From Hydrogenimonas thermophila (GTDB taxonomy: Bacteria; Campylobacterota; Campylobacteria; Campylobacterales; Hydrogenimonadaceae): a stretch of 64,000 bases of DNA. Positions 1 through 64,000 of the stretch are shown in pieces; positions within the stretch are counted from its first letter, which is position 1; each line of letters starts with the position of its first letter. Below the pieces are notes generated by a model. It had not been told where the DNA came from. It saw only the letters and a list, made by a program, of their open reading frames with translations, and did not search any database. The stretch covers positions 62,001 to 126,000 of the forward strand of contig NZ_FOXB01000001.1 in the NCBI RefSeq assembly GCF_900115615.1, given 5' to 3'. The translations under genes were made by a program, and so were the position numbers.

Positions 1-33
1 TTTATTTTTACAAAAAAATGGTATCCACAATAA
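1..33 (+). CDS. C-terminal tail of an upstream gene, probably the Wzm-type polysaccharide export permease (partial)
   Basis: Frame 1 is open from the window edge and ends at a TAA at 31-33, giving a ten-residue tail with aromatic and basic residues. A ribosome-binding AAAGGA follows, then the exporter ATPase at 47. ABC-2 permeases of this export type normally lie directly upstream of their ATPase, so a Wzm-like permease is inferred from position only. The tail is too short to identify by itself. Confidence 0.35.
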   Translation, partial: FIFTKKWYPQ

Positions 34-46
34 AGGATATTATTTA

Positions 47-1264
47 ATGAAAAAAGTCCTTGAAGTAAAGAATGTAACAAAAATATTTAAAATGTATAAT
101 AATAATTTCGATAGATTAAAAGAGCTATTTACAAATAAATCTTATCATAAAGAATTTATAGCGAATAACAATATATCTTTTGATTTATATCAAGGTGAAA
201 CTCTTGGTATAATTGGAGTAAATGGTGCAGGTAAATCAACTATTTTAAAACAAATAGCTGGAGTATTAGAGCCAACAAGTGGAAAAATAATTAGACATGG
301 CAGGGTGACTGCACTTTTAGAGCTTGGTACAGGTTTTAATGACCAAATGACAGGAAGGGAAAATATTTACTTAAATGGCTCACTTATTGGAATGTCTTAT
401 AAAGAATGTAAGGAGAAAGAAGAACAAATTATAGATTTTAGTGAATTAGGTGATTATATAGATGAGCCTATTATAACATACTCATCTGGAATGAGAATGC
501 GCTTAGCATTTTCTATTGCTATCTTTTCAAAACCACAAATCCTTATAGTAGATGAAGCACTCTCAGTTGGAGATGCCCATTTCAGTGCAAAGTGTACAAG
601 AGCACTAAAAGATAGAAAAAAGGAAAATATGAGTATAATTTATGTTTCACATGATTTGAATTCTCTAAAACTTCTTTGCGACAGAGTAGTATTGCTTAAT
701 CATGGTGAAATTATAAAAATAGGTGACCCTGAAAATGTAATAAACTCATATAATTATCTTATTGCTAAATTAAATGAAAAAGAAGAGAAAATAGAAATAA
801 AAAGCACCAAGAATAACTCTTTTGGAACTTTTGATGTAGAGATAAAAAAAGTTAGTATAAAAGGTGAGAAATCTAAATCTAATATTATTAGTTCTGGAGA
901 GATTGTTGATATAACGATTAATATTGATTCTAAAATTAATATTAATGACGTAACTGTCGGCATAATGATACGTGACAAATTTGGTCAAGATATATTTGGG
1001 ACAAACACATTTTATCATAACATGAAAATTGATTTTAAAGCTAATAAAAGCTATTTATGTAATTTTCATTTCCCTTTAAATATAGGTATTGGAAAGTATA
1101 GTATTACTGCTGCAGTACACTCAAAAGATACTCATCTTGAATATTGCTCTCATTGGCTTGATAATGCAGCAAAATTTGAAGTAGCTGGAATTATAGGAAG
1201 TTATTTTAGTGGGTTATGTAGACTTGAACCAAAATTATCACTGAAAGAGTGCATAAATGAATAA
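47..1264 (+). CDS. wzt: Polysaccharide ABC exporter ATP-binding protein, Wzt type with C-terminal recognition domain
   Basis: This 405-residue ATPase powers export of a lipid-linked polysaccharide across the inner membrane with a Wzm-type permease. Visible motifs are the Walker A GVNGAGKST at 57-65, the signature YSSGM at 145-149, Walker B ILIVDE at 165-170 and the H-loop His at 202. The nucleotide-binding domain fills about 1-245. The remaining 150 residues are beta-rich and resemble the Wzt C-terminal carbohydrate-binding domain, which in E. coli O8/O9a-type systems recognises the finished, capped glycan end. The next gene is a methyltransferase overlapping by 8 bp, consistent with that coupling. 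The start follows AAAGGA. The domain family is secure; the glycan is unknown. Confidence 0.88.
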   Translation: MKKVLEVKNVTKIFKMYNNNFDRLKELFTNKSYHKEFIANNNISFDLYQGETLGIIGVNGAGKSTILKQIAGVLEPTSGKIIRHGRVTALLELGTGFNDQMTGRENIYLNGSLIGMSYKECKEKEEQIIDFSELGDYIDEPIITYSSGMRMRLAFSIAIFSKPQILIVDEALSVGDAHFSAKCTRALKDRKKENMSIIYVSHDLNSLKLLCDRVVLLNHGEIIKIGDPENVINSYNYLIAKLNEKEEKIEIKSTKNNSFGTFDVEIKKVSIKGEKSKSNIISSGEIVDITINIDSKININDVTVGIMIRDKFGQDIFGTNTFYHNMKIDFKANKSYLCNFHFPLNIGIGKYSITAAVHSKDTHLEYCSHWLDNAAKFEVAGIIGSYFSGLCRLEPKLSLKECINE

Positions 1265-2780
1265 AATGAAAATTGATAACTCTATTGAAAGTTTAATGAA
1301 TAAAATTAAACATGATGTAGAAAAAAGAAAAAATATTATTAATACTTATAAAAATAAGAGAAATACAAATTTAGTGTTTACTCCCCAAAAAAATATTATC
1401 AATAAAAGAGATATACCTTTTGTATATAAAGATATTTATGAATATTCAGATTTTACAAAATTTCAGGATATTGAGTTTATTAAAAATTTATATAAAGGTA
1501 TATTAAGAAGAGAAGTAGATTCAAATGGCCTAGAATATTATTTAAAATTATTAAGAAGTGGAGATAAAAGTAAAAGTGAAATAGTTTCTTTAATAAGATA
1601 TTCAAAGGAGGGGAGAAGAAAAAATATAAAAATACTTGGTTCTAAAAAAAGATTCTTTCAAGCAGTTTTATATAAAGTTCCATTAATAGGCTATATGTCT
1701 AAAATTTTTATTACTATATGTACTTTGCCTAGATTATTAAAAAGATTAAATAGTTATGAAAGTTATATCGCACAAGAATCAATAATAAACTATAAAAATG
1801 ATTTATTGCTTGAAACAGCATTACATCAGAAAACTGAAGAGTTAGAAGAAAAATTAGATGAAAAGGTTAAAGAGTTAGAAGAAAAATTAGATGAAAAGGT
1901 TAAAGAGTTAGAAGAAAAATTAGATGAAAAGGTTAAAGAGTTAGAAGAAAAATTAGATAAAAAAGTTGAAGAAAAAGATTTTGAATTATACTTAGAAACT
2001 GTATATTCTATAAAAGAATATATGAGGAATTCTCAAAAAAAACTACAAGATCTTATAAACGAAGCAGAAAAAAGATTGCCAAGAGAAATTTTAAATGAAA
2101 AAGAATTACTAACTATAGTAAGAGAGAAAAAGCATAAGTATGATTCTTTTTATGTAGAATTTGAAGATAAATTTAGAGGCTCAAGAGAAGATATTAAGCA
2201 AAGAGTAAAAGTATATTTGCCTTATATTGAAAAGTTATTAGTTAAATCTAAAGAAAATATTAAAATATTAGATATTGGATGTGGTAGAGGAGAATGGATA
2301 GAGTTATTAACAGAAAATGGTTATAGTGCAAAAGGTATAGATATTAATCGTGTAATGGTTGATAGATCAAAAAAACTAGGTTTAGATGTTCTAGAAGCAG
2401 ATGCAATTGAATACCTGCAGACATTAAAAAATGAATCATTAACAGTTGTAACTGGTTTTCATATTATTGAACACCTTTCTTTTGATATACTTATGAAACT
2501 TTTTGAAGAGAGTTATAGAGTTCTAAAAAAAGGTGGAATGATAATTTTTGAGACACCAAATCCTGAAAATATTATTGTTGGTGCTTGCAATTTTTATATT
2601 GATCCTACGCATAAAAATCCAATACCACCTGTTACTAGTAAATTTATTGCTGAAAAATGTAATTTCAAAGATGTAAAAATTAAATATTTAAATGGAAATT
2701 TTGGAGTTAACTTTACTGATAAATTTATTGATAATCAGTTTGGAAGTCAATTAGACTATGCTGTTATTGCATATAAATAA
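1257..2780 (+). CDS. SAM-dependent methyltransferase with DUF4214-like domain and repeat-built coiled coil (candidate chain terminator)
   Basis: The 507-residue protein has three parts. Residues about 72-122 resemble DUF4214 (GILRREVDSNGLEYY). Residues about 190-275 form a charged coiled coil containing four near-identical 11-residue units of ELEEKLDEKVK. Residues about 295-507 are a class I methyltransferase with motif I ILDIGCGRGEW at 337-347. It overlaps wzt by 8 bp. In E. coli O8/O9a the chain terminator WbdD joins a methyltransferase to a coiled coil that sets glycan length, and a Wzt C-terminal domain reads the cap. The parts and context here match that logic, but the domain order differs and no kinase domain is seen. 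The chain-terminator role is an inference. Confidence 0.75.
   Translation: MNKMKIDNSIESLMNKIKHDVEKRKNIINTYKNKRNTNLVFTPQKNIINKRDIPFVYKDIYEYSDFTKFQDIEFIKNLYKGILRREVDSNGLEYYLKLLRSGDKSKSEIVSLIRYSKEGRRKNIKILGSKKRFFQAVLYKVPLIGYMSKIFITICTLPRLLKRLNSYESYIAQESIINYKNDLLLETALHQKTEELEEKLDEKVKELEEKLDEKVKELEEKLDEKVKELEEKLDKKVEEKDFELYLETVYSIKEYMRNSQKKLQDLINEAEKRLPREILNEKELLTIVREKKHKYDSFYVEFEDKFRGSREDIKQRVKVYLPYIEKLLVKSKENIKILDIGCGRGEWIELLTENGYSAKGIDINRVMVDRSKKLGLDVLEADAIEYLQTLKNESLTVVTGFHIIEHLSFDILMKLFEESYRVLKKGGMIIFETPNPENIIVGACNFYIDPTHKNPIPPVTSKFIAEKCNFKDVKIKYLNGNFGVNFTDKFIDNQFGSQLDYAVIAYK
1839..1970 (+). repeat. 33-bp tandem repeat, four units, in frame within the methyltransferase coiled coil
   Basis: The unit begins GAGTTAGAAGAAAAATTAGA at 1839, 1872, 1905 and 1938, an exact 33-bp period. 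The first three units are identical at the DNA level over nearly their full length; the fourth drifts near its end. Each unit encodes 11 residues (a hendecad), so gain or loss of a unit keeps the frame and lengthens or shortens the coiled coil by 11 residues. Confidence 0.9.
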
Positions 2781-2890
2781 AATTTTTTAATTTGCTTATT
2801 TATAAATGTCTTTTAGTTATTATGATTTTAAATGAAATATTGAAACAGTAAAAAGTATTTATAAAATAAAGTAAATAAAGGAGTAAAATA

Positions 2891-3235
2891 TTGGCAACTC
2901 AAAAAGAAATATATGAAAAGCTTATCAACTATGTAAATAAACAACTTGAGTCAAATAATCATAATAAATTATATTTTGATCAATCAGAAACAATTGATAA
3001 ATCATTATTTGAATTTCCAGTTAGTGATTTGTTATCAATTAAAGATGAAGAACAGTTTGTAAATGAATGTTTTTTAAAAATTCTTGATAGATATATTGAT
3101 AATGGCAATTTGCATCTTATAAGTAAATTAAAGAAAAAACAACTATCAAAAAAAGATATAATTAATATTTTATATTCTTCAAAAGAACGTAAAGTTAAGC
3201 ATTTAGATTTAAATTTTGATGGAGATAAAATATGA
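2891..3235 (+). CDS. Small DUF4214-like protein in the polysaccharide operon
   Basis: This 114-residue protein starts with TTG behind AAAGGAG, and its stop overlaps the next start by 4 bp, so it is translationally coupled to the glycosyltransferase. The C-terminal half (NECFLKILDRYIDNG, then a serine-containing end ILYSSKE) resembles the DUF4214 pattern also seen in the methyltransferase upstream. DUF4214 often occurs in or beside surface-glycan enzymes; its activity is not established. It may be a detached accessory domain of the following glycosyltransferase. The function is unknown. Confidence 0.65.
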   Translation: MATQKEIYEKLINYVNKQLESNNHNKLYFDQSETIDKSLFEFPVSDLLSIKDEEQFVNECFLKILDRYIDNGNLHLISKLKKKQLSKKDIINILYSSKERKVKHLDLNFDGDKI

Positions 3236-5613
3236 TATATTTTGATATTTCAATTTTATACAAAGCAAGAGCAAATACTGGTATTCAAAGAGTTTTAAAA
3301 GAAATAATAAAAAGATTTATAGAAAATAATGAGTATTGTATTAACATAATTGTTTTTAATGAAAAAGTTCAAAAATTTAATACAATAAAAAAAAGTTCTT
3401 TTTTAAAGTATTTAACATGTGAAAATGTTAAAACTTTTAATTTTGAGATTGAGTCAACAATTAGTATTGATGATATTGCCAGTGTTGATTATCAAAAAAA
3501 AAGAAATATATTTTTTGATATAGATGCTTATTGGAATAATCATTTAAAAAGAACTTATTTGTATCCAAAATTAAAACAACGCAACATTATTATATGTAAT
3601 ATTGTACATGATTTAGTTCCAGTGATGTTTCCATATTATATGGAAAAGAATACATTAAGAAATTTTATAATTAATTTATCAGCAACATATAAATATAGCG
3701 ATATAACCTTCTTTCCTTCTCGATCGACTGAATTAGATTATTTTAATATTGCTGACAAATTAAATATTAATGTTAATGGTGTTACAAGAGTTATTAAATG
3801 GGGTTCAGAAATTTCCAATAAAAAAATATTAAACAATTTATCAAATGATATAAATAAACTTTTGGTCTCTAAATATATATTGTTTGTTGGGACATTAGAA
3901 CCTAGAAAAGGACAACAACTTCTTTTAAATGTATTTGAGAAAATAACTGAACAACATAAAGATGTTAATTTAGTATTTATAGGTAAAGAAGGATGGAATA
4001 ATAATGAATTTATTATGAAATTAAAACAACATTATTTGCTTTATAAGAAAATTTTCTGGCTAGATAAAATAAATGATAATCAATTAATAGAATTTTATAA
4101 ACATGCGTTTTTAACAGTATATTTATCTGATTATGAAGGTTTTGGATTGCCTGTAGCAGAAAGCTTAGCACATAAAAATATTATTATTACATCTAAAAAC
4201 AGTTCAATATATGAAGTCGGAAAGGACTTTGCAGATTACATAAATTATAATTCAGAAAATGAATTGTATGAACTAATTAATATTTATTTAACTGATGACT
4301 TACTCTATAAGCAAAAAAAACAGTTTATACGCAATAATTATAAACCATATTCTTGGGATTCAACTTATAATTCAATAATAACTATATTCAATAACTTAAC
4401 AAATGATCAAATAAAAATAAAAAATAAAAATAAAAAATTACAATTTGTATTTATTAGTATTAATTTAAATAATATTGAAAAAACAATTACCGAAATTGAC
4501 AAATATATAAATTTTGTAAAAGAATATATTGTTATAACTAGGCGTGAATTAGTAGATAAATTTAAAAATATTAAAACAAAATATAAAATTATAATAATAA
4601 ATGAGGAGGAGTTATTAAATGAATTATATAAAGATTTTATTAATAAAGATCATGTATCTAAAAATTGGTTGCTTAGAGTATCTTTATTAAATATTGAAGA
4701 ATTAGATGAAGAATTTATAATGTTAGATGATGATAATAGACCTTTAGTAGAAATAGATATAAAACATTTTATTGAGAATAATAAATACAAAGCATATTAT
4801 TTTTATGATTTGTTAGATTGGAGTTGTTATATAACTGACTATGATATAGGTCAGCATAATATGAAAGAAGTTTTAGATAAAGACATGATGGAGTTATTAT
4901 CATATTCTTCTCATAAACCTCAAATTATTAATAAAACTTTATTTAAAGAAGCAGTTAATAAATATTTTGAAATTGGACTTAAGAAGCCTATTGATGAATG
5001 GAGTATATATTTTAATTATGCAGTTTCAAACTATCCACATCTATTTAGAAAACTAAAATATGACACATTGAGCTGGCCACAGCATCCGTCTAATTGGAAG
5101 CAAAAATATATACCTGATAATTATTTATTTGAAAATTTTTATGAAGACAACATTAAAGGAAACTATAAAAAAAAGATTAATCATAAGAAAAAAGAACTTG
5201 AACCATATTTAGAAACTGAAAAATTTGAGGAAGAAGATAAAAAATTCTATAGATTATTTAATATGGTACATGGTGTTATGACTTTTAAATATAAAAACTC
5301 TAATATATACATATTTAATATTCCTTATTTTATTAGAGCTAAAAATAAAAGTTGGAAAAAACTACATATAAATTATAAAGCAATTAATTTGAATAATAAA
5401 AAAGTTAGTTTAATGTACATAATTAATAAAAAAAATGGAGCTAGTACAGAGTTGTTTATACAGAACAATTATGAAGACAGAGTAATTGAATTTGGAATAA
5501 GTTGTGAATCATTAAAACCAGGCGAATATGATTTGCTAATTGATATTAGTATTGATGGAATACAATTATTTGGTGAAAAGTCTCCATATCTTGTAAAGTT
5601 GTTTGTAAAATGA
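3232..5613 (+). CDS. Large multidomain glycosyltransferase: GT4 domain plus second putative transferase and beta-rich C-terminus
   Basis: Residues 1-390 form a GT4 (GT-B) glycosyltransferase with FVGTLEPRKG at about 218-227 and the sugar-nucleotide-binding YEGFGLPVAE at 301-310. Residues about 400-650 contain an acidic DDD at 499-501 (EFIMLDDDNRPL) and a conserved-looking DEWSIYF, suggesting a second transferase domain with a metal-binding acidic cluster. Residues about 680-793 are beta-rich and reminiscent of a Wzt C-terminal-like domain. At 793 residues it is about twice the usual GT4 length, so one polypeptide may add two linkages. Codon use is extremely AT-rich. It overlaps both neighbours by 4 bp. 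Donor and acceptor sugars cannot be read from the sequence. Confidence 0.78.
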   Translation: MIYFDISILYKARANTGIQRVLKEIIKRFIENNEYCINIIVFNEKVQKFNTIKKSSFLKYLTCENVKTFNFEIESTISIDDIASVDYQKKRNIFFDIDAYWNNHLKRTYLYPKLKQRNIIICNIVHDLVPVMFPYYMEKNTLRNFIINLSATYKYSDITFFPSRSTELDYFNIADKLNINVNGVTRVIKWGSEISNKKILNNLSNDINKLLVSKYILFVGTLEPRKGQQLLLNVFEKITEQHKDVNLVFIGKEGWNNNEFIMKLKQHYLLYKKIFWLDKINDNQLIEFYKHAFLTVYLSDYEGFGLPVAESLAHKNIIITSKNSSIYEVGKDFADYINYNSENELYELINIYLTDDLLYKQKKQFIRNNYKPYSWDSTYNSIITIFNNLTNDQIKIKNKNKKLQFVFISINLNNIEKTITEIDKYINFVKEYIVITRRELVDKFKNIKTKYKIIIINEEELLNELYKDFINKDHVSKNWLLRVSLLNIEELDEEFIMLDDDNRPLVEIDIKHFIENNKYKAYYFYDLLDWSCYITDYDIGQHNMKEVLDKDMMELLSYSSHKPQIINKTLFKEAVNKYFEIGLKKPIDEWSIYFNYAVSNYPHLFRKLKYDTLSWPQHPSNWKQKYIPDNYLFENFYEDNIKGNYKKKINHKKKELEPYLETEKFEEEDKKFYRLFNMVHGVMTFKYKNSNIYIFNIPYFIRAKNKSWKKLHINYKAINLNNKKVSLMYIINKKNGASTELFIQNNYEDRVIEFGISCESLKPGEYDLLIDISIDGIQLFGEKSPYLVKLFVK

Positions 5614-6722
5614 AGAAAATTATAATAAATGCTATTCCTTTATTATCAAAAAAAACTGGCGTAGGAAGATATATCTATGAAATTACTAAATCAATAATTA
5701 ATAGTAATGAATTCAAATTATCATTTTATTATGGGTATATATCTGAAGAATTTTTAGATAATTCAAAAATTCAAAATACATTTTTAAAAAAAATTATTCT
5801 CAAATTTGACTTTTTAAAAAGAATAGTAAGAAAAATATTGATTTTTTATAGTAGATTTAATAAGAAAAAGTATGAATTATATTGGGAACCAAACTTTATA
5901 CCTTATAAAGGGATAAAAGCAGATAAATTAATTATATCAGTACATGATTTTTCTTTTATTCTGTATAAAGACTTTCATCCAAAAGAAAGAGTTGAATATT
6001 TTGAAAATAACTTTTTTCCAAATATATACAGAAGTGACGTAATAATATGTTTTTCTTATTTTACAAAGAAGGAGATACTAGATATATTAAAAATAGATGA
6101 AAAAAAAGTAAAAGTAATTTATCATGGTGTTGATCATAATTTATTTAAAGTTTATAATGATTTTAATATTAATTTTACTTTACCAAAAAAATTCATTTTT
6201 TGTGTTGGCAGCATAGAACCTAGAAAAAACTTACTTGGATTACTTAATGCATACAATCAACTTGACGAAAATATAAAAGAAAAATATAAATTGGTATTAG
6301 TTGGCTTTAAAGGATGGAATAACGATAGTATTATGGATATGATAAATAAAAATAACAAGTATGTTCATTATCTAGGTTTTATTTCTGATAAAGAGTTAGC
6401 AAAAGTATATAATTTGGCTTCTTTGTTTGTCTATCCATCTTTTTATGAAGGTTTTGGTTTACCAGTTCTTGAAGCTATGGCTTGTGGAACTCCCGTAATA
6501 ACATCAAATGTATCATCTTTGCCAGAAGTTGGAGGTGATGCTGTAGTGTATTGCAACCCTTATGATGTAGTTGATATAAAAAATAAGATAAAAATGGTTT
6601 TAAATAATGAAAATCTTCAAGAAGAGATGATTAAAAAAGGATTAAAAAGAGCACAAGAGTTTACTTGGGAAAAAGCAGCTGAAGAACATATAAAAGTTTT
6701 TAAAGAGGTTTTAGATAGTTGA
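5610..6722 (+). CDS. Glycosyltransferase family 4 protein
   Basis: The 370-residue GT-B protein carries the N-terminal TGVGRYIYE glycine loop, FCVGSIEPRKN, and the C-terminal EGFGLPVLEAMACG motif with the E-x7-E pair that contacts the nucleotide sugar. This pattern is common among mannosyl- and rhamnosyltransferases of O-antigen clusters. Its start overlaps the preceding stop (ATGA), so it is coupled to the large transferase. Length is normal for the family. The specific linkage is not determinable here. Confidence 0.85.
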   Translation: MKKIIINAIPLLSKKTGVGRYIYEITKSIINSNEFKLSFYYGYISEEFLDNSKIQNTFLKKIILKFDFLKRIVRKILIFYSRFNKKKYELYWEPNFIPYKGIKADKLIISVHDFSFILYKDFHPKERVEYFENNFFPNIYRSDVIICFSYFTKKEILDILKIDEKKVKVIYHGVDHNLFKVYNDFNINFTLPKKFIFCVGSIEPRKNLLGLLNAYNQLDENIKEKYKLVLVGFKGWNNDSIMDMINKNNKYVHYLGFISDKELAKVYNLASLFVYPSFYEGFGLPVLEAMACGTPVITSNVSSLPEVGGDAVVYCNPYDVVDIKNKIKMVLNNENLQEEMIKKGLKRAQEFTWEKAAEEHIKVFKEVLDS

Positions 6723-6753
6723 ATTATTTTGTTTATAGAGAATATATAAATAA

Positions 6754-7845
6754 ATGAAAGTAGCAATAGTACATGATTGGCTTGTAACAAATGCAGGTGC
6801 TGAGAAAGTATTAAAAGCCATTTTAGACATTTTTTCTAGTGCTGATGTCTTTAGTTTAGTTGATTTTTTAAAAAATAAAGATAGAAAAAATATATTAAAT
6901 GGTAAATATGCAAAAACTTCATTTGTTCAAAATTTACCATTTGCAAAGAGACATTTTAGAAACTATTTGCCACTTTTTCCAAGAGCTATTGAAAGTTTGA
7001 ATCTGGGTGGATATGATTTAATAATCTCATCGTCTTGGGCAGTAGCTAAAGGGATAAAAAAAGATAAAAATCAGCTTCATATATGTTATTGTCATACTCC
7101 AATAAGATATGCTTGGGACCTTTATGAAGAATATACTTCAAATTTAAAGCAACCAAAAAAATTTTTAGTCCAAAAGACTTTAAAATATATTAGAGAATGG
7201 GATATTAAGAGTAATAGTAGGGTTGACTTTTTTATAGCAAACTCCATTTATGTAAAAGAGAGAATAAAAAGAATTTATAAAAGAGATGCTGTTGTTATTT
7301 ATCCACCTGTTGATATAGATAAATTTACTCTTTACACAAAAAAAGAGGATTTTTATTTAACTGCTTCTAGACTTGTTCCTTATAAAAAAACCAGATTGAT
7401 TGTAGAAGCTTTTAACAAAATGCCAAATAAAAAGTTAATTGTTATAGGTGATGGTGAAGAATTAACATATATTAAAAATATTGCTAAGAATAATATAACA
7501 GTTTTAGGGTATCAAAAAGATGAAGTTTTAATAAATTATATGCAAAGAGCCAAGGCTTTTATCTATGCTGCTGTTGAAGATTTTGGAATAGTACCTATAG
7601 AAGCACATGCTTGTGGTACTCCAGTTATTGCTCTCAATGAAGGTGGTACAGCTGAAACTATAATCGAAAATTTAAATGGTATACATTTTAAAAAACAGAG
7701 TGATTTAGATATAATTGAGGCAGTTAATAGGTTTGAAGCTTTAAAGTTTGATTATAAGAAAATCAGAGAAAGTAGTTTGAAGTATAGAATGTTTCAAAAA
7801 GAATTTAAAGAGTTTATTGATAGACAATGCAAAAATATATTTTAA
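6754..7845 (+). CDS. Glycosyltransferase family 4 protein (WbdC/WbaZ-like mannosyltransferase candidate)
   Basis: The 363-residue protein begins MKVAIVHDWLVTNAGAEKV, a typical start for GT4 mannosyltransferases of polysaccharide clusters. The central HICYCHTPIRYAWDLY segment is characteristic of the same subgroup, and AAVEDFGIVPIEAHACGTPV carries the nucleotide-sugar motif. It lies 31 bp after the previous transferase and overlaps the next gene by 19 bp. A role early in repeat-unit or adaptor synthesis is possible; mannose is suggested by family resemblance only. Confidence 0.83.
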   Translation: MKVAIVHDWLVTNAGAEKVLKAILDIFSSADVFSLVDFLKNKDRKNILNGKYAKTSFVQNLPFAKRHFRNYLPLFPRAIESLNLGGYDLIISSSWAVAKGIKKDKNQLHICYCHTPIRYAWDLYEEYTSNLKQPKKFLVQKTLKYIREWDIKSNSRVDFFIANSIYVKERIKRIYKRDAVVIYPPVDIDKFTLYTKKEDFYLTASRLVPYKKTRLIVEAFNKMPNKKLIVIGDGEELTYIKNIAKNNITVLGYQKDEVLINYMQRAKAFIYAAVEDFGIVPIEAHACGTPVIALNEGGTAETIIENLNGIHFKKQSDLDIIEAVNRFEALKFDYKKIRESSLKYRMFQKEFKEFIDRQCKNIF

Positions 7846-9143
7846 AAAGCTTACTAATTATAAGTGACATTATATGGATGATTACTGTTTTTTATATTGT
7901 TTTTTATATTAGACAAAATTTAAATATAGAAACATTACCTGAATTTTCCTCAATAGCATTAAAAGATTTTTCATTTGTGATTTTTATAATTTTATTACTT
8001 TTTTATTATGAAAAAATATATGATTTTAGATTTGATTTTTGGCAAGATACATTAAAGATATTTAAATCTTTAGTTATATCCTTTTTAATAGTTTTTTCAA
8101 TTTTAGCTTTAACTAAAACAAATTTAGAATTTTCTAGATTGTTTATTATATTATATTTCATAATTGCATTTATTACTTTTCCATTTTTTAAAAGATTTAT
8201 AAAAAGTGTGCTTTTTAGGTTTGATTATTTCAAAGAGAAAGTACTGATAATTGGTAAGGAAAGTGAAAAAAAGATATTTGAAAAAGAGTTAAAAGAAAAT
8301 TGGTATTTAGGTTCTATTTATAGCAATGAAGACTTTGATAAAGTTATAATACTTTCTGAAGGGTTTTCAATTCAAGAGTTAAGTAATCTAATAGAAGTAT
8401 ATTTAGAAAAAGTAAGTGAAATATTTATAGTACCATATTTAAAAGATATAAATTTTATTCATTCGAATATATTGGAATATTCTAACGTTCGTTTAAATAC
8501 TATTCAAGTACAAAACAAGCTTTTAATTAAAAAAAATTTAATTATAAAAAATTTAATTGATAAAATTATTAGCTTAATAATACTTCCATTTTTTATTTTA
8601 TTACATATTTTCATATTTGTCTTAATTAAGTTAGATTCTAAAGGAAGTGTGTTTTTTAAGCAAAAAAGACTTGGTAAAGATGGAAAAATTTTTGAAGTAT
8701 ATAAGTATAGAACTATGTATAAAGATGGAGATAAATTATTAAAGAAATATTTGCAACTAAATCCATATGAGATTGAACATTATAAAAAATTTCATAAATA
8801 TCAAAATGATCCAAGAGTTACAAAAGTTGGTAAATTTTTAAGAACCACATCTTTGGATGAGTTACCTCAAATAATTAATGTGTTAAAGGGAGAGATGAAT
8901 TTCGTAGGTCCAAGACCTTACATGATAGATGAAGAAAAAAAACTTGGAGAACATAAAGAACTAATATTAAAAGTAAAACCTGGTATAACTGGTCTTTGGC
9001 AAGTAAGTGGTAGAAATGAACTTGAGTTTAAACAAAGAATTGAATTAGAAATGTGGTACATCAAAAATTGGTCAATTTGGGCTGATCTTGTAATTTTAAT
9101 GAAGACTATTAAAGTTGTATTAAAAAAGACTGGTGCTAAATAA
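7827..9143 (+). CDS. Polyprenyl-phosphate sugar-1-phosphate transferase (WbaP-like initiating enzyme)
   Basis: The 438-residue membrane protein would start glycan assembly by moving a sugar 1-phosphate to undecaprenyl phosphate. About five hydrophobic segments fill the first 125 residues, a central region follows, and a hydrophobic stretch at about 243-265 leads into the bacterial sugar transferase domain. Signature pieces are FFKQKRLGKDGKIFEVYKYR, RTTSLDELPQIINVLKGEM, FVGPRP and KPGITGLWQVSGR. Length and layout match WbaP/WcaJ-type enzymes. It is the last gene of the operon, overlapping its neighbour by 19 bp. The transferred sugar is unknown. Confidence 0.9.
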   Translation: MQKYILKSLLIISDIIWMITVFYIVFYIRQNLNIETLPEFSSIALKDFSFVIFIILLLFYYEKIYDFRFDFWQDTLKIFKSLVISFLIVFSILALTKTNLEFSRLFIILYFIIAFITFPFFKRFIKSVLFRFDYFKEKVLIIGKESEKKIFEKELKENWYLGSIYSNEDFDKVIILSEGFSIQELSNLIEVYLEKVSEIFIVPYLKDINFIHSNILEYSNVRLNTIQVQNKLLIKKNLIIKNLIDKIISLIILPFFILLHIFIFVLIKLDSKGSVFFKQKRLGKDGKIFEVYKYRTMYKDGDKLLKKYLQLNPYEIEHYKKFHKYQNDPRVTKVGKFLRTTSLDELPQIINVLKGEMNFVGPRPYMIDEEKKLGEHKELILKVKPGITGLWQVSGRNELEFKQRIELEMWYIKNWSIWADLVILMKTIKVVLKKTGAK

Positions 9144-9173
9144 ATAGTTAAGAGTCAAATAGTAAATTTTATG

Positions 9174-9258
9174 TGGTGCGGACGAGAGGACTTGAACCTC
9201 CACACCTTGCGGCACCAGATCCTAAGTCTGGCGTGTCTACCAATTCCACCACGTCCGC
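9174..9258 (-). tRNA. tRNA-Leu(TAG)
   Basis: The minus strand folds into a class II tRNA: acceptor GCGGACG pairs with CGTCCGC, the anticodon stem CCAGA/TCTGG encloses loop CTTAGGA with anticodon TAG, a long variable arm follows, and the T loop is TTCAAGT. A genomic CCA is present (9174-9176 on the plus strand). Its 3' end faces the AT-rich polysaccharide cluster, the usual orientation of a tRNA bordering acquired DNA, although no integrase or att duplication is visible. Confidence 0.95.
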
Positions 9259-9371
9259 AAAATAATGAGTAGTAAGTATACAAAAGCATACTTAAATAAT
9301 AGTTTAAATACAATATAGTTTATAGAGATAGGTAGTGAGTACCTAAAAAAGTAAACAGATAGATTTTTCGA

Positions 9372-9387
9372 CTAAAGTCGACTTTAG
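9372..9387. repeat. Perfect 16-bp palindrome upstream of hisD
   Basis: CTAAAGTCGACTTTAG is its own reverse complement and can be extended to 24 bp (9368-9391) with one mismatched pair. It lies 25 bp before the hisD start, just ahead of its ribosome-binding site. It could be an operator or a small interspersed palindrome; another AGTCC-containing palindrome lies just after hisD. Confidence 0.55.
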
Positions 9388-9412
9388 CCGACAAGTTCTG
9401 GTGGAGGATTTT

Positions 9413-10702
9413 ATGCTTTTATTTAATACAACAGACAGCGATTTTAAAGAGAAGTTTAGTGAACTGCTTGGTCGCGGTGCTATGGATATAGAGCAAGTTT
9501 CTGAGATTGTTAAAAATATTATAAAAGAGATACAGTCTGAAGGAAATGAAGCTTTAAAGCGACATATTGCAAAGTTTGATCGATGGGAAGTAAAAGAAGA
9601 TAGTGACTTAATGGTTGACCCACGTGATATGAAAAAAGCTTACGACAAATTAAGCAGTGAATTACGTGATGCATTGCACTTAGCATATGATCGCATTAGA
9701 AACTATCACGAAAAACAGATGCCAAAGAGTTGGATAGACTTTGACAAAGCAGGAAATACTCTTGGTCAGAAAGTTACTCCTGTTGATCGTGCCGGTTTGT
9801 ATATTCCAGGTGGTAAGGCTGCTTACCCAAGTTCACTTTTAATGAATGCAATTCCTGCAATTGTTGCAGGAGTTGAAGAGATTATAGTTACAACACCAAC
9901 TCCTGACAATGAGATAAATGAACTGCTTTTAGCTGCAGCTCATCTTTGTGGAATTACAAAAATGTTCAAAGTAGGCGGTGCCAGTGCTATTGCGGCTATG
10001 GCGTATGGTACGCAAACTATTCCAAAAGTTGATGTTATTACTGGTCCGGGAAATATATTTGTTGCAACAGCTAAAAAGCTTGTTTACGGTGATGTAAACA
10101 TCGATATGATCGCAGGTCCGAGTGAAATAGGCATTTTAGCTGATAATACAGCTATTCCTGAGTATTTGGCTATAGATCTTCTTTCTCAAGCAGAACATGA
10201 TGAGATGGCAAGCTCTATACTCATTACACCTTCGGCAGAGTTGGCTGAGTCTGTACGTGAATTAGTTTATGTAGAGCTTGCAAAACTTGAGCGTGAAATG
10301 ATTGCAAGAAAATCAATTGAAGAGAGAGGTGCCATAATAGTTACTGAAACTATGGAAGAGGCTGTAGAGTTAATGAACAGAATTGCTCCTGAACACCTTG
10401 AAGTAGTAACTGCGAACCCTTTTGATCTTTTGCCACATATTAAACATGCAGGTGCTATTTTTCTTGGTTCATTTACTCCTGAGCCAATTGGTGATTATAT
10501 GGCTGGTCCTAATCATACATTACCTACAGGTGGTACAGCCAAGTTTTACTCACCACTCAATGTTGAGAATTTCTTGAAAAAGTCATCTATTATCTCTATG
10601 AGTGAAGATGGTATAAATGAGATTGGCGAAGCTTGTGCGCTATTGGCAAAGACAGAAGGTTTGACAGCTCACGAAAAGTCTGTACGTATTCGCTTGAAGT
10701 AG
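9413..10702 (+). CDS. hisD: Histidinol dehydrogenase
   Basis: This enzyme catalyses the last two steps of histidine synthesis, NAD-dependent oxidation of histidinol to histidine. The 429-residue product has family motifs VDRAGLYIPGG, KVDVITGPGNIFVATAKK, AGPSEIGILAD, the zinc/catalytic region QAEHDEMASS, and the C-terminal GPNHTLPTGG. An in-frame GTG lies at 9401, but it overlaps the strong ribosome-binding GGAGGA at 9403-9408, so the ATG at 9413 is the better start. It stands alone, apart from other his genes, and palindromes lie on both sides. The assignment is firm. Confidence 0.96.
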   Translation: MLLFNTTDSDFKEKFSELLGRGAMDIEQVSEIVKNIIKEIQSEGNEALKRHIAKFDRWEVKEDSDLMVDPRDMKKAYDKLSSELRDALHLAYDRIRNYHEKQMPKSWIDFDKAGNTLGQKVTPVDRAGLYIPGGKAAYPSSLLMNAIPAIVAGVEEIIVTTPTPDNEINELLLAAAHLCGITKMFKVGGASAIAAMAYGTQTIPKVDVITGPGNIFVATAKKLVYGDVNIDMIAGPSEIGILADNTAIPEYLAIDLLSQAEHDEMASSILITPSAELAESVRELVYVELAKLEREMIARKSIEERGAIIVTETMEEAVELMNRIAPEHLEVVTANPFDLLPHIKHAGAIFLGSFTPEPIGDYMAGPNHTLPTGGTAKFYSPLNVENFLKKSSIISMSEDGINEIGEACALLAKTEGLTAHEKSVRIRLK

Positions 10703-10707
10703 TTAAG

Positions 10708-10782
10708 GCAGGACTGGAGTCCTGCTTCCAGACTCGGAAACGGGACTTTCTCAAAGAGAATGCTAAAGAACAAGAGTCCCGT
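10708..10782. repeat. Palindrome pair after hisD, possible terminator
   Basis: GCAGGACT-GG-AGTCCTGC at 10708-10725 is an 8-bp inverted repeat with a two-base centre. ACGGGACT at 10740-10747 pairs with AGTCCCGT at 10775-10782. There is no following T-run, so a classical intrinsic terminator is not clear. The shared GGACT/AGTCC cores suggest related interspersed palindromes that may still fold in RNA. Confidence 0.5.
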
Positions 10783-10801
10783 AATTAATAAAAGGGAATA
10801 G

Positions 10802-12850
10802 ATGAAGCAGTGGAGTTACAGTTTTAATAGTGAAGAAGAGTTTTCAAAGTTTGTAAAAGATAATAATTTAAAAGATAAAGAGCAGATACTTGTTCAAGTA
10901 AACTGTGGTGTTTTAAAACAAAATATTTTTGAACATGTGCAAAAGGTTATTAAAAAAGAGTTGCCACAAGCCATAATTGCAGGAGCGAGCAGTGTTTCTC
11001 AACTTTATGATGGGCATGTAACCTCAAATAAAATAGTATTTTCTATTACTCATTTTGAAAAAAGCACTCTTTCGCTATTTGAGTATACTTTTCCATCTTT
11101 TGATGAGTGTGATTATTCAAATATAGTAAAACTACTATCTAATTCTCTTAGAGATGATACAAAAGGTATTTTGCTTATTACAAATGCGGTATATTTTGAT
11201 ATTGAAAAACTGATTAGCAATATTAACAAGCATTTTGCACATATTCCAATATTTGGAGGTATTGCATCAGACAGTGATCCTCTTTTTAATTTTACAATTT
11301 TTTCTCAGAATAAGATTTATTTTGAAGAGGGTTTAATAGCTGTAATTTTCAGCGGAGAATCGCTGCAAGTCTCTTGCAACTACTATTTTGATTGGGAAGC
11401 GATTGGTAAGGAATATACTGTTACCAAGGCTGACGGGAGGTATCTATCGGAGCTTGACGGACAGCCTATTATGGATATTTACAGTAAATACTTTGGTCCA
11501 ATGGATAAAGACAAGCTTCTTAATGTTTCAATTTCTCATCCACTTATTCGTACTTCATCTGAATTTGGACAGGTGGCAAGAGCACTTTTAGAGTTAGAGG
11601 GTGAGAAAGGACTTTATACTGGAGAGTTTGAAGAGGGTGAAAAAGTTCAAATAGGCTTTGGTCACTATGAACGTATGATAGGTCGCTATGATGAGATTCA
11701 GAAGACTTATGAAAATATACCAGCAGAAGTAGCATGGTTTTACATTTGTATATCTTATAATTATGGGTATATGGATATTTTAGATGCTTCAGCATCATTT
11801 TATAAAAATTCAGATCAGTTATACGGGTTAATAACTTTTGGTGAGTTTAGTCAAAGGGAAGGAAAAAATAAGTTTTTAAACTTTACTTTAACACGTGTAG
11901 TGCTTTCTGAAAGTAGTGATTCAAGAATAGAAGTTAATAGTAAAAAACCTATTTTAGATAAAAAGGATGAACTGCTTGTTACTCTTTCAACTCTTGTTGC
12001 TTCAAGTAGTCATGAAATTATGAATCTTAACCGTTATCTTGAGCAAGAGGTTCAAAAACGTACAAAAGAGTTAGCAGAGTTAAACTCTTCACTTGAAAAA
12101 CGCATAGAGCTTGAAGTTAAAAAGAATAGAGAAAAAGATAAAATGCTCTATCATCAATCCAAGCTTGCATCAATGGGAGAGATGATAAACAATATTGCTC
12201 ATCAATGGAGACAGCCACTCAATATAATTGCTTTAGTTATGCAAGATTTGTCGCTTAAAGCTCAAATTGGCAATATTTCATATACAGAAATAGCTAATGC
12301 TGAGAAGAAAGTTAATGAAACACTAAAATATCTTTCAGATACTATTGATGATTTTAGAAGCTTTGTCTCAAATGGTGAAAACTTTTCTAGTCCAGGTGGA
12401 TTTGAAGTCTGCAAAACAATTAAAAATACAATTAGATTAATTTCTATTGTATTGGAAGATAAAAATATAGATTTGATATTGAAATTGCCTGAAGATGACA
12501 AAATTGTTAAGGGAAGCTCAAATGATTTAAAGCAGATACTTTTAAATCTTATCTATAATGCTATTGATGTTCTTAGGGAAAGAGAAGTAGAAAACCCAAC
12601 AATTAAGGTAGAGGTCAAGTATAATAAATATATAAATATTATTGTGAAAGATAATGGCGGTGGTATAAATCCTAAAATAATTGACAAAATATTTGAACCA
12701 TATTTTACTACAAAGTATAAAGCTCGAGGTACAGGACTAGGTCTTTATATGTCAAAGATGATTGTAGAGAAGAGATTTAATGGAAAAATAAAAGCCCGCA
12801 ACACAAGTCGCGGGGCAATGTTTTGGATAGAGTTGCCAATTATGGCTTAA
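10802..12850 (+). CDS. FIST-domain sensor histidine kinase
   Basis: The 682-residue protein has no clear membrane segment. Residues about 30-190 resemble FIST_N and 205-370 FIST_C, the latter ending in LITFGEFSQREGKNKFLNFT. FIST is a predicted small-ligand sensor, with amino acids often suggested. A coiled coil at about 405-450 leads to the kinase core: SMGEMINNIAHQWRQPLN with phospho-accepting His467, then the ATP-binding domain (NLIYNAIDV, DNGGGI, GTGLGLYMSKMIV). The AHQWRQPLN box is typical of Campylobacterota kinases. It converges with and overlaps by 11 bp the REC-RHH gene, which may be its partner, though convergent placement does not prove it. Confidence 0.87.
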   Translation: MKQWSYSFNSEEEFSKFVKDNNLKDKEQILVQVNCGVLKQNIFEHVQKVIKKELPQAIIAGASSVSQLYDGHVTSNKIVFSITHFEKSTLSLFEYTFPSFDECDYSNIVKLLSNSLRDDTKGILLITNAVYFDIEKLISNINKHFAHIPIFGGIASDSDPLFNFTIFSQNKIYFEEGLIAVIFSGESLQVSCNYYFDWEAIGKEYTVTKADGRYLSELDGQPIMDIYSKYFGPMDKDKLLNVSISHPLIRTSSEFGQVARALLELEGEKGLYTGEFEEGEKVQIGFGHYERMIGRYDEIQKTYENIPAEVAWFYICISYNYGYMDILDASASFYKNSDQLYGLITFGEFSQREGKNKFLNFTLTRVVLSESSDSRIEVNSKKPILDKKDELLVTLSTLVASSSHEIMNLNRYLEQEVQKRTKELAELNSSLEKRIELEVKKNREKDKMLYHQSKLASMGEMINNIAHQWRQPLNIIALVMQDLSLKAQIGNISYTEIANAEKKVNETLKYLSDTIDDFRSFVSNGENFSSPGGFEVCKTIKNTIRLISIVLEDKNIDLILKLPEDDKIVKGSSNDLKQILLNLIYNAIDVLREREVENPTIKVEVKYNKYINIIVKDNGGGINPKIIDKIFEPYFTTKYKARGTGLGLYMSKMIVEKRFNGKIKARNTSRGAMFWIELPIMA

Positions 12851-13394
12851 CGTCGTAGAATACTTTAAGAGCGCGAATAATCATTGCATTTTTAGAGATG
12901 CGCTCAACTTTAGCGTCAGCGTGGACTTTATCATAAAGATCCATTGGTAGAGTAATTGAGAAAGTTTTTGTCTCAATTTTTCTGCGTTTTGCAATTGTTT
13001 GGTTGATATTCTTAAGCATATCGATAATTTTATTAGAATCGATAGGCTTTTGAATGAAACTGTCTACTCCAATTTTGATTGCTTCTGAAATTTTGCTCAT
13101 ATCATTGCTTGCAGAGATAATTACAATAATTTGATCAGGGTTAATGTCACGGATCTTTCTTGCAAGTTCAAGTCCATCCATACCTGGCAGAATGATGTCA
13201 ATAAACACAACATCAGGTCTTCTCATTCTGTAAAGATCCAATGCATCTTCTGCGTTCATTGCAGAGTCAATTGAGTTAAAGAAGTTGCTGAAAGTAGATA
13301 CCATCAGCTCATTTGCTTCTTTCTCATCCTCTACAACTAGTGCATTTAACTTTTTTGTTTCGTTTGCAATTTTTACAATATCGTTGTCAATCAT
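12840..13394 (-). CDS. Response regulator with C-terminal ribbon-helix-helix-like domain
   Basis: The 184-residue protein begins with a receiver domain (residues 12-135): acidic pair E22/D23, phospho-accepting Asp66 in VVFIDIILPGMDG, Ser94 at the switch position and Lys117 in FIQKPID. The last 45 residues (FSITLPMDLYDKVHADAKVERISKNAMIIRAL is the core, about 145-176) have the short beta strand plus two helices of MetJ/Arc/CopG DNA-binding proteins. REC-RHH is a rare output architecture. The start has AAGGAGT upstream. It lies tail to tail with the FIST kinase. The receiver is secure; the RHH assignment is by pattern. Confidence 0.82.
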   Translation of the reverse strand: MIDNDIVKIANETKKLNALVVEDEKEANELMVSTFSNFFNSIDSAMNAEDALDLYRMRRPDVVFIDIILPGMDGLELARKIRDINPDQIIVIISASNDMSKISEAIKIGVDSFIQKPIDSNKIIDMLKNINQTIAKRRKIETKTFSITLPMDLYDKVHADAKVERISKNAMIIRALKVFYDVKP

Positions 13395-13452
13395 TATGTT
13401 ACTCCTTGGTATTGTTGTTTTAGAAGTATAACATTTAGAAACATAAAGAAAA

Positions 13453-13521
13453 ATTAACGTAATTAATTATGTGAATAACTTGAAGGTAACAAGAAGATTA
13501 TAGGTGACTATTTACGTTAAT
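13453..13521. repeat. Inverted repeat upstream of the REC-RHH gene
   Basis: ATTAACGTAA at 13453-13462 is matched by TTACGTTAAT at 13512-13521. The 10-bp arms lie 49 bases apart in the upstream region of the REC-RHH gene. They could be two operator half-sites for the ribbon-helix-helix domain; this is inferred from position. Confidence 0.35.
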
Positions 13522-13612
13522 GGACGACAGTTTAATGGGTGTAGATTAAAATAATTTATATGCAATTAGTGGAATAATACTGTTTTGATTAGGATGTTTT
13601 GATTGAAGAAAA

Positions 13613-13689
13613 TGGCGCGGTGGACGAGACTCGAACTCGCGACCCCCGCCGTGACAGGGCGGTATTCTAACCAACTGAACTACCACCGC
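13613..13689 (-). tRNA. tRNA-Asp(GTC)
   Basis: Read on the minus strand, acceptor GCGGTGG pairs with CCACCGC, the anticodon stem CCGCC/GGCGG holds loop CTGTCAC with anticodon GTC, the T arm is GCGAG-TTCGAGT-CTCGT, and discriminator G precedes an encoded CCA. It is the last of four tRNAs in one transcription unit. Confidence 0.96.
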
Positions 13690-13703
13690 ACCGATAAGAA
13701 GAA

Positions 13704-13779
13704 TGGTGGTCGCTAGTGGACTCGAACCACTGGCATCCACCTTGTAAGGGTGGCGCTCTACCAACTGAGCTAAGCGACC
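13704..13779 (-). tRNA. tRNA-Val(TAC)
   Basis: Acceptor GGTCGCT pairs with AGCGACC, the anticodon stem CCACC/GGTGG holds loop CTTACAA with anticodon TAC, the T loop is TTCGAGT, and CCA is encoded. It is the third gene of the Lys-Glu-Val-Asp cluster. Confidence 0.96.
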
Positions 13780-13787
13780 GAATAATT

Positions 13788-13863
13788 TGGCGACCCCTAG
13801 AGGATTTGAACCTCTGTGTCCACCTTGAAAAGATGGCATCCTTGGCCACTAGATGAAGGGGTC
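13788..13863 (-). tRNA. tRNA-Glu(TTC)
   Basis: Acceptor GACCCCT pairs with AGGGGTC, the anticodon stem CCATC/GGTGG (one G-T pair) holds loop TTTTCAA with anticodon TTC, the T arm is AGAGG-TTCAAAT-CCTCT, and CCA is encoded after discriminator G. Confidence 0.96.
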
Positions 13864-13887
13864 AATATGACCCTTACAACATTTACG

Positions 13888-13963
13888 TGGTGACCCGTGT
13901 TGGATTCGAACCAACGGCCCATTCCTTAAAAGGGAATTGCTCTACCAACTGAGCTAACGGGTC
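13888..13963 (-). tRNA. tRNA-Lys(TTT)
   Basis: Acceptor GACCCGT pairs with ACGGGTC, the anticodon stem ATTCC/GGAAT holds loop CTTTTAA with anticodon TTT, the T arm is GTTGG-TTCGAAT-CCAAC, and CCA is encoded. It is the first tRNA after a consensus promoter. Confidence 0.96.
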
Positions 13964-13999
13964 ATCTTTTATTTGCTTTCCTTTGCAAATGTGAGCGAA

Positions 14000-14028
14000 A
14001 TTATATGCAAAAAATTTTTATTTGTCAA
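14000..14028 (-). promoter_or_regulatory. Consensus sigma-70 promoter of the tRNA cluster
   Basis: On the minus strand TTGACA (plus 14023-14028) is followed by exactly 17 bases and TATAAT (plus 14000-14005), a perfect -35/-10 pair. Initiation would fall about 30 bases ahead of tRNA-Lys. A full -35 box is unusual here, since most Campylobacterota promoters lack one, and suits strong stable-RNA expression. Confidence 0.85.
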
Positions 14029-14046
14029 GGGTTTTTGCAAAAATTT

Positions 14047-15132
14047 TTAAAAAAAATCATTTGACCCTATTTGAAGCAGGATTTTATAGGCATAAAACAT
14101 GCTTTGTTCTTGTATATATTGGCGGTCTCCTTCGAAGTGTAGTTTCTCTATAATTGTGCGTTCATCTGCTATTGCACCTATAAATACAGTACCTACAGGT
14201 TTTTGTGCTGTTCCTCCTCCAGGACCAGCTATTCCACTGATTGCCAGTGCATAATCTGCCTTGGTAATCTCTTTGGCTCCAATGAGCATCTGCTCAACAC
14301 ACTGCTCACTTACAGCACCATAATATTCTAAAGTCTCTTTCTCTACACCAAGCCATCCAGCTTTAAGTGCATTTGAGTATGTCACAAGTGAGCCGTTAAA
14401 TACATTTGATGCTCCAGGCTCTTTGGTTAACTGTGCTGCTACCAACCCTCCTGTACAACTCTCTGCAAAAGTTACACTCTTTTTTGCCAATGTCAATTTT
14501 TCAATGATATATGCAAAAATATTGTCAGTTACAATAGCTTTATCTGGAAGCAATTGTTTTGCTCCTTTTAGAAACTGCTCTAATTGTCCATATTTTTTAC
14601 TGACAGCCTCTATCTGAAGCCATCCTGGTGTCAGAGTTGTTATATTTATATTTATCTCATAAGTTTTGCTCAATGGATCAAGTAAAATTTTTGCACTCTC
14701 TTCATCCATATGAAAAATATGCAATATACCTCTATCTTCACTATGTTCAATCAAAAAAATAGGTAAGGTCTGTCCAGGTTCTGCCATTACAACGTTTATT
14801 GCAGAGTTATTGAATTTGATTAAGAAGCTGTTATCATCATAAATTTCACTTTTTGAAGGTATTAAAAGGTTCTCTTTAAGAATTAAAGTATCATCTATCA
14901 TTGTTGAAATAAGTTTACTGACTGGTGTAAAGGCATTTTTATTTGTAACAATTATAATATTTCCTTCTTGAGCCATTTGCTGTTGCAAAAGTGTAACAGT
15001 TTCAGTGCTGGTTTCTGGTAGTTTTATAATTTGTTCTAAAAAGCCTAAATGATTTAGTTCACGTTCAATATACTCCATAAAAGGAGTGTTGAGGTATAGA
15101 TTTTTGCCAATGATTATTAGACGGTTTTTCAT
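14047..15132 (-). CDS. cinA: CinA-family protein with NMN deamidase (PncC) domain and divergent N-terminal domain
   Basis: The C-terminal half (about 205-361) is a CinA/PncC domain with VTFAESCTGGLVAAQLT, NVFNGSLVTYSN, GAVSEQCV and the glycine-rich ISGIAGPGGGTAQKPVGTV; family members hydrolyse nicotinamide mononucleotide in pyridine-nucleotide recycling. The N-terminal 200 residues sit where CinA has its molybdopterin-binding-like domain but lack the usual N-terminal signature, so that half looks degenerate. A GTG lies nine bases upstream, but GGAGGTG overlaps it and correctly spaces the ATG at 15132, giving 361 residues. It is upstream of the tRNA cluster. Confidence 0.85.
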   Translation of the reverse strand: MKNRLIIIGKNLYLNTPFMEYIERELNHLGFLEQIIKLPETSTETVTLLQQQMAQEGNIIIVTNKNAFTPVSKLISTMIDDTLILKENLLIPSKSEIYDDNSFLIKFNNSAINVVMAEPGQTLPIFLIEHSEDRGILHIFHMDEESAKILLDPLSKTYEININITTLTPGWLQIEAVSKKYGQLEQFLKGAKQLLPDKAIVTDNIFAYIIEKLTLAKKSVTFAESCTGGLVAAQLTKEPGASNVFNGSLVTYSNALKAGWLGVEKETLEYYGAVSEQCVEQMLIGAKEITKADYALAISGIAGPGGGTAQKPVGTVFIGAIADERTIIEKLHFEGDRQYIQEQSMFYAYKILLQIGSNDFF

Positions 15133-15196
15133 AATTATCACCTCCGTAGTTTTGCTATTATATCAATAAATCAGCACATTTTAATCACCTTTTTAC

Positions 15197-15202
15197 TATA
15201 AT
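15197..15202 (+). promoter_or_regulatory. Candidate -10 element for ileS
   Basis: TATAAT lies in the 96-bp divergent region between cinA and ileS, 27 bases before the ileS start, with T-rich DNA upstream and no clear -35 box, as is common in this phylum. Confidence 0.5.
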
Positions 15203-15228
15203 CGATTAATTTTTCTCCGGAGTGATGA

Positions 15229-17985
15229 ATGGACTACAAGGCAACACTTAATCTTCCAAAAACCGATTTTCCTATGCGCGGAAACTTACCGCAGAATGAA
15301 CCTAAACGCTATGCGAAATGGTTTGAACAGAAGGTTTATGAGCGTATGAAAAAGAACCGCGAGGGCGCGGAGATGTTTACGCTTCATGATGGACCTCCTT
15401 ATGCCAATGGAAAGATACACATTGGTCATGCATTGAACAAAATTCTTAAAGATATCATTGTCAAAGACAACTACTTTCAAGGGCGTGCAGTACGATTTAC
15501 ACCAGGCTGGGATTGTCACGGTCTGCCAATTGAACAACAGGTTGAAAAGAAGATAGGCAAAGCAAAAAAAGAGCAGTTGCCAAAATCTAAAATACGTCAG
15601 CTTTGTCGTGAACATGCTGCAAAATTTGTTGAAGTGCAAAAAGAGGGCTTTAAAGCTCTTGGTGTTATTGCTGATTGGGAGAATCCATATGTAACGATGG
15701 ATTTCCGCTTTGAAGCAAACATCTATCGTACACTATGCAATGTTGCAGCAAAAGGGCTTTTGGTTGAGAGAAACAAACCTGTTTACTGGAGTTGGGCTGA
15801 ACGTACTGCATTGGCAGAAGCAGAAGTGGAGTATGAAGATAAAGAGGATTACTCTATCTATGTCGCTTTTGAGTTGGGTGACAAAGCAAAAGAGAAGTTG
15901 GGACACCCTGAAGCTGCTGCAATTGTCATTTGGACAACAACACCTTGGACGCTTCCTGCTAATGTTGGTATAAGCCTTAACCCTGATGAGATTTATGTGC
16001 TTACCAAAGATGGCTACATTGTTGCAGAGAAGCTCTTTGACAACCTGCTTGAGAGTGGGGTTGTGGAAGGTCCGATTGAGATGCGAATTCCTGCTCGTGA
16101 TCTTGAAGGAATGGTAGCCATTAACCCACTTAATGGTCGTCCTTCACGTATTGTACTTGGTGAGCATGTTGTAATGGAAAACGGAACAGGTGCTGTTCAC
16201 ACTGCTCCTGGTCACGGAGAAGATGACTACCGTGTAGGTTTGGTTAACAACCTTGAAGTCATTATGCCTGTTGATGAAGAGGGCAGGTATGATGAGACAG
16301 TTGTGCATCTTGGACTTTTGCCTAATGCAGAAGAGTTTGTAGGCAAGCACATTTTTGAAGCTAATGAAGAGATTTTAAAACTTCTTGGCAAGTCACTTTT
16401 GAAAGTTGAAAAGTTTGTTCACTCTTACCCACACTGTTGGAGAAGTCATACACCTTTGATTTTCCGTGCTACAAAGCAGTGGTTTATCAGTGTAGATGGT
16501 AAGCCAGATGGTGAAGAGAAGAGTTTGCGTGAAATAGCACTTAGTGAGATAGAGAAGACTAAGTTTTACCCTGAATGGGGACGAAATCGCCTTAACTCTA
16601 TGGTTGAGGGCCGTCCTGATTGGTGTATTAGCCGTCAGCGTGACTGGGGTGTGCCTATTGCATTTTTCCGTCACAAAAAGACAGGTGAAGTAATTTTGGA
16701 CGAAAAAGTTCTTAACTTCATCGCTATGATATTTGAGATGAAAGGGTGTGATGCTTGGTATGATATGAGCATTGAAGAGCTTCTATACCCAGGCAGTGGT
16801 TATGATCCGGCTGATCTAGAAAAAGTTATGGATATTTTAGATGTATGGTTTGATAGTGGTTCTACCTGGTATGCTGTACTAAAATCTCGTAACTATGATG
16901 CAGGAAAATTCCCTTCAGACCTTTATCTTGAAGGGAGTGATCAGCATCGTGGATGGTTCCAAAGCTCACTTCTGCTTGGATCCGCTGTTGAACATAAAGC
17001 TCCATACAAAGCTATCTTGACACACGGCTTTACTGTTGACGAGAAGGGCGAAAAGATGTCCAAGTCAAAAGGTAATGTCGTTGCACCTGATGAAGTTGCA
17101 AAAAAGTATGGTAGTGAAATTCTCAGGCTTTGGGTAGCGATGAGCGAGTATAAGAGCGATCTGAAAATCAGTGATGCTATCTTAAAGCAGGTGGCTGAAA
17201 ACTACCGAAAAATACGCAATACATTCCGCTTCTTGCTTGCCAATGTCAACGATCTTGAAGAGTTGGTACCAGTTGAGAAGATGGGAGAACTTGATCGCTG
17301 GATTGTAAAGAAAGCTAAAGAAGTCTTTGCATCTATGCGTGCATCGTTTGATATGTATGATTTCTCTAAAGGGTTCCATACTCTTAATAACTTTTTAACA
17401 AATGAATTAAGCGGTATTTATCTTGATCTTACAAAAGATCGTCTCTATTGTGATGATAAAGATGATATTACAAGACGATCTAGCCAGAGTGCAATGGCAA
17501 TGATTGCTAAAACTCTATTGCCATTGGTTGCACCGGTCCTTACATATACTGCCGATGAGTTGATGGAATTTGCACCTGCTGTTGTTAAAGGGGAAGCAAA
17601 TGATGTATTTGATCTTATTTATAAACCGCTTCCTGATGTCCAGAGTGTAATGGATGAAGATTATATGATTCGTGCTAGAGAAAGCTTCTTTGAAATTGTT
17701 GACAGACTGAAAAAAGAGAAAGCAGTCAAGCAGACATTGGAGCTTGGAATTGTTACAGAGAGTGAAAAGTTAAAAGTTTTAGATCACAAAGATGCTGAAG
17801 ATTGGTTTGTTGTCAGTGAGATTTCCAAGGCAAGTGCAAGTGAAGTTCTTGGTGAGTTTGAAGTAGATGGTGATCGTTTCACTATTGTTAGAGCAAGTGG
17901 ATACAAATGTCCAAGATGTTGGCGTTTTGCTGCACCAAAAGAGGATGGACTTTGTGAACGATGTGCAAAGGTGTTGAATGTTTGA
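15229..17985 (+). CDS. ileS: Isoleucyl-tRNA synthetase
   Basis: This essential enzyme charges tRNA-Ile and edits mischarged valine. The 918-residue sequence has the HIGH motif at 64-67 (PPYANGKIHIGHALNK), the editing-domain stretch WTTTPWTLPANVG, GWDCHGLPIE, the KMSKS loop (EKMSKSKGNVV) and a C-terminal zinc ribbon (CPRCW and CERC). Length and domain order match bacterial IleS. CGGAG precedes the ATG. The stop overlaps a small downstream reading frame by 8 bp. Confidence 0.98.
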   Translation: MDYKATLNLPKTDFPMRGNLPQNEPKRYAKWFEQKVYERMKKNREGAEMFTLHDGPPYANGKIHIGHALNKILKDIIVKDNYFQGRAVRFTPGWDCHGLPIEQQVEKKIGKAKKEQLPKSKIRQLCREHAAKFVEVQKEGFKALGVIADWENPYVTMDFRFEANIYRTLCNVAAKGLLVERNKPVYWSWAERTALAEAEVEYEDKEDYSIYVAFELGDKAKEKLGHPEAAAIVIWTTTPWTLPANVGISLNPDEIYVLTKDGYIVAEKLFDNLLESGVVEGPIEMRIPARDLEGMVAINPLNGRPSRIVLGEHVVMENGTGAVHTAPGHGEDDYRVGLVNNLEVIMPVDEEGRYDETVVHLGLLPNAEEFVGKHIFEANEEILKLLGKSLLKVEKFVHSYPHCWRSHTPLIFRATKQWFISVDGKPDGEEKSLREIALSEIEKTKFYPEWGRNRLNSMVEGRPDWCISRQRDWGVPIAFFRHKKTGEVILDEKVLNFIAMIFEMKGCDAWYDMSIEELLYPGSGYDPADLEKVMDILDVWFDSGSTWYAVLKSRNYDAGKFPSDLYLEGSDQHRGWFQSSLLLGSAVEHKAPYKAILTHGFTVDEKGEKMSKSKGNVVAPDEVAKKYGSEILRLWVAMSEYKSDLKISDAILKQVAENYRKIRNTFRFLLANVNDLEELVPVEKMGELDRWIVKKAKEVFASMRASFDMYDFSKGFHTLNNFLTNELSGIYLDLTKDRLYCDDKDDITRRSSQSAMAMIAKTLLPLVAPVLTYTADELMEFAPAVVKGEANDVFDLIYKPLPDVQSVMDEDYMIRARESFFEIVDRLKKEKAVKQTLELGIVTESEKLKVLDHKDAEDWFVVSEISKASASEVLGEFEVDGDRFTIVRASGYKCPRCWRFAAPKEDGLCERCAKVLNV

Positions 17986-18085
17986 TTTAAGTCAACCGAT
18001 TAGCTGGCAAGTAATTGTCGGAACAATCGGTTTGATATTACTAATAACAGCACTAGGTGTTTTGGCAGTAAATAAAAGATGTTAA
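17978..18085 (+). CDS. Small single-pass membrane protein candidate overlapping the ileS stop
   Basis: An ATG at 17978 inside the ileS end opens 35 codons: a short polar start (MFDLSQPISWQ), one continuous hydrophobic stretch of about 20 residues rich in Ile, Leu, Val and Gly, and a basic end (NKRC). The layout is that of a minimal membrane protein, N-terminus out or in not determinable. The 8-bp overlap suggests reinitiation after ileS. No family is recognised, and chance cannot be excluded. Confidence 0.5.
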   Translation: MFDLSQPISWQVIVGTIGLILLITALGVLAVNKRC

Positions 18086-18090
18086 TAGTT

Positions 18091-18163
18091 TGAGTTGGGA
18101 GTTAAGAGTTAGGAGTTAGGGATTGAGTAATTTCTAAACTCCGAACTCCTAATCCCGACCTCC
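18091..18163. repeat. Heptamer-based imperfect inverted repeat between ileS and gatA
   Basis: The left arm is a run of TTAGGAG-like heptamers (GGGAGTTAAGAGTTAGGAG). The right arm is their approximate reverse complement (CTCCGAACTCCTAATCCC). The 7-base period and inverted arrangement recur at 20991-21039 and, with a variant heptamer, at 55518-55573. The result would be a long hairpin in RNA. Confidence 0.7.
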
Positions 18164-18183
18164 AAATAAAAAGGAGATATGAT

Positions 18184-20990
<2,807 letters not shown>

Positions 20991-20993
<3 letters not shown>

Positions 20994-21039
20994 AGTTAAG
21001 AGTTAGGGGTTAGGAGATTTCCTAATTCCTAGACTCTAA
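20991..21039. repeat. Heptamer-based imperfect inverted repeat after guaB
   Basis: GAGTTAAGAGTTAGGGGTTAG leads into AGGAGATTTCCTAATTCCTA and ends GACTCTAA. The arms share the 7-base TTAGGAG unit of the element at 18091-18163. It starts at the guaB stop codon and may act as a transcript-end hairpin although no T-run follows. Confidence 0.65.
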
Positions 21040-21042
21040 AAA

Positions 21043-21102
21043 TTAATATTTTAGGTGTATTTCTATAGAACATTGGCAATTGAAAAATATCTAAAATATT
21101 AA
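21043..21102 (+). promoter_or_regulatory. Long-range stem upstream of metY, candidate leader element
   Basis: TTAATATTTTAG at 21043-21054 is the exact reverse complement of CTAAAATATTAA at 21091-21102, enclosing 36 bases that include CATTGGCAATTG. It ends 34 bases before metY. It does not match the SAM-I pattern that I can recall, and no T-run follows. An operator pair or a leader RNA are both possible. Confidence 0.35.
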
Positions 21103-21136
21103 GGTTTTATAGATAAGTTATATTCAAGGATTTACA

Positions 21137-22402
21137 ATGACCCAACAAACCAAAGCACTCCATGCAGGATATGAAAAAGATAGCCAAGGCACAATGGCAG
21201 TACCAATTTATCAGACAACAGCATATGAGTTTCGTGATGTAGAACACGCTGCAAACCTCTTTGCCCTAAAAGAGCTTGGCAATATCTACACTAGACTAAA
21301 TAACCCAACCACCGATGTTTTTGAAAAACGATTTGCTGAAATGGAGGGTGGTGAAGCAGCTCTTGCTACTTCAAGCGGAATGGCTGCCATCTTTTATGCA
21401 ATTGCCAATGCTGCAGAAGCAGGAGATAATATTGTCTGTGCAACACAACTTTATGGCGGAACATTAACTCAAGCTGCTCATACTCTAAAACGCTTTGGTA
21501 TTGAAGCAAGATTTTTTAATGTACATAAACCAGAAGAGATTGAAAAGCTAATAGATGAAAAGACAAAAGTAATATTCTTTGAGACACTTACAAACCCTAG
21601 CATTGATGTTGCAGATATTGAAGCGATTGTAGAGATTGCTAATAAATATAATATCTTAACAGTTGTAGATAATACTGTAGCAACTCCAATCCTTTGTCAG
21701 CCTCTAAAATATGGTGTAGATGTAGTAGTTCATAGCGCTAGTAAATATACAACTGGTCAAGGTCTTGCTATTGGCGGAATAATGGTAGAGCGTAAAGGGT
21801 TGGTAGAAAAGATTAAAGATAACCCAAGATATCCACAATTTAATGAACCAGATGTAAGCTATCACGGACTTATTTATGTAGATGTGCCACTTCCTGTATA
21901 TACACTGCGAGCAAGATTAAGCTTGCTAAGAGACCTTGGTGCAGTAGTAGCACCTTTTAATAGCTGGCTCTTTATTCAAGGATTAGAGACATTGCCAATA
22001 AGAATGCCAGTTCACTCTAATAGTGCTAAAAAAATAGCCCAGTTTCTAGAAGAGCATCCAAAAGTACTAAAAGTTAATTACCCAGGTCTTAAGAGTAACT
22101 CAAACTATGAAATGGCAATGAAATACTTTAAAGATGGCATGAGCAGTGGTCTTCTTAGCTTTGAAGTTGAAGATTTTGAAACAGCTAAACAGATTGTAGA
22201 TAGAACTAAAATATTCTCTTTGGTAGTAAATATAGGTGATAGTAAAAGTATTATCACCCACCCAGCAAGCACAACACATCAGCAATTGAGTGATGAAGAG
22301 ATGAAAGCTTGCGGTGTTAAACCAGGACTTATACGTCTTAGCATAGGATTGGAAGATCCTAATGATTTGATTGAAGATTTGAAACTTGCTTTAGAAGGGT
22401 AG
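21137..22402 (+). CDS. metY: O-acetylhomoserine sulfhydrylase (PLP-dependent)
   Basis: MetY makes homocysteine from O-acetylhomoserine and sulfide, the direct-sulfhydrylation route to methionine. The 421-residue Cys/Met-metabolism fold enzyme has the cofactor Lys203 in VHSASKYTTGQG, YTRLNNPTTD, and the typical long insertion and length of MetY rather than MetB (about 380). metX follows 8 bp later, providing the substrate, so the two form a methionine operon. The distinction from MetZ-type enzymes is by length. Confidence 0.92.
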   Translation: MTQQTKALHAGYEKDSQGTMAVPIYQTTAYEFRDVEHAANLFALKELGNIYTRLNNPTTDVFEKRFAEMEGGEAALATSSGMAAIFYAIANAAEAGDNIVCATQLYGGTLTQAAHTLKRFGIEARFFNVHKPEEIEKLIDEKTKVIFFETLTNPSIDVADIEAIVEIANKYNILTVVDNTVATPILCQPLKYGVDVVVHSASKYTTGQGLAIGGIMVERKGLVEKIKDNPRYPQFNEPDVSYHGLIYVDVPLPVYTLRARLSLLRDLGAVVAPFNSWLFIQGLETLPIRMPVHSNSAKKIAQFLEEHPKVLKVNYPGLKSNSNYEMAMKYFKDGMSSGLLSFEVEDFETAKQIVDRTKIFSLVVNIGDSKSIITHPASTTHQQLSDEEMKACGVKPGLIRLSIGLEDPNDLIEDLKLALEG

Positions 22403-22410
22403 CATTAACG

Positions 22411-23514
22411 TTGAAGTTAGAAACAAAAAAAGAGCTTTTTACCAATCCTCTCTATCTTGAGAGTGGACGAATTCTTGAACCGTATGAGTTAGTTTATGAA
22501 ACATACGGGGAGATGAATGAAGATAAAAGTAATGTCATACTGGTAACACATGCATTAAGTGGAAGTCACCATGCAGCAGGTCGGTATGATGGCGATAGAA
22601 AACCTGGATGGTGGGATGGGCTTATTGGTGATGGAAAAGCTATAGATACTTCGCGTTTTTTTGTAATATGTGTCAATGTAATTGGTAGTTGTTATGGATC
22701 AACCGGTCCTATGTCACAAATGTATCCAAGCCAAGAGCGTTATCGGTTAAAGTTTCCTGTAATTACTGTTAAAGATATGGTTAAAGCACAACGCATACTT
22801 CTAAGCCGCTTGGGAGTTGATCAACTGCATGCAATTATTGGCGGTTCAATGGGTGGTATGCAAGCTCTTCATTTTGCTATTGAGTTTCCTTCTATTTCCA
22901 AACATACCATTGCAATGGCAGCAACACATGCTACAAGACCTTGGGCAATTGCTTTTAATAAAGTAGTCCAAGAAGCGATCATCAAAGATCCTAAGTTTAA
23001 AAATGGCAATTATGATCCTGAAGATTTTAAAGATAGTGGTTTTACAGGACTTGCAGTGGGCAGAATGGCTGGACATATAAGTTATCTAAGTCCTGAGTCA
23101 ATGGATAGAAAGTTTGGCCGTGCTTACGTAGAGACAGATGGTCTGTTTGAGCTTTTTGGAAAATTTCAGGTTGAAAGATACCTCGAGTACAATGGTTACG
23201 GTTTTAGCAAATGGTTTGATCCTTTAAGTTATCTATACATTACTAAAGCAATCAATATTTTTGATATCTCAAGAGGGTATGATTCTCTTGATGAAGCACT
23301 AAAAAAGATCAAGACAGATTTGCATCTAATCTCTTTTAAGCGTGATTTGCTATTTATGCCTGAAGAGATGAAAGAGATTAAAACGGTAATGGATTCACAA
23401 GGTCAAAGAGACTTGGTAAGTTACTATGAAATTGACAGTGATTACGGGCATGATGCCTTTTTGGTTGAGCTTGATAAGTTCAGTGACTATGTTGCAAATG
23501 TTTTGAATCAATAG
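22411..23514 (+). CDS. metX: Homoserine O-acetyltransferase
   Basis: MetX acetylates homoserine with acetyl-CoA for MetY. It is an alpha/beta hydrolase of 367 residues with THALSGSHHAAG, nucleophile Ser146 in GGSMGGMQALHFA, NVIGSCYGSTGP and the C-terminal His in DYGHDAFLVE. It starts with TTG, eight bases after metY; the ribosome-binding site is weak (GAAGGG), so coupling to metY is likely. The family includes succinyl- and acetyl-specific members, so acetyl use is inferred from the MetY partner. Confidence 0.93.
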   Translation: MKLETKKELFTNPLYLESGRILEPYELVYETYGEMNEDKSNVILVTHALSGSHHAAGRYDGDRKPGWWDGLIGDGKAIDTSRFFVICVNVIGSCYGSTGPMSQMYPSQERYRLKFPVITVKDMVKAQRILLSRLGVDQLHAIIGGSMGGMQALHFAIEFPSISKHTIAMAATHATRPWAIAFNKVVQEAIIKDPKFKNGNYDPEDFKDSGFTGLAVGRMAGHISYLSPESMDRKFGRAYVETDGLFELFGKFQVERYLEYNGYGFSKWFDPLSYLYITKAINIFDISRGYDSLDEALKKIKTDLHLISFKRDLLFMPEEMKEIKTVMDSQGQRDLVSYYEIDSDYGHDAFLVELDKFSDYVANVLNQ

Positions 23515-23546
23515 CATATTTGGCTGTATAAATTTAAGGAGAAGCT

Positions 23547-23759
23547 ATGGCAAAAGAGCTTGGATTTGAAGAGAGAGTAGAGGCAGCGAAGAAGATAATG
23601 GAGCAGTTGATGGATCCTGAGATTCCATTGGAAAAGAGTGTTAAACTCTATAAAGAGGGAATGGAGCTTTTAAAAGAGGCAGGAAAGATTCTTGAAGAGG
23701 CAAAAATAGAGGTTGAAACTATTGAAAAAGAGGAGATTGATCCGGAGGAGCTTATATGA
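23547..23759 (+). CDS. xseB: Exodeoxyribonuclease VII small subunit
   Basis: A 70-residue helical protein beginning MAKELGFEERVEAAKKIMEQ, with PLEKSVKLYKEGMELLKEA, the XseB signature. It binds the XseA large subunit to form the single-strand nuclease of mismatch repair and recombination. GGAG lies ahead of the ATG, and the stop overlaps the next start by 4 bp. xseA is not in the window. Confidence 0.9.
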   Translation: MAKELGFEERVEAAKKIMEQLMDPEIPLEKSVKLYKEGMELLKEAGKILEEAKIEVETIEKEEIDPEELI

Positions 23760-24553
23760 TTAATCTGGCTGCGCTTCAAATGCCAACTCAGGGAATGAAT
23801 CCAAATGCTCTAGAGCATTACTTTAAAACAGCCAAAGAAAAAGATGCTAAATTAATACTTTTGGGAGAGTATGTTTTAAACCACTTTTTTAAAGAGCTTG
23901 AAAAGATGCCTATAAATATGATAAAAGATCAAAGTGAGCATCATTTAAGGGTAATCAAAGAGCTTAGCAAAAAGTATGATATGGTGGTAGTTGCTCCTCT
24001 TGTTCAAGTAAAAAACAAGGTTTGCTATAAAACTATTGTAAAAGTTACTCCTAAAACAACACATACCTATTATCAGCAGATACTTATTGATTATGGCCAT
24101 TGGGATGAAGCAAAATATTTTGCAAATGAAGTTAAAGAGTTTGAAGATCCAATGGTTTTTACTCATGAAGGAGTACGATTTGGTGTTATAGGAGGTTTTG
24201 AGCTTCATTTTAACTGGTTTTTTGATCGTCTTAATGCCAGGGATGTAGATGTGCTTTTACTTCCAACGGCTGCAACATTTGAATCACTGCAAAGATGGCG
24301 TGAAATTTTAAAAACAAGAGCTTTCTTGCATAATATCTATATTTTAAGAGCCAATCGTGTCGGTGAGTATCTTGATAAAGATATTAAGTGGAAGTTTTAT
24401 GGTGATTCTATGTTGATTACTCCTATGGGAGAGATTGAAAATCTTCTTGAAGATAAAGAGTCTTTGATGGTTGTTACTGTTGATCGCAAAGAAGTTCGTG
24501 AAGCCAAGAAGCTTTGGGGATTTGAAAAACAGATAAAAAGGAGAGGCGGATGA
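23756..24553 (+). CDS. Carbon-nitrogen hydrolase (nitrilase) family protein, apparently lacking catalytic Lys and Cys
   Basis: The 265-residue protein has the nitrilase-superfamily layout, and Glu38 (LLGEYVL) fits the catalytic glutamate. The segment that normally reads Y-R-K-x-H-L reads YYQQILI, so lysine is Gln108; the segment that normally reads I-C-Y-D/E reads IGGFELHF, so cysteine is Gly147. The codons (GGA GGT TTT GAG) are unambiguous. Two of three catalytic residues therefore appear lost while the frame and full length are kept, suggesting a binding or scaffold role. It is translationally coupled to xseB and the ThiF-like gene by 4-bp overlaps. Substrate is unknown. Confidence 0.8.
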   Translation: MINLAALQMPTQGMNPNALEHYFKTAKEKDAKLILLGEYVLNHFFKELEKMPINMIKDQSEHHLRVIKELSKKYDMVVVAPLVQVKNKVCYKTIVKVTPKTTHTYYQQILIDYGHWDEAKYFANEVKEFEDPMVFTHEGVRFGVIGGFELHFNWFFDRLNARDVDVLLLPTAATFESLQRWREILKTRAFLHNIYILRANRVGEYLDKDIKWKFYGDSMLITPMGEIENLLEDKESLMVVTVDRKEVREAKKLWGFEKQIKRRGG

Positions 24554-25245
24554 ATGATGCAGCAAATTTTAAGGAAGACTATTTTCTCTACTTTAACCGA
24601 CAGGTAATGCTTTGGGGAGAAGATACACAAGCTAATCTTCAAAATAAAAAAATTGCAATTATTGGTTCAGGTGGACTTGGCAGCTCTTTAGGTTTGGCAT
24701 TGGGTGCTAGCGGAATAGGGCATATAGACTTAGTTGACTTTGATGAAGTTTCAGTACACAATATTCACCGTCAGATTGCTTTTAAAGTAGGTGATGAAGG
24801 GAAAAAAAAGTGCGAAGTTGCTGCAAAACTGATTGAGAATCGTTGCCCATATGTTAAAGTAACTCCTTTTGATATGAAGTTTGAAGAGTTTGCAAAAGAG
24901 AAACGAACTTATGATCTTATTTTAGATGCTACTGATAATTTGCCAAGTCGTGCTCAAATAGATAAGTTTGCTAAAGAGATTGGCTCTCCTTGGATTTATG
25001 GTTCTGTAGAAAGCTTTAATGGACAGGTATGCTTCATTGAAAAGAGCAGTTTTGATGCTTTCAAGGTTATGGATAGAAAACCTGCCGGGATTGCAGCTCC
25101 TATTGTTATGCATATAGCATCTCTTCAAGCAAATTTGGCACTACGCTATCTTGCTGGAGAATCTGTAAAAAAAGATCTTCTTTACTATTTATATTTCAAT
25201 GATGAGGGTGAGTTGATAACGCAAAAGTTTAAAATGCCTGTTTGA
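24550..25245 (+). CDS. ThiF/MoeB/HesA-family adenylating protein (E1-like)
   Basis: A 231-residue E1-like protein with IAIIGSGGLGSSLGLALG for ATP, DFDEVSVHNIHRQ with the conserved Asp, Asn and Arg, and DLILDATDNLPSRAQID. Such proteins adenylate the C-terminal glycine of ThiS, MoaD or similar sulfur carriers, or modify tRNA (TcdA). No CxxC zinc pairs are visible, so it is a short HesA/ThiF type. It overlaps the nitrilase-like gene by 4 bp. The precise pathway (thiamine, molybdopterin or other) is open. Confidence 0.83.
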   Translation: MNDAANFKEDYFLYFNRQVMLWGEDTQANLQNKKIAIIGSGGLGSSLGLALGASGIGHIDLVDFDEVSVHNIHRQIAFKVGDEGKKKCEVAAKLIENRCPYVKVTPFDMKFEEFAKEKRTYDLILDATDNLPSRAQIDKFAKEIGSPWIYGSVESFNGQVCFIEKSSFDAFKVMDRKPAGIAAPIVMHIASLQANLALRYLAGESVKKDLLYYLYFNDEGELITQKFKMPV

Positions 25246-25272
25246 TTATAAAATAGTAATTTAAGGTTTGTA

Positions 25273-26643
25273 ATGTTTAAAAACGGTTTCACTAAATTTA
25301 ATGACAAAATTGAAACCATAATTAAATCTGCAAAAGAGTCTATGAATGACTTATCAATACCAATACGAACGAAAAAAATTGCAATTACAGGCCTTAGCAG
25401 ATCAGGAAAAACAATATTTATAACGTCTCTCATTGAGCAACTGCTTCATCAGAAAAAAATTGACTTTGTAACATCAAAGCATAATACTTTTAAAGTTAGT
25501 TTATTGCCTCCAAAACCTTCTGTTAAACGTTTTGACTACTACACATTTAGTAAAGATATTAAAATAAATCATAAATGGCCAGATGGTACTGATAGTATTA
25601 GTTCAATTACTTTAGAGTTTGAAAGTAAAAGCAGTTTCCCTATGCAGGGCAATTCAAAATTCAGAATAGAGCTTATAGATTATCCAGGAGAGTGGATTTT
25701 AGACCTTGCTTTATTGCAGATGAGTTTTGATGAGTGGTCTAAAAAGGTTATTGATTGGCTAAAAAGTATAGATGAAGAGTTGGCAATAGACTATTTAAAA
25801 GAGATAGAAGAGTTAACAGATAAAAGCTTTGGCAAAGAGATAGAAGAGAAGATACACTTTAAATATGCAAATATGATCATGTTTTTCAAAAAAAAGAGTT
25901 ATTCAAATCTTACACCTGGAAGATTTTTAATGCCAGCAGACTTGGCTGATGATCCTCTACTTATATTCGCACCTATTTATAAATCAAATTCTCCTTTATA
26001 TCATGCCTTTAAAGAGAGGTATGAAACTTATTTGAATGATGTTGTCAAAGATATACAGCTTGAGTATTTCAAAGGGTTTGACAGGCAGATAGTTTTAATA
26101 GATGTTGTCAAAGCTCTTCAAAATGGACCTAAATGTTATGAAGATATGAAAACAGGTCTTAGAAGTATGTTATCTATTTATGAACATAAAGATAAAAACT
26201 TCATTTTGCAATGGTTTACTCCTTCCATTAAAAAAGTTACATTTGTTGCTACTAAAGCAGACTTGGTTGCATCATCTCAGCACAATAACTACCTCTCTTT
26301 ACTCAATGAAATGGTTGAAGGTATTAGAAAAGATTTAGATATTAATCATATCAAGACAGATACATTTGTAGTTGCATCAGTAAAAAGTACTCAAACTGTA
26401 ATGGGAAAGTATAATGGTAAAACACTATCTTGTGTGAGAGGAATTGATGCAAAGGAGAATAGGCTGGTTGAAATATATCCAGGTGAAATGCCATCATCCT
26501 TTCCTTCTCCTGATCAGTGGGATACAGAAAATTATGCTTATGAAGAGTTTTTACCTCCAAAAAAATCATATAAAGATGATGAGCCCTTTGATCATATAAA
26601 TATGGATCGCGTTATTGAATCGATTATAGGGGATCTGTTATGA
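25273..26643 (+). CDS. ycjX: YcjX-like P-loop protein (DUF463)
   Basis: The 456-residue protein has a Walker A GLSRSGKT at 40-47, LIDYPGEWILDLALL as the switch region, ATKADLVASS as the base-recognition-like motif, and CVRGIDAKENRLVEIYPGEMP near the C-terminus, all features of the YcjX family. YcjX is stress-linked in enterobacteria and its biochemistry is poorly defined. It overlaps the YcjF-like gene by 4 bp, the usual partner, which strengthens the call. Confidence 0.88.
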   Translation: MFKNGFTKFNDKIETIIKSAKESMNDLSIPIRTKKIAITGLSRSGKTIFITSLIEQLLHQKKIDFVTSKHNTFKVSLLPPKPSVKRFDYYTFSKDIKINHKWPDGTDSISSITLEFESKSSFPMQGNSKFRIELIDYPGEWILDLALLQMSFDEWSKKVIDWLKSIDEELAIDYLKEIEELTDKSFGKEIEEKIHFKYANMIMFFKKKSYSNLTPGRFLMPADLADDPLLIFAPIYKSNSPLYHAFKERYETYLNDVVKDIQLEYFKGFDRQIVLIDVVKALQNGPKCYEDMKTGLRSMLSIYEHKDKNFILQWFTPSIKKVTFVATKADLVASSQHNNYLSLLNEMVEGIRKDLDINHIKTDTFVVASVKSTQTVMGKYNGKTLSCVRGIDAKENRLVEIYPGEMPSSFPSPDQWDTENYAYEEFLPPKKSYKDDEPFDHINMDRVIESIIGDLL

Positions 26644-27692
26644 CAACAAAACCTTTTAAAAAGGTTGTAGAAAATGATATTGCAAAGAGTGAAAAAAAAG
26701 AGAGTATAAAGCCATTTAAAAAAGAGGTATCAGATGAATTTACATTTGAAGAATCTGCATCTTACGACTTTGAGAGTATTGACAAAAGTGAGATAAAAGT
26801 CTCATTTATAAAAAAATCTATCAAATTTTTCAGTGGATTAAGTGGTATTTTTACAGCTTTGGCTTTCTTTATAATAATTGCGATAATTGCAGATACAATT
26901 CAAACAGTTAACAATATCATAACTTCCGGTACTTTTGCAGAGTATATATATTTGGGAGGTTTACTCTTTTTATTGCTGGTTCTTTTTTTTAATATATTTT
27001 CTTTTATTAAACAGTTAAAACAGCTAAAAAGTTCTCAACGTATCAAAGAGGAGTTTAAATCTCAAAAGAGTAAACCAACAGAAAAGATAGTTACATTAGC
27101 CAATATACTGTTTGAACACTATAAAAACAGTTCTGATAAAGATTTGCTATGTAAGATAGATGAAGTTAAAAATAAGATAAACGACTCTGTAGTTTATGAA
27201 GATATTTATAATGAGTTGGATAATTCAGTACTTTCTGTTTTAGATAAAAAAGCCAAACAAAAGATACATAATGCTTCTGTTCAAGTAGCTCTTTCTACAG
27301 CTATATCTCCTGTGCCTTTAGTAGATATGGTGCTGATAGTATGGAGAAGTACTATGCTAACAAAGGATATTGCTGCTATTTACGGGTACAAGCCTGGAGC
27401 TTTTACAACAATTTTTCTTCTAAAGCAGGGGGCTATGAATGCACTTTTTGCAGGAGTTACTGAACTTGCAACAGACCTTTTAAGTGATGTAACAAGCTCT
27501 TCATTTATATCAAAAATTTCATATTCGGCAGGTCAGGGCATAGCAAATGGAATATTGATGGCAAGACTTGGGTATGGAGTTATGGAAGCTTGTCGTCCAA
27601 TAAGTTCAAAAGATAAGAGGAAAAGTTTTTTTAAAACGATTGTCGCATCTATAGTTGAGTCATTTAATTTTTCAGAGCAAAAGGATAAGTAA
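26640..27692 (+). CDS. ycjF: YcjF-like membrane protein (DUF697)
   Basis: A 350-residue protein with a charged N-terminal tail of about 65 residues, two membrane segments at about 69-88 and 103-124, and a C-terminal DUF697 domain (VALSTAISPVPLVDMVLIVW, IAAIYGYKPGAFTTIFLLKQ). It is coupled by a 4-bp overlap to the YcjX-like protein. Its role is unknown; pairing suggests a membrane anchor or partner for the P-loop protein. Confidence 0.85.
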   Translation: MTTKPFKKVVENDIAKSEKKESIKPFKKEVSDEFTFEESASYDFESIDKSEIKVSFIKKSIKFFSGLSGIFTALAFFIIIAIIADTIQTVNNIITSGTFAEYIYLGGLLFLLLVLFFNIFSFIKQLKQLKSSQRIKEEFKSQKSKPTEKIVTLANILFEHYKNSSDKDLLCKIDEVKNKINDSVVYEDIYNELDNSVLSVLDKKAKQKIHNASVQVALSTAISPVPLVDMVLIVWRSTMLTKDIAAIYGYKPGAFTTIFLLKQGAMNALFAGVTELATDLLSDVTSSSFISKISYSAGQGIANGILMARLGYGVMEACRPISSKDKRKSFFKTIVASIVESFNFSEQKDK

Positions 27693-27698
27693 ATATTT

Positions 27699-28529
27699 TT
27701 AAGAACCAAGATGGCTTTCTAGCAGTTGTTTAAGTTCATAATCTTTTTGATCTTTTGCAATTTTCAAATATTTACCATCATGAAAATCAGCTTCACCACC
27801 TGCACTTAACAGCATATCTAAAATGTCAAGTTTTCTTTTCTTTATTGCCCAAATTAGAAGTTCATAATTGTTTGCGTTAGGGTTGGCACCTCTTCTTAAT
27901 AGTTCATATGCAAGTTCAGTATGACCATTTTTTAGTGCTTTTCTAAGAGCATACTCTTCATCGGCATGATAGTTAGAGCCTCTTTTTATCAAAAAATTGA
28001 CAATTTCACTATGTCCATTTTCAGCCGCATATCTTAGAGCAGCATCTTTACCTGTTCTGATATCAAGCCCCTCTTTGTAAAGATATTTAACAATATCAAA
28101 ATGTCCCTCTTTTGCTGCCAGAGCAATAGCAAGGTCAAATCGTGCATGTATATTTGCACCTTTGCTCTTTAAATATGCAACTACATCTAAATGACCATTT
28201 CTTGCTGCCCAAATAAATGCATCATCTTTTAATGCATGTATATCTGCTTTTTTTTGTAAAAAAAACTTAACCAAATCTAAGTATCCACATCCGGCACTGT
28301 ATCGGAAGTAAAAGTCATCAAATAGATGAAGATCAATACTGCTGTTGTCTGACAAAATTTTCAATGCTTCCAAATTTCGGCTATCTGTTATCCAGAACAT
28401 AGTTTTAAATTGATGCTCTATTTTAATATCTTTAGCATTGTTTTGTAGAATTTTTAAAACTTTTTCATTGTTATTTTCTAAACAGGCTTTGTATAACTCC
28501 TCCTCTATTTTTTCTATCTTTTTGTCCAA
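27699..28529 (-). CDS. Ankyrin-repeat protein
   Basis: The 276-residue protein has no signal peptide or membrane segment and is made of about six to seven ankyrin repeats, seen as repeated units like AARNGHLDVVAYLKSKGANI and AAKEGHFDIVKYLYKEGLDI. Ankyrin stacks bind proteins; no enzymatic domain is attached. It converges on ycjF with a six-base gap and is divergent from the coiled-coil gene at 28573. The partner is unknown. Confidence 0.88.
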   Translation of the reverse strand: MDKKIEKIEEELYKACLENNNEKVLKILQNNAKDIKIEHQFKTMFWITDSRNLEALKILSDNSSIDLHLFDDFYFRYSAGCGYLDLVKFFLQKKADIHALKDDAFIWAARNGHLDVVAYLKSKGANIHARFDLAIALAAKEGHFDIVKYLYKEGLDIRTGKDAALRYAAENGHSEIVNFLIKRGSNYHADEEYALRKALKNGHTELAYELLRRGANPNANNYELLIWAIKKRKLDILDMLLSAGGEADFHDGKYLKIAKDQKDYELKQLLESHLGS

Positions 28530-28572
28530 AAAATCTCCTTTTTTGTTATAATTTTATAACAAGAGGGTTAAT

Positions 28573-29451
28573 ATGGATATTAAAGAGATAGAGAAATTAA
28601 AAAACAGTCTTATTCCTGATATAAATAAGTTTTTAGAATCTATAGTTAAAGAGTTATTGAATTCAAAAGTAAAAAATGACACTTTAAGTCCGCTTTTGCT
28701 TACCCATAAAGAGTTTGTAGATCTTTCACTATCTAGAATTATAAAAAAAATTAAAGAAAAAATATTTCTTCTGGCAAAACAGAAAGGAATGCCGGTTGGA
28801 GATAAAATTTTTGAGGTTAAACTTGAATATCTAAGTGCTTATATCTTTAAATATGATATGAAGCACGATAATGTCATTTACAATAGAATTGCAAAATATA
28901 TTATAAATTTAATCAAAAAAGATCCACAATCTCTTAACCAGTTTGTTTCAACATTACGTAGAGATGTTTATGCCGGTAAATATGGAAAATTTCGCTACCC
29001 AGAACTGTACCCTTTTGATAAAAACAGATATTCATCACCTATACCTGAATTAAAAAAAATTTTAACACATGTAGACTCTATTAAAAAGCAGTTAAAACAT
29101 AAAGAGAGTGAATTAAATAAGGTTACTAAAGAGTTGGATGCAGCTAAAGAGACACTTTCACAATTAGAGTTTGCAATAGAAGATACAAAAGAAATAGTTG
29201 TCAATCTCAAGAAAAAATATAAAGAGGTTGAATTAAATAACCGTATGTCTATGGTAAAAAATCAATATAAATATTTTGGTTTATTAACAGAGAATTTAAA
29301 GAAGAAGATTGAAAAATATGAAAAAGAGAAAAACTTTTTAATGAAAAGTATTAATGGCTTTAAAGAAAAAAACAAAGAGTTACTAAATAAAGAGGAAGAG
29401 ATTATAAATACAATCTCTTCTAATTTGAAGAAGCATAAAGTAAAACTGTAA
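28573..29451 (+). CDS. Unknown protein with long C-terminal coiled coil
   Basis: I do not recognise this 292-residue protein. The first 160 residues are mainly helical and include DKNRYSSPIPEL near the end; residues about 160-290 form a charged coiled coil (KQLKHKESELNKVTKELDAA). It lacks a signal peptide and membrane segments. It converges with the CheX-like gene one base later and is divergent from the ankyrin gene. Codon use is AT-rich, as in the chemosensory operon. Position alone does not link it to chemotaxis. Confidence 0.7.
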   Translation: MDIKEIEKLKNSLIPDINKFLESIVKELLNSKVKNDTLSPLLLTHKEFVDLSLSRIIKKIKEKIFLLAKQKGMPVGDKIFEVKLEYLSAYIFKYDMKHDNVIYNRIAKYIINLIKKDPQSLNQFVSTLRRDVYAGKYGKFRYPELYPFDKNRYSSPIPELKKILTHVDSIKKQLKHKESELNKVTKELDAAKETLSQLEFAIEDTKEIVVNLKKKYKEVELNNRMSMVKNQYKYFGLLTENLKKKIEKYEKEKNFLMKSINGFKEKNKELLNKEEEIINTISSNLKKHKVKL

Positions 29452-29452
29452 A

Positions 29453-29839
29453 CTATTGTTTTTGAATTGAGACAGCTATTTCTAATATTGAGTTTTTAAA
29501 AAAGAGGCCATTTTTAACTTTACATTTATCGCATAATATAGGTAAAGATAATTCATACCCTTTATTTAATTTAGTTTGAATATTTCCTGCAATTATATTT
29601 AGCATCTCTTTTATTAAATCAATTTTCATATCTTCATTTACTATTCCAAATAATTTTTTTGACATTTTTGTTAAAGATTCATCTGAAACTCTTAATACAA
29701 GAAAAAAGTTTTTTGCCCCACTCAATAAAATTTTTACACATTTGCATTTTTCAAATTCAATTTTCTCGACTATCTCTATATCTTCTGAAAAATAGATGTC
29801 AGAATACTCTTTAACACTTAAAATTATGATATCTTTCAT
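29453..29839 (-). CDS. cheX: CheX-like CheY-P phosphatase
   Basis: A 128-residue single-domain protein with EMLNIIAGNIQTKLNKGYEL, containing the E-x2-N pair that positions water in the CheC/CheX/FliY phosphatases, followed by LSLPIL as in CheX. It would remove phosphate from a receiver domain and end signalling. It is the last gene of the chemosensory operon, overlapping cheW by 4 bp; no cheZ is seen here. The family call is by motif. Confidence 0.75.
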   Translation of the reverse strand: MKDIIILSVKEYSDIYFSEDIEIVEKIEFEKCKCVKILLSGAKNFFLVLRVSDESLTKMSKKLFGIVNEDMKIDLIKEMLNIIAGNIQTKLNKGYELSLPILCDKCKVKNGLFFKNSILEIAVSIQKQ

Positions 29840-30270
29840 TGTAACTCTTCTATACTAAGTAAAATGTCTATATTTAACAGAGTTACCATCTCATTTGAGT
29901 CTATCTGCACTAAACCTTGAATATACTTGCTATCCATTCCTATTGAAATATCTGGAGTATTCATTATATTTTCGTTTGTTATTTCAGCAATTTTTTGAAT
30001 ATTGTCAACTACAATACCTATGATTTTATTTTCATTTGTTTTGATGACAATTACAACAGTATTTTCATCATATGTAGCTTTATTTGCAAAACGTTTTCTT
30101 AGATCAACAACAGCTATAACTTCACCTCTAAGATTTGTTACGCCTATTATCCACTCTTTTTCATTGTATAGAGGTGTAATTATAAGTCCTGAATAAACTA
30201 ATATACCTTTAATTCTATTAAGCTCTATTCCATATGTAGAGTTTAATAGATTAAATACCATTATTTCCAT
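29836..30270 (-). CDS. cheW: CheW coupling protein
   Basis: CheW links receptors to CheA. This 144-residue protein is a single CheW domain: MVFNLLNSTYGIELNRIKGI, ITPLYNEKEWIIGVTNLRGEVIAVVDLR is the core at about 36-65, and VVDNIQKIAEI follows. A TTG reading extends 11 codons upstream into cheA, but the ATG at 30270 has AGAAGG six bases before it and aligns with the family start. It overlaps cheA by 20 bp and cheX by 4 bp. Confidence 0.92.
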   Translation of the reverse strand: MEIMVFNLLNSTYGIELNRIKGILVYSGLIITPLYNEKEWIIGVTNLRGEVIAVVDLRKRFANKATYDENTVVIVIKTNENKIIGIVVDNIQKIAEITNENIMNTPDISIGMDSKYIQGLVQIDSNEMVTLLNIDILLSIEELQ

Positions 30271-32548
30271 TAGAAACCTTCTGTTTTTTACTCTCTTCAA
30301 CAATATTGGCTATATCAAGAATCAATCCTACGCTACCATCACCTCTTATTGTTGAAGCACTTATTCCTTTAACTTTTCTGAAGTTCTTTTCTAAAGATTT
30401 AACAACAATTTGTTCTTGTGTCATAAATTCATCAACAAAAATAGCTACTTTACTTGTTTCAATTTTTGAAATTATCACTATTCCTTTTGTTAAATCATAA
30501 TATTTTGGTTCAATTCCAAAAAATTTATGAAGTCTGATAACTGGTATAAACTCATCTCTGACGATTAGGATCTCTTCACCATCATTTACAACATTTTTAA
30601 TGATCTCTTTAATTGGTTGAAAAGATTCAAGAACCATATTTAAAGGGTATATAAATTTATGATCACCTACTTTTACATTTAATCCATCTAATATTGCTAA
30701 TGTTAATGGAAGTATGATTACAAATTTTGTTCCTATACCTTCTTTTGTATAGACTTTTATGGTGCCACCAATAGAGTTGATATTGTTCATAACAACATCC
30801 ATTCCAACACCTCTACCGCTGATATCGGTTACTTTACTAGCAGTAGAAAGACCTGGAGAGAAGATAAGCATAGCTATATCTTCATGACTCATTCTTTCAA
30901 GTTCATCTTGTGTTATAATATTTTTTTCTACAGCTTTTGCTCCTATTTTAGCTGTATTTATGCCAGCACCATCATCTTCTATGGTAATAATGATCTGTCC
31001 GCTTTCTTGTGCAGCAGAAATTGTTATTTTACCTTCTTTAGGTTTTTTTGCCTTAATTCTTTCCTCAACTGTTTCAATACCATGATCCAAGGCATTTCGT
31101 AAAATATGTGTTAGAGGATCCATTAATGACTCAACCATTAGTTTATCAATTTCAACAGTATCTCCATAATGTTCAAATTTGACATTTTTACCAAGCTTCT
31201 TTGACAAATCTCTTATGACTTTAGGTAATTTTGAATATACTGAGCTCATTGGAATCATCCGTACGCCCATTACAGACTCTTGTAACTCTCTAATATTTCT
31301 ATCAAGGACTTCCAATCGTTCTGTGATCAAATTTTTAATTGAATAATCTTCCAAAGCTTCTGCAAATTGAAATAGCATACTCTTTGTAATTACTAAGTCA
31401 CCGACTTTATTCATCAATATATCTATTTTATCAAGACTTACTCTTATGGAGTTACTAGAGACAATATTTTTTAAAGTTACTTTTTTGTTTTCATTACTTT
31501 TTTTATCTTTTTTAGGTTTATCTAGATTATCTTTTTTTATACTTTGTTGCTCTTCCTTTTGAGCTTTTTCTATAGAATCATTTGAAGATTGATGCTTGAT
31601 TGCGTTATTTATTTTTGTCTCATCAAAAATTTCAAAGCCTAAATTATTTTTTGAATCTTCATCAAATATCTCAAAACCTTGATCAGTTGAAGTTGAAATA
31701 GTCTCATCAAATAACTCAAAGCCAACATCATCAGATTGTTTTAGTTTTGAAATTTCTTTTTTTATATCTATAAGGATATGTTCAATTTCATGTTTATTAT
31801 TATTTAGCTCTTCGTCTATAAGTGCTTCTGCTATTTTTATAGCTTTTTTAAAAAATTTATTGGTTTTAGCATTATATTTATAAAAGCCATCTCTTATTTT
31901 ATCTAGATACTCTTCTAGTTCATGTATATACTTTGGAAAAAACTTAAATCCTATAAACTGAGAGCTAGCCTTTAGTGTATGAATTTCTCTAAAAAGTTCG
32001 CTAATTTCTTCTTTGCTTAAACTGCCAACAGTGTTAAAATCATTTAGTCTTTTATTTATTTTTTCAAAAAGATCAACAATCTCTCCTCCATTCATTTCAA
32101 TCAATTTTTTTTGATTTGTATCGTACTTATCTCTATTTTTGGTAGCTAAATCATTAGTCGTTTTTTTTGTAAAGCTATCTATCTGTTTTTTGAATTGATT
32201 ATATTTCTCTTCAAATTCATCATCGTCTAAGTTGTCAGAAAACTCTTTTTGAAGTATGTTGTTTAGTTCATCACTGCCATCTATAAGAAACTCAATAATT
32301 TCTGGTGTAGCTTCAAATGCACCATTTCTGATCATATCCATCAAAGATTCAAAAAGATGGACAATTTTTGAAAACTTTTCAAATCCAACAGAGCCACTAC
32401 CTCCTTTAAGAGTATGAATATCTCTAAATAGAGTATCCATCTCTTCTTTACTTAAGGAGCCATTCTCTTCAGCTTCTAATAATAGAGAGTTGATATTTTC
32501 AAAAAGTTCTTCACTCTCTTCTATGAAAGCTTCTTTGATTTCATCCAT
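30251..32548 (-). CDS. cheA: Chemotaxis histidine kinase CheA with two Hpt domains and a triplicated GFE(I/L)FDE linker motif
   Basis: The 765-residue kinase has two Hpt domains, with His45 in DIHTLKGGSGS and His190 in EIHTLKASSQ, then a linker holding GFELFDE (276-282), GFEIFDE (291-297) and GFEIFDE (304-310). The P3 dimerisation helices, the P4 ATPase (LRNALDHGIE, DISGRGVGMDVV) and the CheW-like P5 follow. There is no typical P2 and no C-terminal receiver, unlike CheAY of many Campylobacterota. The ATG at 32548 shares its A with the MCP stop, and a TTG one codon earlier is less likely. It belongs to a separate chemosensory operon without cheR or cheB. Confidence 0.93.
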   Translation of the reverse strand: MDEIKEAFIEESEELFENINSLLLEAEENGSLSKEEMDTLFRDIHTLKGGSGSVGFEKFSKIVHLFESLMDMIRNGAFEATPEIIEFLIDGSDELNNILQKEFSDNLDDDEFEEKYNQFKKQIDSFTKKTTNDLATKNRDKYDTNQKKLIEMNGGEIVDLFEKINKRLNDFNTVGSLSKEEISELFREIHTLKASSQFIGFKFFPKYIHELEEYLDKIRDGFYKYNAKTNKFFKKAIKIAEALIDEELNNNKHEIEHILIDIKKEISKLKQSDDVGFELFDETISTSTDQGFEIFDEDSKNNLGFEIFDETKINNAIKHQSSNDSIEKAQKEEQQSIKKDNLDKPKKDKKSNENKKVTLKNIVSSNSIRVSLDKIDILMNKVGDLVITKSMLFQFAEALEDYSIKNLITERLEVLDRNIRELQESVMGVRMIPMSSVYSKLPKVIRDLSKKLGKNVKFEHYGDTVEIDKLMVESLMDPLTHILRNALDHGIETVEERIKAKKPKEGKITISAAQESGQIIITIEDDGAGINTAKIGAKAVEKNIITQDELERMSHEDIAMLIFSPGLSTASKVTDISGRGVGMDVVMNNINSIGGTIKVYTKEGIGTKFVIILPLTLAILDGLNVKVGDHKFIYPLNMVLESFQPIKEIIKNVVNDGEEILIVRDEFIPVIRLHKFFGIEPKYYDLTKGIVIISKIETSKVAIFVDEFMTQEQIVVKSLEKNFRKVKGISASTIRGDGSVGLILDIANIVEESKKQKVSNGNNGI

Positions 32549-34266
32549 CAATTATCACTTACAAATTTTTTATTTTTAACTTGTTCATACAGTTCATTTG
32601 AAATTTTTGAAAGGTCATATGTTACAACATAAGTATTTTGCATAATAACTTTATTCTGATTAGTCATTTCATCTATATCTTTAATAAGTTTATTGATTGA
32701 TTCAATCTTTTTCATCTCTCCATCTGCCTCATTTGCAACTGAATTGACTAACCCAAGTGTATTTGAAACATTTTTTACAACTGACAAAAAGTTCTCTTTC
32801 ATATTTTCTGAAATTTCAATACCTTCAGTTGATTTGACTTGTGTTTTGGAGACAAGCTCTTTAATCTTTTTAGCAGCTTCTGCACTCTTATTTGCAAGGT
32901 TTCTAACTTCTTGAGCAACAACTGCAAATCCTTTTCCAGCTTCTCCTGCTGTTGCCGCTTCAACTGCAGCATTTAGTGATAAGATATTTGTTTGGAATGC
33001 AATAGAGTCAATAACACTAATTGCTTCACTTATGTCATTTGTAGAAGAGTAGATTTCTTGCATTGCATTAAGAGTATTTTCTGCCAGTTTTTGACCCTTT
33101 TGGGCAGAGTCTGAAGTTTTATTTGCTACCTCTTTCATTTGATTTGTTTTATGCACTGTTGATTCTATTGCTTGCATAATGTCATCTATCTGATTTGTAG
33201 CAATATCAATATTTTTATTTGTTTGAGACAATGTTTTTGAAAGCTCATCAATATTTTCTGTCAGTTTATTAGATGTCTCTTGTAATACTTCACTTTTTTC
33301 TGCTAAAGATTTGGCAATAAGTTGTGCTGAATTGCTAAGAGAATCACCAAGTTTATTGACGCCATCTATTAGTACCTCTATTTCACCTTTTGCTTTTAAA
33401 GAGACTCTAGGTGTGTAATCTTCTTGTTTATAATTTTCTAGTACAGATAAAATAGTAGAGTATAGTTTTTGTATCTCATCTAAAAATGTGTTAAGACTTT
33501 TCTTAAGTTCAGCTATTTCTGGGTTGGCAGGGTTTGAATGTATTCTGTATGAGAAGTCTCCTTCTGACATTGAATGAACTACATTTCTTATCTCTTCTAC
33601 ACACTCTTTATCTTTTTGTAAATCTTTTTCAATTTTTTCAATATTTTTATTAATTATGTCAGCAATGACTTCAAACTCATCATTTGAGTTTATATTTAAT
33701 TTTGTAGGATTAGATATATTTCTATTTAAGTATTCAAAAAATGTAACAAGACCGTTTTGTAAAATATCAATATTATTTATTATTCTTTTTGCAAATATAT
33801 AGAGAGCTAAATTGATAATTATGTTTATAATTAAAATGATTATAAACATAATAATATTCTCTTTTGTAATATCCAGATTGTCTGAGATTTTCAAATCAGA
33901 TTTAATTTTAGCTATAGAAGATTTTAAATATTGATCTAGTTTTGTTGGTAATGTAGTGTTTTGATCTTGTTTTTCAAAATTTGGAAGATAACTTAATATT
34001 CTGCTTCTATATGGTTCTCCTAATGTGTTTAGATATTTTCTAATTTTATCAATATGTATTTTATTCTTATCATTTTTGTATTGCAAGAATTCTATATAGA
34101 TATTTTGTAAAATAACCTCTTTTTGATATATCTCATGATTTTTCTCAATACTCTCTTTAGTCATAGATATTCTGTAACCAATTGTTATTTGCAATATTAT
34201 AAATGCAATGAAAATCCCCACTCCCAACCAACTGTTTTTTGTTCTAATGCTGACAATTTTTTTCAT
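32548..34266 (-). CDS. Methyl-accepting chemotaxis protein
   Basis: A 572-residue transmembrane receptor with membrane segments at about 12-31 and 137-159, a short periplasmic domain of about 105 mostly helical residues, a HAMP-like region, and the cytoplasmic signalling tip [32 protein letters not shown] (highly conserved core). The short periplasmic part fits a four-helix bundle rather than Cache. No C-terminal CheR-docking pentapeptide is seen. As the only receptor in the operon, it is probably the dedicated input. The ligand is unknown. Confidence 0.92.
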
Positions 34267-34285
34267 ATTTTTCCTTTTATTTTTT

Positions 34286-35221
34286 TTATTGTTCTAAATA
34301 CTGTTTTATATATTTATAAAGGGTTTTTATATCTGCCTTATTTATAAGAGCAATTGCTCCAAGACTTAATACTTTGTCATTAACACCAATGTTTGTCATA
34401 CTGGTTAATGAAAGTACCGGTAAATCTTTATAAACTGGATTTTCTTTGATATATTTAATAACCTGATAACCATTCTTTACAGGCATTTCTATATCTGTAA
34501 CAATAAGTCCTATTTCACTCGGTAACATAGTTTCTAATCTATCTATAAGTAGTTGCCCATTTTCAAAAATCTCATATTTTATGCCAATAGAAGAAAAAAG
34601 TTCATTCAATTTATCAATAACTGTAGTTGAATCTTCTGCAACAAGAAGGTATTTATCTGAGTGAATAGGTGGTAATTTAGCCATTGTTCCAATATCGTAA
34701 ATAGTTGTTCCTTTCTCTTTTGCAACATTAATATCTGATAAAAGTTTTTCAGCATCAAATATAATGCAGGTTTTATTAACTCCATCATCAGTTTCAATTT
34801 CTGTTACATAAGATATTTTTGGGTCATTTCCGCTTGGAAGTTTTAGGTCACTACTGTTTTTCTCTTCAATTTTTATGATATCTTTTACTAGGATTCCTAT
34901 TTTTCTTTCATTATAGTTACAAACTATGATAATTTTATATACATCTTCATCAATATCATTATCTCCAATCCATCTGTCAAGATTTACAATTGTTATGTAT
35001 TCGCCACGAAGATTAATAACACCGTTTACTAATCCATTAGCAGAAGGAGTTTTAGTAATTTCTATACTTTCTTTAATAAGAAATGTCTGAATTTTAGAGA
35101 TATTGATAGCATAAATTTTATTGCCACCTGTATGAAATATTGCCAACTGCATAACATTTCTAAGATAGCTTTTTGTAATGTAGTCAACATTTTTTTGTAT
35201 ATAATTTTCATTATTGAACAT
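34286..35221 (-). CDS. cheV: CheV coupling protein (CheW plus receiver)
   Basis: The 311-residue protein joins a CheW domain (about 25-165; [16 protein letters not shown]) to a receiver domain (about 190-310; [40 protein letters not shown] with the conserved lysine). CheV tunes receptor coupling according to its phosphorylation and may be a phosphate sink. It overlaps the propeller-REC gene by 11 bp upstream, and the MCP follows 19 bp later. Confidence 0.92.
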
Positions 35222-36449
35222 TTTTCTCTTCTCTTACTATCTCAATCATTTTTTGTGCAAGAGGTACTACACTTTCAGGTTTAAAAGGTTTAACTAAATA
35301 TCCTTTTACGCCTTTGCTTACCATTTCTCTAACTTTTTCTCTTGCACCTTCAGTTGTTGCCATTATAATTTTTATATGGTTATAGATCGGATTTTCTCTA
35401 ATTTTATCAACTGTTTCAGAACCATTAAGATTTGGCATATTCCAATCCATAAAAATAATATCAATTTCAGGATTTTTTTTCAAAACATCTAAACACTTAA
35501 CACCATCTTCTGCTTCATAAACTTCTACATCTTCAAAATTGTTTAAAATGGAGTTTTTGATTATCAGTCTCATTGTTGAACTGTCATCAACAGTTAAGAA
35601 TTTTACTTTAAATGTATCTTCCTCAGGCTCTTCCTTTACAGGAATAAGATCATTAATAGTGTATTTGACAATATTATAGTCTGTATCAACCGCTATTAAC
35701 TCATCATTTTGTGAATCAAATATAATGGGTTTAATATCTTCATCAATTACAAAATTTTCTGATGTATCAATATTTAGTGCCTGAAAACCATTTTCATATT
35801 GCATTATTAACAAGCCATTTTCATACTTCATTTTATTAATACAGAAATCTAAATATATGGTATCTGTAACTCTACTGTTTTTTAGATCATAAATTTTAAG
35901 TTCATTGTTTTGATTGGCTATAAAACATAAATCGTTTGCTATTGTAAAAGAGGTTATGTTAGCAGTGTCATTATATTTAAATTCAATTTTTTTCTCTATG
36001 ATATTAATGCCCTTAATAAGATTTTTACTTTGTGCAATGACTATATAATCAGTGTAAAAAGATATATTTTCAATTTTTGTTTTAAATATATTCAAGTTTA
36101 TTAAATTTTTTCCGCCAATAATACTATGAATTGCAATTGCACCACTGTTTTTACCTACTCCTATTAGAACAGAAGAGAGTGTAACACAGCTAATATTGTC
36201 CAATAAAAATTTTGTTAAAAGTATGTCATCTTTAAAGTTAATTACTTTTACATTTTCTCCAACTGTAACAATTTTATTTTCATGAATAGATTGATATTTT
36301 GAAACATTTGCAATAGTATATTTTGGAGATAACGTATTTTTATCTATTATTTTTATACTTTTATCTGTAAATATAAGTATATTGTCATCAGCATACATAA
36401 TATTGGTTACTTTATTGCCATATTTTATTAACTTTTTTGTTGCTGGCAT
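35211..36449 (-). CDS. Propeller-like domain fused to a CheY-type receiver, first gene of the chemosensory operon
   Basis: Residues 1-270 of this 412-residue protein are repeated four-strand-like units with WD40/YVTN flavour (for example NILIFTDKSIKIIDKNTL, NELKIYDLKNSRVTDTIYL), with no signal peptide, suggesting a cytoplasmic beta-propeller. After an acidic linker (EEPEEDTF) comes a full receiver domain: Asp288/Asp289, phospho-acceptor Asp335 in FMDWNMPNLNG, Thr365 and Lys387. All catalytic residues are intact. Propeller sensors normally precede kinases, not lone CheY domains, so this is an odd output. It leads the operon and overlaps cheV by 11 bp. The propeller call is by pattern only. Confidence 0.75.
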   Translation of the reverse strand: MPATKKLIKYGNKVTNIMYADDNILIFTDKSIKIIDKNTLSPKYTIANVSKYQSIHENKIVTVGENVKVINFKDDILLTKFLLDNISCVTLSSVLIGVGKNSGAIAIHSIIGGKNLINLNIFKTKIENISFYTDYIVIAQSKNLIKGINIIEKKIEFKYNDTANITSFTIANDLCFIANQNNELKIYDLKNSRVTDTIYLDFCINKMKYENGLLIMQYENGFQALNIDTSENFVIDEDIKPIIFDSQNDELIAVDTDYNIVKYTINDLIPVKEEPEEDTFKVKFLTVDDSSTMRLIIKNSILNNFEDVEVYEAEDGVKCLDVLKKNPEIDIIFMDWNMPNLNGSETVDKIRENPIYNHIKIIMATTEGAREKVREMVSKGVKGYLVKPFKPESVVPLAQKMIEIVREEKNVQ

Positions 36450-36463
36450 TTAAAATCCTTTTA

Positions 36464-36481
36464 TTTACACATATCTGTAAA
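36464..36481. promoter_or_regulatory. Inverted repeat ahead of the chemosensory operon
   Basis: TTTACA-N6-TGTAAA lies 15 bases upstream of the propeller-REC start, next to its AAAGGA ribosome-binding site. The 6-bp arms and position suit an operator or an initiation-region hairpin. The 36450-36727 interval holds this, the downstream hairpin of the phosphate transporter, and no gene that I can see. Confidence 0.35.
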
Positions 36482-36676
36482 CAAATTCTTTAGTTATATA
36501 AAGGAAACTATTTTAACATTTAAAAATAAAAAACTCCTTCACTTTATATTAATAAAAATAAAAAATTTAGAAAATTAGGACGATTTCAGTTTTTTTAGCA
36601 GATAGCAGAATATAGTTATAAAAGATATTGATTAGTTTAGAATAGTTTTTATGCGGTTTTAAAGAGTTTAGGCTTA

Positions 36677-36707
36677 CTTCTGTATTCTTAAATATAGAAT
36701 ACAGAAG
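36677..36707 (-). terminator. Hairpin downstream of the PiT transporter
   Basis: CTTCTGTATTC at 36677-36687 and GAATACAGAAG at 36697-36707 form a perfect 11-bp stem with a 9-base loop, 21 bases past the transporter stop. There is no clear T-run on the minus strand, so efficient intrinsic termination is uncertain. Confidence 0.5.
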
Positions 36708-36727
36708 CAATAAAGTTTCTAACAGTT

Positions 36728-38311
36728 TTAGAGCATTACTCCCTTAATTACAAAAAATATGATTGCTGAAAGCACAGCTGCAGCTGGAACAGTTATGATC
36801 CAAGCTGCAACTATCTTTTTGACAGCATTTCTTTGTACATATTTAGTTTTATAAACATTTTTAAGAGCTTTGTTCTCTTTTTTAATACGTTTTTCATACT
36901 CATTTATTACTTCAAACAAATATACTATTCGCTCATAATCTGCTTGTGTCTTTGTATCTTTTGATTCAATAGTTTTAAGTTCATCTTGGAATGCTACAAG
37001 TTTAGACTTTAACTCTTCAAGTTTCTCTTTTTCCTCTTTAATGCGATATTCCAGTCGTTGTGTGCGGTCTAGCCATTCACGCAAGAATCCAACACCAAAA
37101 ACACCCCCAAGTGCAATATGGGTTGAGCTGACAGGAAGACCAAGCTGAGAAGCAATAATAACAGTAATAGCAGCAGCTAATGCAATAGAAAATGCTCTGA
37201 TTTGATCAAGCTCGGTTATCTCACTACCTACTGTTTTAATTAGCTTAGGACCATATAGTGCAAGTCCAAGAGAGATGCCTACAGCACCAATGATCATAAC
37301 CCAAAGAGGTATAGCAGCTTTTGTAGAAACTGTAGCGTGAGTTAAAGCATCATATATACCTGCAAGAGGTCCAACGGCATTTGCAACATCATTTGCTCCA
37401 TGTGCAAAACTAAGAAGAGCTGCTGCAAAAATGAGTGGAATAGTAAAAAGTCGATTTACACTTGATCGCTCATTATCTAGTGAATCTGCATATTTGGTAA
37501 TTGTTGCTTTTACAAGGAAAAATATTATTATTGCACCAATAAAGCCTAAACCTGCCGCTGTTGGGAATCCAAGCTTGACTACATGCTTAATACCTTTTAA
37601 AATAACATAAGTTATAAATGCCCATCCCATTACAGCAACATAAAGCGGAACCAATTTCATTGCTGCTTCTTTAGTATTCTCTTTGTATATAATAGTCTTT
37701 TTAATTGCATACAAAAAAGCAGCAGCGATTAAACCACCTAAAATTGGAGATATTACCCAGCTTGCTGCAATTTTACCCATAGTTCCCCACGCAACTATGC
37801 CAAATGTTCCCGCTGCAGCAATACCTCCACCCATAACACCGCCAACAATAGAGTGAGTGGTTGAAACAGGAGCTTTAAGGTATGTAGCAAGATTAAGCCA
37901 CAGTGCTGCAGCCAATAGTGCTGCTGTCATAGCCCATACAAAATGATCAGGATGGGCAAATGCCATAGGATCTATGATCCCCTTTTTAATTGTACCTGTA
38001 ACATCACCACCTGCAATAAGGGCTCCTGCAGATTCAAATATAGCTGCAATAATGATAGCCCCCATCATTGTCAACGCTTTAGAACCAACTGCTGGTCCAA
38101 CATTGTTTGCAACATCATTTGCACCAATATTCATTGCCATATACGCACCAAACAGTGCCGCAACTGCAAGGAATGGGTTTCCTGGAATTTTATCCCAAGT
38201 GGCCAGTAAAACTATGACCATAAAAATTAGGGAGAACCCAAGACGTAAGAAGTCGGTTTGACTCTTCTTTACAGCCTTTTTCTGCATCTTCTCGAAAGTA
38301 TTTATCTCCAT
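36728..38311 (-). CDS. pit: Inorganic phosphate transporter, PiT family
   Basis: PiT proteins carry metal-phosphate by proton symport across the inner membrane as the low-affinity route. The 527-residue protein has the two inverted PiT signature repeats, GANDVANNVGPAVG and GANDVANAVGPLAG, about 12 hydrophobic segments and a charged coiled-coil loop at about 415-490. It is divergent from the acyltransferase gene pair; the interval carries two 11-bp-period repeats resembling Pho boxes. Together with the Pst system downstream it gives this locus both low- and high-affinity phosphate uptake. Confidence 0.93.
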   Translation of the reverse strand: MEINTFEKMQKKAVKKSQTDFLRLGFSLIFMVIVLLATWDKIPGNPFLAVAALFGAYMAMNIGANDVANNVGPAVGSKALTMMGAIIIAAIFESAGALIAGGDVTGTIKKGIIDPMAFAHPDHFVWAMTAALLAAALWLNLATYLKAPVSTTHSIVGGVMGGGIAAAGTFGIVAWGTMGKIAASWVISPILGGLIAAAFLYAIKKTIIYKENTKEAAMKLVPLYVAVMGWAFITYVILKGIKHVVKLGFPTAAGLGFIGAIIIFFLVKATITKYADSLDNERSSVNRLFTIPLIFAAALLSFAHGANDVANAVGPLAGIYDALTHATVSTKAAIPLWVMIIGAVGISLGLALYGPKLIKTVGSEITELDQIRAFSIALAAAITVIIASQLGLPVSSTHIALGGVFGVGFLREWLDRTQRLEYRIKEEKEKLEELKSKLVAFQDELKTIESKDTKTQADYERIVYLFEVINEYEKRIKKENKALKNVYKTKYVQRNAVKKIVAAWIITVPAAAVLSAIIFFVIKGVML

Positions 38312-38333
38312 ATAACAGCGCCTTAGTATAAAG

Positions 38334-38350
38334 ATTACAAAATGGTAACA
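38334..38350 (-). promoter_or_regulatory. Pho-box-like direct repeat facing the PiT gene
   Basis: On the minus strand TGTTAC-N5-TGTAAT shows the same 11-base period as the boxes at pstS, pstC and phoU. It is only 23 bases from the PiT start and the nearest -10-like TATACT is three bases away, so the geometry does not match the other boxes. It may be weak, repressive or accidental. Confidence 0.45.
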
Positions 38351-38387
38351 AAGGATAGATTAAAATCTGCAAAGAAATTGTAAATCT

Positions 38388-38404
38388 TGTAACTTATATG
38401 TAAC
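38388..38404 (+). promoter_or_regulatory. Pho-box-like direct repeat ahead of the acyltransferase operon
   Basis: TGTAAC-TTATA-TGTAAC is an exact direct repeat with an 11-base period, 81 bases before the small gene at 38485. Ten bases after it lies TGCAAT, a moderate -10 candidate. The pattern equals the boxes in front of pst and pho genes, linking lipid synthesis to phosphate limitation. Confidence 0.6.
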
Positions 38405-38484
38405 CATTTTGTATTGCAATTGCAACAAAACTATCAGATACTTTCATTGTTTAATTGCTGTAGTTCCAAAAAAGGAGTTGTGGA

Positions 38485-38673
38485 ATGGAAGAGATAGTTT
38501 TAAAACTGGTTGAGTGTCTATGTAGTAAATATGGAATATCTACTGAAGAGGCATACTCTATGATCTACAGTGAATGGGAATATGTTGAAGAGATGGTTAT
38601 ATCTGGTGCAAATGAAAAGAAGCTATGTAAAAAGATTGCAAAAAGACTTCTTGATCTGTATATGGTGGCATAA
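38485..38673 (+). CDS. Small unknown protein preceding the OlsF-like acyltransferase
   Basis: This 62-residue acidic-to-neutral protein (MEEIVLKLVECLCSKYGIST) is mainly helical, with two cysteines in the first 15 residues and a third in KKLCKKIAKRL. AAAGGAG lies well placed before the ATG. Its stop shares a base with the next start (TAATG), so it is translationally coupled to the acyltransferase. I recognise no family. It may be a small cofactor or acyl-carrier-binding partner, but this is a guess from context. Confidence 0.65.
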   Translation: MEEIVLKLVECLCSKYGISTEEAYSMIYSEWEYVEEMVISGANEKKLCKKIAKRLLDLYMVA

Positions 38674-40394
38674 TGGCTGTTCAGGTAGAAGAGTATATAT
38701 CTAAAAGTTATCCCTCATTTGTTAACTATCCAAAACCATTTCAATACAGCATTTTAAGTTTTTTTAAAAGATTTTTTCATGAAGATGAGATAAACAGCTT
38801 TTTAAAAGAGCACGCTCATAAAGATGCTTTTGGTTTTGTTGAAGCAGTACTAGATTATTTCGATACAAAAGTTGTAGTTGATAAAAAAGAGATGGCACGG
38901 ATTCCTGCTTATGGAAAAGTGGTTATTATTGCAAACCATCCTCTTGGAGCTTTGGATGCCTTGGCTCTAATATATCTTTTGCAAGATATTCGTAAAGATA
39001 TTAAAGTTCTAGCAAACGATTTTTTATACTCATTTGATAATCTCAGAGAGCTTTTGATTCCTATAGACAATATCTCAGGAAAGATGAAGAAGAGTTCAAT
39101 TAGCTCCATTTATGAAGCCTTAAACAAAGAAGAGGCGGTAATTATATTTCCATCAGGAGAGGTTAGCAGGGTTTGCCCAGATGGAATTAAAGATACAAAG
39201 TGGCAAAACGGGTTTTACAAGATAGCTAAAAAAGCAAAAGCACCCATTTTGCCAATATACATTGATGCAAAAAATTCAAAAAGTTTCTATCTTCTTTCAA
39301 TGATCAACAAAAGTATCTCTACTGCAGTTTTACCAAATGAAATGTTCAAGTTTAAAAATAAAACTATAACTTTCAAAATAGGTAAACAGATACCTTATAA
39401 AAACTACTCTATACAATCACTCGGATCTAAAGAGATAGTACGACTATTGCGAAAACATTTTTACAATGTTGCAAAAGGCAAAAAGGGCATATTCAAAAGT
39501 GTTAATGAGATTGCACTTCCTGAACCTCGCAGTGAGATAAAAAATGAGCTTAAAACAGGTATTGAGTTGGGAACAACCTTTGATGGAAAGAAGATAATTC
39601 TTTATGAAGGTACGAAGATGAATGCCCTCTTTAGAGAGATTGGTCGTCTTCGTGAAATATCATTTCGTCAGGTAGGAGAAGGGAGTGGCAGAAAACGTGA
39701 TATTGATGATTATGACTTTATATATAAACATCTCATAGTATGGGATGATGAAGAGCTGGAAATTGCAGGAGCATACCGTGTCGGAGTCTGTAAAGATATT
39801 ATAGATGTGTACGGCATGGAAGGGTTATATACATCCACTCTTTTCAATTACGATGCAAGGTTTAAACCATATTTGCAAAATGGTATAGAACTAGGTAGAA
39901 GCTTTGTTCAACCTCGATACTGGAACTCTAGAGCTTTGGACTATCTTTGGCAGGGAATTGGAGCTTACTTGCGTCAGCATCCTGATATTAGGTATCTATT
40001 TGGACCGGTAAGTCTGAGTGCAACATTTACAGAAGAAGCAAAAGCATTAATTGTATATTTCTATACTCTATATTTTGGCTCTAAAGAACCGCTAGTAAAA
40101 CATAAAGAGCCATTTAGATTAAGCAATGAAGTAAAAACTCATCTGGCTTCAATTTTTACTGGCAGTGACTACCGAAGCGATATGAGAGTATTAAAAGAGG
40201 AACTAGAGATTAGAGGATTTTCTATTCCAGTTCTTTACAAACAGTATGCTGAAGTATGCGAAGATGGTGGAATGGAGTTAATGGATTTTGGAATAGATAG
40301 GGAGTTTAACCACTGTATTGATGGTTTTATAGTTGTAGATTTAAAACGACTAAAACCATCTAAGAGAAAACGTTATATAGGAGAAACAGTATGA
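38673..40394 (+). CDS. OlsF-like bifunctional acyltransferase (PlsC-type plus GNAT-type), candidate ornithine-lipid synthase
   Basis: The 573-residue protein joins two acyltransferases. Residues about 70-270 are a lysophospholipid-acyltransferase domain with NHPLGALD at 88-95 and IFPSGEVSR. Residues about 310-490 are an OlsB-like GNAT domain (IGRLREISFRQVGEG, IELGRSFVQPRYWNSRALDYLWQGI, LFGPVSLSATF). This is the OlsF arrangement, in which one half N-acylates ornithine and the other O-acylates the product, making a phosphorus-free membrane lipid. A Pho-box-like repeat lies upstream and phosphate genes surround it, fitting lipid remodelling under phosphate limitation. The substrate is not proven by sequence. 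Confidence 0.82.
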   Translation: MAVQVEEYISKSYPSFVNYPKPFQYSILSFFKRFFHEDEINSFLKEHAHKDAFGFVEAVLDYFDTKVVVDKKEMARIPAYGKVVIIANHPLGALDALALIYLLQDIRKDIKVLANDFLYSFDNLRELLIPIDNISGKMKKSSISSIYEALNKEEAVIIFPSGEVSRVCPDGIKDTKWQNGFYKIAKKAKAPILPIYIDAKNSKSFYLLSMINKSISTAVLPNEMFKFKNKTITFKIGKQIPYKNYSIQSLGSKEIVRLLRKHFYNVAKGKKGIFKSVNEIALPEPRSEIKNELKTGIELGTTFDGKKIILYEGTKMNALFREIGRLREISFRQVGEGSGRKRDIDDYDFIYKHLIVWDDEELEIAGAYRVGVCKDIIDVYGMEGLYTSTLFNYDARFKPYLQNGIELGRSFVQPRYWNSRALDYLWQGIGAYLRQHPDIRYLFGPVSLSATFTEEAKALIVYFYTLYFGSKEPLVKHKEPFRLSNEVKTHLASIFTGSDYRSDMRVLKEELEIRGFSIPVLYKQYAEVCEDGGMELMDFGIDREFNHCIDGFIVVDLKRLKPSKRKRYIGETV

Positions 40395-40510
40395 AAAAAA
40401 GATGGAAAGCAGTGTTTAAGTCAGTTAGAAGCAGATATGGATATATTGAGAGTATGATCGTTTATCGCCACAAAAACTCTTCAGAATTTAATTATCTCTT
40501 TCAGGTTTAA
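40391..40510 (+). CDS. Small basic protein candidate coupled to the acyltransferase
   Basis: An ATG overlapping the acyltransferase stop (ATGA) opens 39 codons, MKKRWKAVFKSVRSRYGYIE onward, with Arg, Lys, Trp and Tyr prominent and no hydrophobic stretch. The overlap is the kind seen for true coupled genes. I recognise no family. Conservation of the frame in relatives would decide whether it is real. Confidence 0.45.
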   Translation: MKKRWKAVFKSVRSRYGYIESMIVYRHKNSSEFNYLFQV

Positions 40511-40621
40511 TCCTGGAAGGTTATATATTTCCCTCATATTGACATTCACAATAGTTAAAAGCTACAATATGTGTAATTTATTGCAAAAAGTAGTAAATTA
40601 TATTATTTAAAGGAGCCTTTT

Positions 40622-40822
40622 ATGGCAAAAACACTAAAGAAAAAAGCGGTAAAAAAAGTTGTTGCTAAAGCAACTAATAAAGCAGTTGCAAAAAGTATTA
40701 TTAAGAAAAAAAAGGCAGATAAACTTGCAAAAAAAGCTATAAAAGCTATTTTGAAAAAGAAACCTACAAAAATAAAAGCGGCTAAAAAAATTGCTAAGAA
40801 AGTGATTAAGAAGGCTGCATAA
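40622..40822 (+). CDS. Lysine-rich histone-H1-like small protein
   Basis: The 66-residue protein is about 42 percent lysine (28 of 66) with alanine, valine and isoleucine between, in repeated patterns such as KKAVKKVVAKA and KKIAKKVIKK. That composition resembles bacterial H1-like, nucleoid-binding tails and suggests nucleic-acid or anionic-membrane binding. AAAGGAG precedes the ATG. It stands between the acyltransferase and the psiE gene, so a phosphate-stress role is possible but only by position. Sequence simplicity means that homology calls would be weak. Confidence 0.8.
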   Translation: MAKTLKKKAVKKVVAKATNKAVAKSIIKKKKADKLAKKAIKAILKKKPTKIKAAKKIAKKVIKKAA

Positions 40823-40831
40823 TCATATCAT

Positions 40832-40860
40832 TAGGAAAGAGTTTAATTTATTCTTTCCTA
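40832..40860. terminator. Convergent-region hairpin, candidate bidirectional terminator
   Basis: TAGGAAAGA at 40832-40840 pairs with TCTTTCCTA at 40852-40860 over nine pairs with an AT-rich loop, between the lysine-rich gene and the convergent psiE gene. No long T-run follows on either strand. Confidence 0.5.
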
Positions 40861-40877
40861 TGAGTTATGCTAAATAC

Positions 40878-41237
40878 TCAATCAGTATCATTAGATGAAT
40901 TATATGTAATTTTGATTGATAGGTATCGCATAAAAAAGAGTGAAAACAAAATTAATATCAATAGTGTTAATTTTGTAGTATCGATATGCTCATGAGTAAT
41001 GGCAATCATTAATTCTCTTATTGCATAGATGATTGCAGCATCTACCATATATCTAATTTTTATACGATGTTTTTTGAAAAAAAGAAAAATCATTTGAACT
41101 ACTTCTATAATAACGATTAGTTCAAGAAGTAAAATTATTGTTTTGGTAAAGTCGCCGCCGACTATAATAAGTGTTGCAAAAATGAATACGGCGACGACAA
41201 TATCAATATATTCTCGTAATTTTGATAGTATACTCAT
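40878..41237 (-). CDS. psiE: PsiE-family phosphate-starvation-inducible membrane protein
   Basis: The 119-residue protein has about four membrane segments and the PsiE hallmark AAIIYAIRELMIAITHE following a vEvvqM-type loop. PsiE is induced by phosphate starvation in E. coli through PhoB; its function is unknown. Here it ends a pstCAB-psiE transcription unit, two bases past pstB, so both the family and the location point to phosphate stress. Confidence 0.85.
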   Translation of the reverse strand: MSILSKLREYIDIVVAVFIFATLIIVGGDFTKTIILLLELIVIIEVVQMIFLFFKKHRIKIRYMVDAAIIYAIRELMIAITHEHIDTTKLTLLILILFSLFFMRYLSIKITYNSSNDTD

Positions 41238-41239
41238 AA

Positions 41240-42025
41240 TTATCCAAACTTTCCTGTGATGTATTGCTCAGTCATCTCTTCTTTAGGTGTAATAAACAGC
41301 TCTTCTGTAACACCAAGTTCTATGAGATCACCAAGATACATAAATGCAGTATAGTCACTTACACGGGCAGCTTGCTGCATATTGTGAGTAACAATGATAA
41401 TAGTTACTCTATCTTTTAGTTTAATAATAAGCTCTTCAATAGCTTGAGTTGAGATTGGATCTAGGGCTGATGTTGGTTCATCAAAGAGTAAAACTTCTGG
41501 CTCAACTGCAATGGCTCTAGCAATGCATAGACGCTGTTGTTGCCCACCGGACAGTGCAGTACCTGAACTTTTAAGACGATCTCCAACCTCTTTCCATAGT
41601 GCTGCATCTTTTAGTGCCTGTTCAACTCTTCCATCAAGTTCACTTTTAGATTTTATGCCTTGCAGACGTAATCCGTATGCTACATTGTCATAAATGCTCA
41701 TAGGAAATGGTGTAGGCTTTTGAAAAATCATTCCTATCTGTGTACGCAGTTTAATAAGATCCTCTTTCTTATCTAAGATATTACGCCCTTTAAAGTGAAT
41801 GTCTCCTTCATATCTATTTCCAGGGTAGAGATCATGCATTCTGTTAAAGCAGCGCAGCAAGGTTGTCTTTCCGCAGCCACTTGGTCCAATTAATGCTGTA
41901 ACAGCACCTTTTCCAATTGGCATATTTATATTTTTCAAGTTAGGTTTTTCAACACCTGCGTAGTAGAAACTGAAATCTTTTACCTCAATAATATGTTCAT
42001 GTGTTACTTCACAAATTGTTGCCAT
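41240..42025 (-). CDS. pstB: Phosphate ABC transporter ATP-binding protein
   Basis: PstB energises high-affinity phosphate uptake. The 261-residue ATPase has Walker [10 protein letters not shown], the signature [17 protein letters not shown], Walker [14 protein letters not shown] and the PstB-type [20 protein letters not shown]. Its start overlaps the pstA stop by one base. All catalytic motifs are intact. Confidence 0.97.
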
Positions 42026-42873
42026 TAGCGGTTTCCTTTTTTATTTCTAATAATAATACGTCCAATAATATTTGCACCCAGAACGAATAGGGCTAAAATA
42101 AGGGCTGCTGCCCATCCTTGATTGATCCAGTCGTCATATGGACTTGTAGCGTAGTTGAACATAGTAACAGTTAGCGATGCTATCGGCTGATTTAGATCAG
42201 TCGAGAAAAAGTTATTACTAAATGATGTAAACAGTAATGGTGCAGTTTCTCCTGCAATACGTGCAACAGATAGCAATATACCTGTTAACATTCCTGTTTT
42301 TGCTCCTCTATAAACAACTTGAATAATAACTTTATATTTCGGTGCTCCCAGTGCTGCTGCTGCTTCTCTAAGACTTCCTGGGACTAACTGTAACATATCA
42401 TCTGTAGTTCTAAGAACAATCGGTACCATCATTACAGCTAAAGCTGCAATTCCTGCCCATCCACTAAAGTGTCCAATTGGCTCAACCAAAATAGCATAAA
42501 CAAATGCACCTATTACAATACTAGGTGTACTCATCATAATATCTGAAATATCTCGTATTACTCGAGCTAATTTACTCTTTTTCCCACCATACTCACTTAG
42601 GTAAGTTCCTGCTAAAACACCAATAGGAACACCTATAATAGAAGCACCTATCACTAAAATAAGCTGTCCTACAAGAGCATTTCTAAGACCGCTAGGTTCT
42701 CTTCCTGGAGGAGCCATGTCATAAGTAAATATATCTAAGCTTAAAGCATTAAAACCTTTATATAAAAGTACGCCTATAATCCAGAAAAGAAACAGCATCC
42801 CTGCTATTGCTGCAGCAGAGGAAAGAATCATAATAATTTTATTTAAAAGAATTCGTCTCTCTTGAAGTGTCAT
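42025..42873 (-). CDS. pstA: Phosphate ABC transporter permease PstA
   Basis: The 282-residue inner-membrane permease has about six membrane segments and the EAA-type coupling loop [20 protein letters not shown]. With PstC it forms the phosphate channel. It overlaps pstC by 4 bp and pstB by one base, showing tight coupling. The N-terminal half carries [19 protein letters not shown], as in PstA homologues. Confidence 0.95.
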
Positions 42874-43733
42874 ATCTTTTGCTCCTGAAGGTTTCTAAGG
42901 AACCAGAATTTTGCTATGGCAATAACAGTAAAACTTATTACAAGAAGAATGAGTGCCAAGTAAAATAGACTGGAGTAGTAAAGATCTGTATCTGCTTCAG
43001 TAAACTCATTTGCCAATGTTACAGGAATACTTGTAGCCGCTTTAAAAATAGAGTCAGGCACTTTATGTGCATTACCCATTACAAAAGTAACTGCCATAGT
43101 TTCACCAATAGCACGACCAAGAGCTAGAATAATAGACCCAATGATTCCACTTTTAACATAAGGAATGACGACATCTTTTAGTACTTCCCATCTTGTAGCC
43201 CCCATACCGTATGCTGACTCTTTTAAAATAGCTGGAGTTGTCTTCATAGCATCTCTTGTAATAGCTGCCATAAAAGGAAGAATCATAATAGAGAGTACAA
43301 ATCCGGCAGTTGCCAGTCCAAGTCCATTCCCACCCCATATGTCACGCAATATTGGTGCAAGATAGAAAAGCCCCCACATACCATATATTATGGAAGGAAT
43401 AGCTGCAAGAAGTTCTATTGCCATACCTACAATAGTAGCTATCCAAGGTGGAGCAAGTTCACTCAAAAATATAGCAATTCCAATAGCAACAGGTGTAGCT
43501 ATGAGCATAGCTATGATTGTCGAAACTATTGAACCATATATAGCTGGATAGCCACCGAAAATATCCATATTTGGAGCCCATTTGCTATTTGTAACAAACT
43601 GCAAGCCAAATGCGTCAATAGCAGGTTTTGCCTCATTGAATAGTACAACAAATAGTGCCGCAAGAACGATCAGTACTAAGATCGCAAAGAAGCGGGTTGT
43701 GTTGTGGAAGACAGTGTCGAGAATTCGATTCAC
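42870..43733 (-). CDS. pstC: Phosphate ABC transporter permease PstC
   Basis: A 287-residue permease with six predicted membrane segments, PstC-type FGLQFVTNSKWAPN near the N-terminus, and the coupling loop LKESAYGMGATRWEVLKDVV. It is the first gene of pstCAB-psiE and has its own Pho-box-like repeat 48 bases upstream with a TATAAT -10. It partners PstA. Confidence 0.95.
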   Translation of the reverse strand: MNRILDTVFHNTTRFFAILVLIVLAALFVVLFNEAKPAIDAFGLQFVTNSKWAPNMDIFGGYPAIYGSIVSTIIAMLIATPVAIGIAIFLSELAPPWIATIVGMAIELLAAIPSIIYGMWGLFYLAPILRDIWGGNGLGLATAGFVLSIMILPFMAAITRDAMKTTPAILKESAYGMGATRWEVLKDVVIPYVKSGIIGSIILALGRAIGETMAVTFVMGNAHKVPDSIFKAATSIPVTLANEFTEADTDLYYSSLFYLALILLVISFTVIAIAKFWFLRNLQEQKI

Positions 43734-43764
43734 ACTCTTTCCTTTGCTGAAAATTATGTGGTGA

Positions 43765-43797
43765 ATTATAAGAGGTTTTGGTTACAGAATTATTACA
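43765..43797 (-). promoter_or_regulatory. Pho box and -10 element of pstCAB-psiE
   Basis: On the minus strand TGTAAT-N5-TGTAAC (43781-43797) has an 11-base period, and ten bases downstream lies a perfect TATAAT (43765-43770). The geometry matches the E. coli Pho box, where two 7-base repeats with a 4-base gap end about ten bases before the -10. Confidence 0.75.
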
Positions 43798-43821
43798 TTG
43801 CTTTGGTAAATGAAAGAAGGA

Positions 43822-43837
43822 GGCGGTAAATACCGCC
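43822..43837. repeat. Palindrome in the porin-pstC interval
   Basis: GGCGGTA-AA-TACCGCC, a 7-bp inverted repeat with a two-base centre, has the same form as the palindrome after hisD. It sits between the porin hairpins and the pstC Pho box. Confidence 0.5.
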
Positions 43838-43872
43838 ATACCAGGGAGTAGTTATGAAATTTGCAAGCTTTC

Positions 43873-43940
43873 TGAGCCTTCGTTTTGGCAAAGGCTCATT
43901 TAAGCCAGCAGAGCCAAAGCGCAAATGCGCTTTAAGCTCT
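43873..43940 (-). terminator. Two hairpins after the porin gene
   Basis: AAAGCGCA-AA-TGCGCTTT at 43916-43933, extended by AGAGC/GCTCT (43910-43914 and 43936-43940), begins at the porin stop. TGAGCCTT/AAGGCTCA at 43873-43880 and 43891-43898 forms a second stem. Together they are a plausible transcript end for pstS-porin, without an obvious T-run. Confidence 0.5.
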
Positions 43941-45160
43941 TACCATTTAACTTCTGCAGATAGCATATATTGATCTGCTTTTCCTTTTCCAAAATTAACA
44001 GAATCATATGATTTAAGATTACCAATAAATTTTACATTTTTATTATATTTGTAAGCAACACCAGCTATATATTGATCTTTATCCAAGTTTCTATAAATTC
44101 CTGCATCTGCTTTATCTTCTGTTTTCCAATAGTCATATCTTCCAAAAATAGACCATTTGTGAGCAGGGCGGAATTCACCATTTACAGTGTAGCCAGTACC
44201 ACATCCTTTTCCTTCGTTGTATGTACTAGAAGAAGAGTCAACATACATACCTGCAATTAAGAACATAGGTTGATTATAAACAGCGTGAATACCCCACCAC
44301 TTCTTTTTAGAAAAATCATTTACATATGGGTCATCTTTATAATAGTTTTTATCTTCATATTGTCCAGTTAAAGAGATATCAAGATACTCATCTTCAGTTG
44401 CATGAACATGTTTTTTACCTGTTCCAAGAATATTAGCAGTTAAACGCCACTCATAAGACATAGAGTTACCTTGTGCTGTACCGTGATATCCTTCACCATT
44501 ATATATACCTAACTCTGAGCTAAAATAATCTGTTTTAGTTTTGAAATTGATACCTATATCTGCTGAATTTGTCAGGTCAGCTGCTGTTCCATCTTCAATA
44601 AATGTTTTTGAGATAGAACGATATAGCCATCCATGATGTTCTTCCCAGTCAATCCAAGTTCGGTGAGCTTGACCAAACTCTACACCTGTGTATGGAAGAA
44701 CATTATCTAAATAAAGGAAAGCATATTTTAAACGAACTTTCCAATCACCTGTGTCATCTTGATGGGTATCAAGAGTAATTCTCATATAATCTTTTTTATT
44801 CCAGTAAGCTTTAACTTGTAAATAGTTTCTTCGAGTTTCAAATTTACTTGTATCACTGTTTGCAGATGTTTTATCATCAGTATATGTATACCCAAGATAG
44901 TGAACACCACTGAATTTAAGAGTAGGAACACCAGACTTTACTTTTACACCAAGCTTTTTGTTAATTTTAGAAAGCATAGTTTGCTTTTCAATGTACTGCT
45001 CTTTTGCACTTACAAAATCACCAAGTTCTACACGATTTGCACCTGGCTTAGTATAGATAGCACCTGTCTCTGTGTCTTGATAAAGTGTAATAGCTGCTGC
45101 ATTTGCTGCTGAACCAAGAGCTGCTAAAGCTGCAAGAGATAAAACTGTTTTTTTCATCAT
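43940..45160 (-). CDS. Outer-membrane porin, probably phosphate-selective OprP/OprO type
   Basis: The 406-residue protein has a signal peptide (MMKKTVLSLAALAALGSAANA), a short coiled N-terminal segment, then an amphipathic beta-strand pattern ending in VKW, consistent with a 16-strand or similar barrel. LDTHQDDTGDWKVRLKYAFLYLD resembles the OprP/OprO family. It follows pstS by 44 bases with no separate Pho box, so it is likely cotranscribed with pstS, and phosphate or other anion uptake through the outer membrane is inferred. Substrate selectivity is not shown by sequence. Confidence 0.82.
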   Translation of the reverse strand: MMKKTVLSLAALAALGSAANAAAITLYQDTETGAIYTKPGANRVELGDFVSAKEQYIEKQTMLSKINKKLGVKVKSGVPTLKFSGVHYLGYTYTDDKTSANSDTSKFETRRNYLQVKAYWNKKDYMRITLDTHQDDTGDWKVRLKYAFLYLDNVLPYTGVEFGQAHRTWIDWEEHHGWLYRSISKTFIEDGTAADLTNSADIGINFKTKTDYFSSELGIYNGEGYHGTAQGNSMSYEWRLTANILGTGKKHVHATEDEYLDISLTGQYEDKNYYKDDPYVNDFSKKKWWGIHAVYNQPMFLIAGMYVDSSSSTYNEGKGCGTGYTVNGEFRPAHKWSIFGRYDYWKTEDKADAGIYRNLDKDQYIAGVAYKYNKNVKFIGNLKSYDSVNFGKGKADQYMLSAEVKW

Positions 45161-45204
45161 GATTCATATCCTTTATATTTATTTTTTAATTTTTGAATAC
45201 TAAA

Positions 45205-46200
45205 TTAGTAAATTCCGTGTTCTTTCCAATAACTTCTGATCATATCTTTAGTTTGTGCAGGAAGTGGAATATAACCAAGTTTTTTCGCATCTTCATCACC
45301 ATTTTTGAATGCAAAATCAAAGAACTTGACTACCTCTTTATTCATCTCTGTCTTCTCACGAGGAAGAAGAATGAAAGTTGCCGCTACAATTGGGTAGCTG
45401 TTGTCACCTGGCTGAAGTGCAAGAATTTGATAAAAATGATCTTTAGCAGTCCATTTTGCATATTTTGCGGCTGCTTTGAAGTTTTCTTCTTTTGCTTCTA
45501 CCCACTTACCGCTTTTTGTTTGAAGAACTGCTGCTCCAAATCCATTTTTCAGTTTGTAAGCATACTCAACATAACCGATGCTGTAAGGGTTTTGAGAGAT
45601 TAGGCTAGAAACACCTTCATTACCTTTACCACCAAGACCTGTAGGCCAGTCAAGTGCTTTACCTATTCCTACATTGTTTGCCCAATCTTCACTAACATGT
45701 GCAAGGAAGTAGCTGAAGTTGAAAGTTGTACCAGAACCATCTGCTCTGTGGCAAACTACAATCTCTTTATGAGGAAGTTTAACACCTGGGTTATCTTCTG
45801 TAATTCGTTTATCATCCCAGAATTTAATCTTTCCAAGGAAGATGTCAGCAAGATCTTTGTTCTCAAGCTTTAATTCGCCATCTTTAACACCTGGAATATT
45901 GTATGCTGCAACGATAGAACCTATAACTGCCGGGAATTGATATAGACGTTTTTTGTCTAATTTTCTAGGTTTTAAAGGTTTGTCGCTTGCACCAAAATTT
46001 ACAGTTCGAGCTGAGATTTGTTTAATTCCACCACCTGAGCCGATAGATTGGTAATTCACCTGATTGCCGGTATTTTTTTGGTAAATATATGCCCAGTCAA
46101 AATATACCGGAGCAGGGAATGAAGCTCCAGCACCACTGATGTTTCCTGCGCTTGCTGCGATAACACCGGCTGCTAGAGCCGCAACTGTCTTCTTAAGCAT
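45205..46200 (-). CDS. pstS: Periplasmic phosphate-binding protein PstS
   Basis: The 331-residue protein has a signal peptide (MLKKTVAALAAGVIAASAG), then GAGASFPAPVYFDWAYIYQ, the phosphate-loop GSGGGIKQIS and DGSGTTFNFSYFL, the hallmark ligand segments of PstS. It delivers phosphate to PstCA. GGAGT precedes the ATG. A Pho-box-like repeat with a TAAAAT -10 lies upstream, so it is the head of a pstS-porin unit. No lipobox is seen. Confidence 0.96.
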   Translation of the reverse strand: MLKKTVAALAAGVIAASAGNISGAGASFPAPVYFDWAYIYQKNTGNQVNYQSIGSGGGIKQISARTVNFGASDKPLKPRKLDKKRLYQFPAVIGSIVAAYNIPGVKDGELKLENKDLADIFLGKIKFWDDKRITEDNPGVKLPHKEIVVCHRADGSGTTFNFSYFLAHVSEDWANNVGIGKALDWPTGLGGKGNEGVSSLISQNPYSIGYVEYAYKLKNGFGAAVLQTKSGKWVEAKEENFKAAAKYAKWTAKDHFYQILALQPGDNSYPIVAATFILLPREKTEMNKEVVKFFDFAFKNGDEDAKKLGYIPLPAQTKDMIRSYWKEHGIY

Positions 46201-46229
46201 TCTTACTCCTTACTTGTTTTTACGACGAG

Positions 46230-46262
46230 ATTTTAAAATAGTAAGGATACAGTTTGGTTACA
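46230..46262 (-). promoter_or_regulatory. Pho box and -10 element of pstS
   Basis: On the minus strand TGTAAC-CAAAC-TGTATC (46246-46262) has an 11-base period; ten bases on lies TAAAAT (46230-46235). It ends 45 bases before the pstS start and lies back to back with the phoU box. Confidence 0.72.
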
Positions 46263-46276
46263 GTAGATATAATGAT

Positions 46277-46309
46277 TGTTACCAAACTGTTACCAAATAG
46301 GTCTAAACT
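46277..46309 (+). promoter_or_regulatory. Pho box and -10 element of phoU-phoB-phoR
   Basis: TGTTACCAAAC-TGTTACC (46277-46294) is an exact 11-base-period direct repeat; ten bases after the second TGTTAC lies TAAACT (46304-46309). It precedes phoU by about 56 bases and implies autoregulation of the phosphate regulators. Confidence 0.72.
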
Positions 46310-46349
46310 TATGCAATCTATTTTTATTATTTAATGAAAGGTAAAAGGT

Positions 46350-47021
46350 ATGCTTTCAAATTTTCAAGAGAAGCTTGATCAAATCAATCATATGATGCAA
46401 AATTTCGCCGAAATGATCATAAAGAGCGAGAAATTATGTTTTGATGGTTTCAAAGAGAAAGATATGAATCTATTAGATGAGGCACGAGATACTATAAAAG
46501 GCTGCAGGGTAACAGCAAATGAGATAGATAATGAGATAATTAAGACATTGGCTCTGTATGGACCAGAAGCAACAGAGTTGCGTGAAATGGTTGGGTATTT
46601 AAAGATTACTAATGAGCTAGTAAATATGGCTGGCAGTATTAAGTCTTATGTAAAGCATAACAAAGCTTTAATTGTAAGTGATTTTAATATGGAAGATATG
46701 AAAGACTCTTTTATTCCTCTTCATCAGAGTGCATATAACTCTATTAAACATATGGTAGAGATGATTGATTTGAAAAGAAGTGAAGAGGAGATTCGTGCTC
46801 TTTTTCGATCTATAAAAGTTGAAGAGTCAAAAGGTGATGATCTCTACTCAATAGTACAGAAAGATATTTCTGAAATGCTTTGTCATATTGATGTTGATCC
46901 TTTGGATTATATGACAGTTTTGAAATTGGCTAAAAAACTTGAGAATATAAGTGATCATTCGGTTAATGTCGCTAAGCTTTTACTTTTCATAAAAACTGGT
47001 GGAGAATTGGAGAGTTACTAA
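46350..47021 (+). CDS. phoU: Phosphate uptake regulator PhoU
   Basis: The 223-residue all-helical protein has two PhoU repeats (FCFDGFKEKDMNLLDEAR type and LKLAKKLENISDHSVNVAKL with the conserved metal-binding-like ExxxDH pattern). PhoU represses PhoR when phosphate is plentiful, by way of PstB. It starts the phoUBR operon and overlaps phoB by one base. Confidence 0.92.
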   Translation: MLSNFQEKLDQINHMMQNFAEMIIKSEKLCFDGFKEKDMNLLDEARDTIKGCRVTANEIDNEIIKTLALYGPEATELREMVGYLKITNELVNMAGSIKSYVKHNKALIVSDFNMEDMKDSFIPLHQSAYNSIKHMVEMIDLKRSEEEIRALFRSIKVEESKGDDLYSIVQKDISEMLCHIDVDPLDYMTVLKLAKKLENISDHSVNVAKLLLFIKTGGELESY

Positions 47022-47689
47022 TGGCTCTAATTGCTATTATAGAAGATGAACAAGATTTGCTAGACCTTTTAGAGTATCATTTGCAAAAAGAGGGTTATGA
47101 AACTTTTGCAGCAATTTCAGTTAAACCTATTGAAAAACTTCTTGAAGAAGAGACACCTGACCTTATGATTGTAGACAGAAACCTTCCTGGGGTAGAAGGT
47201 AGCGAGTTTGTCCAACAATTAAGAAGCAGAGGTTACAATATACCAGTCATTTTTCTTACTGCTAAAGTTTCTGATACAGAGATAGAAGAGGGTTTCTTGC
47301 GTGGTGGAGATGATTATGTTACAAAGCCATTTAATGTAAAAGAGTTGATGCATCGTGTTCGGGCAGTACTTAGAAGAAGCAAACCTGAAGAGAGTAGTGA
47401 AATTATATATAGGGATATTACAATAAAACCTAAGAGTTATGAAGTCTTTATTGATGGCAAGAAGATTGATTTAACACGTTTGGAATTTAAACTTTTACTT
47501 GAACTTGTTACACATAAAAATATGGTTTTAAGTCGTGATCAGCTTCTTGAGAAAGTTTGGGGTGATGATGGAGACTATCAGGATCGTACTGTAAATGTTG
47601 CAGTTAATCGTCTAAAAGAGAAGATTGATCCAGATAAGAGTAAAAACTATATTAAATCAATTCGAGGGGTAGGGTATCAGGTTTGTTAA
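47021..47689 (+). CDS. phoB: Phosphate response regulator PhoB
   Basis: A 222-residue OmpR/PhoB-type regulator. The receiver has acidic residues Glu8/Asp9, phospho-acceptor Asp52 in MIVDRNLPGVEG, Thr80 and Lys102. The winged-helix output is TRLEFKLLLELVTHKNMVLSRDQLLEKVWG and NRLKEKIDPDK. It should bind the TGTNAC-N5-TGTNAC repeats of this locus. It overlaps phoU by one base and phoR by 7 bp. The identity rests on family plus context. Confidence 0.93.
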   Translation: MALIAIIEDEQDLLDLLEYHLQKEGYETFAAISVKPIEKLLEEETPDLMIVDRNLPGVEGSEFVQQLRSRGYNIPVIFLTAKVSDTEIEEGFLRGGDDYVTKPFNVKELMHRVRAVLRRSKPEESSEIIYRDITIKPKSYEVFIDGKKIDLTRLEFKLLLELVTHKNMVLSRDQLLEKVWGDDGDYQDRTVNVAVNRLKEKIDPDKSKNYIKSIRGVGYQVC

Positions 47690-49101
47690 AACGTTATTTT
47701 AAACTTCCTCAGATATTTTTTATCAATTTTTTACTTTTACTTTCTGGTACATTGTTGATAGCATCTTTTATTGTTTATTACTCTGTGCAAGAGATTGAAG
47801 TCAAACAGTTTACAAATCAGCTTAGAAGTGAGATCGCTTATGTTCGTACTAGGCTAGATGAGGGAAAGTCTCTTGAAGTTGCAGCTAATGAGATGAGTGA
47901 GATAATGGGACGACCTTTAAGGGTTACACTGATTGCAATGGATGGAACGGTACTTTTTGACAATGAAGCAGATGTAAGCAGTATGGAAAATCACGCCAAC
48001 CGTCCAGAAGTTATGGCTGCAAGAAGAGATGGTTTTGGTACAGCAGTTCGTTACTCCCAAACAGTAAAAAATGATCGTATTTATGTTGCAAAGACTATTA
48101 AGTGGAATTCAAAACCTGCAATATTGCGCCTTTCAGTTTCATTAGAAACTATTATGCAGGATTTTAGGATGCTTTGGTTTCGCATGGCATCTGTATTTCT
48201 ATTAGCATTAGTAACAGGATATTTTATAAGCAGAGCTTTACAGAGACGAATTGATGAAGAGCTTGGAAAACTTACAGATTATCTAAAAGCAATTGCCGAT
48301 AAAAATTATAATGCCAACTTTAGTGCCGGATTCTCTAAAGAGTTTACAACTATTGCGGTATTGCTCAAAAAGCTGGCTAAACGGCTTGAGAAAAATGAGA
48401 AAAAGAAGCGTAAATATAATGCAAAGATCAGACTTATCAGTAAACAGCGCAGTGATATGATCTCTGCAATAAGTCATGAGTTTAAAAATCCTGTAGCTGC
48501 CATTATGGGATATACTGAAACACTTTTGGATGATGATGGCGTACCTGTAACTATTCGTAAAAAGTTTTTACAGCGAATTGAGCAAAATGCCAGACGTATT
48601 ACACAGATGATAGATCGCCTAAGTTTTATGACGCGTATGGAAAGCAGTGAAATTCAGCCTGAAATGAGCGGTTTTGATATGGAAAAAGTTGTTAAAGATG
48701 CTATCTATACCCTTAGTCAGAAGTATCAGGGCCGAAATATAAAAATTCAAAGCAAACCTGTAAATATTTATGCAGACAAAACCATGATGGAGATGACAGT
48801 CATTAACCTTATTGATAATGCACTAAAATACTCTGAAGATGATGTTGAAGTAGTACTAAATGAGAAGGAGTTTTGTGTTATTGACAAAGGAGATGGAATT
48901 CCTGAAAAAGAGATTGATGAAATTACTAAAAAGTTTTATCGAATCAATAAAAATAGCTGGGACAACTCTATGGGGTTAGGCTTGGCAATAGTTTCTTATA
49001 TTCTTAAACTACATAATTCACATCTGCACATAAGCTCTGAAGTAGGAAAAGGTACAAAAATCTGTTTTCATATACCTTCTTTTTCTCAAATCAAAAGCTA
49101 A
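47683..49101 (+). CDS. phoR: Phosphate sensor histidine kinase PhoR
   Basis: The 472-residue kinase has membrane segments at about 12-33 and 164-184 enclosing a periplasmic domain of about 130 residues, then a HAMP-like linker, HisKA with His265 in SAISHEFKNP, and ATPase motifs NLIDNALKYS, DKGDGIPEKE and GLGLAIVSYI. The periplasmic domain is larger than in E. coli PhoR and suggests direct sensing. It starts with TTG overlapping phoB by 7 bp. The role as PhoB partner follows from the operon. Confidence 0.9.
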   Translation: MLKRYFKLPQIFFINFLLLLSGTLLIASFIVYYSVQEIEVKQFTNQLRSEIAYVRTRLDEGKSLEVAANEMSEIMGRPLRVTLIAMDGTVLFDNEADVSSMENHANRPEVMAARRDGFGTAVRYSQTVKNDRIYVAKTIKWNSKPAILRLSVSLETIMQDFRMLWFRMASVFLLALVTGYFISRALQRRIDEELGKLTDYLKAIADKNYNANFSAGFSKEFTTIAVLLKKLAKRLEKNEKKKRKYNAKIRLISKQRSDMISAISHEFKNPVAAIMGYTETLLDDDGVPVTIRKKFLQRIEQNARRITQMIDRLSFMTRMESSEIQPEMSGFDMEKVVKDAIYTLSQKYQGRNIKIQSKPVNIYADKTMMEMTVINLIDNALKYSEDDVEVVLNEKEFCVIDKGDGIPEKEIDEITKKFYRINKNSWDNSMGLGLAIVSYILKLHNSHLHISSEVGKGTKICFHIPSFSQIKS

Positions 49102-49124
49102 TTTTAATTTTATTTACCAAAAGT

Positions 49125-49181
49125 TTAAAATGGATTTTAAGATTTATGTTATAATCATATAAAAATTAAAATGGATTTTAA
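49125..49181 (+). promoter_or_regulatory. Paired operator-like palindromes around a TATAAT promoter
   Basis: TTAAAATGGATTTTAA occurs exactly at 49125-49140 and 49166-49181, 41 bases apart, each a near-palindrome with 7-bp arms around GG. TATAAT lies between at 49150-49155, so the first copy covers the -35 zone and the second runs into the start codon at 49182. Such spacing suits cooperative repression, perhaps by the downstream gene product. Confidence 0.65.
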
Positions 49182-50375
49182 ATGATAAAGTATATTCTTA
49201 AAAAGCAAGTTAGAATAATTAACTCCATCTCTCTTAATTTTATTAGAGAAATATATATGCAAAAACTTATCTCAACAAATAGGCTTGTTGGGCTTGTGGG
49301 ACAAAGAGGAGTTGGTAAAACAACTCTTTTGCTTCAATACTTAAAAACAAACTATAAACCAACGGAATATCTATATTTTAGTGCTGATGATGTATATATT
49401 ATAGATAGCTCTATTTATGATATAGCAGATGAGTTTGTAAAACTTGGCGGAAAAGTTATAGTTATAGATGAGATTCATAAATACAACAATTGGGCAATTG
49501 AGCTAAAAAGCATATATGACTCATTTCCTGATCTTATTATAAGATTTAGTGGTAGTTCTATGCTGAATATTTTGGATCAAAAGTATGATCTTAGCAGAAG
49601 AGCTGTTATATCTTATGTTAAACCTCTCTCATTTAGAGAGTTTTTAAAACTTTCGCAAAACATTAATTTGCCGCAATTTAAATTAGATGAGATACTTGAA
49701 AAGTATAATGATATAAGTTCATCTTTGGCTTTGGAACATCCTACTCTTTATAAAAACTTTCTAAAATATCTTCAAATAGGATACTACCCATTTTTTATGG
49801 AAGATGAGATTGAGTATAAAAATAAACTCTTTAATGCGTGTGATAAGATTATCAATGAAGATATTCCATCCTTAAAGAAGATCGACTTTACTCATTTGTC
49901 TCTCTTTAAAAAGTTTATTGCAAAACTGATCTACTCAAAAGTACCATATAAAGTTAATGTTTCTGCACTTAGCAAAGAGTTTGGCATATCTCATCCAACA
50001 CTACTGACATATTTAGATATTTTAGATAAAACAAAGATCATCAGAGCGATAAAAAAGTATTCAAAGAAGGTATCGCAAAAGCCAGATAAGTTACTCTTTT
50101 CAAATACAAATTTGCTCTATAGTTATGCTGATGAGTTTGGAGTAGAAGTTGACATAGGTACTGTTAGAGAGACATTCTTTGCAAGTTGTTTTGAAAATAT
50201 CTATTATAGTGATATTGGAGATTTTAGAGTAGATGACTATATATTTGAAATTGGAGGTAAAAATAAAAGCTTTAAACAGATAAATGGCATAGAGAAAAGT
50301 TTTTTAGTAATTGATACTGACTACAGTATGGAAAGAGGTAAAATACCTCTTTGGCTGTTTGGTTTAATTTCTTAA
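49182..50375 (+). CDS. AAA ATPase with DUF4143 domain
   Basis: The 397-residue protein has Walker A LVGQRGVGKTTLLLQYL, Walker B VIVIDEIHKY, the sensor RFSGSSML, a winged-helix segment VNVSALSKEFGISHPTLLTYLDILDK and a C-terminal DUF4143 ending that includes ETFFASCFENIY. Many such proteins are mobile-associated or defence-like and have no known substrate. The HTH region could bind the paired palindromes upstream. It stands alone after phoR. Start is at the ATG abutting the second palindrome; a later Met is possible. Confidence 0.85.
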   Translation: MIKYILKKQVRIINSISLNFIREIYMQKLISTNRLVGLVGQRGVGKTTLLLQYLKTNYKPTEYLYFSADDVYIIDSSIYDIADEFVKLGGKVIVIDEIHKYNNWAIELKSIYDSFPDLIIRFSGSSMLNILDQKYDLSRRAVISYVKPLSFREFLKLSQNINLPQFKLDEILEKYNDISSSLALEHPTLYKNFLKYLQIGYYPFFMEDEIEYKNKLFNACDKIINEDIPSLKKIDFTHLSLFKKFIAKLIYSKVPYKVNVSALSKEFGISHPTLLTYLDILDKTKIIRAIKKYSKKVSQKPDKLLFSNTNLLYSYADEFGVEVDIGTVRETFFASCFENIYYSDIGDFRVDDYIFEIGGKNKSFKQINGIEKSFLVIDTDYSMERGKIPLWLFGLIS

Positions 50376-50559
50376 TTTTTCTCAAATCAAAAAAAATGAA
50401 CTACCTTCCAAATTAATTTGAATCAATAAACTTCTAACTTATATATTGCTACTTATATAAGAAAATATTTTAAAAAAGAGTCTTCATTCAGCTTTAATTA
50501 AAATAATCACTGATAGACTGAAAATGTCGTGATATAGGCATTTAATAGAGTTCTAACAA

Positions 50560-50578
50560 GCTTATAAAATTTATAAGC
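50560..50578. promoter_or_regulatory. Perfect 9-bp-arm palindrome upstream of the molybdoenzyme operon
   Basis: GCTTATAAA-A-TTTATAAGC lies 54 bases before the first gene. The 50376-50632 interval otherwise has AT-rich sequence and no gene that I can see. An operator for the operon is a reasonable guess. Confidence 0.45.
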
Positions 50579-50632
50579 CTGTTTGATGAGCCTATATTGA
50601 AGCACCTAGCATAAAAAATTCAGGAGGAGTCT

Positions 50633-51271
50633 ATGAAGCTCGGCTTTTTAGTAGACCTGGCTCTTTGCATGGGATGTAAAGGGTGTGAGGTCTCTTGTAA
50701 AGTGGAAAATGAAGTTCCGCTTAGTATGTGGCGTTTGAGAGTCAAGTATGTTGATGTGGGAACATTCCCTGAAACTAAAAGAACATTTACACCTCTTCGA
50801 TGTAACCATTGTGAAAATGCACCTTGTGAGCGTATCTGTCCAGTTAGTGCATTGCATTATCTTGAAAATGGCATTGTAAATGTAGATAAAGAGCGATGTA
50901 TAGGGTGTGCAGGTTGTGTAATGGCATGTCCATATGGTGCAATCTACATAGATCCAGAAACTAATACAGCAGACAAATGTACATATTGTGCTCACCGTGT
51001 TGCCGGAGGTATGATGCCTGCTTGTGTTGTTGCTTGTCCTGTTGAAGCAAATATATTTGGAGATCTTGATGATCCGACAAGTAACATTAGCCGTTATATT
51101 ATGGAGCATCAGGGTAATGTGAAGGTTCGCAAGCCTGAGAAAAATACTCATCCAAAACACTTCTACACAAGTGGTGGTGAAGTTAACCTCAATCCATTGG
51201 CAAGCAAGCGTGAAGAGGGTTATAACCTCTTTAACAATATAACGCACCTAAAACATGTTGGAGGTCACTAA
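50633..51271 (+). CDS. Four-cluster ferredoxin subunit of a molybdoenzyme (TtrB/PsrB-like)
   Basis: The 212-residue protein binds four [4Fe-4S] clusters through Cys12/15/18/22, 57/60/65/69, 89/92/95/99 and 116/119/131/135, and passes electrons between the NrfD-type membrane anchor and the molybdenum subunit. No Tat or Sec signal is seen, so export would depend on the Tat-bearing catalytic subunit. GGAGGAG precedes the ATG. The order ferredoxin, NrfD, molybdenum subunit equals ttrBCA. Partner substrate is unresolved. Confidence 0.9.
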   Translation: MKLGFLVDLALCMGCKGCEVSCKVENEVPLSMWRLRVKYVDVGTFPETKRTFTPLRCNHCENAPCERICPVSALHYLENGIVNVDKERCIGCAGCVMACPYGAIYIDPETNTADKCTYCAHRVAGGMMPACVVACPVEANIFGDLDDPTSNISRYIMEHQGNVKVRKPEKNTHPKHFYTSGGEVNLNPLASKREEGYNLFNNITHLKHVGGH

Positions 51272-51272
51272 A

Positions 51273-52172
51273 ATGGTTGAACATACTACTGCTGCGACCA
51301 ATGCAATCGTAACCCTTGATGTCGCACTTCCAGGAATTATATGGGGTTGGATGATTACACTGAATATGTGGGCAAAGAGTATAGGAACCGGTGTTGTTCT
51401 TATAGGTGTCTATCTTTTGAAAAAGTATGGAGACAGAGTTGCAAGTATTAAAACACTTATGCCTGTAGTCTCTTTTATTTTTCTAAATATATTCTTGTTA
51501 TTTACTCTGCTTGATCTGCATCAGCCGCTTAGAATGTGGCATATCTTTTTCTATCCGCACTGGACCTCTGCTATTACTGTTGGTGCTTGGTTGGCAACTA
51601 TATTTACCGGAATTATTTTTGTAATGGCTGCAGGGCATATTATGAAAAAGATTACTGATGAGCAGTATAACAAGTTAATGTGGGCAGCATTCATTTTTGC
51701 AATTCCTGTTACTCTATATACTGCAACAATTATGGGTGAAGCATCTGCAAGAGAGTTGTGGCAAACTCCTACTGAACTTGTTCAGATGGCATTGGCTGCT
51801 TTTATTGGAGGTTCTGCAACATATCTCATTTTAGGTGTTGGTGATAAAAATATTAAAAGAGATTTAGCAATTGTTTTAGCGGTAAGTGCTGCACTTTCAT
51901 TCATTATCTATATGGGTGAGTACTATTTTGGTGCAATGAAAGCTGAAGAGGTTGCTGCAACAATCGCTTTTGTAAAAGATGGTGGTGAATACCATACAAT
52001 GTTCTGGATTGGACAGACACTTGGATATATCCTACCTGTTGCTTTTGTGATTTTTGCACTTAGATCAGGAGCTAACAGTTTGCTCTCTTTAGCATCTATT
52101 TTGGCATTAACCGGTCTTTGGATTGCCAAGCATGTTTGGCTTGTTATTCCGCAATTGTTGAATCTTAGCTGA
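51273..52172 (+). CDS. NrfD/PsrC-type membrane subunit
   Basis: A 299-residue protein with about eight membrane segments and NrfD features (LFTLLDLHQPLRMWHIFF, ATIMGEASARELWQTPTE). It links the quinone pool to the ferredoxin subunit. An upstream ATG at 51255 overlaps the ferredoxin gene, but GGAGGT at 51260-51265 spaces the ATG at 51273, the better start. TtrC, PsrC and NrfD are equally close by eye. Confidence 0.88.
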   Translation: MVEHTTAATNAIVTLDVALPGIIWGWMITLNMWAKSIGTGVVLIGVYLLKKYGDRVASIKTLMPVVSFIFLNIFLLFTLLDLHQPLRMWHIFFYPHWTSAITVGAWLATIFTGIIFVMAAGHIMKKITDEQYNKLMWAAFIFAIPVTLYTATIMGEASARELWQTPTELVQMALAAFIGGSATYLILGVGDKNIKRDLAIVLAVSAALSFIIYMGEYYFGAMKAEEVAATIAFVKDGGEYHTMFWIGQTLGYILPVAFVIFALRSGANSLLSLASILALTGLWIAKHVWLVIPQLLNLS

Positions 52173-52186
52173 TCGAGGAGAAGAGT

Positions 52187-55100
52187 ATGATAAATGAAAA
52201 TAGAAGAACATTTTTAAAAGGGGCAGCATTTAGTGTTGCCGGTGTAACATTGGCTACAGGAGTTTTTGAAACTGTAGCAGAAGCCAGCAAAGATACTACA
52301 GCGGAGTTTACAAATACACCAGAAAGCTTGGATTTTTATCCTCCTCTTGAAAAGTGGGATAGTTTCAGAGAGCTTGACGGAGATGACTGGAAACGTGGAG
52401 GTATTGATCGTAAGGGAGTTAGAAGTGAAGATAACCCTGATGGTATAGAAGTTCATGACTATACAATAGTTCCTTGTGTCTGCTCTAACTGTGAAGCAGG
52501 ATGTGGTTTGACTGCATGGGTTGATAAAAAGAGTTTAACTGTTAGAAAATATATGGGTAATCCTTTGCATAGTGGAAGTCGTGGACGAAACTGTGCTAAA
52601 GGTTATGCTGTTGAATCACAAATGTATGATCCTGATCGTATTCCATTTCCTATTAAACGAGCTCCTGGTTCTAAGCGTGGAGAGGGAAAATGGATCCGTA
52701 TAAGCTGGGATCAAGCATTAAAAGAGATTGGTAAAAAGATGCATGATACGCTTAAAAGCGGTGATGAAATCTCTAAAAAATCGATTATGTACCATGTTGG
52801 CCGTCCTAATGAAAATGGTTTTGGACATCGTGTACCTCATACAATGGGGCTTGATGGTTATGATTCACATACAAACATCTGTTCTGCAGGTGCTCGCCAA
52901 GGCTCAATACAGTGGGCAAATGATGACAGAAACTCTCCAGACTGGGCAAATGCAAAGTTGGTTTTCTTACAGTCTTCACATGCCGCTGATGCAGGTCACT
53001 ACTTCCAGCAGTCTGCAGGATTGATTGCAGATGCCCGTAAGAAGGGTGCAAAGATGGTCGTACTTGATCCACGACTTAGTAACTCTGCAGGTATTGCAGA
53101 TCTTTGGATTCCTGTATGGCCTGGAACTGAGACGGCACTATACCTTTATCTTGCAAATCGTGTTTTAAATGAGAAAGATAAAAATGGAGATGACTTGATT
53201 GATCATCAGTTTGTCAAAAACTGGCTCAACTGGGATCGTTTGATGGCAAACAAAGAGTACCTGAAGTTTATGGTTCTAAAAGGGTATATCTCTAAAATGC
53301 CAAAAGATGAGAGCTATGAAAGTTTCATCTCTTTAATGAAAGAGCTTTATGCTCCATATACACAAGAGTATGTTGTCAAAGAGTGTAAGCTTGAAGGTCA
53401 AGAGTATAAACTGGACAAACTTTTTGAAATGTTCATAGAAGCTGGTCCAAAGATTGCTACATATATTTGGCGTTCTGGTGCCATTGCTCACCGTGGTGGA
53501 TGGATGATAACACGTTCAGCATTCCTTCCACTTGCTCTTCGTGGTGCAATGCGCGGTGATGTTGGTGGTGTAAGCTGGCACCATTGGCATAAGATCTCAA
53601 TTGGCGGTAAAGGTGATGCTGCAACTGTTGCAGGTAAGAAAGCACCAAAAGTTGATGTATGGAATGAGCTTGCATGGCCACCTGAATATCCACTTTCAAC
53701 ATATGAGATGAGTTTCATTCTACCTCACCTATTGATGGATGAAGAGTGGCAGAATAAATGGAAAGCACGTGGTTTAAATGTGCCGACAAAACTTTCTGTT
53801 TGGATTCCACGTATGTACAACCCTGTCTGGATCAATCCGGATGGATTTAGATGGATTGAAGCTCTAAAAGATGAAAGTAAAATTGAGATGAGTTTCAACC
53901 TTTCTCCAACTTGGTCTGAAACCAACTGGTACTGTGACTATGTTCTTCCAACAGGTCTTGCAGGTGAGCGTCACGATCAGCAGTCTGAGCCAACCAAACC
54001 TGAACAGTGGACTGCTTTCCGTCAGCCAGTTCTTCGTGTTGCGCTTGAAAAGATGGGATGGAAACCAAAAGTTGAACATCGCGGTACACTTGAAGCACAC
54101 ATTAAAGCTGGTCTTGGTGAGATTTGGGAAGAGAATGAATTCTGGGCAGAACTTCTATGTCTGCATGTCGATCCAGATGGTAGCCTTGGTATTCGAAAGT
54201 ATTGGGAATCTCGTAAAAATCCTGGTAAACCTGTTACAGTCAAAGAGTACTATAATGCAGGTTTCAGTCTTCTACCAAACTTAAGAAAAGCAGCTGAAGC
54301 AGCTTATCCGAATAGTGAGTATCCTTGCTATGAGTTTATGCGTGATAGAGGTGCTTGGACAGAAAAGACAAATGTTTACAGACCACAAGAGAAAGAGCTT
54401 GAGTTTGATGGAACTTACTACCATGCTCATGGTCACAAATATCATGTTGATGAGGTAGAAAAAGATAAGTTTGGCGTACTTTGGATTACAGATCACGAAG
54501 GTCGTAAACGCTCAATTGGTGTTGAAATTGACGGGAAATTGCATGAAGGGTTCCATACACCTGATAAAAAACTTGATCTCTTCTGTGAGTGGTTAATTGA
54601 TTGGAAATGGCCTGAATATGCATTGCCTATTTACCCTAGAAATGCACGTGAATATGACAAAATGATCCACATTGTATCGCAGGTACACCATCGCTATATG
54701 ACTAAAGAGAATGAGTTCTGTCTGAATACTGTATTTAGATTGCCATATAACATTCATACTAGAAGTGTTAACTCTAAGCATCTTATGGAAATAAGTCAGA
54801 ACCACAACCCTGTTTGGATCTATACTAAAGATGCTGAACGACTTGGCATTAAGCGTGGAGATGCTGTAAAAATCCGCATAGTAGATACTGTAAGTGGTTT
54901 GGAGAGTGGTTACTTTATCGCAATGGCAGTTCCAACAGAAGGAACTATGCCGGGAGTTCTTGCTTGTAGTCACCACGCAGGACGATGGAAACTTAAAAAT
55001 GCTGTTGAGATTCCTGGCTTTAAGCATGCATTGGGTGTAATGGGTGTAGGTGCACCTCTTTATGAAATGACAATGGATGGTAAGACAGGTACACTTAAAC

Positions 55101-55480
55101 CTAAAGAGGGAATTGATAAGGGTATCAATGATCGTCCAAAATCTTGGCAGTTTAAAGAGTTTAACAAAGATCTCGATAACATCTGGTGGGATGGTTTAAG
55201 TGGTTCATGGCAAAATGCTGTAGCTCCTGTTCATCCAGACCCAATTGCAGGTAACCATGCTTGGAACCAAAAAGTTATACTTGAAAAAGCAGGTCCTGAT
55301 GATGTGATCGGTGATATTTGGGTTAACTATGAAAACAATATGAAAACATACAAAGCTTGGCGTGACAAACTTACACGTCCATTGGACTCTAAAGATACTG
55401 AACGTCGTCCATATTGGATGCCTCGGCCAGCTGTACCATTGAGTAAAAAAGCTTACTCTTTTAAAGTAAAAGATCTATAA
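52187..55480 (+). CDS. Tat-exported DMSO-reductase-family molybdoenzyme, catalytic subunit (tetrathionate/polysulfide/arsenate reductase clade)
   Basis: The 1097-residue protein has a twin-arginine signal (RRTFLKGAAFSVAG from residue 6). It binds one [4Fe-4S] cluster by Cys99-x2-Cys102-x3-Cys106-x29-Cys136, and Cys232 in HTNICSAGARQGS sits where the molybdenum ligand is a cysteine in Psr, Phs, Ttr and Arr enzymes. C-terminal molydopterin-dinucleotide segments (VWIYTKDAERLGIKRGD) are present. PsrA/PhsA are about 750 residues while TtrA is about 1000, so length and gene order favour a TtrA-like enzyme. A hairpin follows at once. The substrate is open. Confidence 0.9.
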   Translation: MINENRRTFLKGAAFSVAGVTLATGVFETVAEASKDTTAEFTNTPESLDFYPPLEKWDSFRELDGDDWKRGGIDRKGVRSEDNPDGIEVHDYTIVPCVCSNCEAGCGLTAWVDKKSLTVRKYMGNPLHSGSRGRNCAKGYAVESQMYDPDRIPFPIKRAPGSKRGEGKWIRISWDQALKEIGKKMHDTLKSGDEISKKSIMYHVGRPNENGFGHRVPHTMGLDGYDSHTNICSAGARQGSIQWANDDRNSPDWANAKLVFLQSSHAADAGHYFQQSAGLIADARKKGAKMVVLDPRLSNSAGIADLWIPVWPGTETALYLYLANRVLNEKDKNGDDLIDHQFVKNWLNWDRLMANKEYLKFMVLKGYISKMPKDESYESFISLMKELYAPYTQEYVVKECKLEGQEYKLDKLFEMFIEAGPKIATYIWRSGAIAHRGGWMITRSAFLPLALRGAMRGDVGGVSWHHWHKISIGGKGDAATVAGKKAPKVDVWNELAWPPEYPLSTYEMSFILPHLLMDEEWQNKWKARGLNVPTKLSVWIPRMYNPVWINPDGFRWIEALKDESKIEMSFNLSPTWSETNWYCDYVLPTGLAGERHDQQSEPTKPEQWTAFRQPVLRVALEKMGWKPKVEHRGTLEAHIKAGLGEIWEENEFWAELLCLHVDPDGSLGIRKYWESRKNPGKPVTVKEYYNAGFSLLPNLRKAAEAAYPNSEYPCYEFMRDRGAWTEKTNVYRPQEKELEFDGTYYHAHGHKYHVDEVEKDKFGVLWITDHEGRKRSIGVEIDGKLHEGFHTPDKKLDLFCEWLIDWKWPEYALPIYPRNAREYDKMIHIVSQVHHRYMTKENEFCLNTVFRLPYNIHTRSVNSKHLMEISQNHNPVWIYTKDAERLGIKRGDAVKIRIVDTVSGLESGYFIAMAVPTEGTMPGVLACSHHAGRWKLKNAVEIPGFKHALGVMGVGAPLYEMTMDGKTGTLKPKEGIDKGINDRPKSWQFKEFNKDLDNIWWDGLSGSWQNAVAPVHPDPIAGNHAWNQKVILEKAGPDDVIGDIWVNYENNMKTYKAWRDKLTRPLDSKDTERRPYWMPRPAVPLSKKAYSFKVKDL

Positions 55481-55487
55481 AATATAT

Positions 55488-55505
55488 GCGGGGCAAAAGC
55501 CCCGC
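55488..55505 (+). terminator. Strong hairpin after the molybdoenzyme gene
   Basis: GCGGGGC-AAAA-GCCCCGC is a perfect 7-bp GC-rich stem eight bases past the stop. No T-run follows, so it may set transcript levels between the structural and accessory genes rather than end transcription fully. Confidence 0.6.
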
Positions 55506-55517
55506 GATGGTATAATT

Positions 55518-55573
55518 TAAAGAGGTGGGAAGTGAGAATATTTTATATTAACTTCTTACTTCCCACTTCTTAT
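55518..55573. repeat. Heptamer-like imperfect inverted repeat between molybdoenzyme and chaperone genes
   Basis: GTGGGAAGTGAGAA at 55525-55538 pairs with TTCTTACTTCCCAC at 55553-55566 with one mismatch, extending by one more imperfect block to 55518-55573. The purine-rich 7-base rhythm resembles the elements at 18091 and 20991. Confidence 0.65.
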
Positions 55574-55593
55574 TAACAGATAAAAGGTATTTA

Positions 55594-56244
55594 ATGAACG
55601 ATGTTTTAACTAAACAGCTTGCCCGTATAAATCTTTATGCTCTTATTTCACGTATTATGATGAAAGAGGTAGATGAAGATTTTATGGAAAAATTTGAGAG
55701 TGATGAGATGATACTCTCATTCTTTCCTAACTACCAAGAGTGGGAAAAGCCAAAGGAGCTTTCAAAAAAGAAGTTACTAGAATATTTTTTAAATGTTGAT
55801 TTTACCAATCTTTTTGTTCTTCATCTAATTCCATATGAATCATTCTATTTGAGAGAAGATCAGATGCTTGAAACAGGTGGTGCAAACCCTGTTATTCAGA
55901 TTTACAATCAATATGATTTTAGAGTTCAGCTTGACAAGGCTCGTGCAGTTAGTCCTGATCATATAGGAATTGAACTGGAATTTATGTATATGCTTGCAGA
56001 ATCTGAGTATAAAGCACTGAAAAATAGTGATGAGAAGGCTGCCTGTGAGATAGCAAAAATAGAGCGAGACTTTTTAAGAGATCACCTTTTGCAGTGGGCT
56101 CCAATGTTTTTACAAAACATTAAAGCTGAAGCAGCAACACCTTTTTACTACGATGCAGCATCACTTACTCTTGAGTTTATGTTAAATGATTATGAGTATC
56201 TAAATGAATTAATCGTGAATGAGGGATGTAACTATACGCTATGA
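55594..56244 (+). CDS. TorD-family molybdoenzyme chaperone
   Basis: A 216-residue helical chaperone with YESFYL, SPDHIGIELEFMYML and FLRDHLLQWAP, the TorD/DmsD signatures. It would bind the twin-arginine signal of the catalytic subunit and delay export until the cofactor is inserted. It overlaps the next gene by 4 bp. A dedicated partner for the 1097-residue enzyme is the simplest reading. Confidence 0.87.
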   Translation: MNDVLTKQLARINLYALISRIMMKEVDEDFMEKFESDEMILSFFPNYQEWEKPKELSKKKLLEYFLNVDFTNLFVLHLIPYESFYLREDQMLETGGANPVIQIYNQYDFRVQLDKARAVSPDHIGIELEFMYMLAESEYKALKNSDEKAACEIAKIERDFLRDHLLQWAPMFLQNIKAEAATPFYYDAASLTLEFMLNDYEYLNELIVNEGCNYTL

Positions 56245-57392
56245 GCACTTTACAGTTTGATGTAGCTAAATGTGTACGCAGTGTAACAAAAAATTCTGAG
56301 TGTACAAAGTGCGTAGAGATTTGTCCGGTTGAAACGATGCATATTGCAGATAATAACCTTCCGGCATTTACTCCTTCACAATGTGTTGATTGTGGTGGAT
56401 GTTTAGGTGTCTGTCCAACTGAGAGTTTAACTCTTAAAAATTTTGATGCTACAGAGTTTTTCTTTGAATTTGCTGCTTCTAATGAAGACCTTATCTCATG
56501 TCGTATTAATGTACCTTGCATTATGGCATTAAGCAGTGAGCATCTTATTTCACTAGCTCTAATTAAACCTGATCCTATTATTTTAGATATAGGTCATTGT
56601 CAGAATTGCCCTTATAAAGAGCCGCTATATGAGAGTATAGTTAAAAGTGTGGATGAGGCAAACTATATTTTAAGAGCCTGTGAGAGTGGAAAAGTTATTC
56701 GGCTGGAGGATGTTGGGGCTGAAGAAGAGGGAGTTGCAAAGAGTGTTGATGCAAATGATCGCCGAGCCTTTTTGGAGCGTCTCTCTTTAAAAGGTGCTAT
56801 AAGAGCTAAAAAAGAGTTTGAAGAAGCAGTCGCTTCAATAGACGATGAGACTAAACTTCATACTATTGACATTGCCGATGTAGCTAAGATTCGCCAAAAA
56901 GAGTTGCCAAATAAGCGTAAAATACTATTTACTGCACTAAAAAGAGCACAGAAGCCATCTGTTTATCATACAATAGCAGAAGCTGATATCTCGTTTGCTT
57001 CTCAAAAATTCATAGATATGGATAGTTGCACAAACTGTCAAATGTGCTATCGCATATGTCCTACAGGTGCTTTAAGTTCAAACTCTAAAAACAGTAAAAT
57101 CTATTTTGATGCAATGCTTTGCATTAAGTGTCGTGCTTGTCACGATACCTGTGAACCTGATAGTCTAAAACTTCAGCCAACGTTTGAGATTAAAGAGTTT
57201 TTTGAACCAACTCAAAGGCTTCTTGCATCATTTAAATTGGTACGTTGCAGTGAATGTGGTGTTGGTTTTACTTCATTAAAGGGTGAAACAGTTTGTCCAC
57301 GCTGTGCATTGGAAGAGGAAGAGGCACTGGATCTTTGGGGATTAGAAGAGAAACCTGACGGTACAGTTGTTTTTAAAAGTAAAGAGGAATGA
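56241..57392 (+). CDS. Multicluster ferredoxin-type protein with C-terminal zinc-ribbon-like motif
   Basis: The 383-residue cytoplasmic protein has two [4Fe-4S] motifs at the N-terminus (Cys21/24/28 with Cys58; Cys48/51/54 with Cys28), two more near residues 258-310 (SCTNCQMCYRICPTG and CIKCRACHDTCEP) and a CSECG/CPRC pair near 330-350. Such proteins accompany molybdoenzymes in Campylobacterota as maturation or electron-supply factors. It overlaps the chaperone gene by 4 bp. The exact role is not established. Confidence 0.82.
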   Translation: MSTLQFDVAKCVRSVTKNSECTKCVEICPVETMHIADNNLPAFTPSQCVDCGGCLGVCPTESLTLKNFDATEFFFEFAASNEDLISCRINVPCIMALSSEHLISLALIKPDPIILDIGHCQNCPYKEPLYESIVKSVDEANYILRACESGKVIRLEDVGAEEEGVAKSVDANDRRAFLERLSLKGAIRAKKEFEEAVASIDDETKLHTIDIADVAKIRQKELPNKRKILFTALKRAQKPSVYHTIAEADISFASQKFIDMDSCTNCQMCYRICPTGALSSNSKNSKIYFDAMLCIKCRACHDTCEPDSLKLQPTFEIKEFFEPTQRLLASFKLVRCSECGVGFTSLKGETVCPRCALEEEEALDLWGLEEKPDGTVVFKSKEE

Positions 57393-57393
57393 T

Positions 57394-58248
57394 ATGATTG
57401 ATGAAGAGATTTTAAGTAAAGAGAGTAGATTGATTGCACTTTATGGCGTAAACTCTCAAACATCTCCATTTTTAAAAGTACTTAATACAACTTTTAAAAC
57501 TCTTGGTTTAATCGATTTTGCAATAGGTTTAAATATTAAACCTGAAGATTTTGCATATATGGCAAAAGGTATGCCAAGCTCAAAAGTTACAATGGCTCTT
57601 TATGAACCTGAATTTCAGAGTGATATAGTGCCGTTACTGGATGTGCCTGACAGTTGTGTCAGTCAGAGTGGGTTATGTGACGGTGCTTATGCGAAAGAAG
57701 GAAAACTGTTTGGTAAATGTTTTTACAGAGAGAGTTTTGAGTATTTAGTAGCTTGTGAAGGCATATATTTAGCTGGATGTCGGGTACTCCTTCTTGGTGC
57801 AAGTGGAGTAGGTCGAGCAATTCTTCCTCTGTTGGGAAGTTCGGGTGTATCATTTATTGACGTAGCTGATGGAAGCGTTGAGAATGCAGCTTCAGCACTT
57901 GAAATAGCAAAACCGTCACTATCAGGTGTAAAAACAGATATCTCTTGGTTTCAAAATGGTATGGAAGTTGATGTTGAAAAGTATGACATAATTATTAATG
58001 CTATAGATTTATATGCTCATAGTGATAAAAAGTTGATCAAGTCAAAAGGTGAAAACAAAGATTTAGTTTTAATTGACTTTGTTAGAGGTAAGAGCAGTTT
58101 TGATACATTGTCAAAAGAGTTGTATTGTAGAAAAGTGGGAGACTTTCAATGGATGACAGCATCTGCACTATGTGTTGCAAAAGAGTGGCTTGATGCCAAA
58201 GTCTCTTGTGAAGATTATGAGACTATAATTAAAAGTTTTGGGAGATAA
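57394..58248 (+). CDS. Shikimate-dehydrogenase-fold protein lacking catalytic Lys and Asp
   Basis: The 284-residue protein aligns with AroE over its length, including a Rossmann loop LLLGASGVGRAIL at 132-144. The NVTIPHK block of AroE reads KVTMALY (64-70), losing the catalytic lysine, and the GxNTD block reads GKCF (107-110), losing the aspartate. It is thus unlikely to make shikimate. AGAGGA and ATG at 57394 give the start; an upstream ATG at 57367 overlaps the ferredoxin gene and lacks a good site. Its position among molybdoenzyme accessory genes suggests an NAD(P)-binding maturation or regulatory role. Confidence 0.78.
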   Translation: MIDEEILSKESRLIALYGVNSQTSPFLKVLNTTFKTLGLIDFAIGLNIKPEDFAYMAKGMPSSKVTMALYEPEFQSDIVPLLDVPDSCVSQSGLCDGAYAKEGKLFGKCFYRESFEYLVACEGIYLAGCRVLLLGASGVGRAILPLLGSSGVSFIDVADGSVENAASALEIAKPSLSGVKTDISWFQNGMEVDVEKYDIIINAIDLYAHSDKKLIKSKGENKDLVLIDFVRGKSSFDTLSKELYCRKVGDFQWMTASALCVAKEWLDAKVSCEDYETIIKSFGR

Positions 58249-58253
58249 AAGAG

Positions 58254-58691
58254 ATGAATGATTTAAGAAAAGAGTTTGAAAACTATATGCAAGATCGCTG
58301 CGTAAGTAGCTGTGAAACAGAAGAGGATACTTATGAGTATCCTGATTATGTAGAAGCTATAAATGCAGAGCTTATGCCACCTGTTAAAAGCGGTGTTTAT
58401 ATTAGCCGTTGGGATCTAAAGATGGTTGGTGATGCTATAGATGCATCAATTGCAATGGATTCCAGAGCTAGAATGTATAAGATGTTAATGCGTTCAGTTC
58501 ACAATAAAGAGACAATGGGACAGCTTCTTGGTGCATTCTCATCTTTGATTGATGCAAAAACAGAAGCTTACCGTGAAATGATGGAAAACTACCCATCATC
58601 AGCTCCAATTTTTGAAGATAAAATTCAAAAGGCTGAACGTGTCAAAGCCTATTTTGATGAAGTTTTAAATACCTATTTTCCGGAGGAGTAG
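58254..58691 (+). CDS. Unknown accessory protein of the molybdoenzyme operon
   Basis: I do not recognise this 145-residue acidic, mainly helical protein. Two cysteines in RCVSSCETEEDTYEY and an SLIDAKTEAYREMMENYPSSAPIFEDK helix pair are the visible features. It starts six bases after the AroE-like gene, and its end carries the GGAGG that serves the AUU-start batA gene. It could belong to either neighbour operon; the upstream spacing favours the molybdoenzyme set. Confidence 0.65.
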   Translation: MNDLRKEFENYMQDRCVSSCETEEDTYEYPDYVEAINAELMPPVKSGVYISRWDLKMVGDAIDASIAMDSRARMYKMLMRSVHNKETMGQLLGAFSSLIDAKTEAYREMMENYPSSAPIFEDKIQKAERVKAYFDEVLNTYFPEE

Positions 58692-58693
58692 CG

Positions 58694-59611
58694 ATTTACT
58701 TCACTTTTGAATATCCATATGCTTTTATACTACTCATTTTACTTCCCTGCTTTTGGAAGTGTCGGGCAGGGATTATAAGTTTTTATTTTCCAAAAACAGA
58801 AAGAGTAGGTACAACTGCTTCGATTTTGCAAAAAGAGCCTTTTATTTTTGCTTTTATTTATACTCTGTTTACTGTTTCACTTGCATCTCCTATATTTTAT
58901 GATCGAATTTCTGCAAGTGAACGCAATGGTAGAGACCTTGTACTTGCTCTTGACAGTAGCGGTTCAATGGCTGAGTCAGGGTTTGATACTGAAAGAAAGA
59001 ACTTAAGAAAATATGATGTTCTTTTAAATATTGTTGAAGCTTTTATTGATAAACGTTTTGATGATAATATTGGTTTAGTCATATTTGGATCTTTTGGCTT
59101 TACTGCAGCTCCTGTAACGTATGACCTTGTGGCTTTAAAAGAGATTTTGCATTTAAGTGATGTTGGTATTGCAGGGGAGAGTACAGCTATTGGTGAAGGA
59201 ATTTACCAGTCACTAAGAACCCTTAAATTTGGCAATGCTAAGAAAAAAGCGATCATACTTATTACAGATGGCTACCAAAATGCCGGATCGGTTTCTATAA
59301 AAGATGCTGTAGAGATGGTAAAAAGAGATGGTGTTAAGATATACACTATAGGCATTGGCAAAAAGGGAATGTTTGATGAAAAGCTTTTAAAAAAAATCTC
59401 TGTTGAAACTGGTGGTCAAACATTTTTAGCAGTCAATAGTGATGATTTAAAATCTGTTTTTAGCAAGATAGATTCACTAGAACCAAGCCCAATTCGCTCA
59501 CATATGTTAGTTAATAAGAAGATGCTTTATATATATCCACTGATTCTGGGTATGATTTTGTTAATTGGCTTGAAGCTAAACAGGAAGTCAAATGAGACTG
59601 CTCTATCCTGA
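58694..59611 (+). CDS. batA: BatA-like VWA protein, inferred to start at an AUU codon
   Basis: The 305-residue membrane protein has an N-terminal hydrophobic segment (FEYPYAFILLILLPCFWK), a second at about 55-75, a VWA domain with MIDAS LDSSGSM, and a C-terminal segment. In this frame no ATG, GTG or TTG occurs between the stop at 58658 and the TTG at 58826. GGAGG at 58682-58686 is exactly seven bases before ATT at 58694, and the extra 44 residues supply the usual BatA N-terminus. AUU starts are rare (infC and pcnB are known). A 261-residue product from TTG would lack a site. It heads the bat operon. Confidence 0.8.
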   Translation: MYFTFEYPYAFILLILLPCFWKCRAGIISFYFPKTERVGTTASILQKEPFIFAFIYTLFTVSLASPIFYDRISASERNGRDLVLALDSSGSMAESGFDTERKNLRKYDVLLNIVEAFIDKRFDDNIGLVIFGSFGFTAAPVTYDLVALKEILHLSDVGIAGESTAIGEGIYQSLRTLKFGNAKKKAIILITDGYQNAGSVSIKDAVEMVKRDGVKIYTIGIGKKGMFDEKLLKKISVETGGQTFLAVNSDDLKSVFSKIDSLEPSPIRSHMLVNKKMLYIYPLILGMILLIGLKLNRKSNETALS

Positions 59612-60548
59612 ATTTCTTTGGTTATTGATTCCTTTTGCACTTTTTGCCTGGCTAAGGTTTAATGAAGAGAAAAAATCTATATTGCCACTTCATCCAAAAA
59701 TTGTGATTGACAGTAAGATAAAACCAATTGTACGTTTGGCACCATTTATTGCACTTGCTTGGATGTTAGCAGCATTAAGTCGTCCGGTTATTCAAGAGAA
59801 ATCAACACAGGTTGCTCCATCACTTAAGACACTATATTTGGCTATTGATGCATCTGCTTCTATGCAAGGAGTTGATCGTAAGCCAAACCGTTATATTTTT
59901 GCAAAAGAGGCAATAAAAAAATTAGTTGAAAGTGATAAAAGTCATAAATTTGCACTACTGGCATTTACAACAAATGCTCTAATTATTTCACCACCTACCC
60001 AAGATAGCGAATTGATTCGTGCAGCGTTAGAGTCATTTAATCGTGAATTTATTTTGACTCACGGTACATCTTTAAAATCACTGCTTGAAATGGTGGCAAA
60101 AATGAGTGGTGAAAATAAAGAGTTGGTGGTTTTTAGCGATGGGGGTGACAGTGAGGATGTTGGAGAGTTGATCAAGATTGCTCAAAATAACAATATCCGC
60201 ATATATGGAGTTGCTTGTGCAACAAAAGATGGAAGTAAAATTCGCGGTTGTAATGGCTGGTTAAAAGATGAGTCAGGAAGATTGGTTGTTTCAGTTCTTA
60301 ACCCGCAGCTTGAAATATTAAGTCTTAAAACCGGGGGAGCATTGATCGATGAAAATACTCCTGACAAAATAGCTCAGGCAATTATTGAAAATGTAGAAGC
60401 TGTAAGGTTAAAAAAAGATAATGAAGAAGTAAGGTATAGAGAGCTTTTTTGGATACCACTACTATTTGGAATATTTTTCTTTTTATTAGGAACTATTTCT
60501 ATAAAAACTTTTATAGTTGAAAAAGTAGGTTATAATATAAAAAAATGA
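59592..60548 (+). CDS. batB: BatB-like VWA membrane protein
   Basis: The 318-residue protein has two N-terminal membrane segments (LYPEFLWLLIPFALFAWLRF, then about 45-65), a VWA domain with MIDAS DASASM near 90, and a C-terminal membrane segment. BatA and BatB form a VWA pair of the aerotolerance (Bat) complex of the cell envelope, whose molecular function is unclear. It overlaps batA by 20 bp. A toxin-antitoxin pair separates it from batC. Confidence 0.88.
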   Translation: MRLLYPEFLWLLIPFALFAWLRFNEEKKSILPLHPKIVIDSKIKPIVRLAPFIALAWMLAALSRPVIQEKSTQVAPSLKTLYLAIDASASMQGVDRKPNRYIFAKEAIKKLVESDKSHKFALLAFTTNALIISPPTQDSELIRAALESFNREFILTHGTSLKSLLEMVAKMSGENKELVVFSDGGDSEDVGELIKIAQNNNIRIYGVACATKDGSKIRGCNGWLKDESGRLVVSVLNPQLEILSLKTGGALIDENTPDKIAQAIIENVEAVRLKKDNEEVRYRELFWIPLLFGIFFFLLGTISIKTFIVEKVGYNIKK

Positions 60549-60567
60549 GAAGAAAAAGAAATATTAA

Positions 60568-60831
60568 ATGGAATTTGAATTTGATGAGAATAAAAGTAAA
60601 ATCAATAAAATAAAACACGGTATAGATTTTATAGAAGCTCAAAAATTATGGGAACAGAGTGATTTTATATTTTTCCCTGCAAAAGAGGTAAATGGAGAAG
60701 AAAGATATCTATTGTCAGCATTTTTACAAGATAAATGCTGGAGCGCAATATTTACTATTAGAGATGGTAAAATAAGAATTATCAGTGTTAGAAGATGTAG
60801 AAAAAACGAAAAGGAGAGAATAAAACTATGA
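60568..60831 (+). CDS. brnT: BrnT-family toxin
   Basis: An 87-residue protein with the BrnT pattern: FEFDENKSKINKIKHGIDF at the N-terminus, ERYLLSAFLQDKCWSAIFTIR, and the C-terminal IRIISVRRCRKNEKER. BrnT is a RelE-fold ribonuclease that stops growth. The start follows a weak AAGAAA region 20 bases past batB. It overlaps the antitoxin gene by 4 bp. All family landmarks seem present. Confidence 0.85.
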   Translation: MEFEFDENKSKINKIKHGIDFIEAQKLWEQSDFIFFPAKEVNGEERYLLSAFLQDKCWSAIFTIRDGKIRIISVRRCRKNEKERIKL

Positions 60832-61076
60832 TAACAACCAAAGAGTTTGATCAAATGTTTGATAATAAAGAAGATATTAGTAAGTATATAGACTATAACT
60901 CTCCACTTACAAAAGAAGATCTTATAAAAATGCTTGAAAAAAGAAAAAATGAACAGCTAACTATAGAGATAACAAAAGAGTTAAAAGATAAACTTGAAGA
61001 GAAAGCAAAGAAACTTGGATTAAAAATACAAGATGTAGCAAAAGTACTTCTAGCAAAAGAATTAGGTTTAATTTAA
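60828..61076 (+). CDS. brnA: BrnA-type antitoxin (ribbon-helix-helix-like C-terminus)
   Basis: An 82-residue protein with a helical, charged N-terminus (toxin-binding part) and LTIEITKELKDKLEEKAKKLG, a CopG/RHH-like strand and helix, at about 44-64, ending in AKVLLAKELGLI. It follows and overlaps the toxin as is typical for brnTA. It should neutralise BrnT and repress the pair. The exact family is inferred from pairing. Confidence 0.75.
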   Translation: MITTKEFDQMFDNKEDISKYIDYNSPLTKEDLIKMLEKRKNEQLTIEITKELKDKLEEKAKKLGLKIQDVAKVLLAKELGLI

Positions 61077-61086
61077 TATTAACATT

Positions 61087-61779
61087 GTGAAAACTTTCAA
61101 TCAAAAGATTTTAATGCCTTTACTTCTCTTAATAGGCATCAATCTTGAAGCAGGTCTATTAGAACTTTACAAGCTTCAGCAAGGTTACATTGCTTACCAA
61201 AACAGAGATTATAAAGAGGCTAAAGAGAAATTTTTAGCTATAAATCCGCCTCTTTTAGAGAGTAGGTATGCATTGGCAAACAGTTACTATCGTCTTGGAG
61301 CATATAAATTAGCTGGGCGACTCTACTTAAAATGCAAATCTAAAAACCCTGTTATTAAACAGAGAATCTTTTACAATCTTGGAAACTGTGCTTTTAAACT
61401 AGGTCGTTATAAAAGTGCTAAAGCATACTACATTAAAGCACTTCAGATAGGTTTTGATGAAGATGCCATAACAAATTTACAAAAAGTTCTTTTTCTTGAA
61501 GAGCAAAAGAAAAAGCGTATTGAGGCTAAAGCAAACAAAAAAGTTAAAGCGCAGTCGCAAAGTGGAAGTTCTGATCAAAAGCTTGAAAGTAAAAGTAAAA
61601 AGGCACTCTCTAAAAATCAAAGTAAAATGGGTGAAGGCAGTGGTACTTCAAAAGCAACCAAGTTAACCCAAATCAATAAAAATAGAAGCACTCACGAGAG
61701 TGTTAAACGACATCCGTTAAGTTCAAAAGTATATGAGATGATAAATAAAGGTTACATAAATGAAGAAAAACCCTGGTAA
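61087..61779 (+). CDS. batC: BatC-like TPR protein
   Basis: The 230-residue protein has a signal-like start (LMPLLLLIGINLEAG), three TPR-type repeats at about 30-140 (YAYQNRDYKEAKEKF, NLGNCAFKLGRYKSAKAYYIKAL) and a basic, low-complexity tail. It starts with GTG ten bases after the antitoxin gene with a poor ribosome-binding site. TPR proteins of this kind scaffold the Bat complex. It overlaps batD by 20 bp. Confidence 0.8.
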   Translation: MKTFNQKILMPLLLLIGINLEAGLLELYKLQQGYIAYQNRDYKEAKEKFLAINPPLLESRYALANSYYRLGAYKLAGRLYLKCKSKNPVIKQRIFYNLGNCAFKLGRYKSAKAYYIKALQIGFDEDAITNLQKVLFLEEQKKKRIEAKANKKVKAQSQSGSSDQKLESKSKKALSKNQSKMGEGSGTSKATKLTQINKNRSTHESVKRHPLSSKVYEMINKGYINEEKPW

Positions 61780-62920
61780 TTTTGCATTTTTTCAGATACT
61801 CTTTTTGGTCTTGCCGCTATTACTCTTTGCAAAGGCAGATTTTAAGTATGAGCTTCATTTAAACAAGCATACAGCTTTTGTTAATGAGCCTATTTTTCTT
61901 ACATTTAAAGTTTGGCAGACTGATCCTAAAAAGATTATGTTTTTTGAGTTTGCACCTGTTGAAGATAAATCAACTTTTGAATTGAAACTTCTTAGGCAAA
62001 AAAGTAACAAATCTCTTAATGGAACCTCTGTTACATTTGAGTACCTTATTTTCCCTAAAAAGCCTGGTAAAACTCTTTTAAATCTCTTCTTTTTAGTTAA
62101 ACGTACAAGTGAAGAGAGGCTTGCTACCAACAATACAGGTGAGCCTGTTAAAGCAAAAGCAATCGATACAACAGATACACGTGAAGTGATTAAACCATTA
62201 AAACTAAATATTAAACCTTTGCCTAAAAAAGTTTCGCTTGTAGGTGATTATGAACTAAAAGTTTCTATTGACAAGAATCAAACAGAAGTGCAGTCACCTG
62301 TCTATCTTACGCTTATTTTAAAAGGAGTTGGTGCAATTCCAAAAAACATAAACCTAAAGCCAGTTATAGAAGATGTAAGAGTGTTTGATGATGAGCCAAA
62401 AGTATCTATTAATTATGATAAAGATGGAGTTCATTATGAAGGAAAATTTTCCTATGCGTTGCTTAGTGAAAAAGATTTTAAAATTCCAGCAATTGAAATA
62501 GATGGATTTTCTTATACAAAAAACCGAGTTTATAAGCTAAAAAGCTCTCCCTTGGTAATTTCAGTCAAGCCAGTAAATCTGAAGTCACTTGTAGATGAAA
62601 AAGATAATCCACAATCAATATATGAAAGTTTCTTAAAATTTAGAGAGTTGTTTGTTTATTTACTAATATTTGTAAGTGGGTACATAAGTGCCATACTAGT
62701 TAGCTCAATACAAAAATTTGGGTATAAAAGAAAAGAGGGTAATAGTTTTAAAAAGGAGGTTAAGTCTGCAAAAGATGCTAAAACACTTTTAAAACTGCTA
62801 CTTAGAGAAGATAGTTTGCGCTATAGAGTTTGGATCGAGAAACTTGAGGTTGAAGTTTACCAAGGAGGAAGGTCAAACTTGAAAGAGATCAAGAGGGAGA
62901 TTTTAAAGAGCCCTGCTTAA
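61760..62920 (+). CDS. batD: BatD-like protein
   Basis: The 386-residue protein has a signal peptide (FFQILFLVLPLLLFAKA), two beta-rich domains (LKLNIKPLPKKVSLVGDYEL marks the second) and a C-terminal membrane segment at about 290-312, then a basic cytoplasmic tail. This is the BatD layout; the protein likely reaches the periplasm while anchored. It overlaps batC by 20 bp and the convergent methyltransferase by 4 bp. Confidence 0.85.
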   Translation: MKKNPGNFAFFQILFLVLPLLLFAKADFKYELHLNKHTAFVNEPIFLTFKVWQTDPKKIMFFEFAPVEDKSTFELKLLRQKSNKSLNGTSVTFEYLIFPKKPGKTLLNLFFLVKRTSEERLATNNTGEPVKAKAIDTTDTREVIKPLKLNIKPLPKKVSLVGDYELKVSIDKNQTEVQSPVYLTLILKGVGAIPKNINLKPVIEDVRVFDDEPKVSINYDKDGVHYEGKFSYALLSEKDFKIPAIEIDGFSYTKNRVYKLKSSPLVISVKPVNLKSLVDEKDNPQSIYESFLKFRELFVYLLIFVSGYISAILVSSIQKFGYKRKEGNSFKKEVKSAKDAKTLLKLLLREDSLRYRVWIEKLEVEVYQGGRSNLKEIKREILKSPA

Positions 62921-63846
62921 TCTTTTTGTAGTAGACAGAGAAAAAAACCATCCATTGTTTCAGTTGGGAGAATGCGAACAGATTTGCTTACATCTTCGCA
63001 GAAACTCTTTTTTCCCCATTTAGTTAAGCCAGAAACAGAGTTTTCAATAGGTAACTGAATATTCAAAACTTCTAATTCTGGATGCTTTTTTAATGCTTTA
63101 TCTATAACCATTTCATTCTCTTCAGGAGCAAAAGAGCAGGTTGCATAAAGAAGCTTTCCTTTAGGTTTTAAGCTTTTGATTGCTGACTCCATTAGGCGTT
63201 GTTGAAGTTTTGACATCTCTTTTATTTTGCGTTCACTCCAGTAAGAGAAAGTTTTAGGATCAAAAGATCTGAATTTTGCTTCTGTAGAGCAGGGTGCATC
63301 AAGCATTACTCTATCAAACATAGCAGGACATTTAGCTCCTACACTGCGTCCATCAGTCATATAAGTGTGTGCTATTGTAACACCGCCTCGTTCTAAATTT
63401 GCTTTAAGTCTAAAGAAACGATCTTTTTTAGGCTCTACAACAGAGAGCCAACCATCATTTTTCATCTGTACAGCCATCATAAGAGATTTGCCGCCAGGGG
63501 CTGCAGCTAAATCAAGCACTGTTTCACCAGGTTTTGGACCTAAAACAATAGGTGCAAGCATAGATGATAGACTTTGGATATAGATTTGTCCATTTTCAAA
63601 AAGTTTAGAGTGGGTAAGTCTATCTTTCAATTGAGCCGGTACAGTAAAAGCTTCACTATACCATTTGACAGGTTCAGGATGTAAACCTTCTGTTTCTAGC
63701 TCTTTTAAAGCAGATTCTATATCTGTTTTTAGAGTATTTACTCTAAATGATACTTGTTTGTGTATTTCAAATGTTTTTAAAAGGTTATCACTGTTTTCAG
63801 GATAAATTTCACAAAACCGCTCAATAAAAATTTCAGGAAGCAACAT
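62917..63846 (-). CDS. RsmB/NOP-family RNA m5C methyltransferase
   Basis: The 309-residue enzyme adds a methyl group to cytosine-5 of RNA. It has the SAM motif LDLAAAPGGKSLMMAVQM, catalytic Cys186 in LDAPCSTEA and the second Cys237 in YATCSFAPEENE, the two-cysteine chemistry of the family. It is shorter than E. coli RsmB (429) and lacks the N-terminal NusB-like domain, as is common in this phylum. The start at 63846 is one base from the pgpA stop. The rRNA site is not determined. Confidence 0.88.
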   Translation of the reverse strand: MLLPEIFIERFCEIYPENSDNLLKTFEIHKQVSFRVNTLKTDIESALKELETEGLHPEPVKWYSEAFTVPAQLKDRLTHSKLFENGQIYIQSLSSMLAPIVLGPKPGETVLDLAAAPGGKSLMMAVQMKNDGWLSVVEPKKDRFFRLKANLERGGVTIAHTYMTDGRSVGAKCPAMFDRVMLDAPCSTEAKFRSFDPKTFSYWSERKIKEMSKLQQRLMESAIKSLKPKGKLLYATCSFAPEENEMVIDKALKKHPELEVLNIQLPIENSVSGLTKWGKKSFCEDVSKSVRILPTETMDGFFLCLLQKD

Positions 63847-63847
63847 T

Positions 63848-64000
63848 TTATCCCAAAAGATTAAAGTGTTTAATTGTTTGAAGTACTACTGCGCTTGAGA
63901 GACCTGCTGCTGCACCAGCAACTAGGTCATCTCCCATAACTCCTACTCCTCCAGGAGCATCTCTGTCTATGCGACCTATGATTGATGGTTTTTTTATATC
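63848..64000 (-). CDS. pgpA: Phosphatidylglycerophosphatase A, C-terminal part (partial)
   Basis: The visible 50 codons on the minus strand read through DAPGGVGVMGDDLVAGAAAG, the conserved PgpA C-terminal signature with GVGVMGDD, and end at a TAA whose complement is at 63848-63850. PgpA dephosphorylates phosphatidylglycerophosphate to make phosphatidylglycerol. The gene continues past the window end. It is one base from the methyltransferase start and cotranscribed with it. Confidence 0.85.
   Translation of the reverse strand, partial: DIKKPSIIGRIDRDAPGGVGVMGDDLVAGAAAGLSSAVVLQTIKHFNLLG

Follow-up and report, generated by a model that had tools for sequence, protein, structure and literature searches.

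A response regulator with a predicted WD40-like propeller and a CheY-like receiver heads a chemosensory operon in Hydrogenimonas thermophila

Two chemosensory classes described in Campylobacterota come closest to the system reported here. The flagellar F3 class (cheVAW) has the gene order cheV, cheA, cheW, and CheX occurs with it too. The F7 class has a 36H receptor, and its Arcobacter-type cluster is cheYARDB, as described by Mo et al., 2022 (PMC9321776). Both PMC9239204 and PMC9321776 point out that, for most non-flagellar Campylobacterota arrays, the output has yet to be identified. Among response regulators, CheY (H. pylori CheY1, E. coli CheY) is a single receiver domain that binds FliM, and proteins such as REC-GGDEF, REC-EAL, and REC-HD-GYP join a receiver (REC) to an enzymatic output module.

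We analyzed a stretch of 64,000 nucleotides from Hydrogenimonas thermophila (contig NZ_FOXB01000001.1, positions 62,001 to 126,000; hereafter the window), in which a minus-strand operon of six genes runs in the order propeller-REC, cheV, mcp, cheA (with two Hpt stretches), cheW, and cheX (Table 1). The propeller-REC frame starts with ATG and overlaps that of cheV by 11 bp, which bears out the preliminary description that the gene heads a chemosensory operon and overlaps cheV; the operon runs on to cheW and cheX. CheX carries the catalytic motif ExxN (EMLN, residues 78–81). Neither the open reading frames nor Pfam revealed cheR, cheB, or cheD between 29453 and 36449, and promoter matches 5' of the operon were at chance level. 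A frameshift or misassembly as the origin of the fusion was rejected, because independent assemblies repeat the same architecture.

Table 1. Positions in the window of the propeller-REC gene, its domains, the chemosensory operon, and the surrounding island.
Feature	Position	Strand	Basis
Propeller-REC response regulator, 412 aa, operon gene 1	35211..36449	-	ORF, Pfam, AlphaFold and Foldseek, family alignment
Predicted seven-bladed WD40-like beta-propeller, residues about 14–264	35658..36410	-	AlphaFold, Foldseek
CheY-like receiver, residues about 281–397	35259..35609	-	PF00072, H. pylori CheY match, residue table
cheV (CheW domain and receiver)	34286..35221	-	Pfam CheW 9e-23, Response_reg 2.5e-13
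Methyl-accepting chemotaxis receptor with HAMP	32548..34266	-	Pfam MCPsignal 1e-38, HAMP 2e-9; Tar alignment
cheA, two Hpt stretches, no receiver domain	30251..32551	-	Pfam Hpt, H-kinase_dim, HATPase_c, CheW; tree
cheW	29836..30303	-	Pfam CheW 5.6e-26
cheX, predicted phosphatase	29453..29839	-	PF13690 3e-8, over cut-off; ExxN motif
Island of about 11.5 kb (ycjX-like, DUF697, ankyrin, coiled-coil, che operon)	25246..36730		Congener alignment; GC per gene

A propeller-like domain ahead of the receiver had been proposed from the repeats in the N-terminal part, and structure prediction agreed, with no sign of a non-propeller fold. The AlphaFold model, built from an eight-row family alignment (mean pLDDT 81.5), has 27 strands in residues 14–264, arranged in four-stranded blades and followed by the receiver. 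The middle blades had pLDDT values of 84–95, those of blade 7 and the ring closure were low (44–67), and the pTM of the whole model was only 0.54. When this model was compared with the PDB using Foldseek, the top matches were WD40 propellers (Fbw7, beta-TrCP, G-beta; E 1e-14 to 1e-16). A distant homologue (L057) was modeled with a pLDDT of 88.7, a pTM of 0.85, and 28 strands; an N-terminal strand at residues 3–9 could close its ring, and it matched LIS1, WDR61, and the prokaryotic WD40 domain of PDB 5yzv with TM scores up to 0.83 by target length. Across both models, the best E values for WD40 proteins were 1e-16 to 1e-17. On the basis of these models, residues about 14–264 are predicted to form a seven-bladed WD40-type propeller, and the pTM of the homologue suggests that its receiver packs on the propeller in a defined manner.

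At the sequence level the signature is weak. For residues 1–275, Pfam returned several WD40 propeller models below their cut-offs, the best being PF25171 (1.6e-5, 24.9 bits against a curated 80), whereas homologues matched WD40 models far better, to 3e-14, and two of them (L021 and L036) passed the cut-off of 27 for PF23383 with 30.5 and 37.0. Compared with Fbw7, beta-TrCP, G-beta, LIS1, and the Thermomonospora WD40 protein (PDB 5yzv), the protein has the same predicted fold, with 27–28 strands in seven blades across the two models, but is only about 10–17% identical, is fused to a receiver, and is encoded in a chemosensory operon. A periplasmic location of the propeller was rejected, because neither a hydrophobic signal nor a membrane segment is seen at the N-terminus, and a receiver has to lie in the cytoplasm.

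The receiver was matched by PF00072 at residues 285–394 (1.1e-21), and its nearest solved relative in the PDB was H. pylori CheY (1.8e-24), followed by other CheY proteins. Alignment to E. coli CheY showed that D288, D289, D335, T365, and K387 correspond to D12, D13, D57, T87, and K109, so that the receiver is complete, as had been reported, with every phosphotransfer residue present; it also carries Y384. These phosphotransfer residues are invariant in all 13 family members. Unlike the single-domain, motor-binding CheY, the protein carries about 265 residues of propeller ahead of its receiver and lacks K119. In a receiver tree, the fusion receivers clustered together and were joined by the long-branched F3 CheY, apart from the free CheY proteins that sister operons encode. 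This grouping fits a single fusion event.

Besides the window, we found the fusion directly 5' of cheV in 13 Campylobacterota loci (L042, L043, L050, L052, L040, L055–L060, L036 in genome G074, and L103 in genome G030), of which L040 is truncated by a contig end and L055–L060 come from six MAGs titled Helicobacteraceae bacterium. Distant lineages share the order propeller-REC, cheV, then MCP and CheA, their frames overlapping or abutting, and in L050 cheV leads to cheA without a receptor gene between them. The expectation that the same architecture would recur beside cheV, mcp, and cheA thus held for these loci but not throughout the related operons, some of which have CheY plus REC-EAL, or REC-HD-GYP, instead. 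Identity to the window protein across the family was 20–26% for propellers and 43–66% for receivers. In a profile survey, the full-length fusion was present in 5 of 397 high-quality Campylobacterota genomes (E 1e-110 to 1e-178), each time adjoining cheV, including in G030, which was absent from the profile; the next-best matches, with E values of 1e-48 or weaker, were confined to the receiver end. The architecture is rare, and its presence in distant families suggests that it is old. No partner gene was consistently linked to the fusion across the family loci.

Single-sequence searches with the propeller alone returned nothing from 100 relatives, nor did a scan of 84,980 species genomes yield a match; because cheV synteny then revealed the fusion, we read both results as low sensitivity. 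In a plasmid collection nothing matched over 80% of the query; the best matches there were receivers. Two further loci were seen alongside these searches. L060:8642-13033 carries propeller-REC, cheV, PAS, and MCP genes without a neighboring cheA. An open reading frame of 841 aa at G031:C1:898290-899591 (L077, L081, L083–L085) encodes a highly repetitive WD40-like protein with five overlapping propeller-profile matches at 240-base steps.

We compared the kinase and the receptor of the operon with known classes. The operon CheA proteins grouped in a single clade (100/99). Among the few reference classes in the tree, its nearest neighbor was E. coli CheA (98/95), and it stood apart from both the F3-type CheA of the genome and the third CheA, which is encoded on contig 15. 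The receptor signaling domain aligned with E. coli Tar without gaps through the hairpin and is therefore 36H-like; it ends without a C-terminal CheR-docking pentapeptide. Membership in F3 was rejected: the operon CheA has Hpt, dimer, ATPase, and CheW domains but not the receiver that defines F3, and separate F3-type parts exist in the genome, namely a CheA with a receiver and a cheY beside prmA, as well as FliM. The window operon further differs from F3 in the two Hpt stretches of its CheA, in the receptor gene inside the operon, and in a CheA only 38% identical to the F3 CheA of the genome. Kinase and receptor point to an F7-like array. We do not call it F7, because the cluster lacks the cheR, cheD, and cheB of the Arcobacter F7 operon; it is built around cheV, and the outputs in this operon family would be propeller-REC, CheY with REC-EAL, or REC-HD-GYP.

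The position upstream of cheV varies among related operons. The CheA most similar to that of the window (81% identical over 301 columns, the part available) is found in L041, where this slot holds REC-HD-GYP (927–1997), preceded by a GGDEF protein (2–853). Sister operons from another family, which lack the fusion (L045:8276-20180 and the similar L047, L049, and L051), encode a PAS protein, a soluble MCP, cheV, mcp, cheA, cheW, cheY, REC-EAL, and NIT-MCP, with the soluble receptor upstream of cheV and the free CheY, REC-EAL, and NIT receptor downstream. A GGDEF gene lies downstream in L049, the one sister locus long enough to show it. The sister operons are a large chemosensory and c-di-GMP cluster, and the gene position ahead of cheV acts like an interchangeable output slot. 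The exchange with c-di-GMP regulators suggests that propeller-REC is itself an output regulator. REC-GGDEF, REC-EAL, and REC-HD-GYP proteins likewise pair a receiver with an output module and occur in sister operons, but searches of the window protein revealed no enzymatic domain in its propeller.

The operon lies in an island with a GC content of 28%, compared with 37–41% for most nearby housekeeping genes. Besides the che operon, it carries one gene each for a ycjX-like (DUF463), a DUF697, an ankyrin, and a coiled-coil protein. In a congener (G003, L130), the two genes that border the island in the window, thiF-like and pit, are directly convergent, and CheV matches at E <= 1e-40 were absent from all 17 congeners searched. 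The simplest reading of this comparison is a horizontal gain of the island; loss in the congeners is possible and would need repeated deletions. Adjoining the island, at 36728–49101 of the window, is a phosphate-uptake block with pit, pstBAC, a porin, pstS, phoU-like, and phoB/phoR-like genes, the names being read from the sequences alone.

The reading that we favor, at somewhat better than even confidence, is that the fusion is the cognate output regulator of an additional, horizontally gained F7-like array, in which phosphorylation of the receiver by CheA alters binding by the propeller, probably to a non-motor partner, and CheX resets it. Signals at the transmembrane receptor of the operon would set the activity of CheA, coupled via CheW and CheV. 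Phosphorylated CheA would then phosphorylate D335, and the phosphorylated receiver would shift its docking on the propeller, which would open, close, or reshape a propeller surface for a protein partner; removal of the phosphate by CheX would reset the receiver. As no enzymatic domain was detected in the propeller, binding is the most likely output. The WD40-like propeller fold typically binds other proteins. The proposal made in the preliminary description, a binding platform controlled by phosphorylation, thus fits both the anatomy of the protein and the slot exchange. The retention of the phosphotransfer residues in all 13 members while the propeller drifts counts for this reading, as do the kept gene order beside cheV, the homologue model with its pTM of 0.85, the CheX with a catalytic motif in the operon, and the separate F3-type CheA with a receiver, together with FliM, in the genome. 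The low pTM of the window model and the lack of a consistently linked partner gene count against it. The partner would probably not be the flagellar switch; candidates are surface-behavior or c-di-GMP machinery and type IV pili. The genome has type II secretion/type IV pilus-family ATPases, and pili are among the possible targets, although nothing ties these ATPases specifically to the operon.

Alternatively, the fusion might act within the array, as a scaffold, an adaptor, or a sink for phosphate, tuning CheA and CheV while another regulator carries the output, which we consider unlikely. It is a constant neighbor and likely translational partner of cheV, whose product is itself a receiver-bearing adaptor, L052 has a separate free CheY near the fusion, and phosphate sinks are established among CheY paralogues in other systems, all of which would suit such a role. 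However, no single-domain CheY was seen in the operons of the window, L042, L043, L050, or the Helicobacteraceae-titled MAGs, which leaves the fusion, apart from CheV, as their sole candidate output. Rapid drift of the propeller would also be unexpected in a part of the array lattice, and the REC-HD-GYP in the slot of L041 counts against this reading too. The propeller might instead sense a ligand or protein in the cytoplasm and so gate phosphorylation of the receiver, which would make it an input rather than an output. Small-ligand binding occurs in some propellers, and rapid divergence could reflect differing ligands, but the ten aligned propeller domains have no conserved pocket residues, M1 and one glycine being their sole invariants, and the Foldseek neighbors are mostly protein-binding WD40 proteins. 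Ligand sensing, which the preliminary description had offered as a second role for the propeller, is without support, and we judge a sensor of this kind very improbable.

A flagellar role, with the receiver docking on the motor switch like CheY and the propeller serving as a brake, spacer, or localization domain, has in our estimate a low probability. It is in keeping with the receiver tree, where the fusion group is joined by the F3 CheY, albeit on a long branch, rather than by operon-type free CheY, and with the FliM encoded in the genome. The FliM-binding set given in PMC9321776 is W58, K91, K119, and the Y106–T84 coupling. W58 and Y106 are retained in the fusion receivers, so binding to the motor could still occur, but the position of K119 is Leu in the window receiver and L, V, or I in 13 of 13, whereas K119 itself is kept in the F3 CheY of the same genome; direct motor control is therefore less likely. 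K119 is missing from the free CheY proteins of this operon family too, so the fusion is not alone in having lost it. The genome also retains an F3-type CheY, and its F3 CheA is the distant one noted above.

Returning to the output-regulator reading, the family may, tentatively and with rather less than even confidence, represent a distinct chemosensory subclass, in which an array controls the assembly of complexes through a phosphorylation-gated WD40 scaffold, rather than a motor or an enzyme, and each lineage has diversified the propeller for its partners. The main texts of the Campylobacterota chemosensory surveys PMC9321776 and PMC9239204 do not mention WD40, and the systematic paper on prokaryotic WD40 proteins (PMC5587647) does not mention response regulators. 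A literature search that paired WD40 with CheY, receivers, or chemosensing returned no account of the architecture; classic surveys of response-regulator outputs lay outside this search, so an earlier mention is possible. Receivers fused to unusual outputs are already known, and the WD40-propeller-REC architecture is apparently undescribed in the searched literature. The family connects one type of array to a specific output protein that can be purified and carries its own binding domain, which allows the target to be captured directly. This array, which has its own kinase, probably controls a target other than the flagellar motor, and the exchange of propeller and c-di-GMP regulators upstream of cheV is a natural experiment in swapping chemosensory outputs.

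Elsewhere in the window, a FIST-domain histidine kinase (10802–12850, plus strand) is convergent with a receiver protein (12840–13394, minus strand), which it overlaps by 11 bp. The C-terminus of this receiver protein weakly matches HicB/ribbon-helix-helix models, an unusual output for a response regulator.
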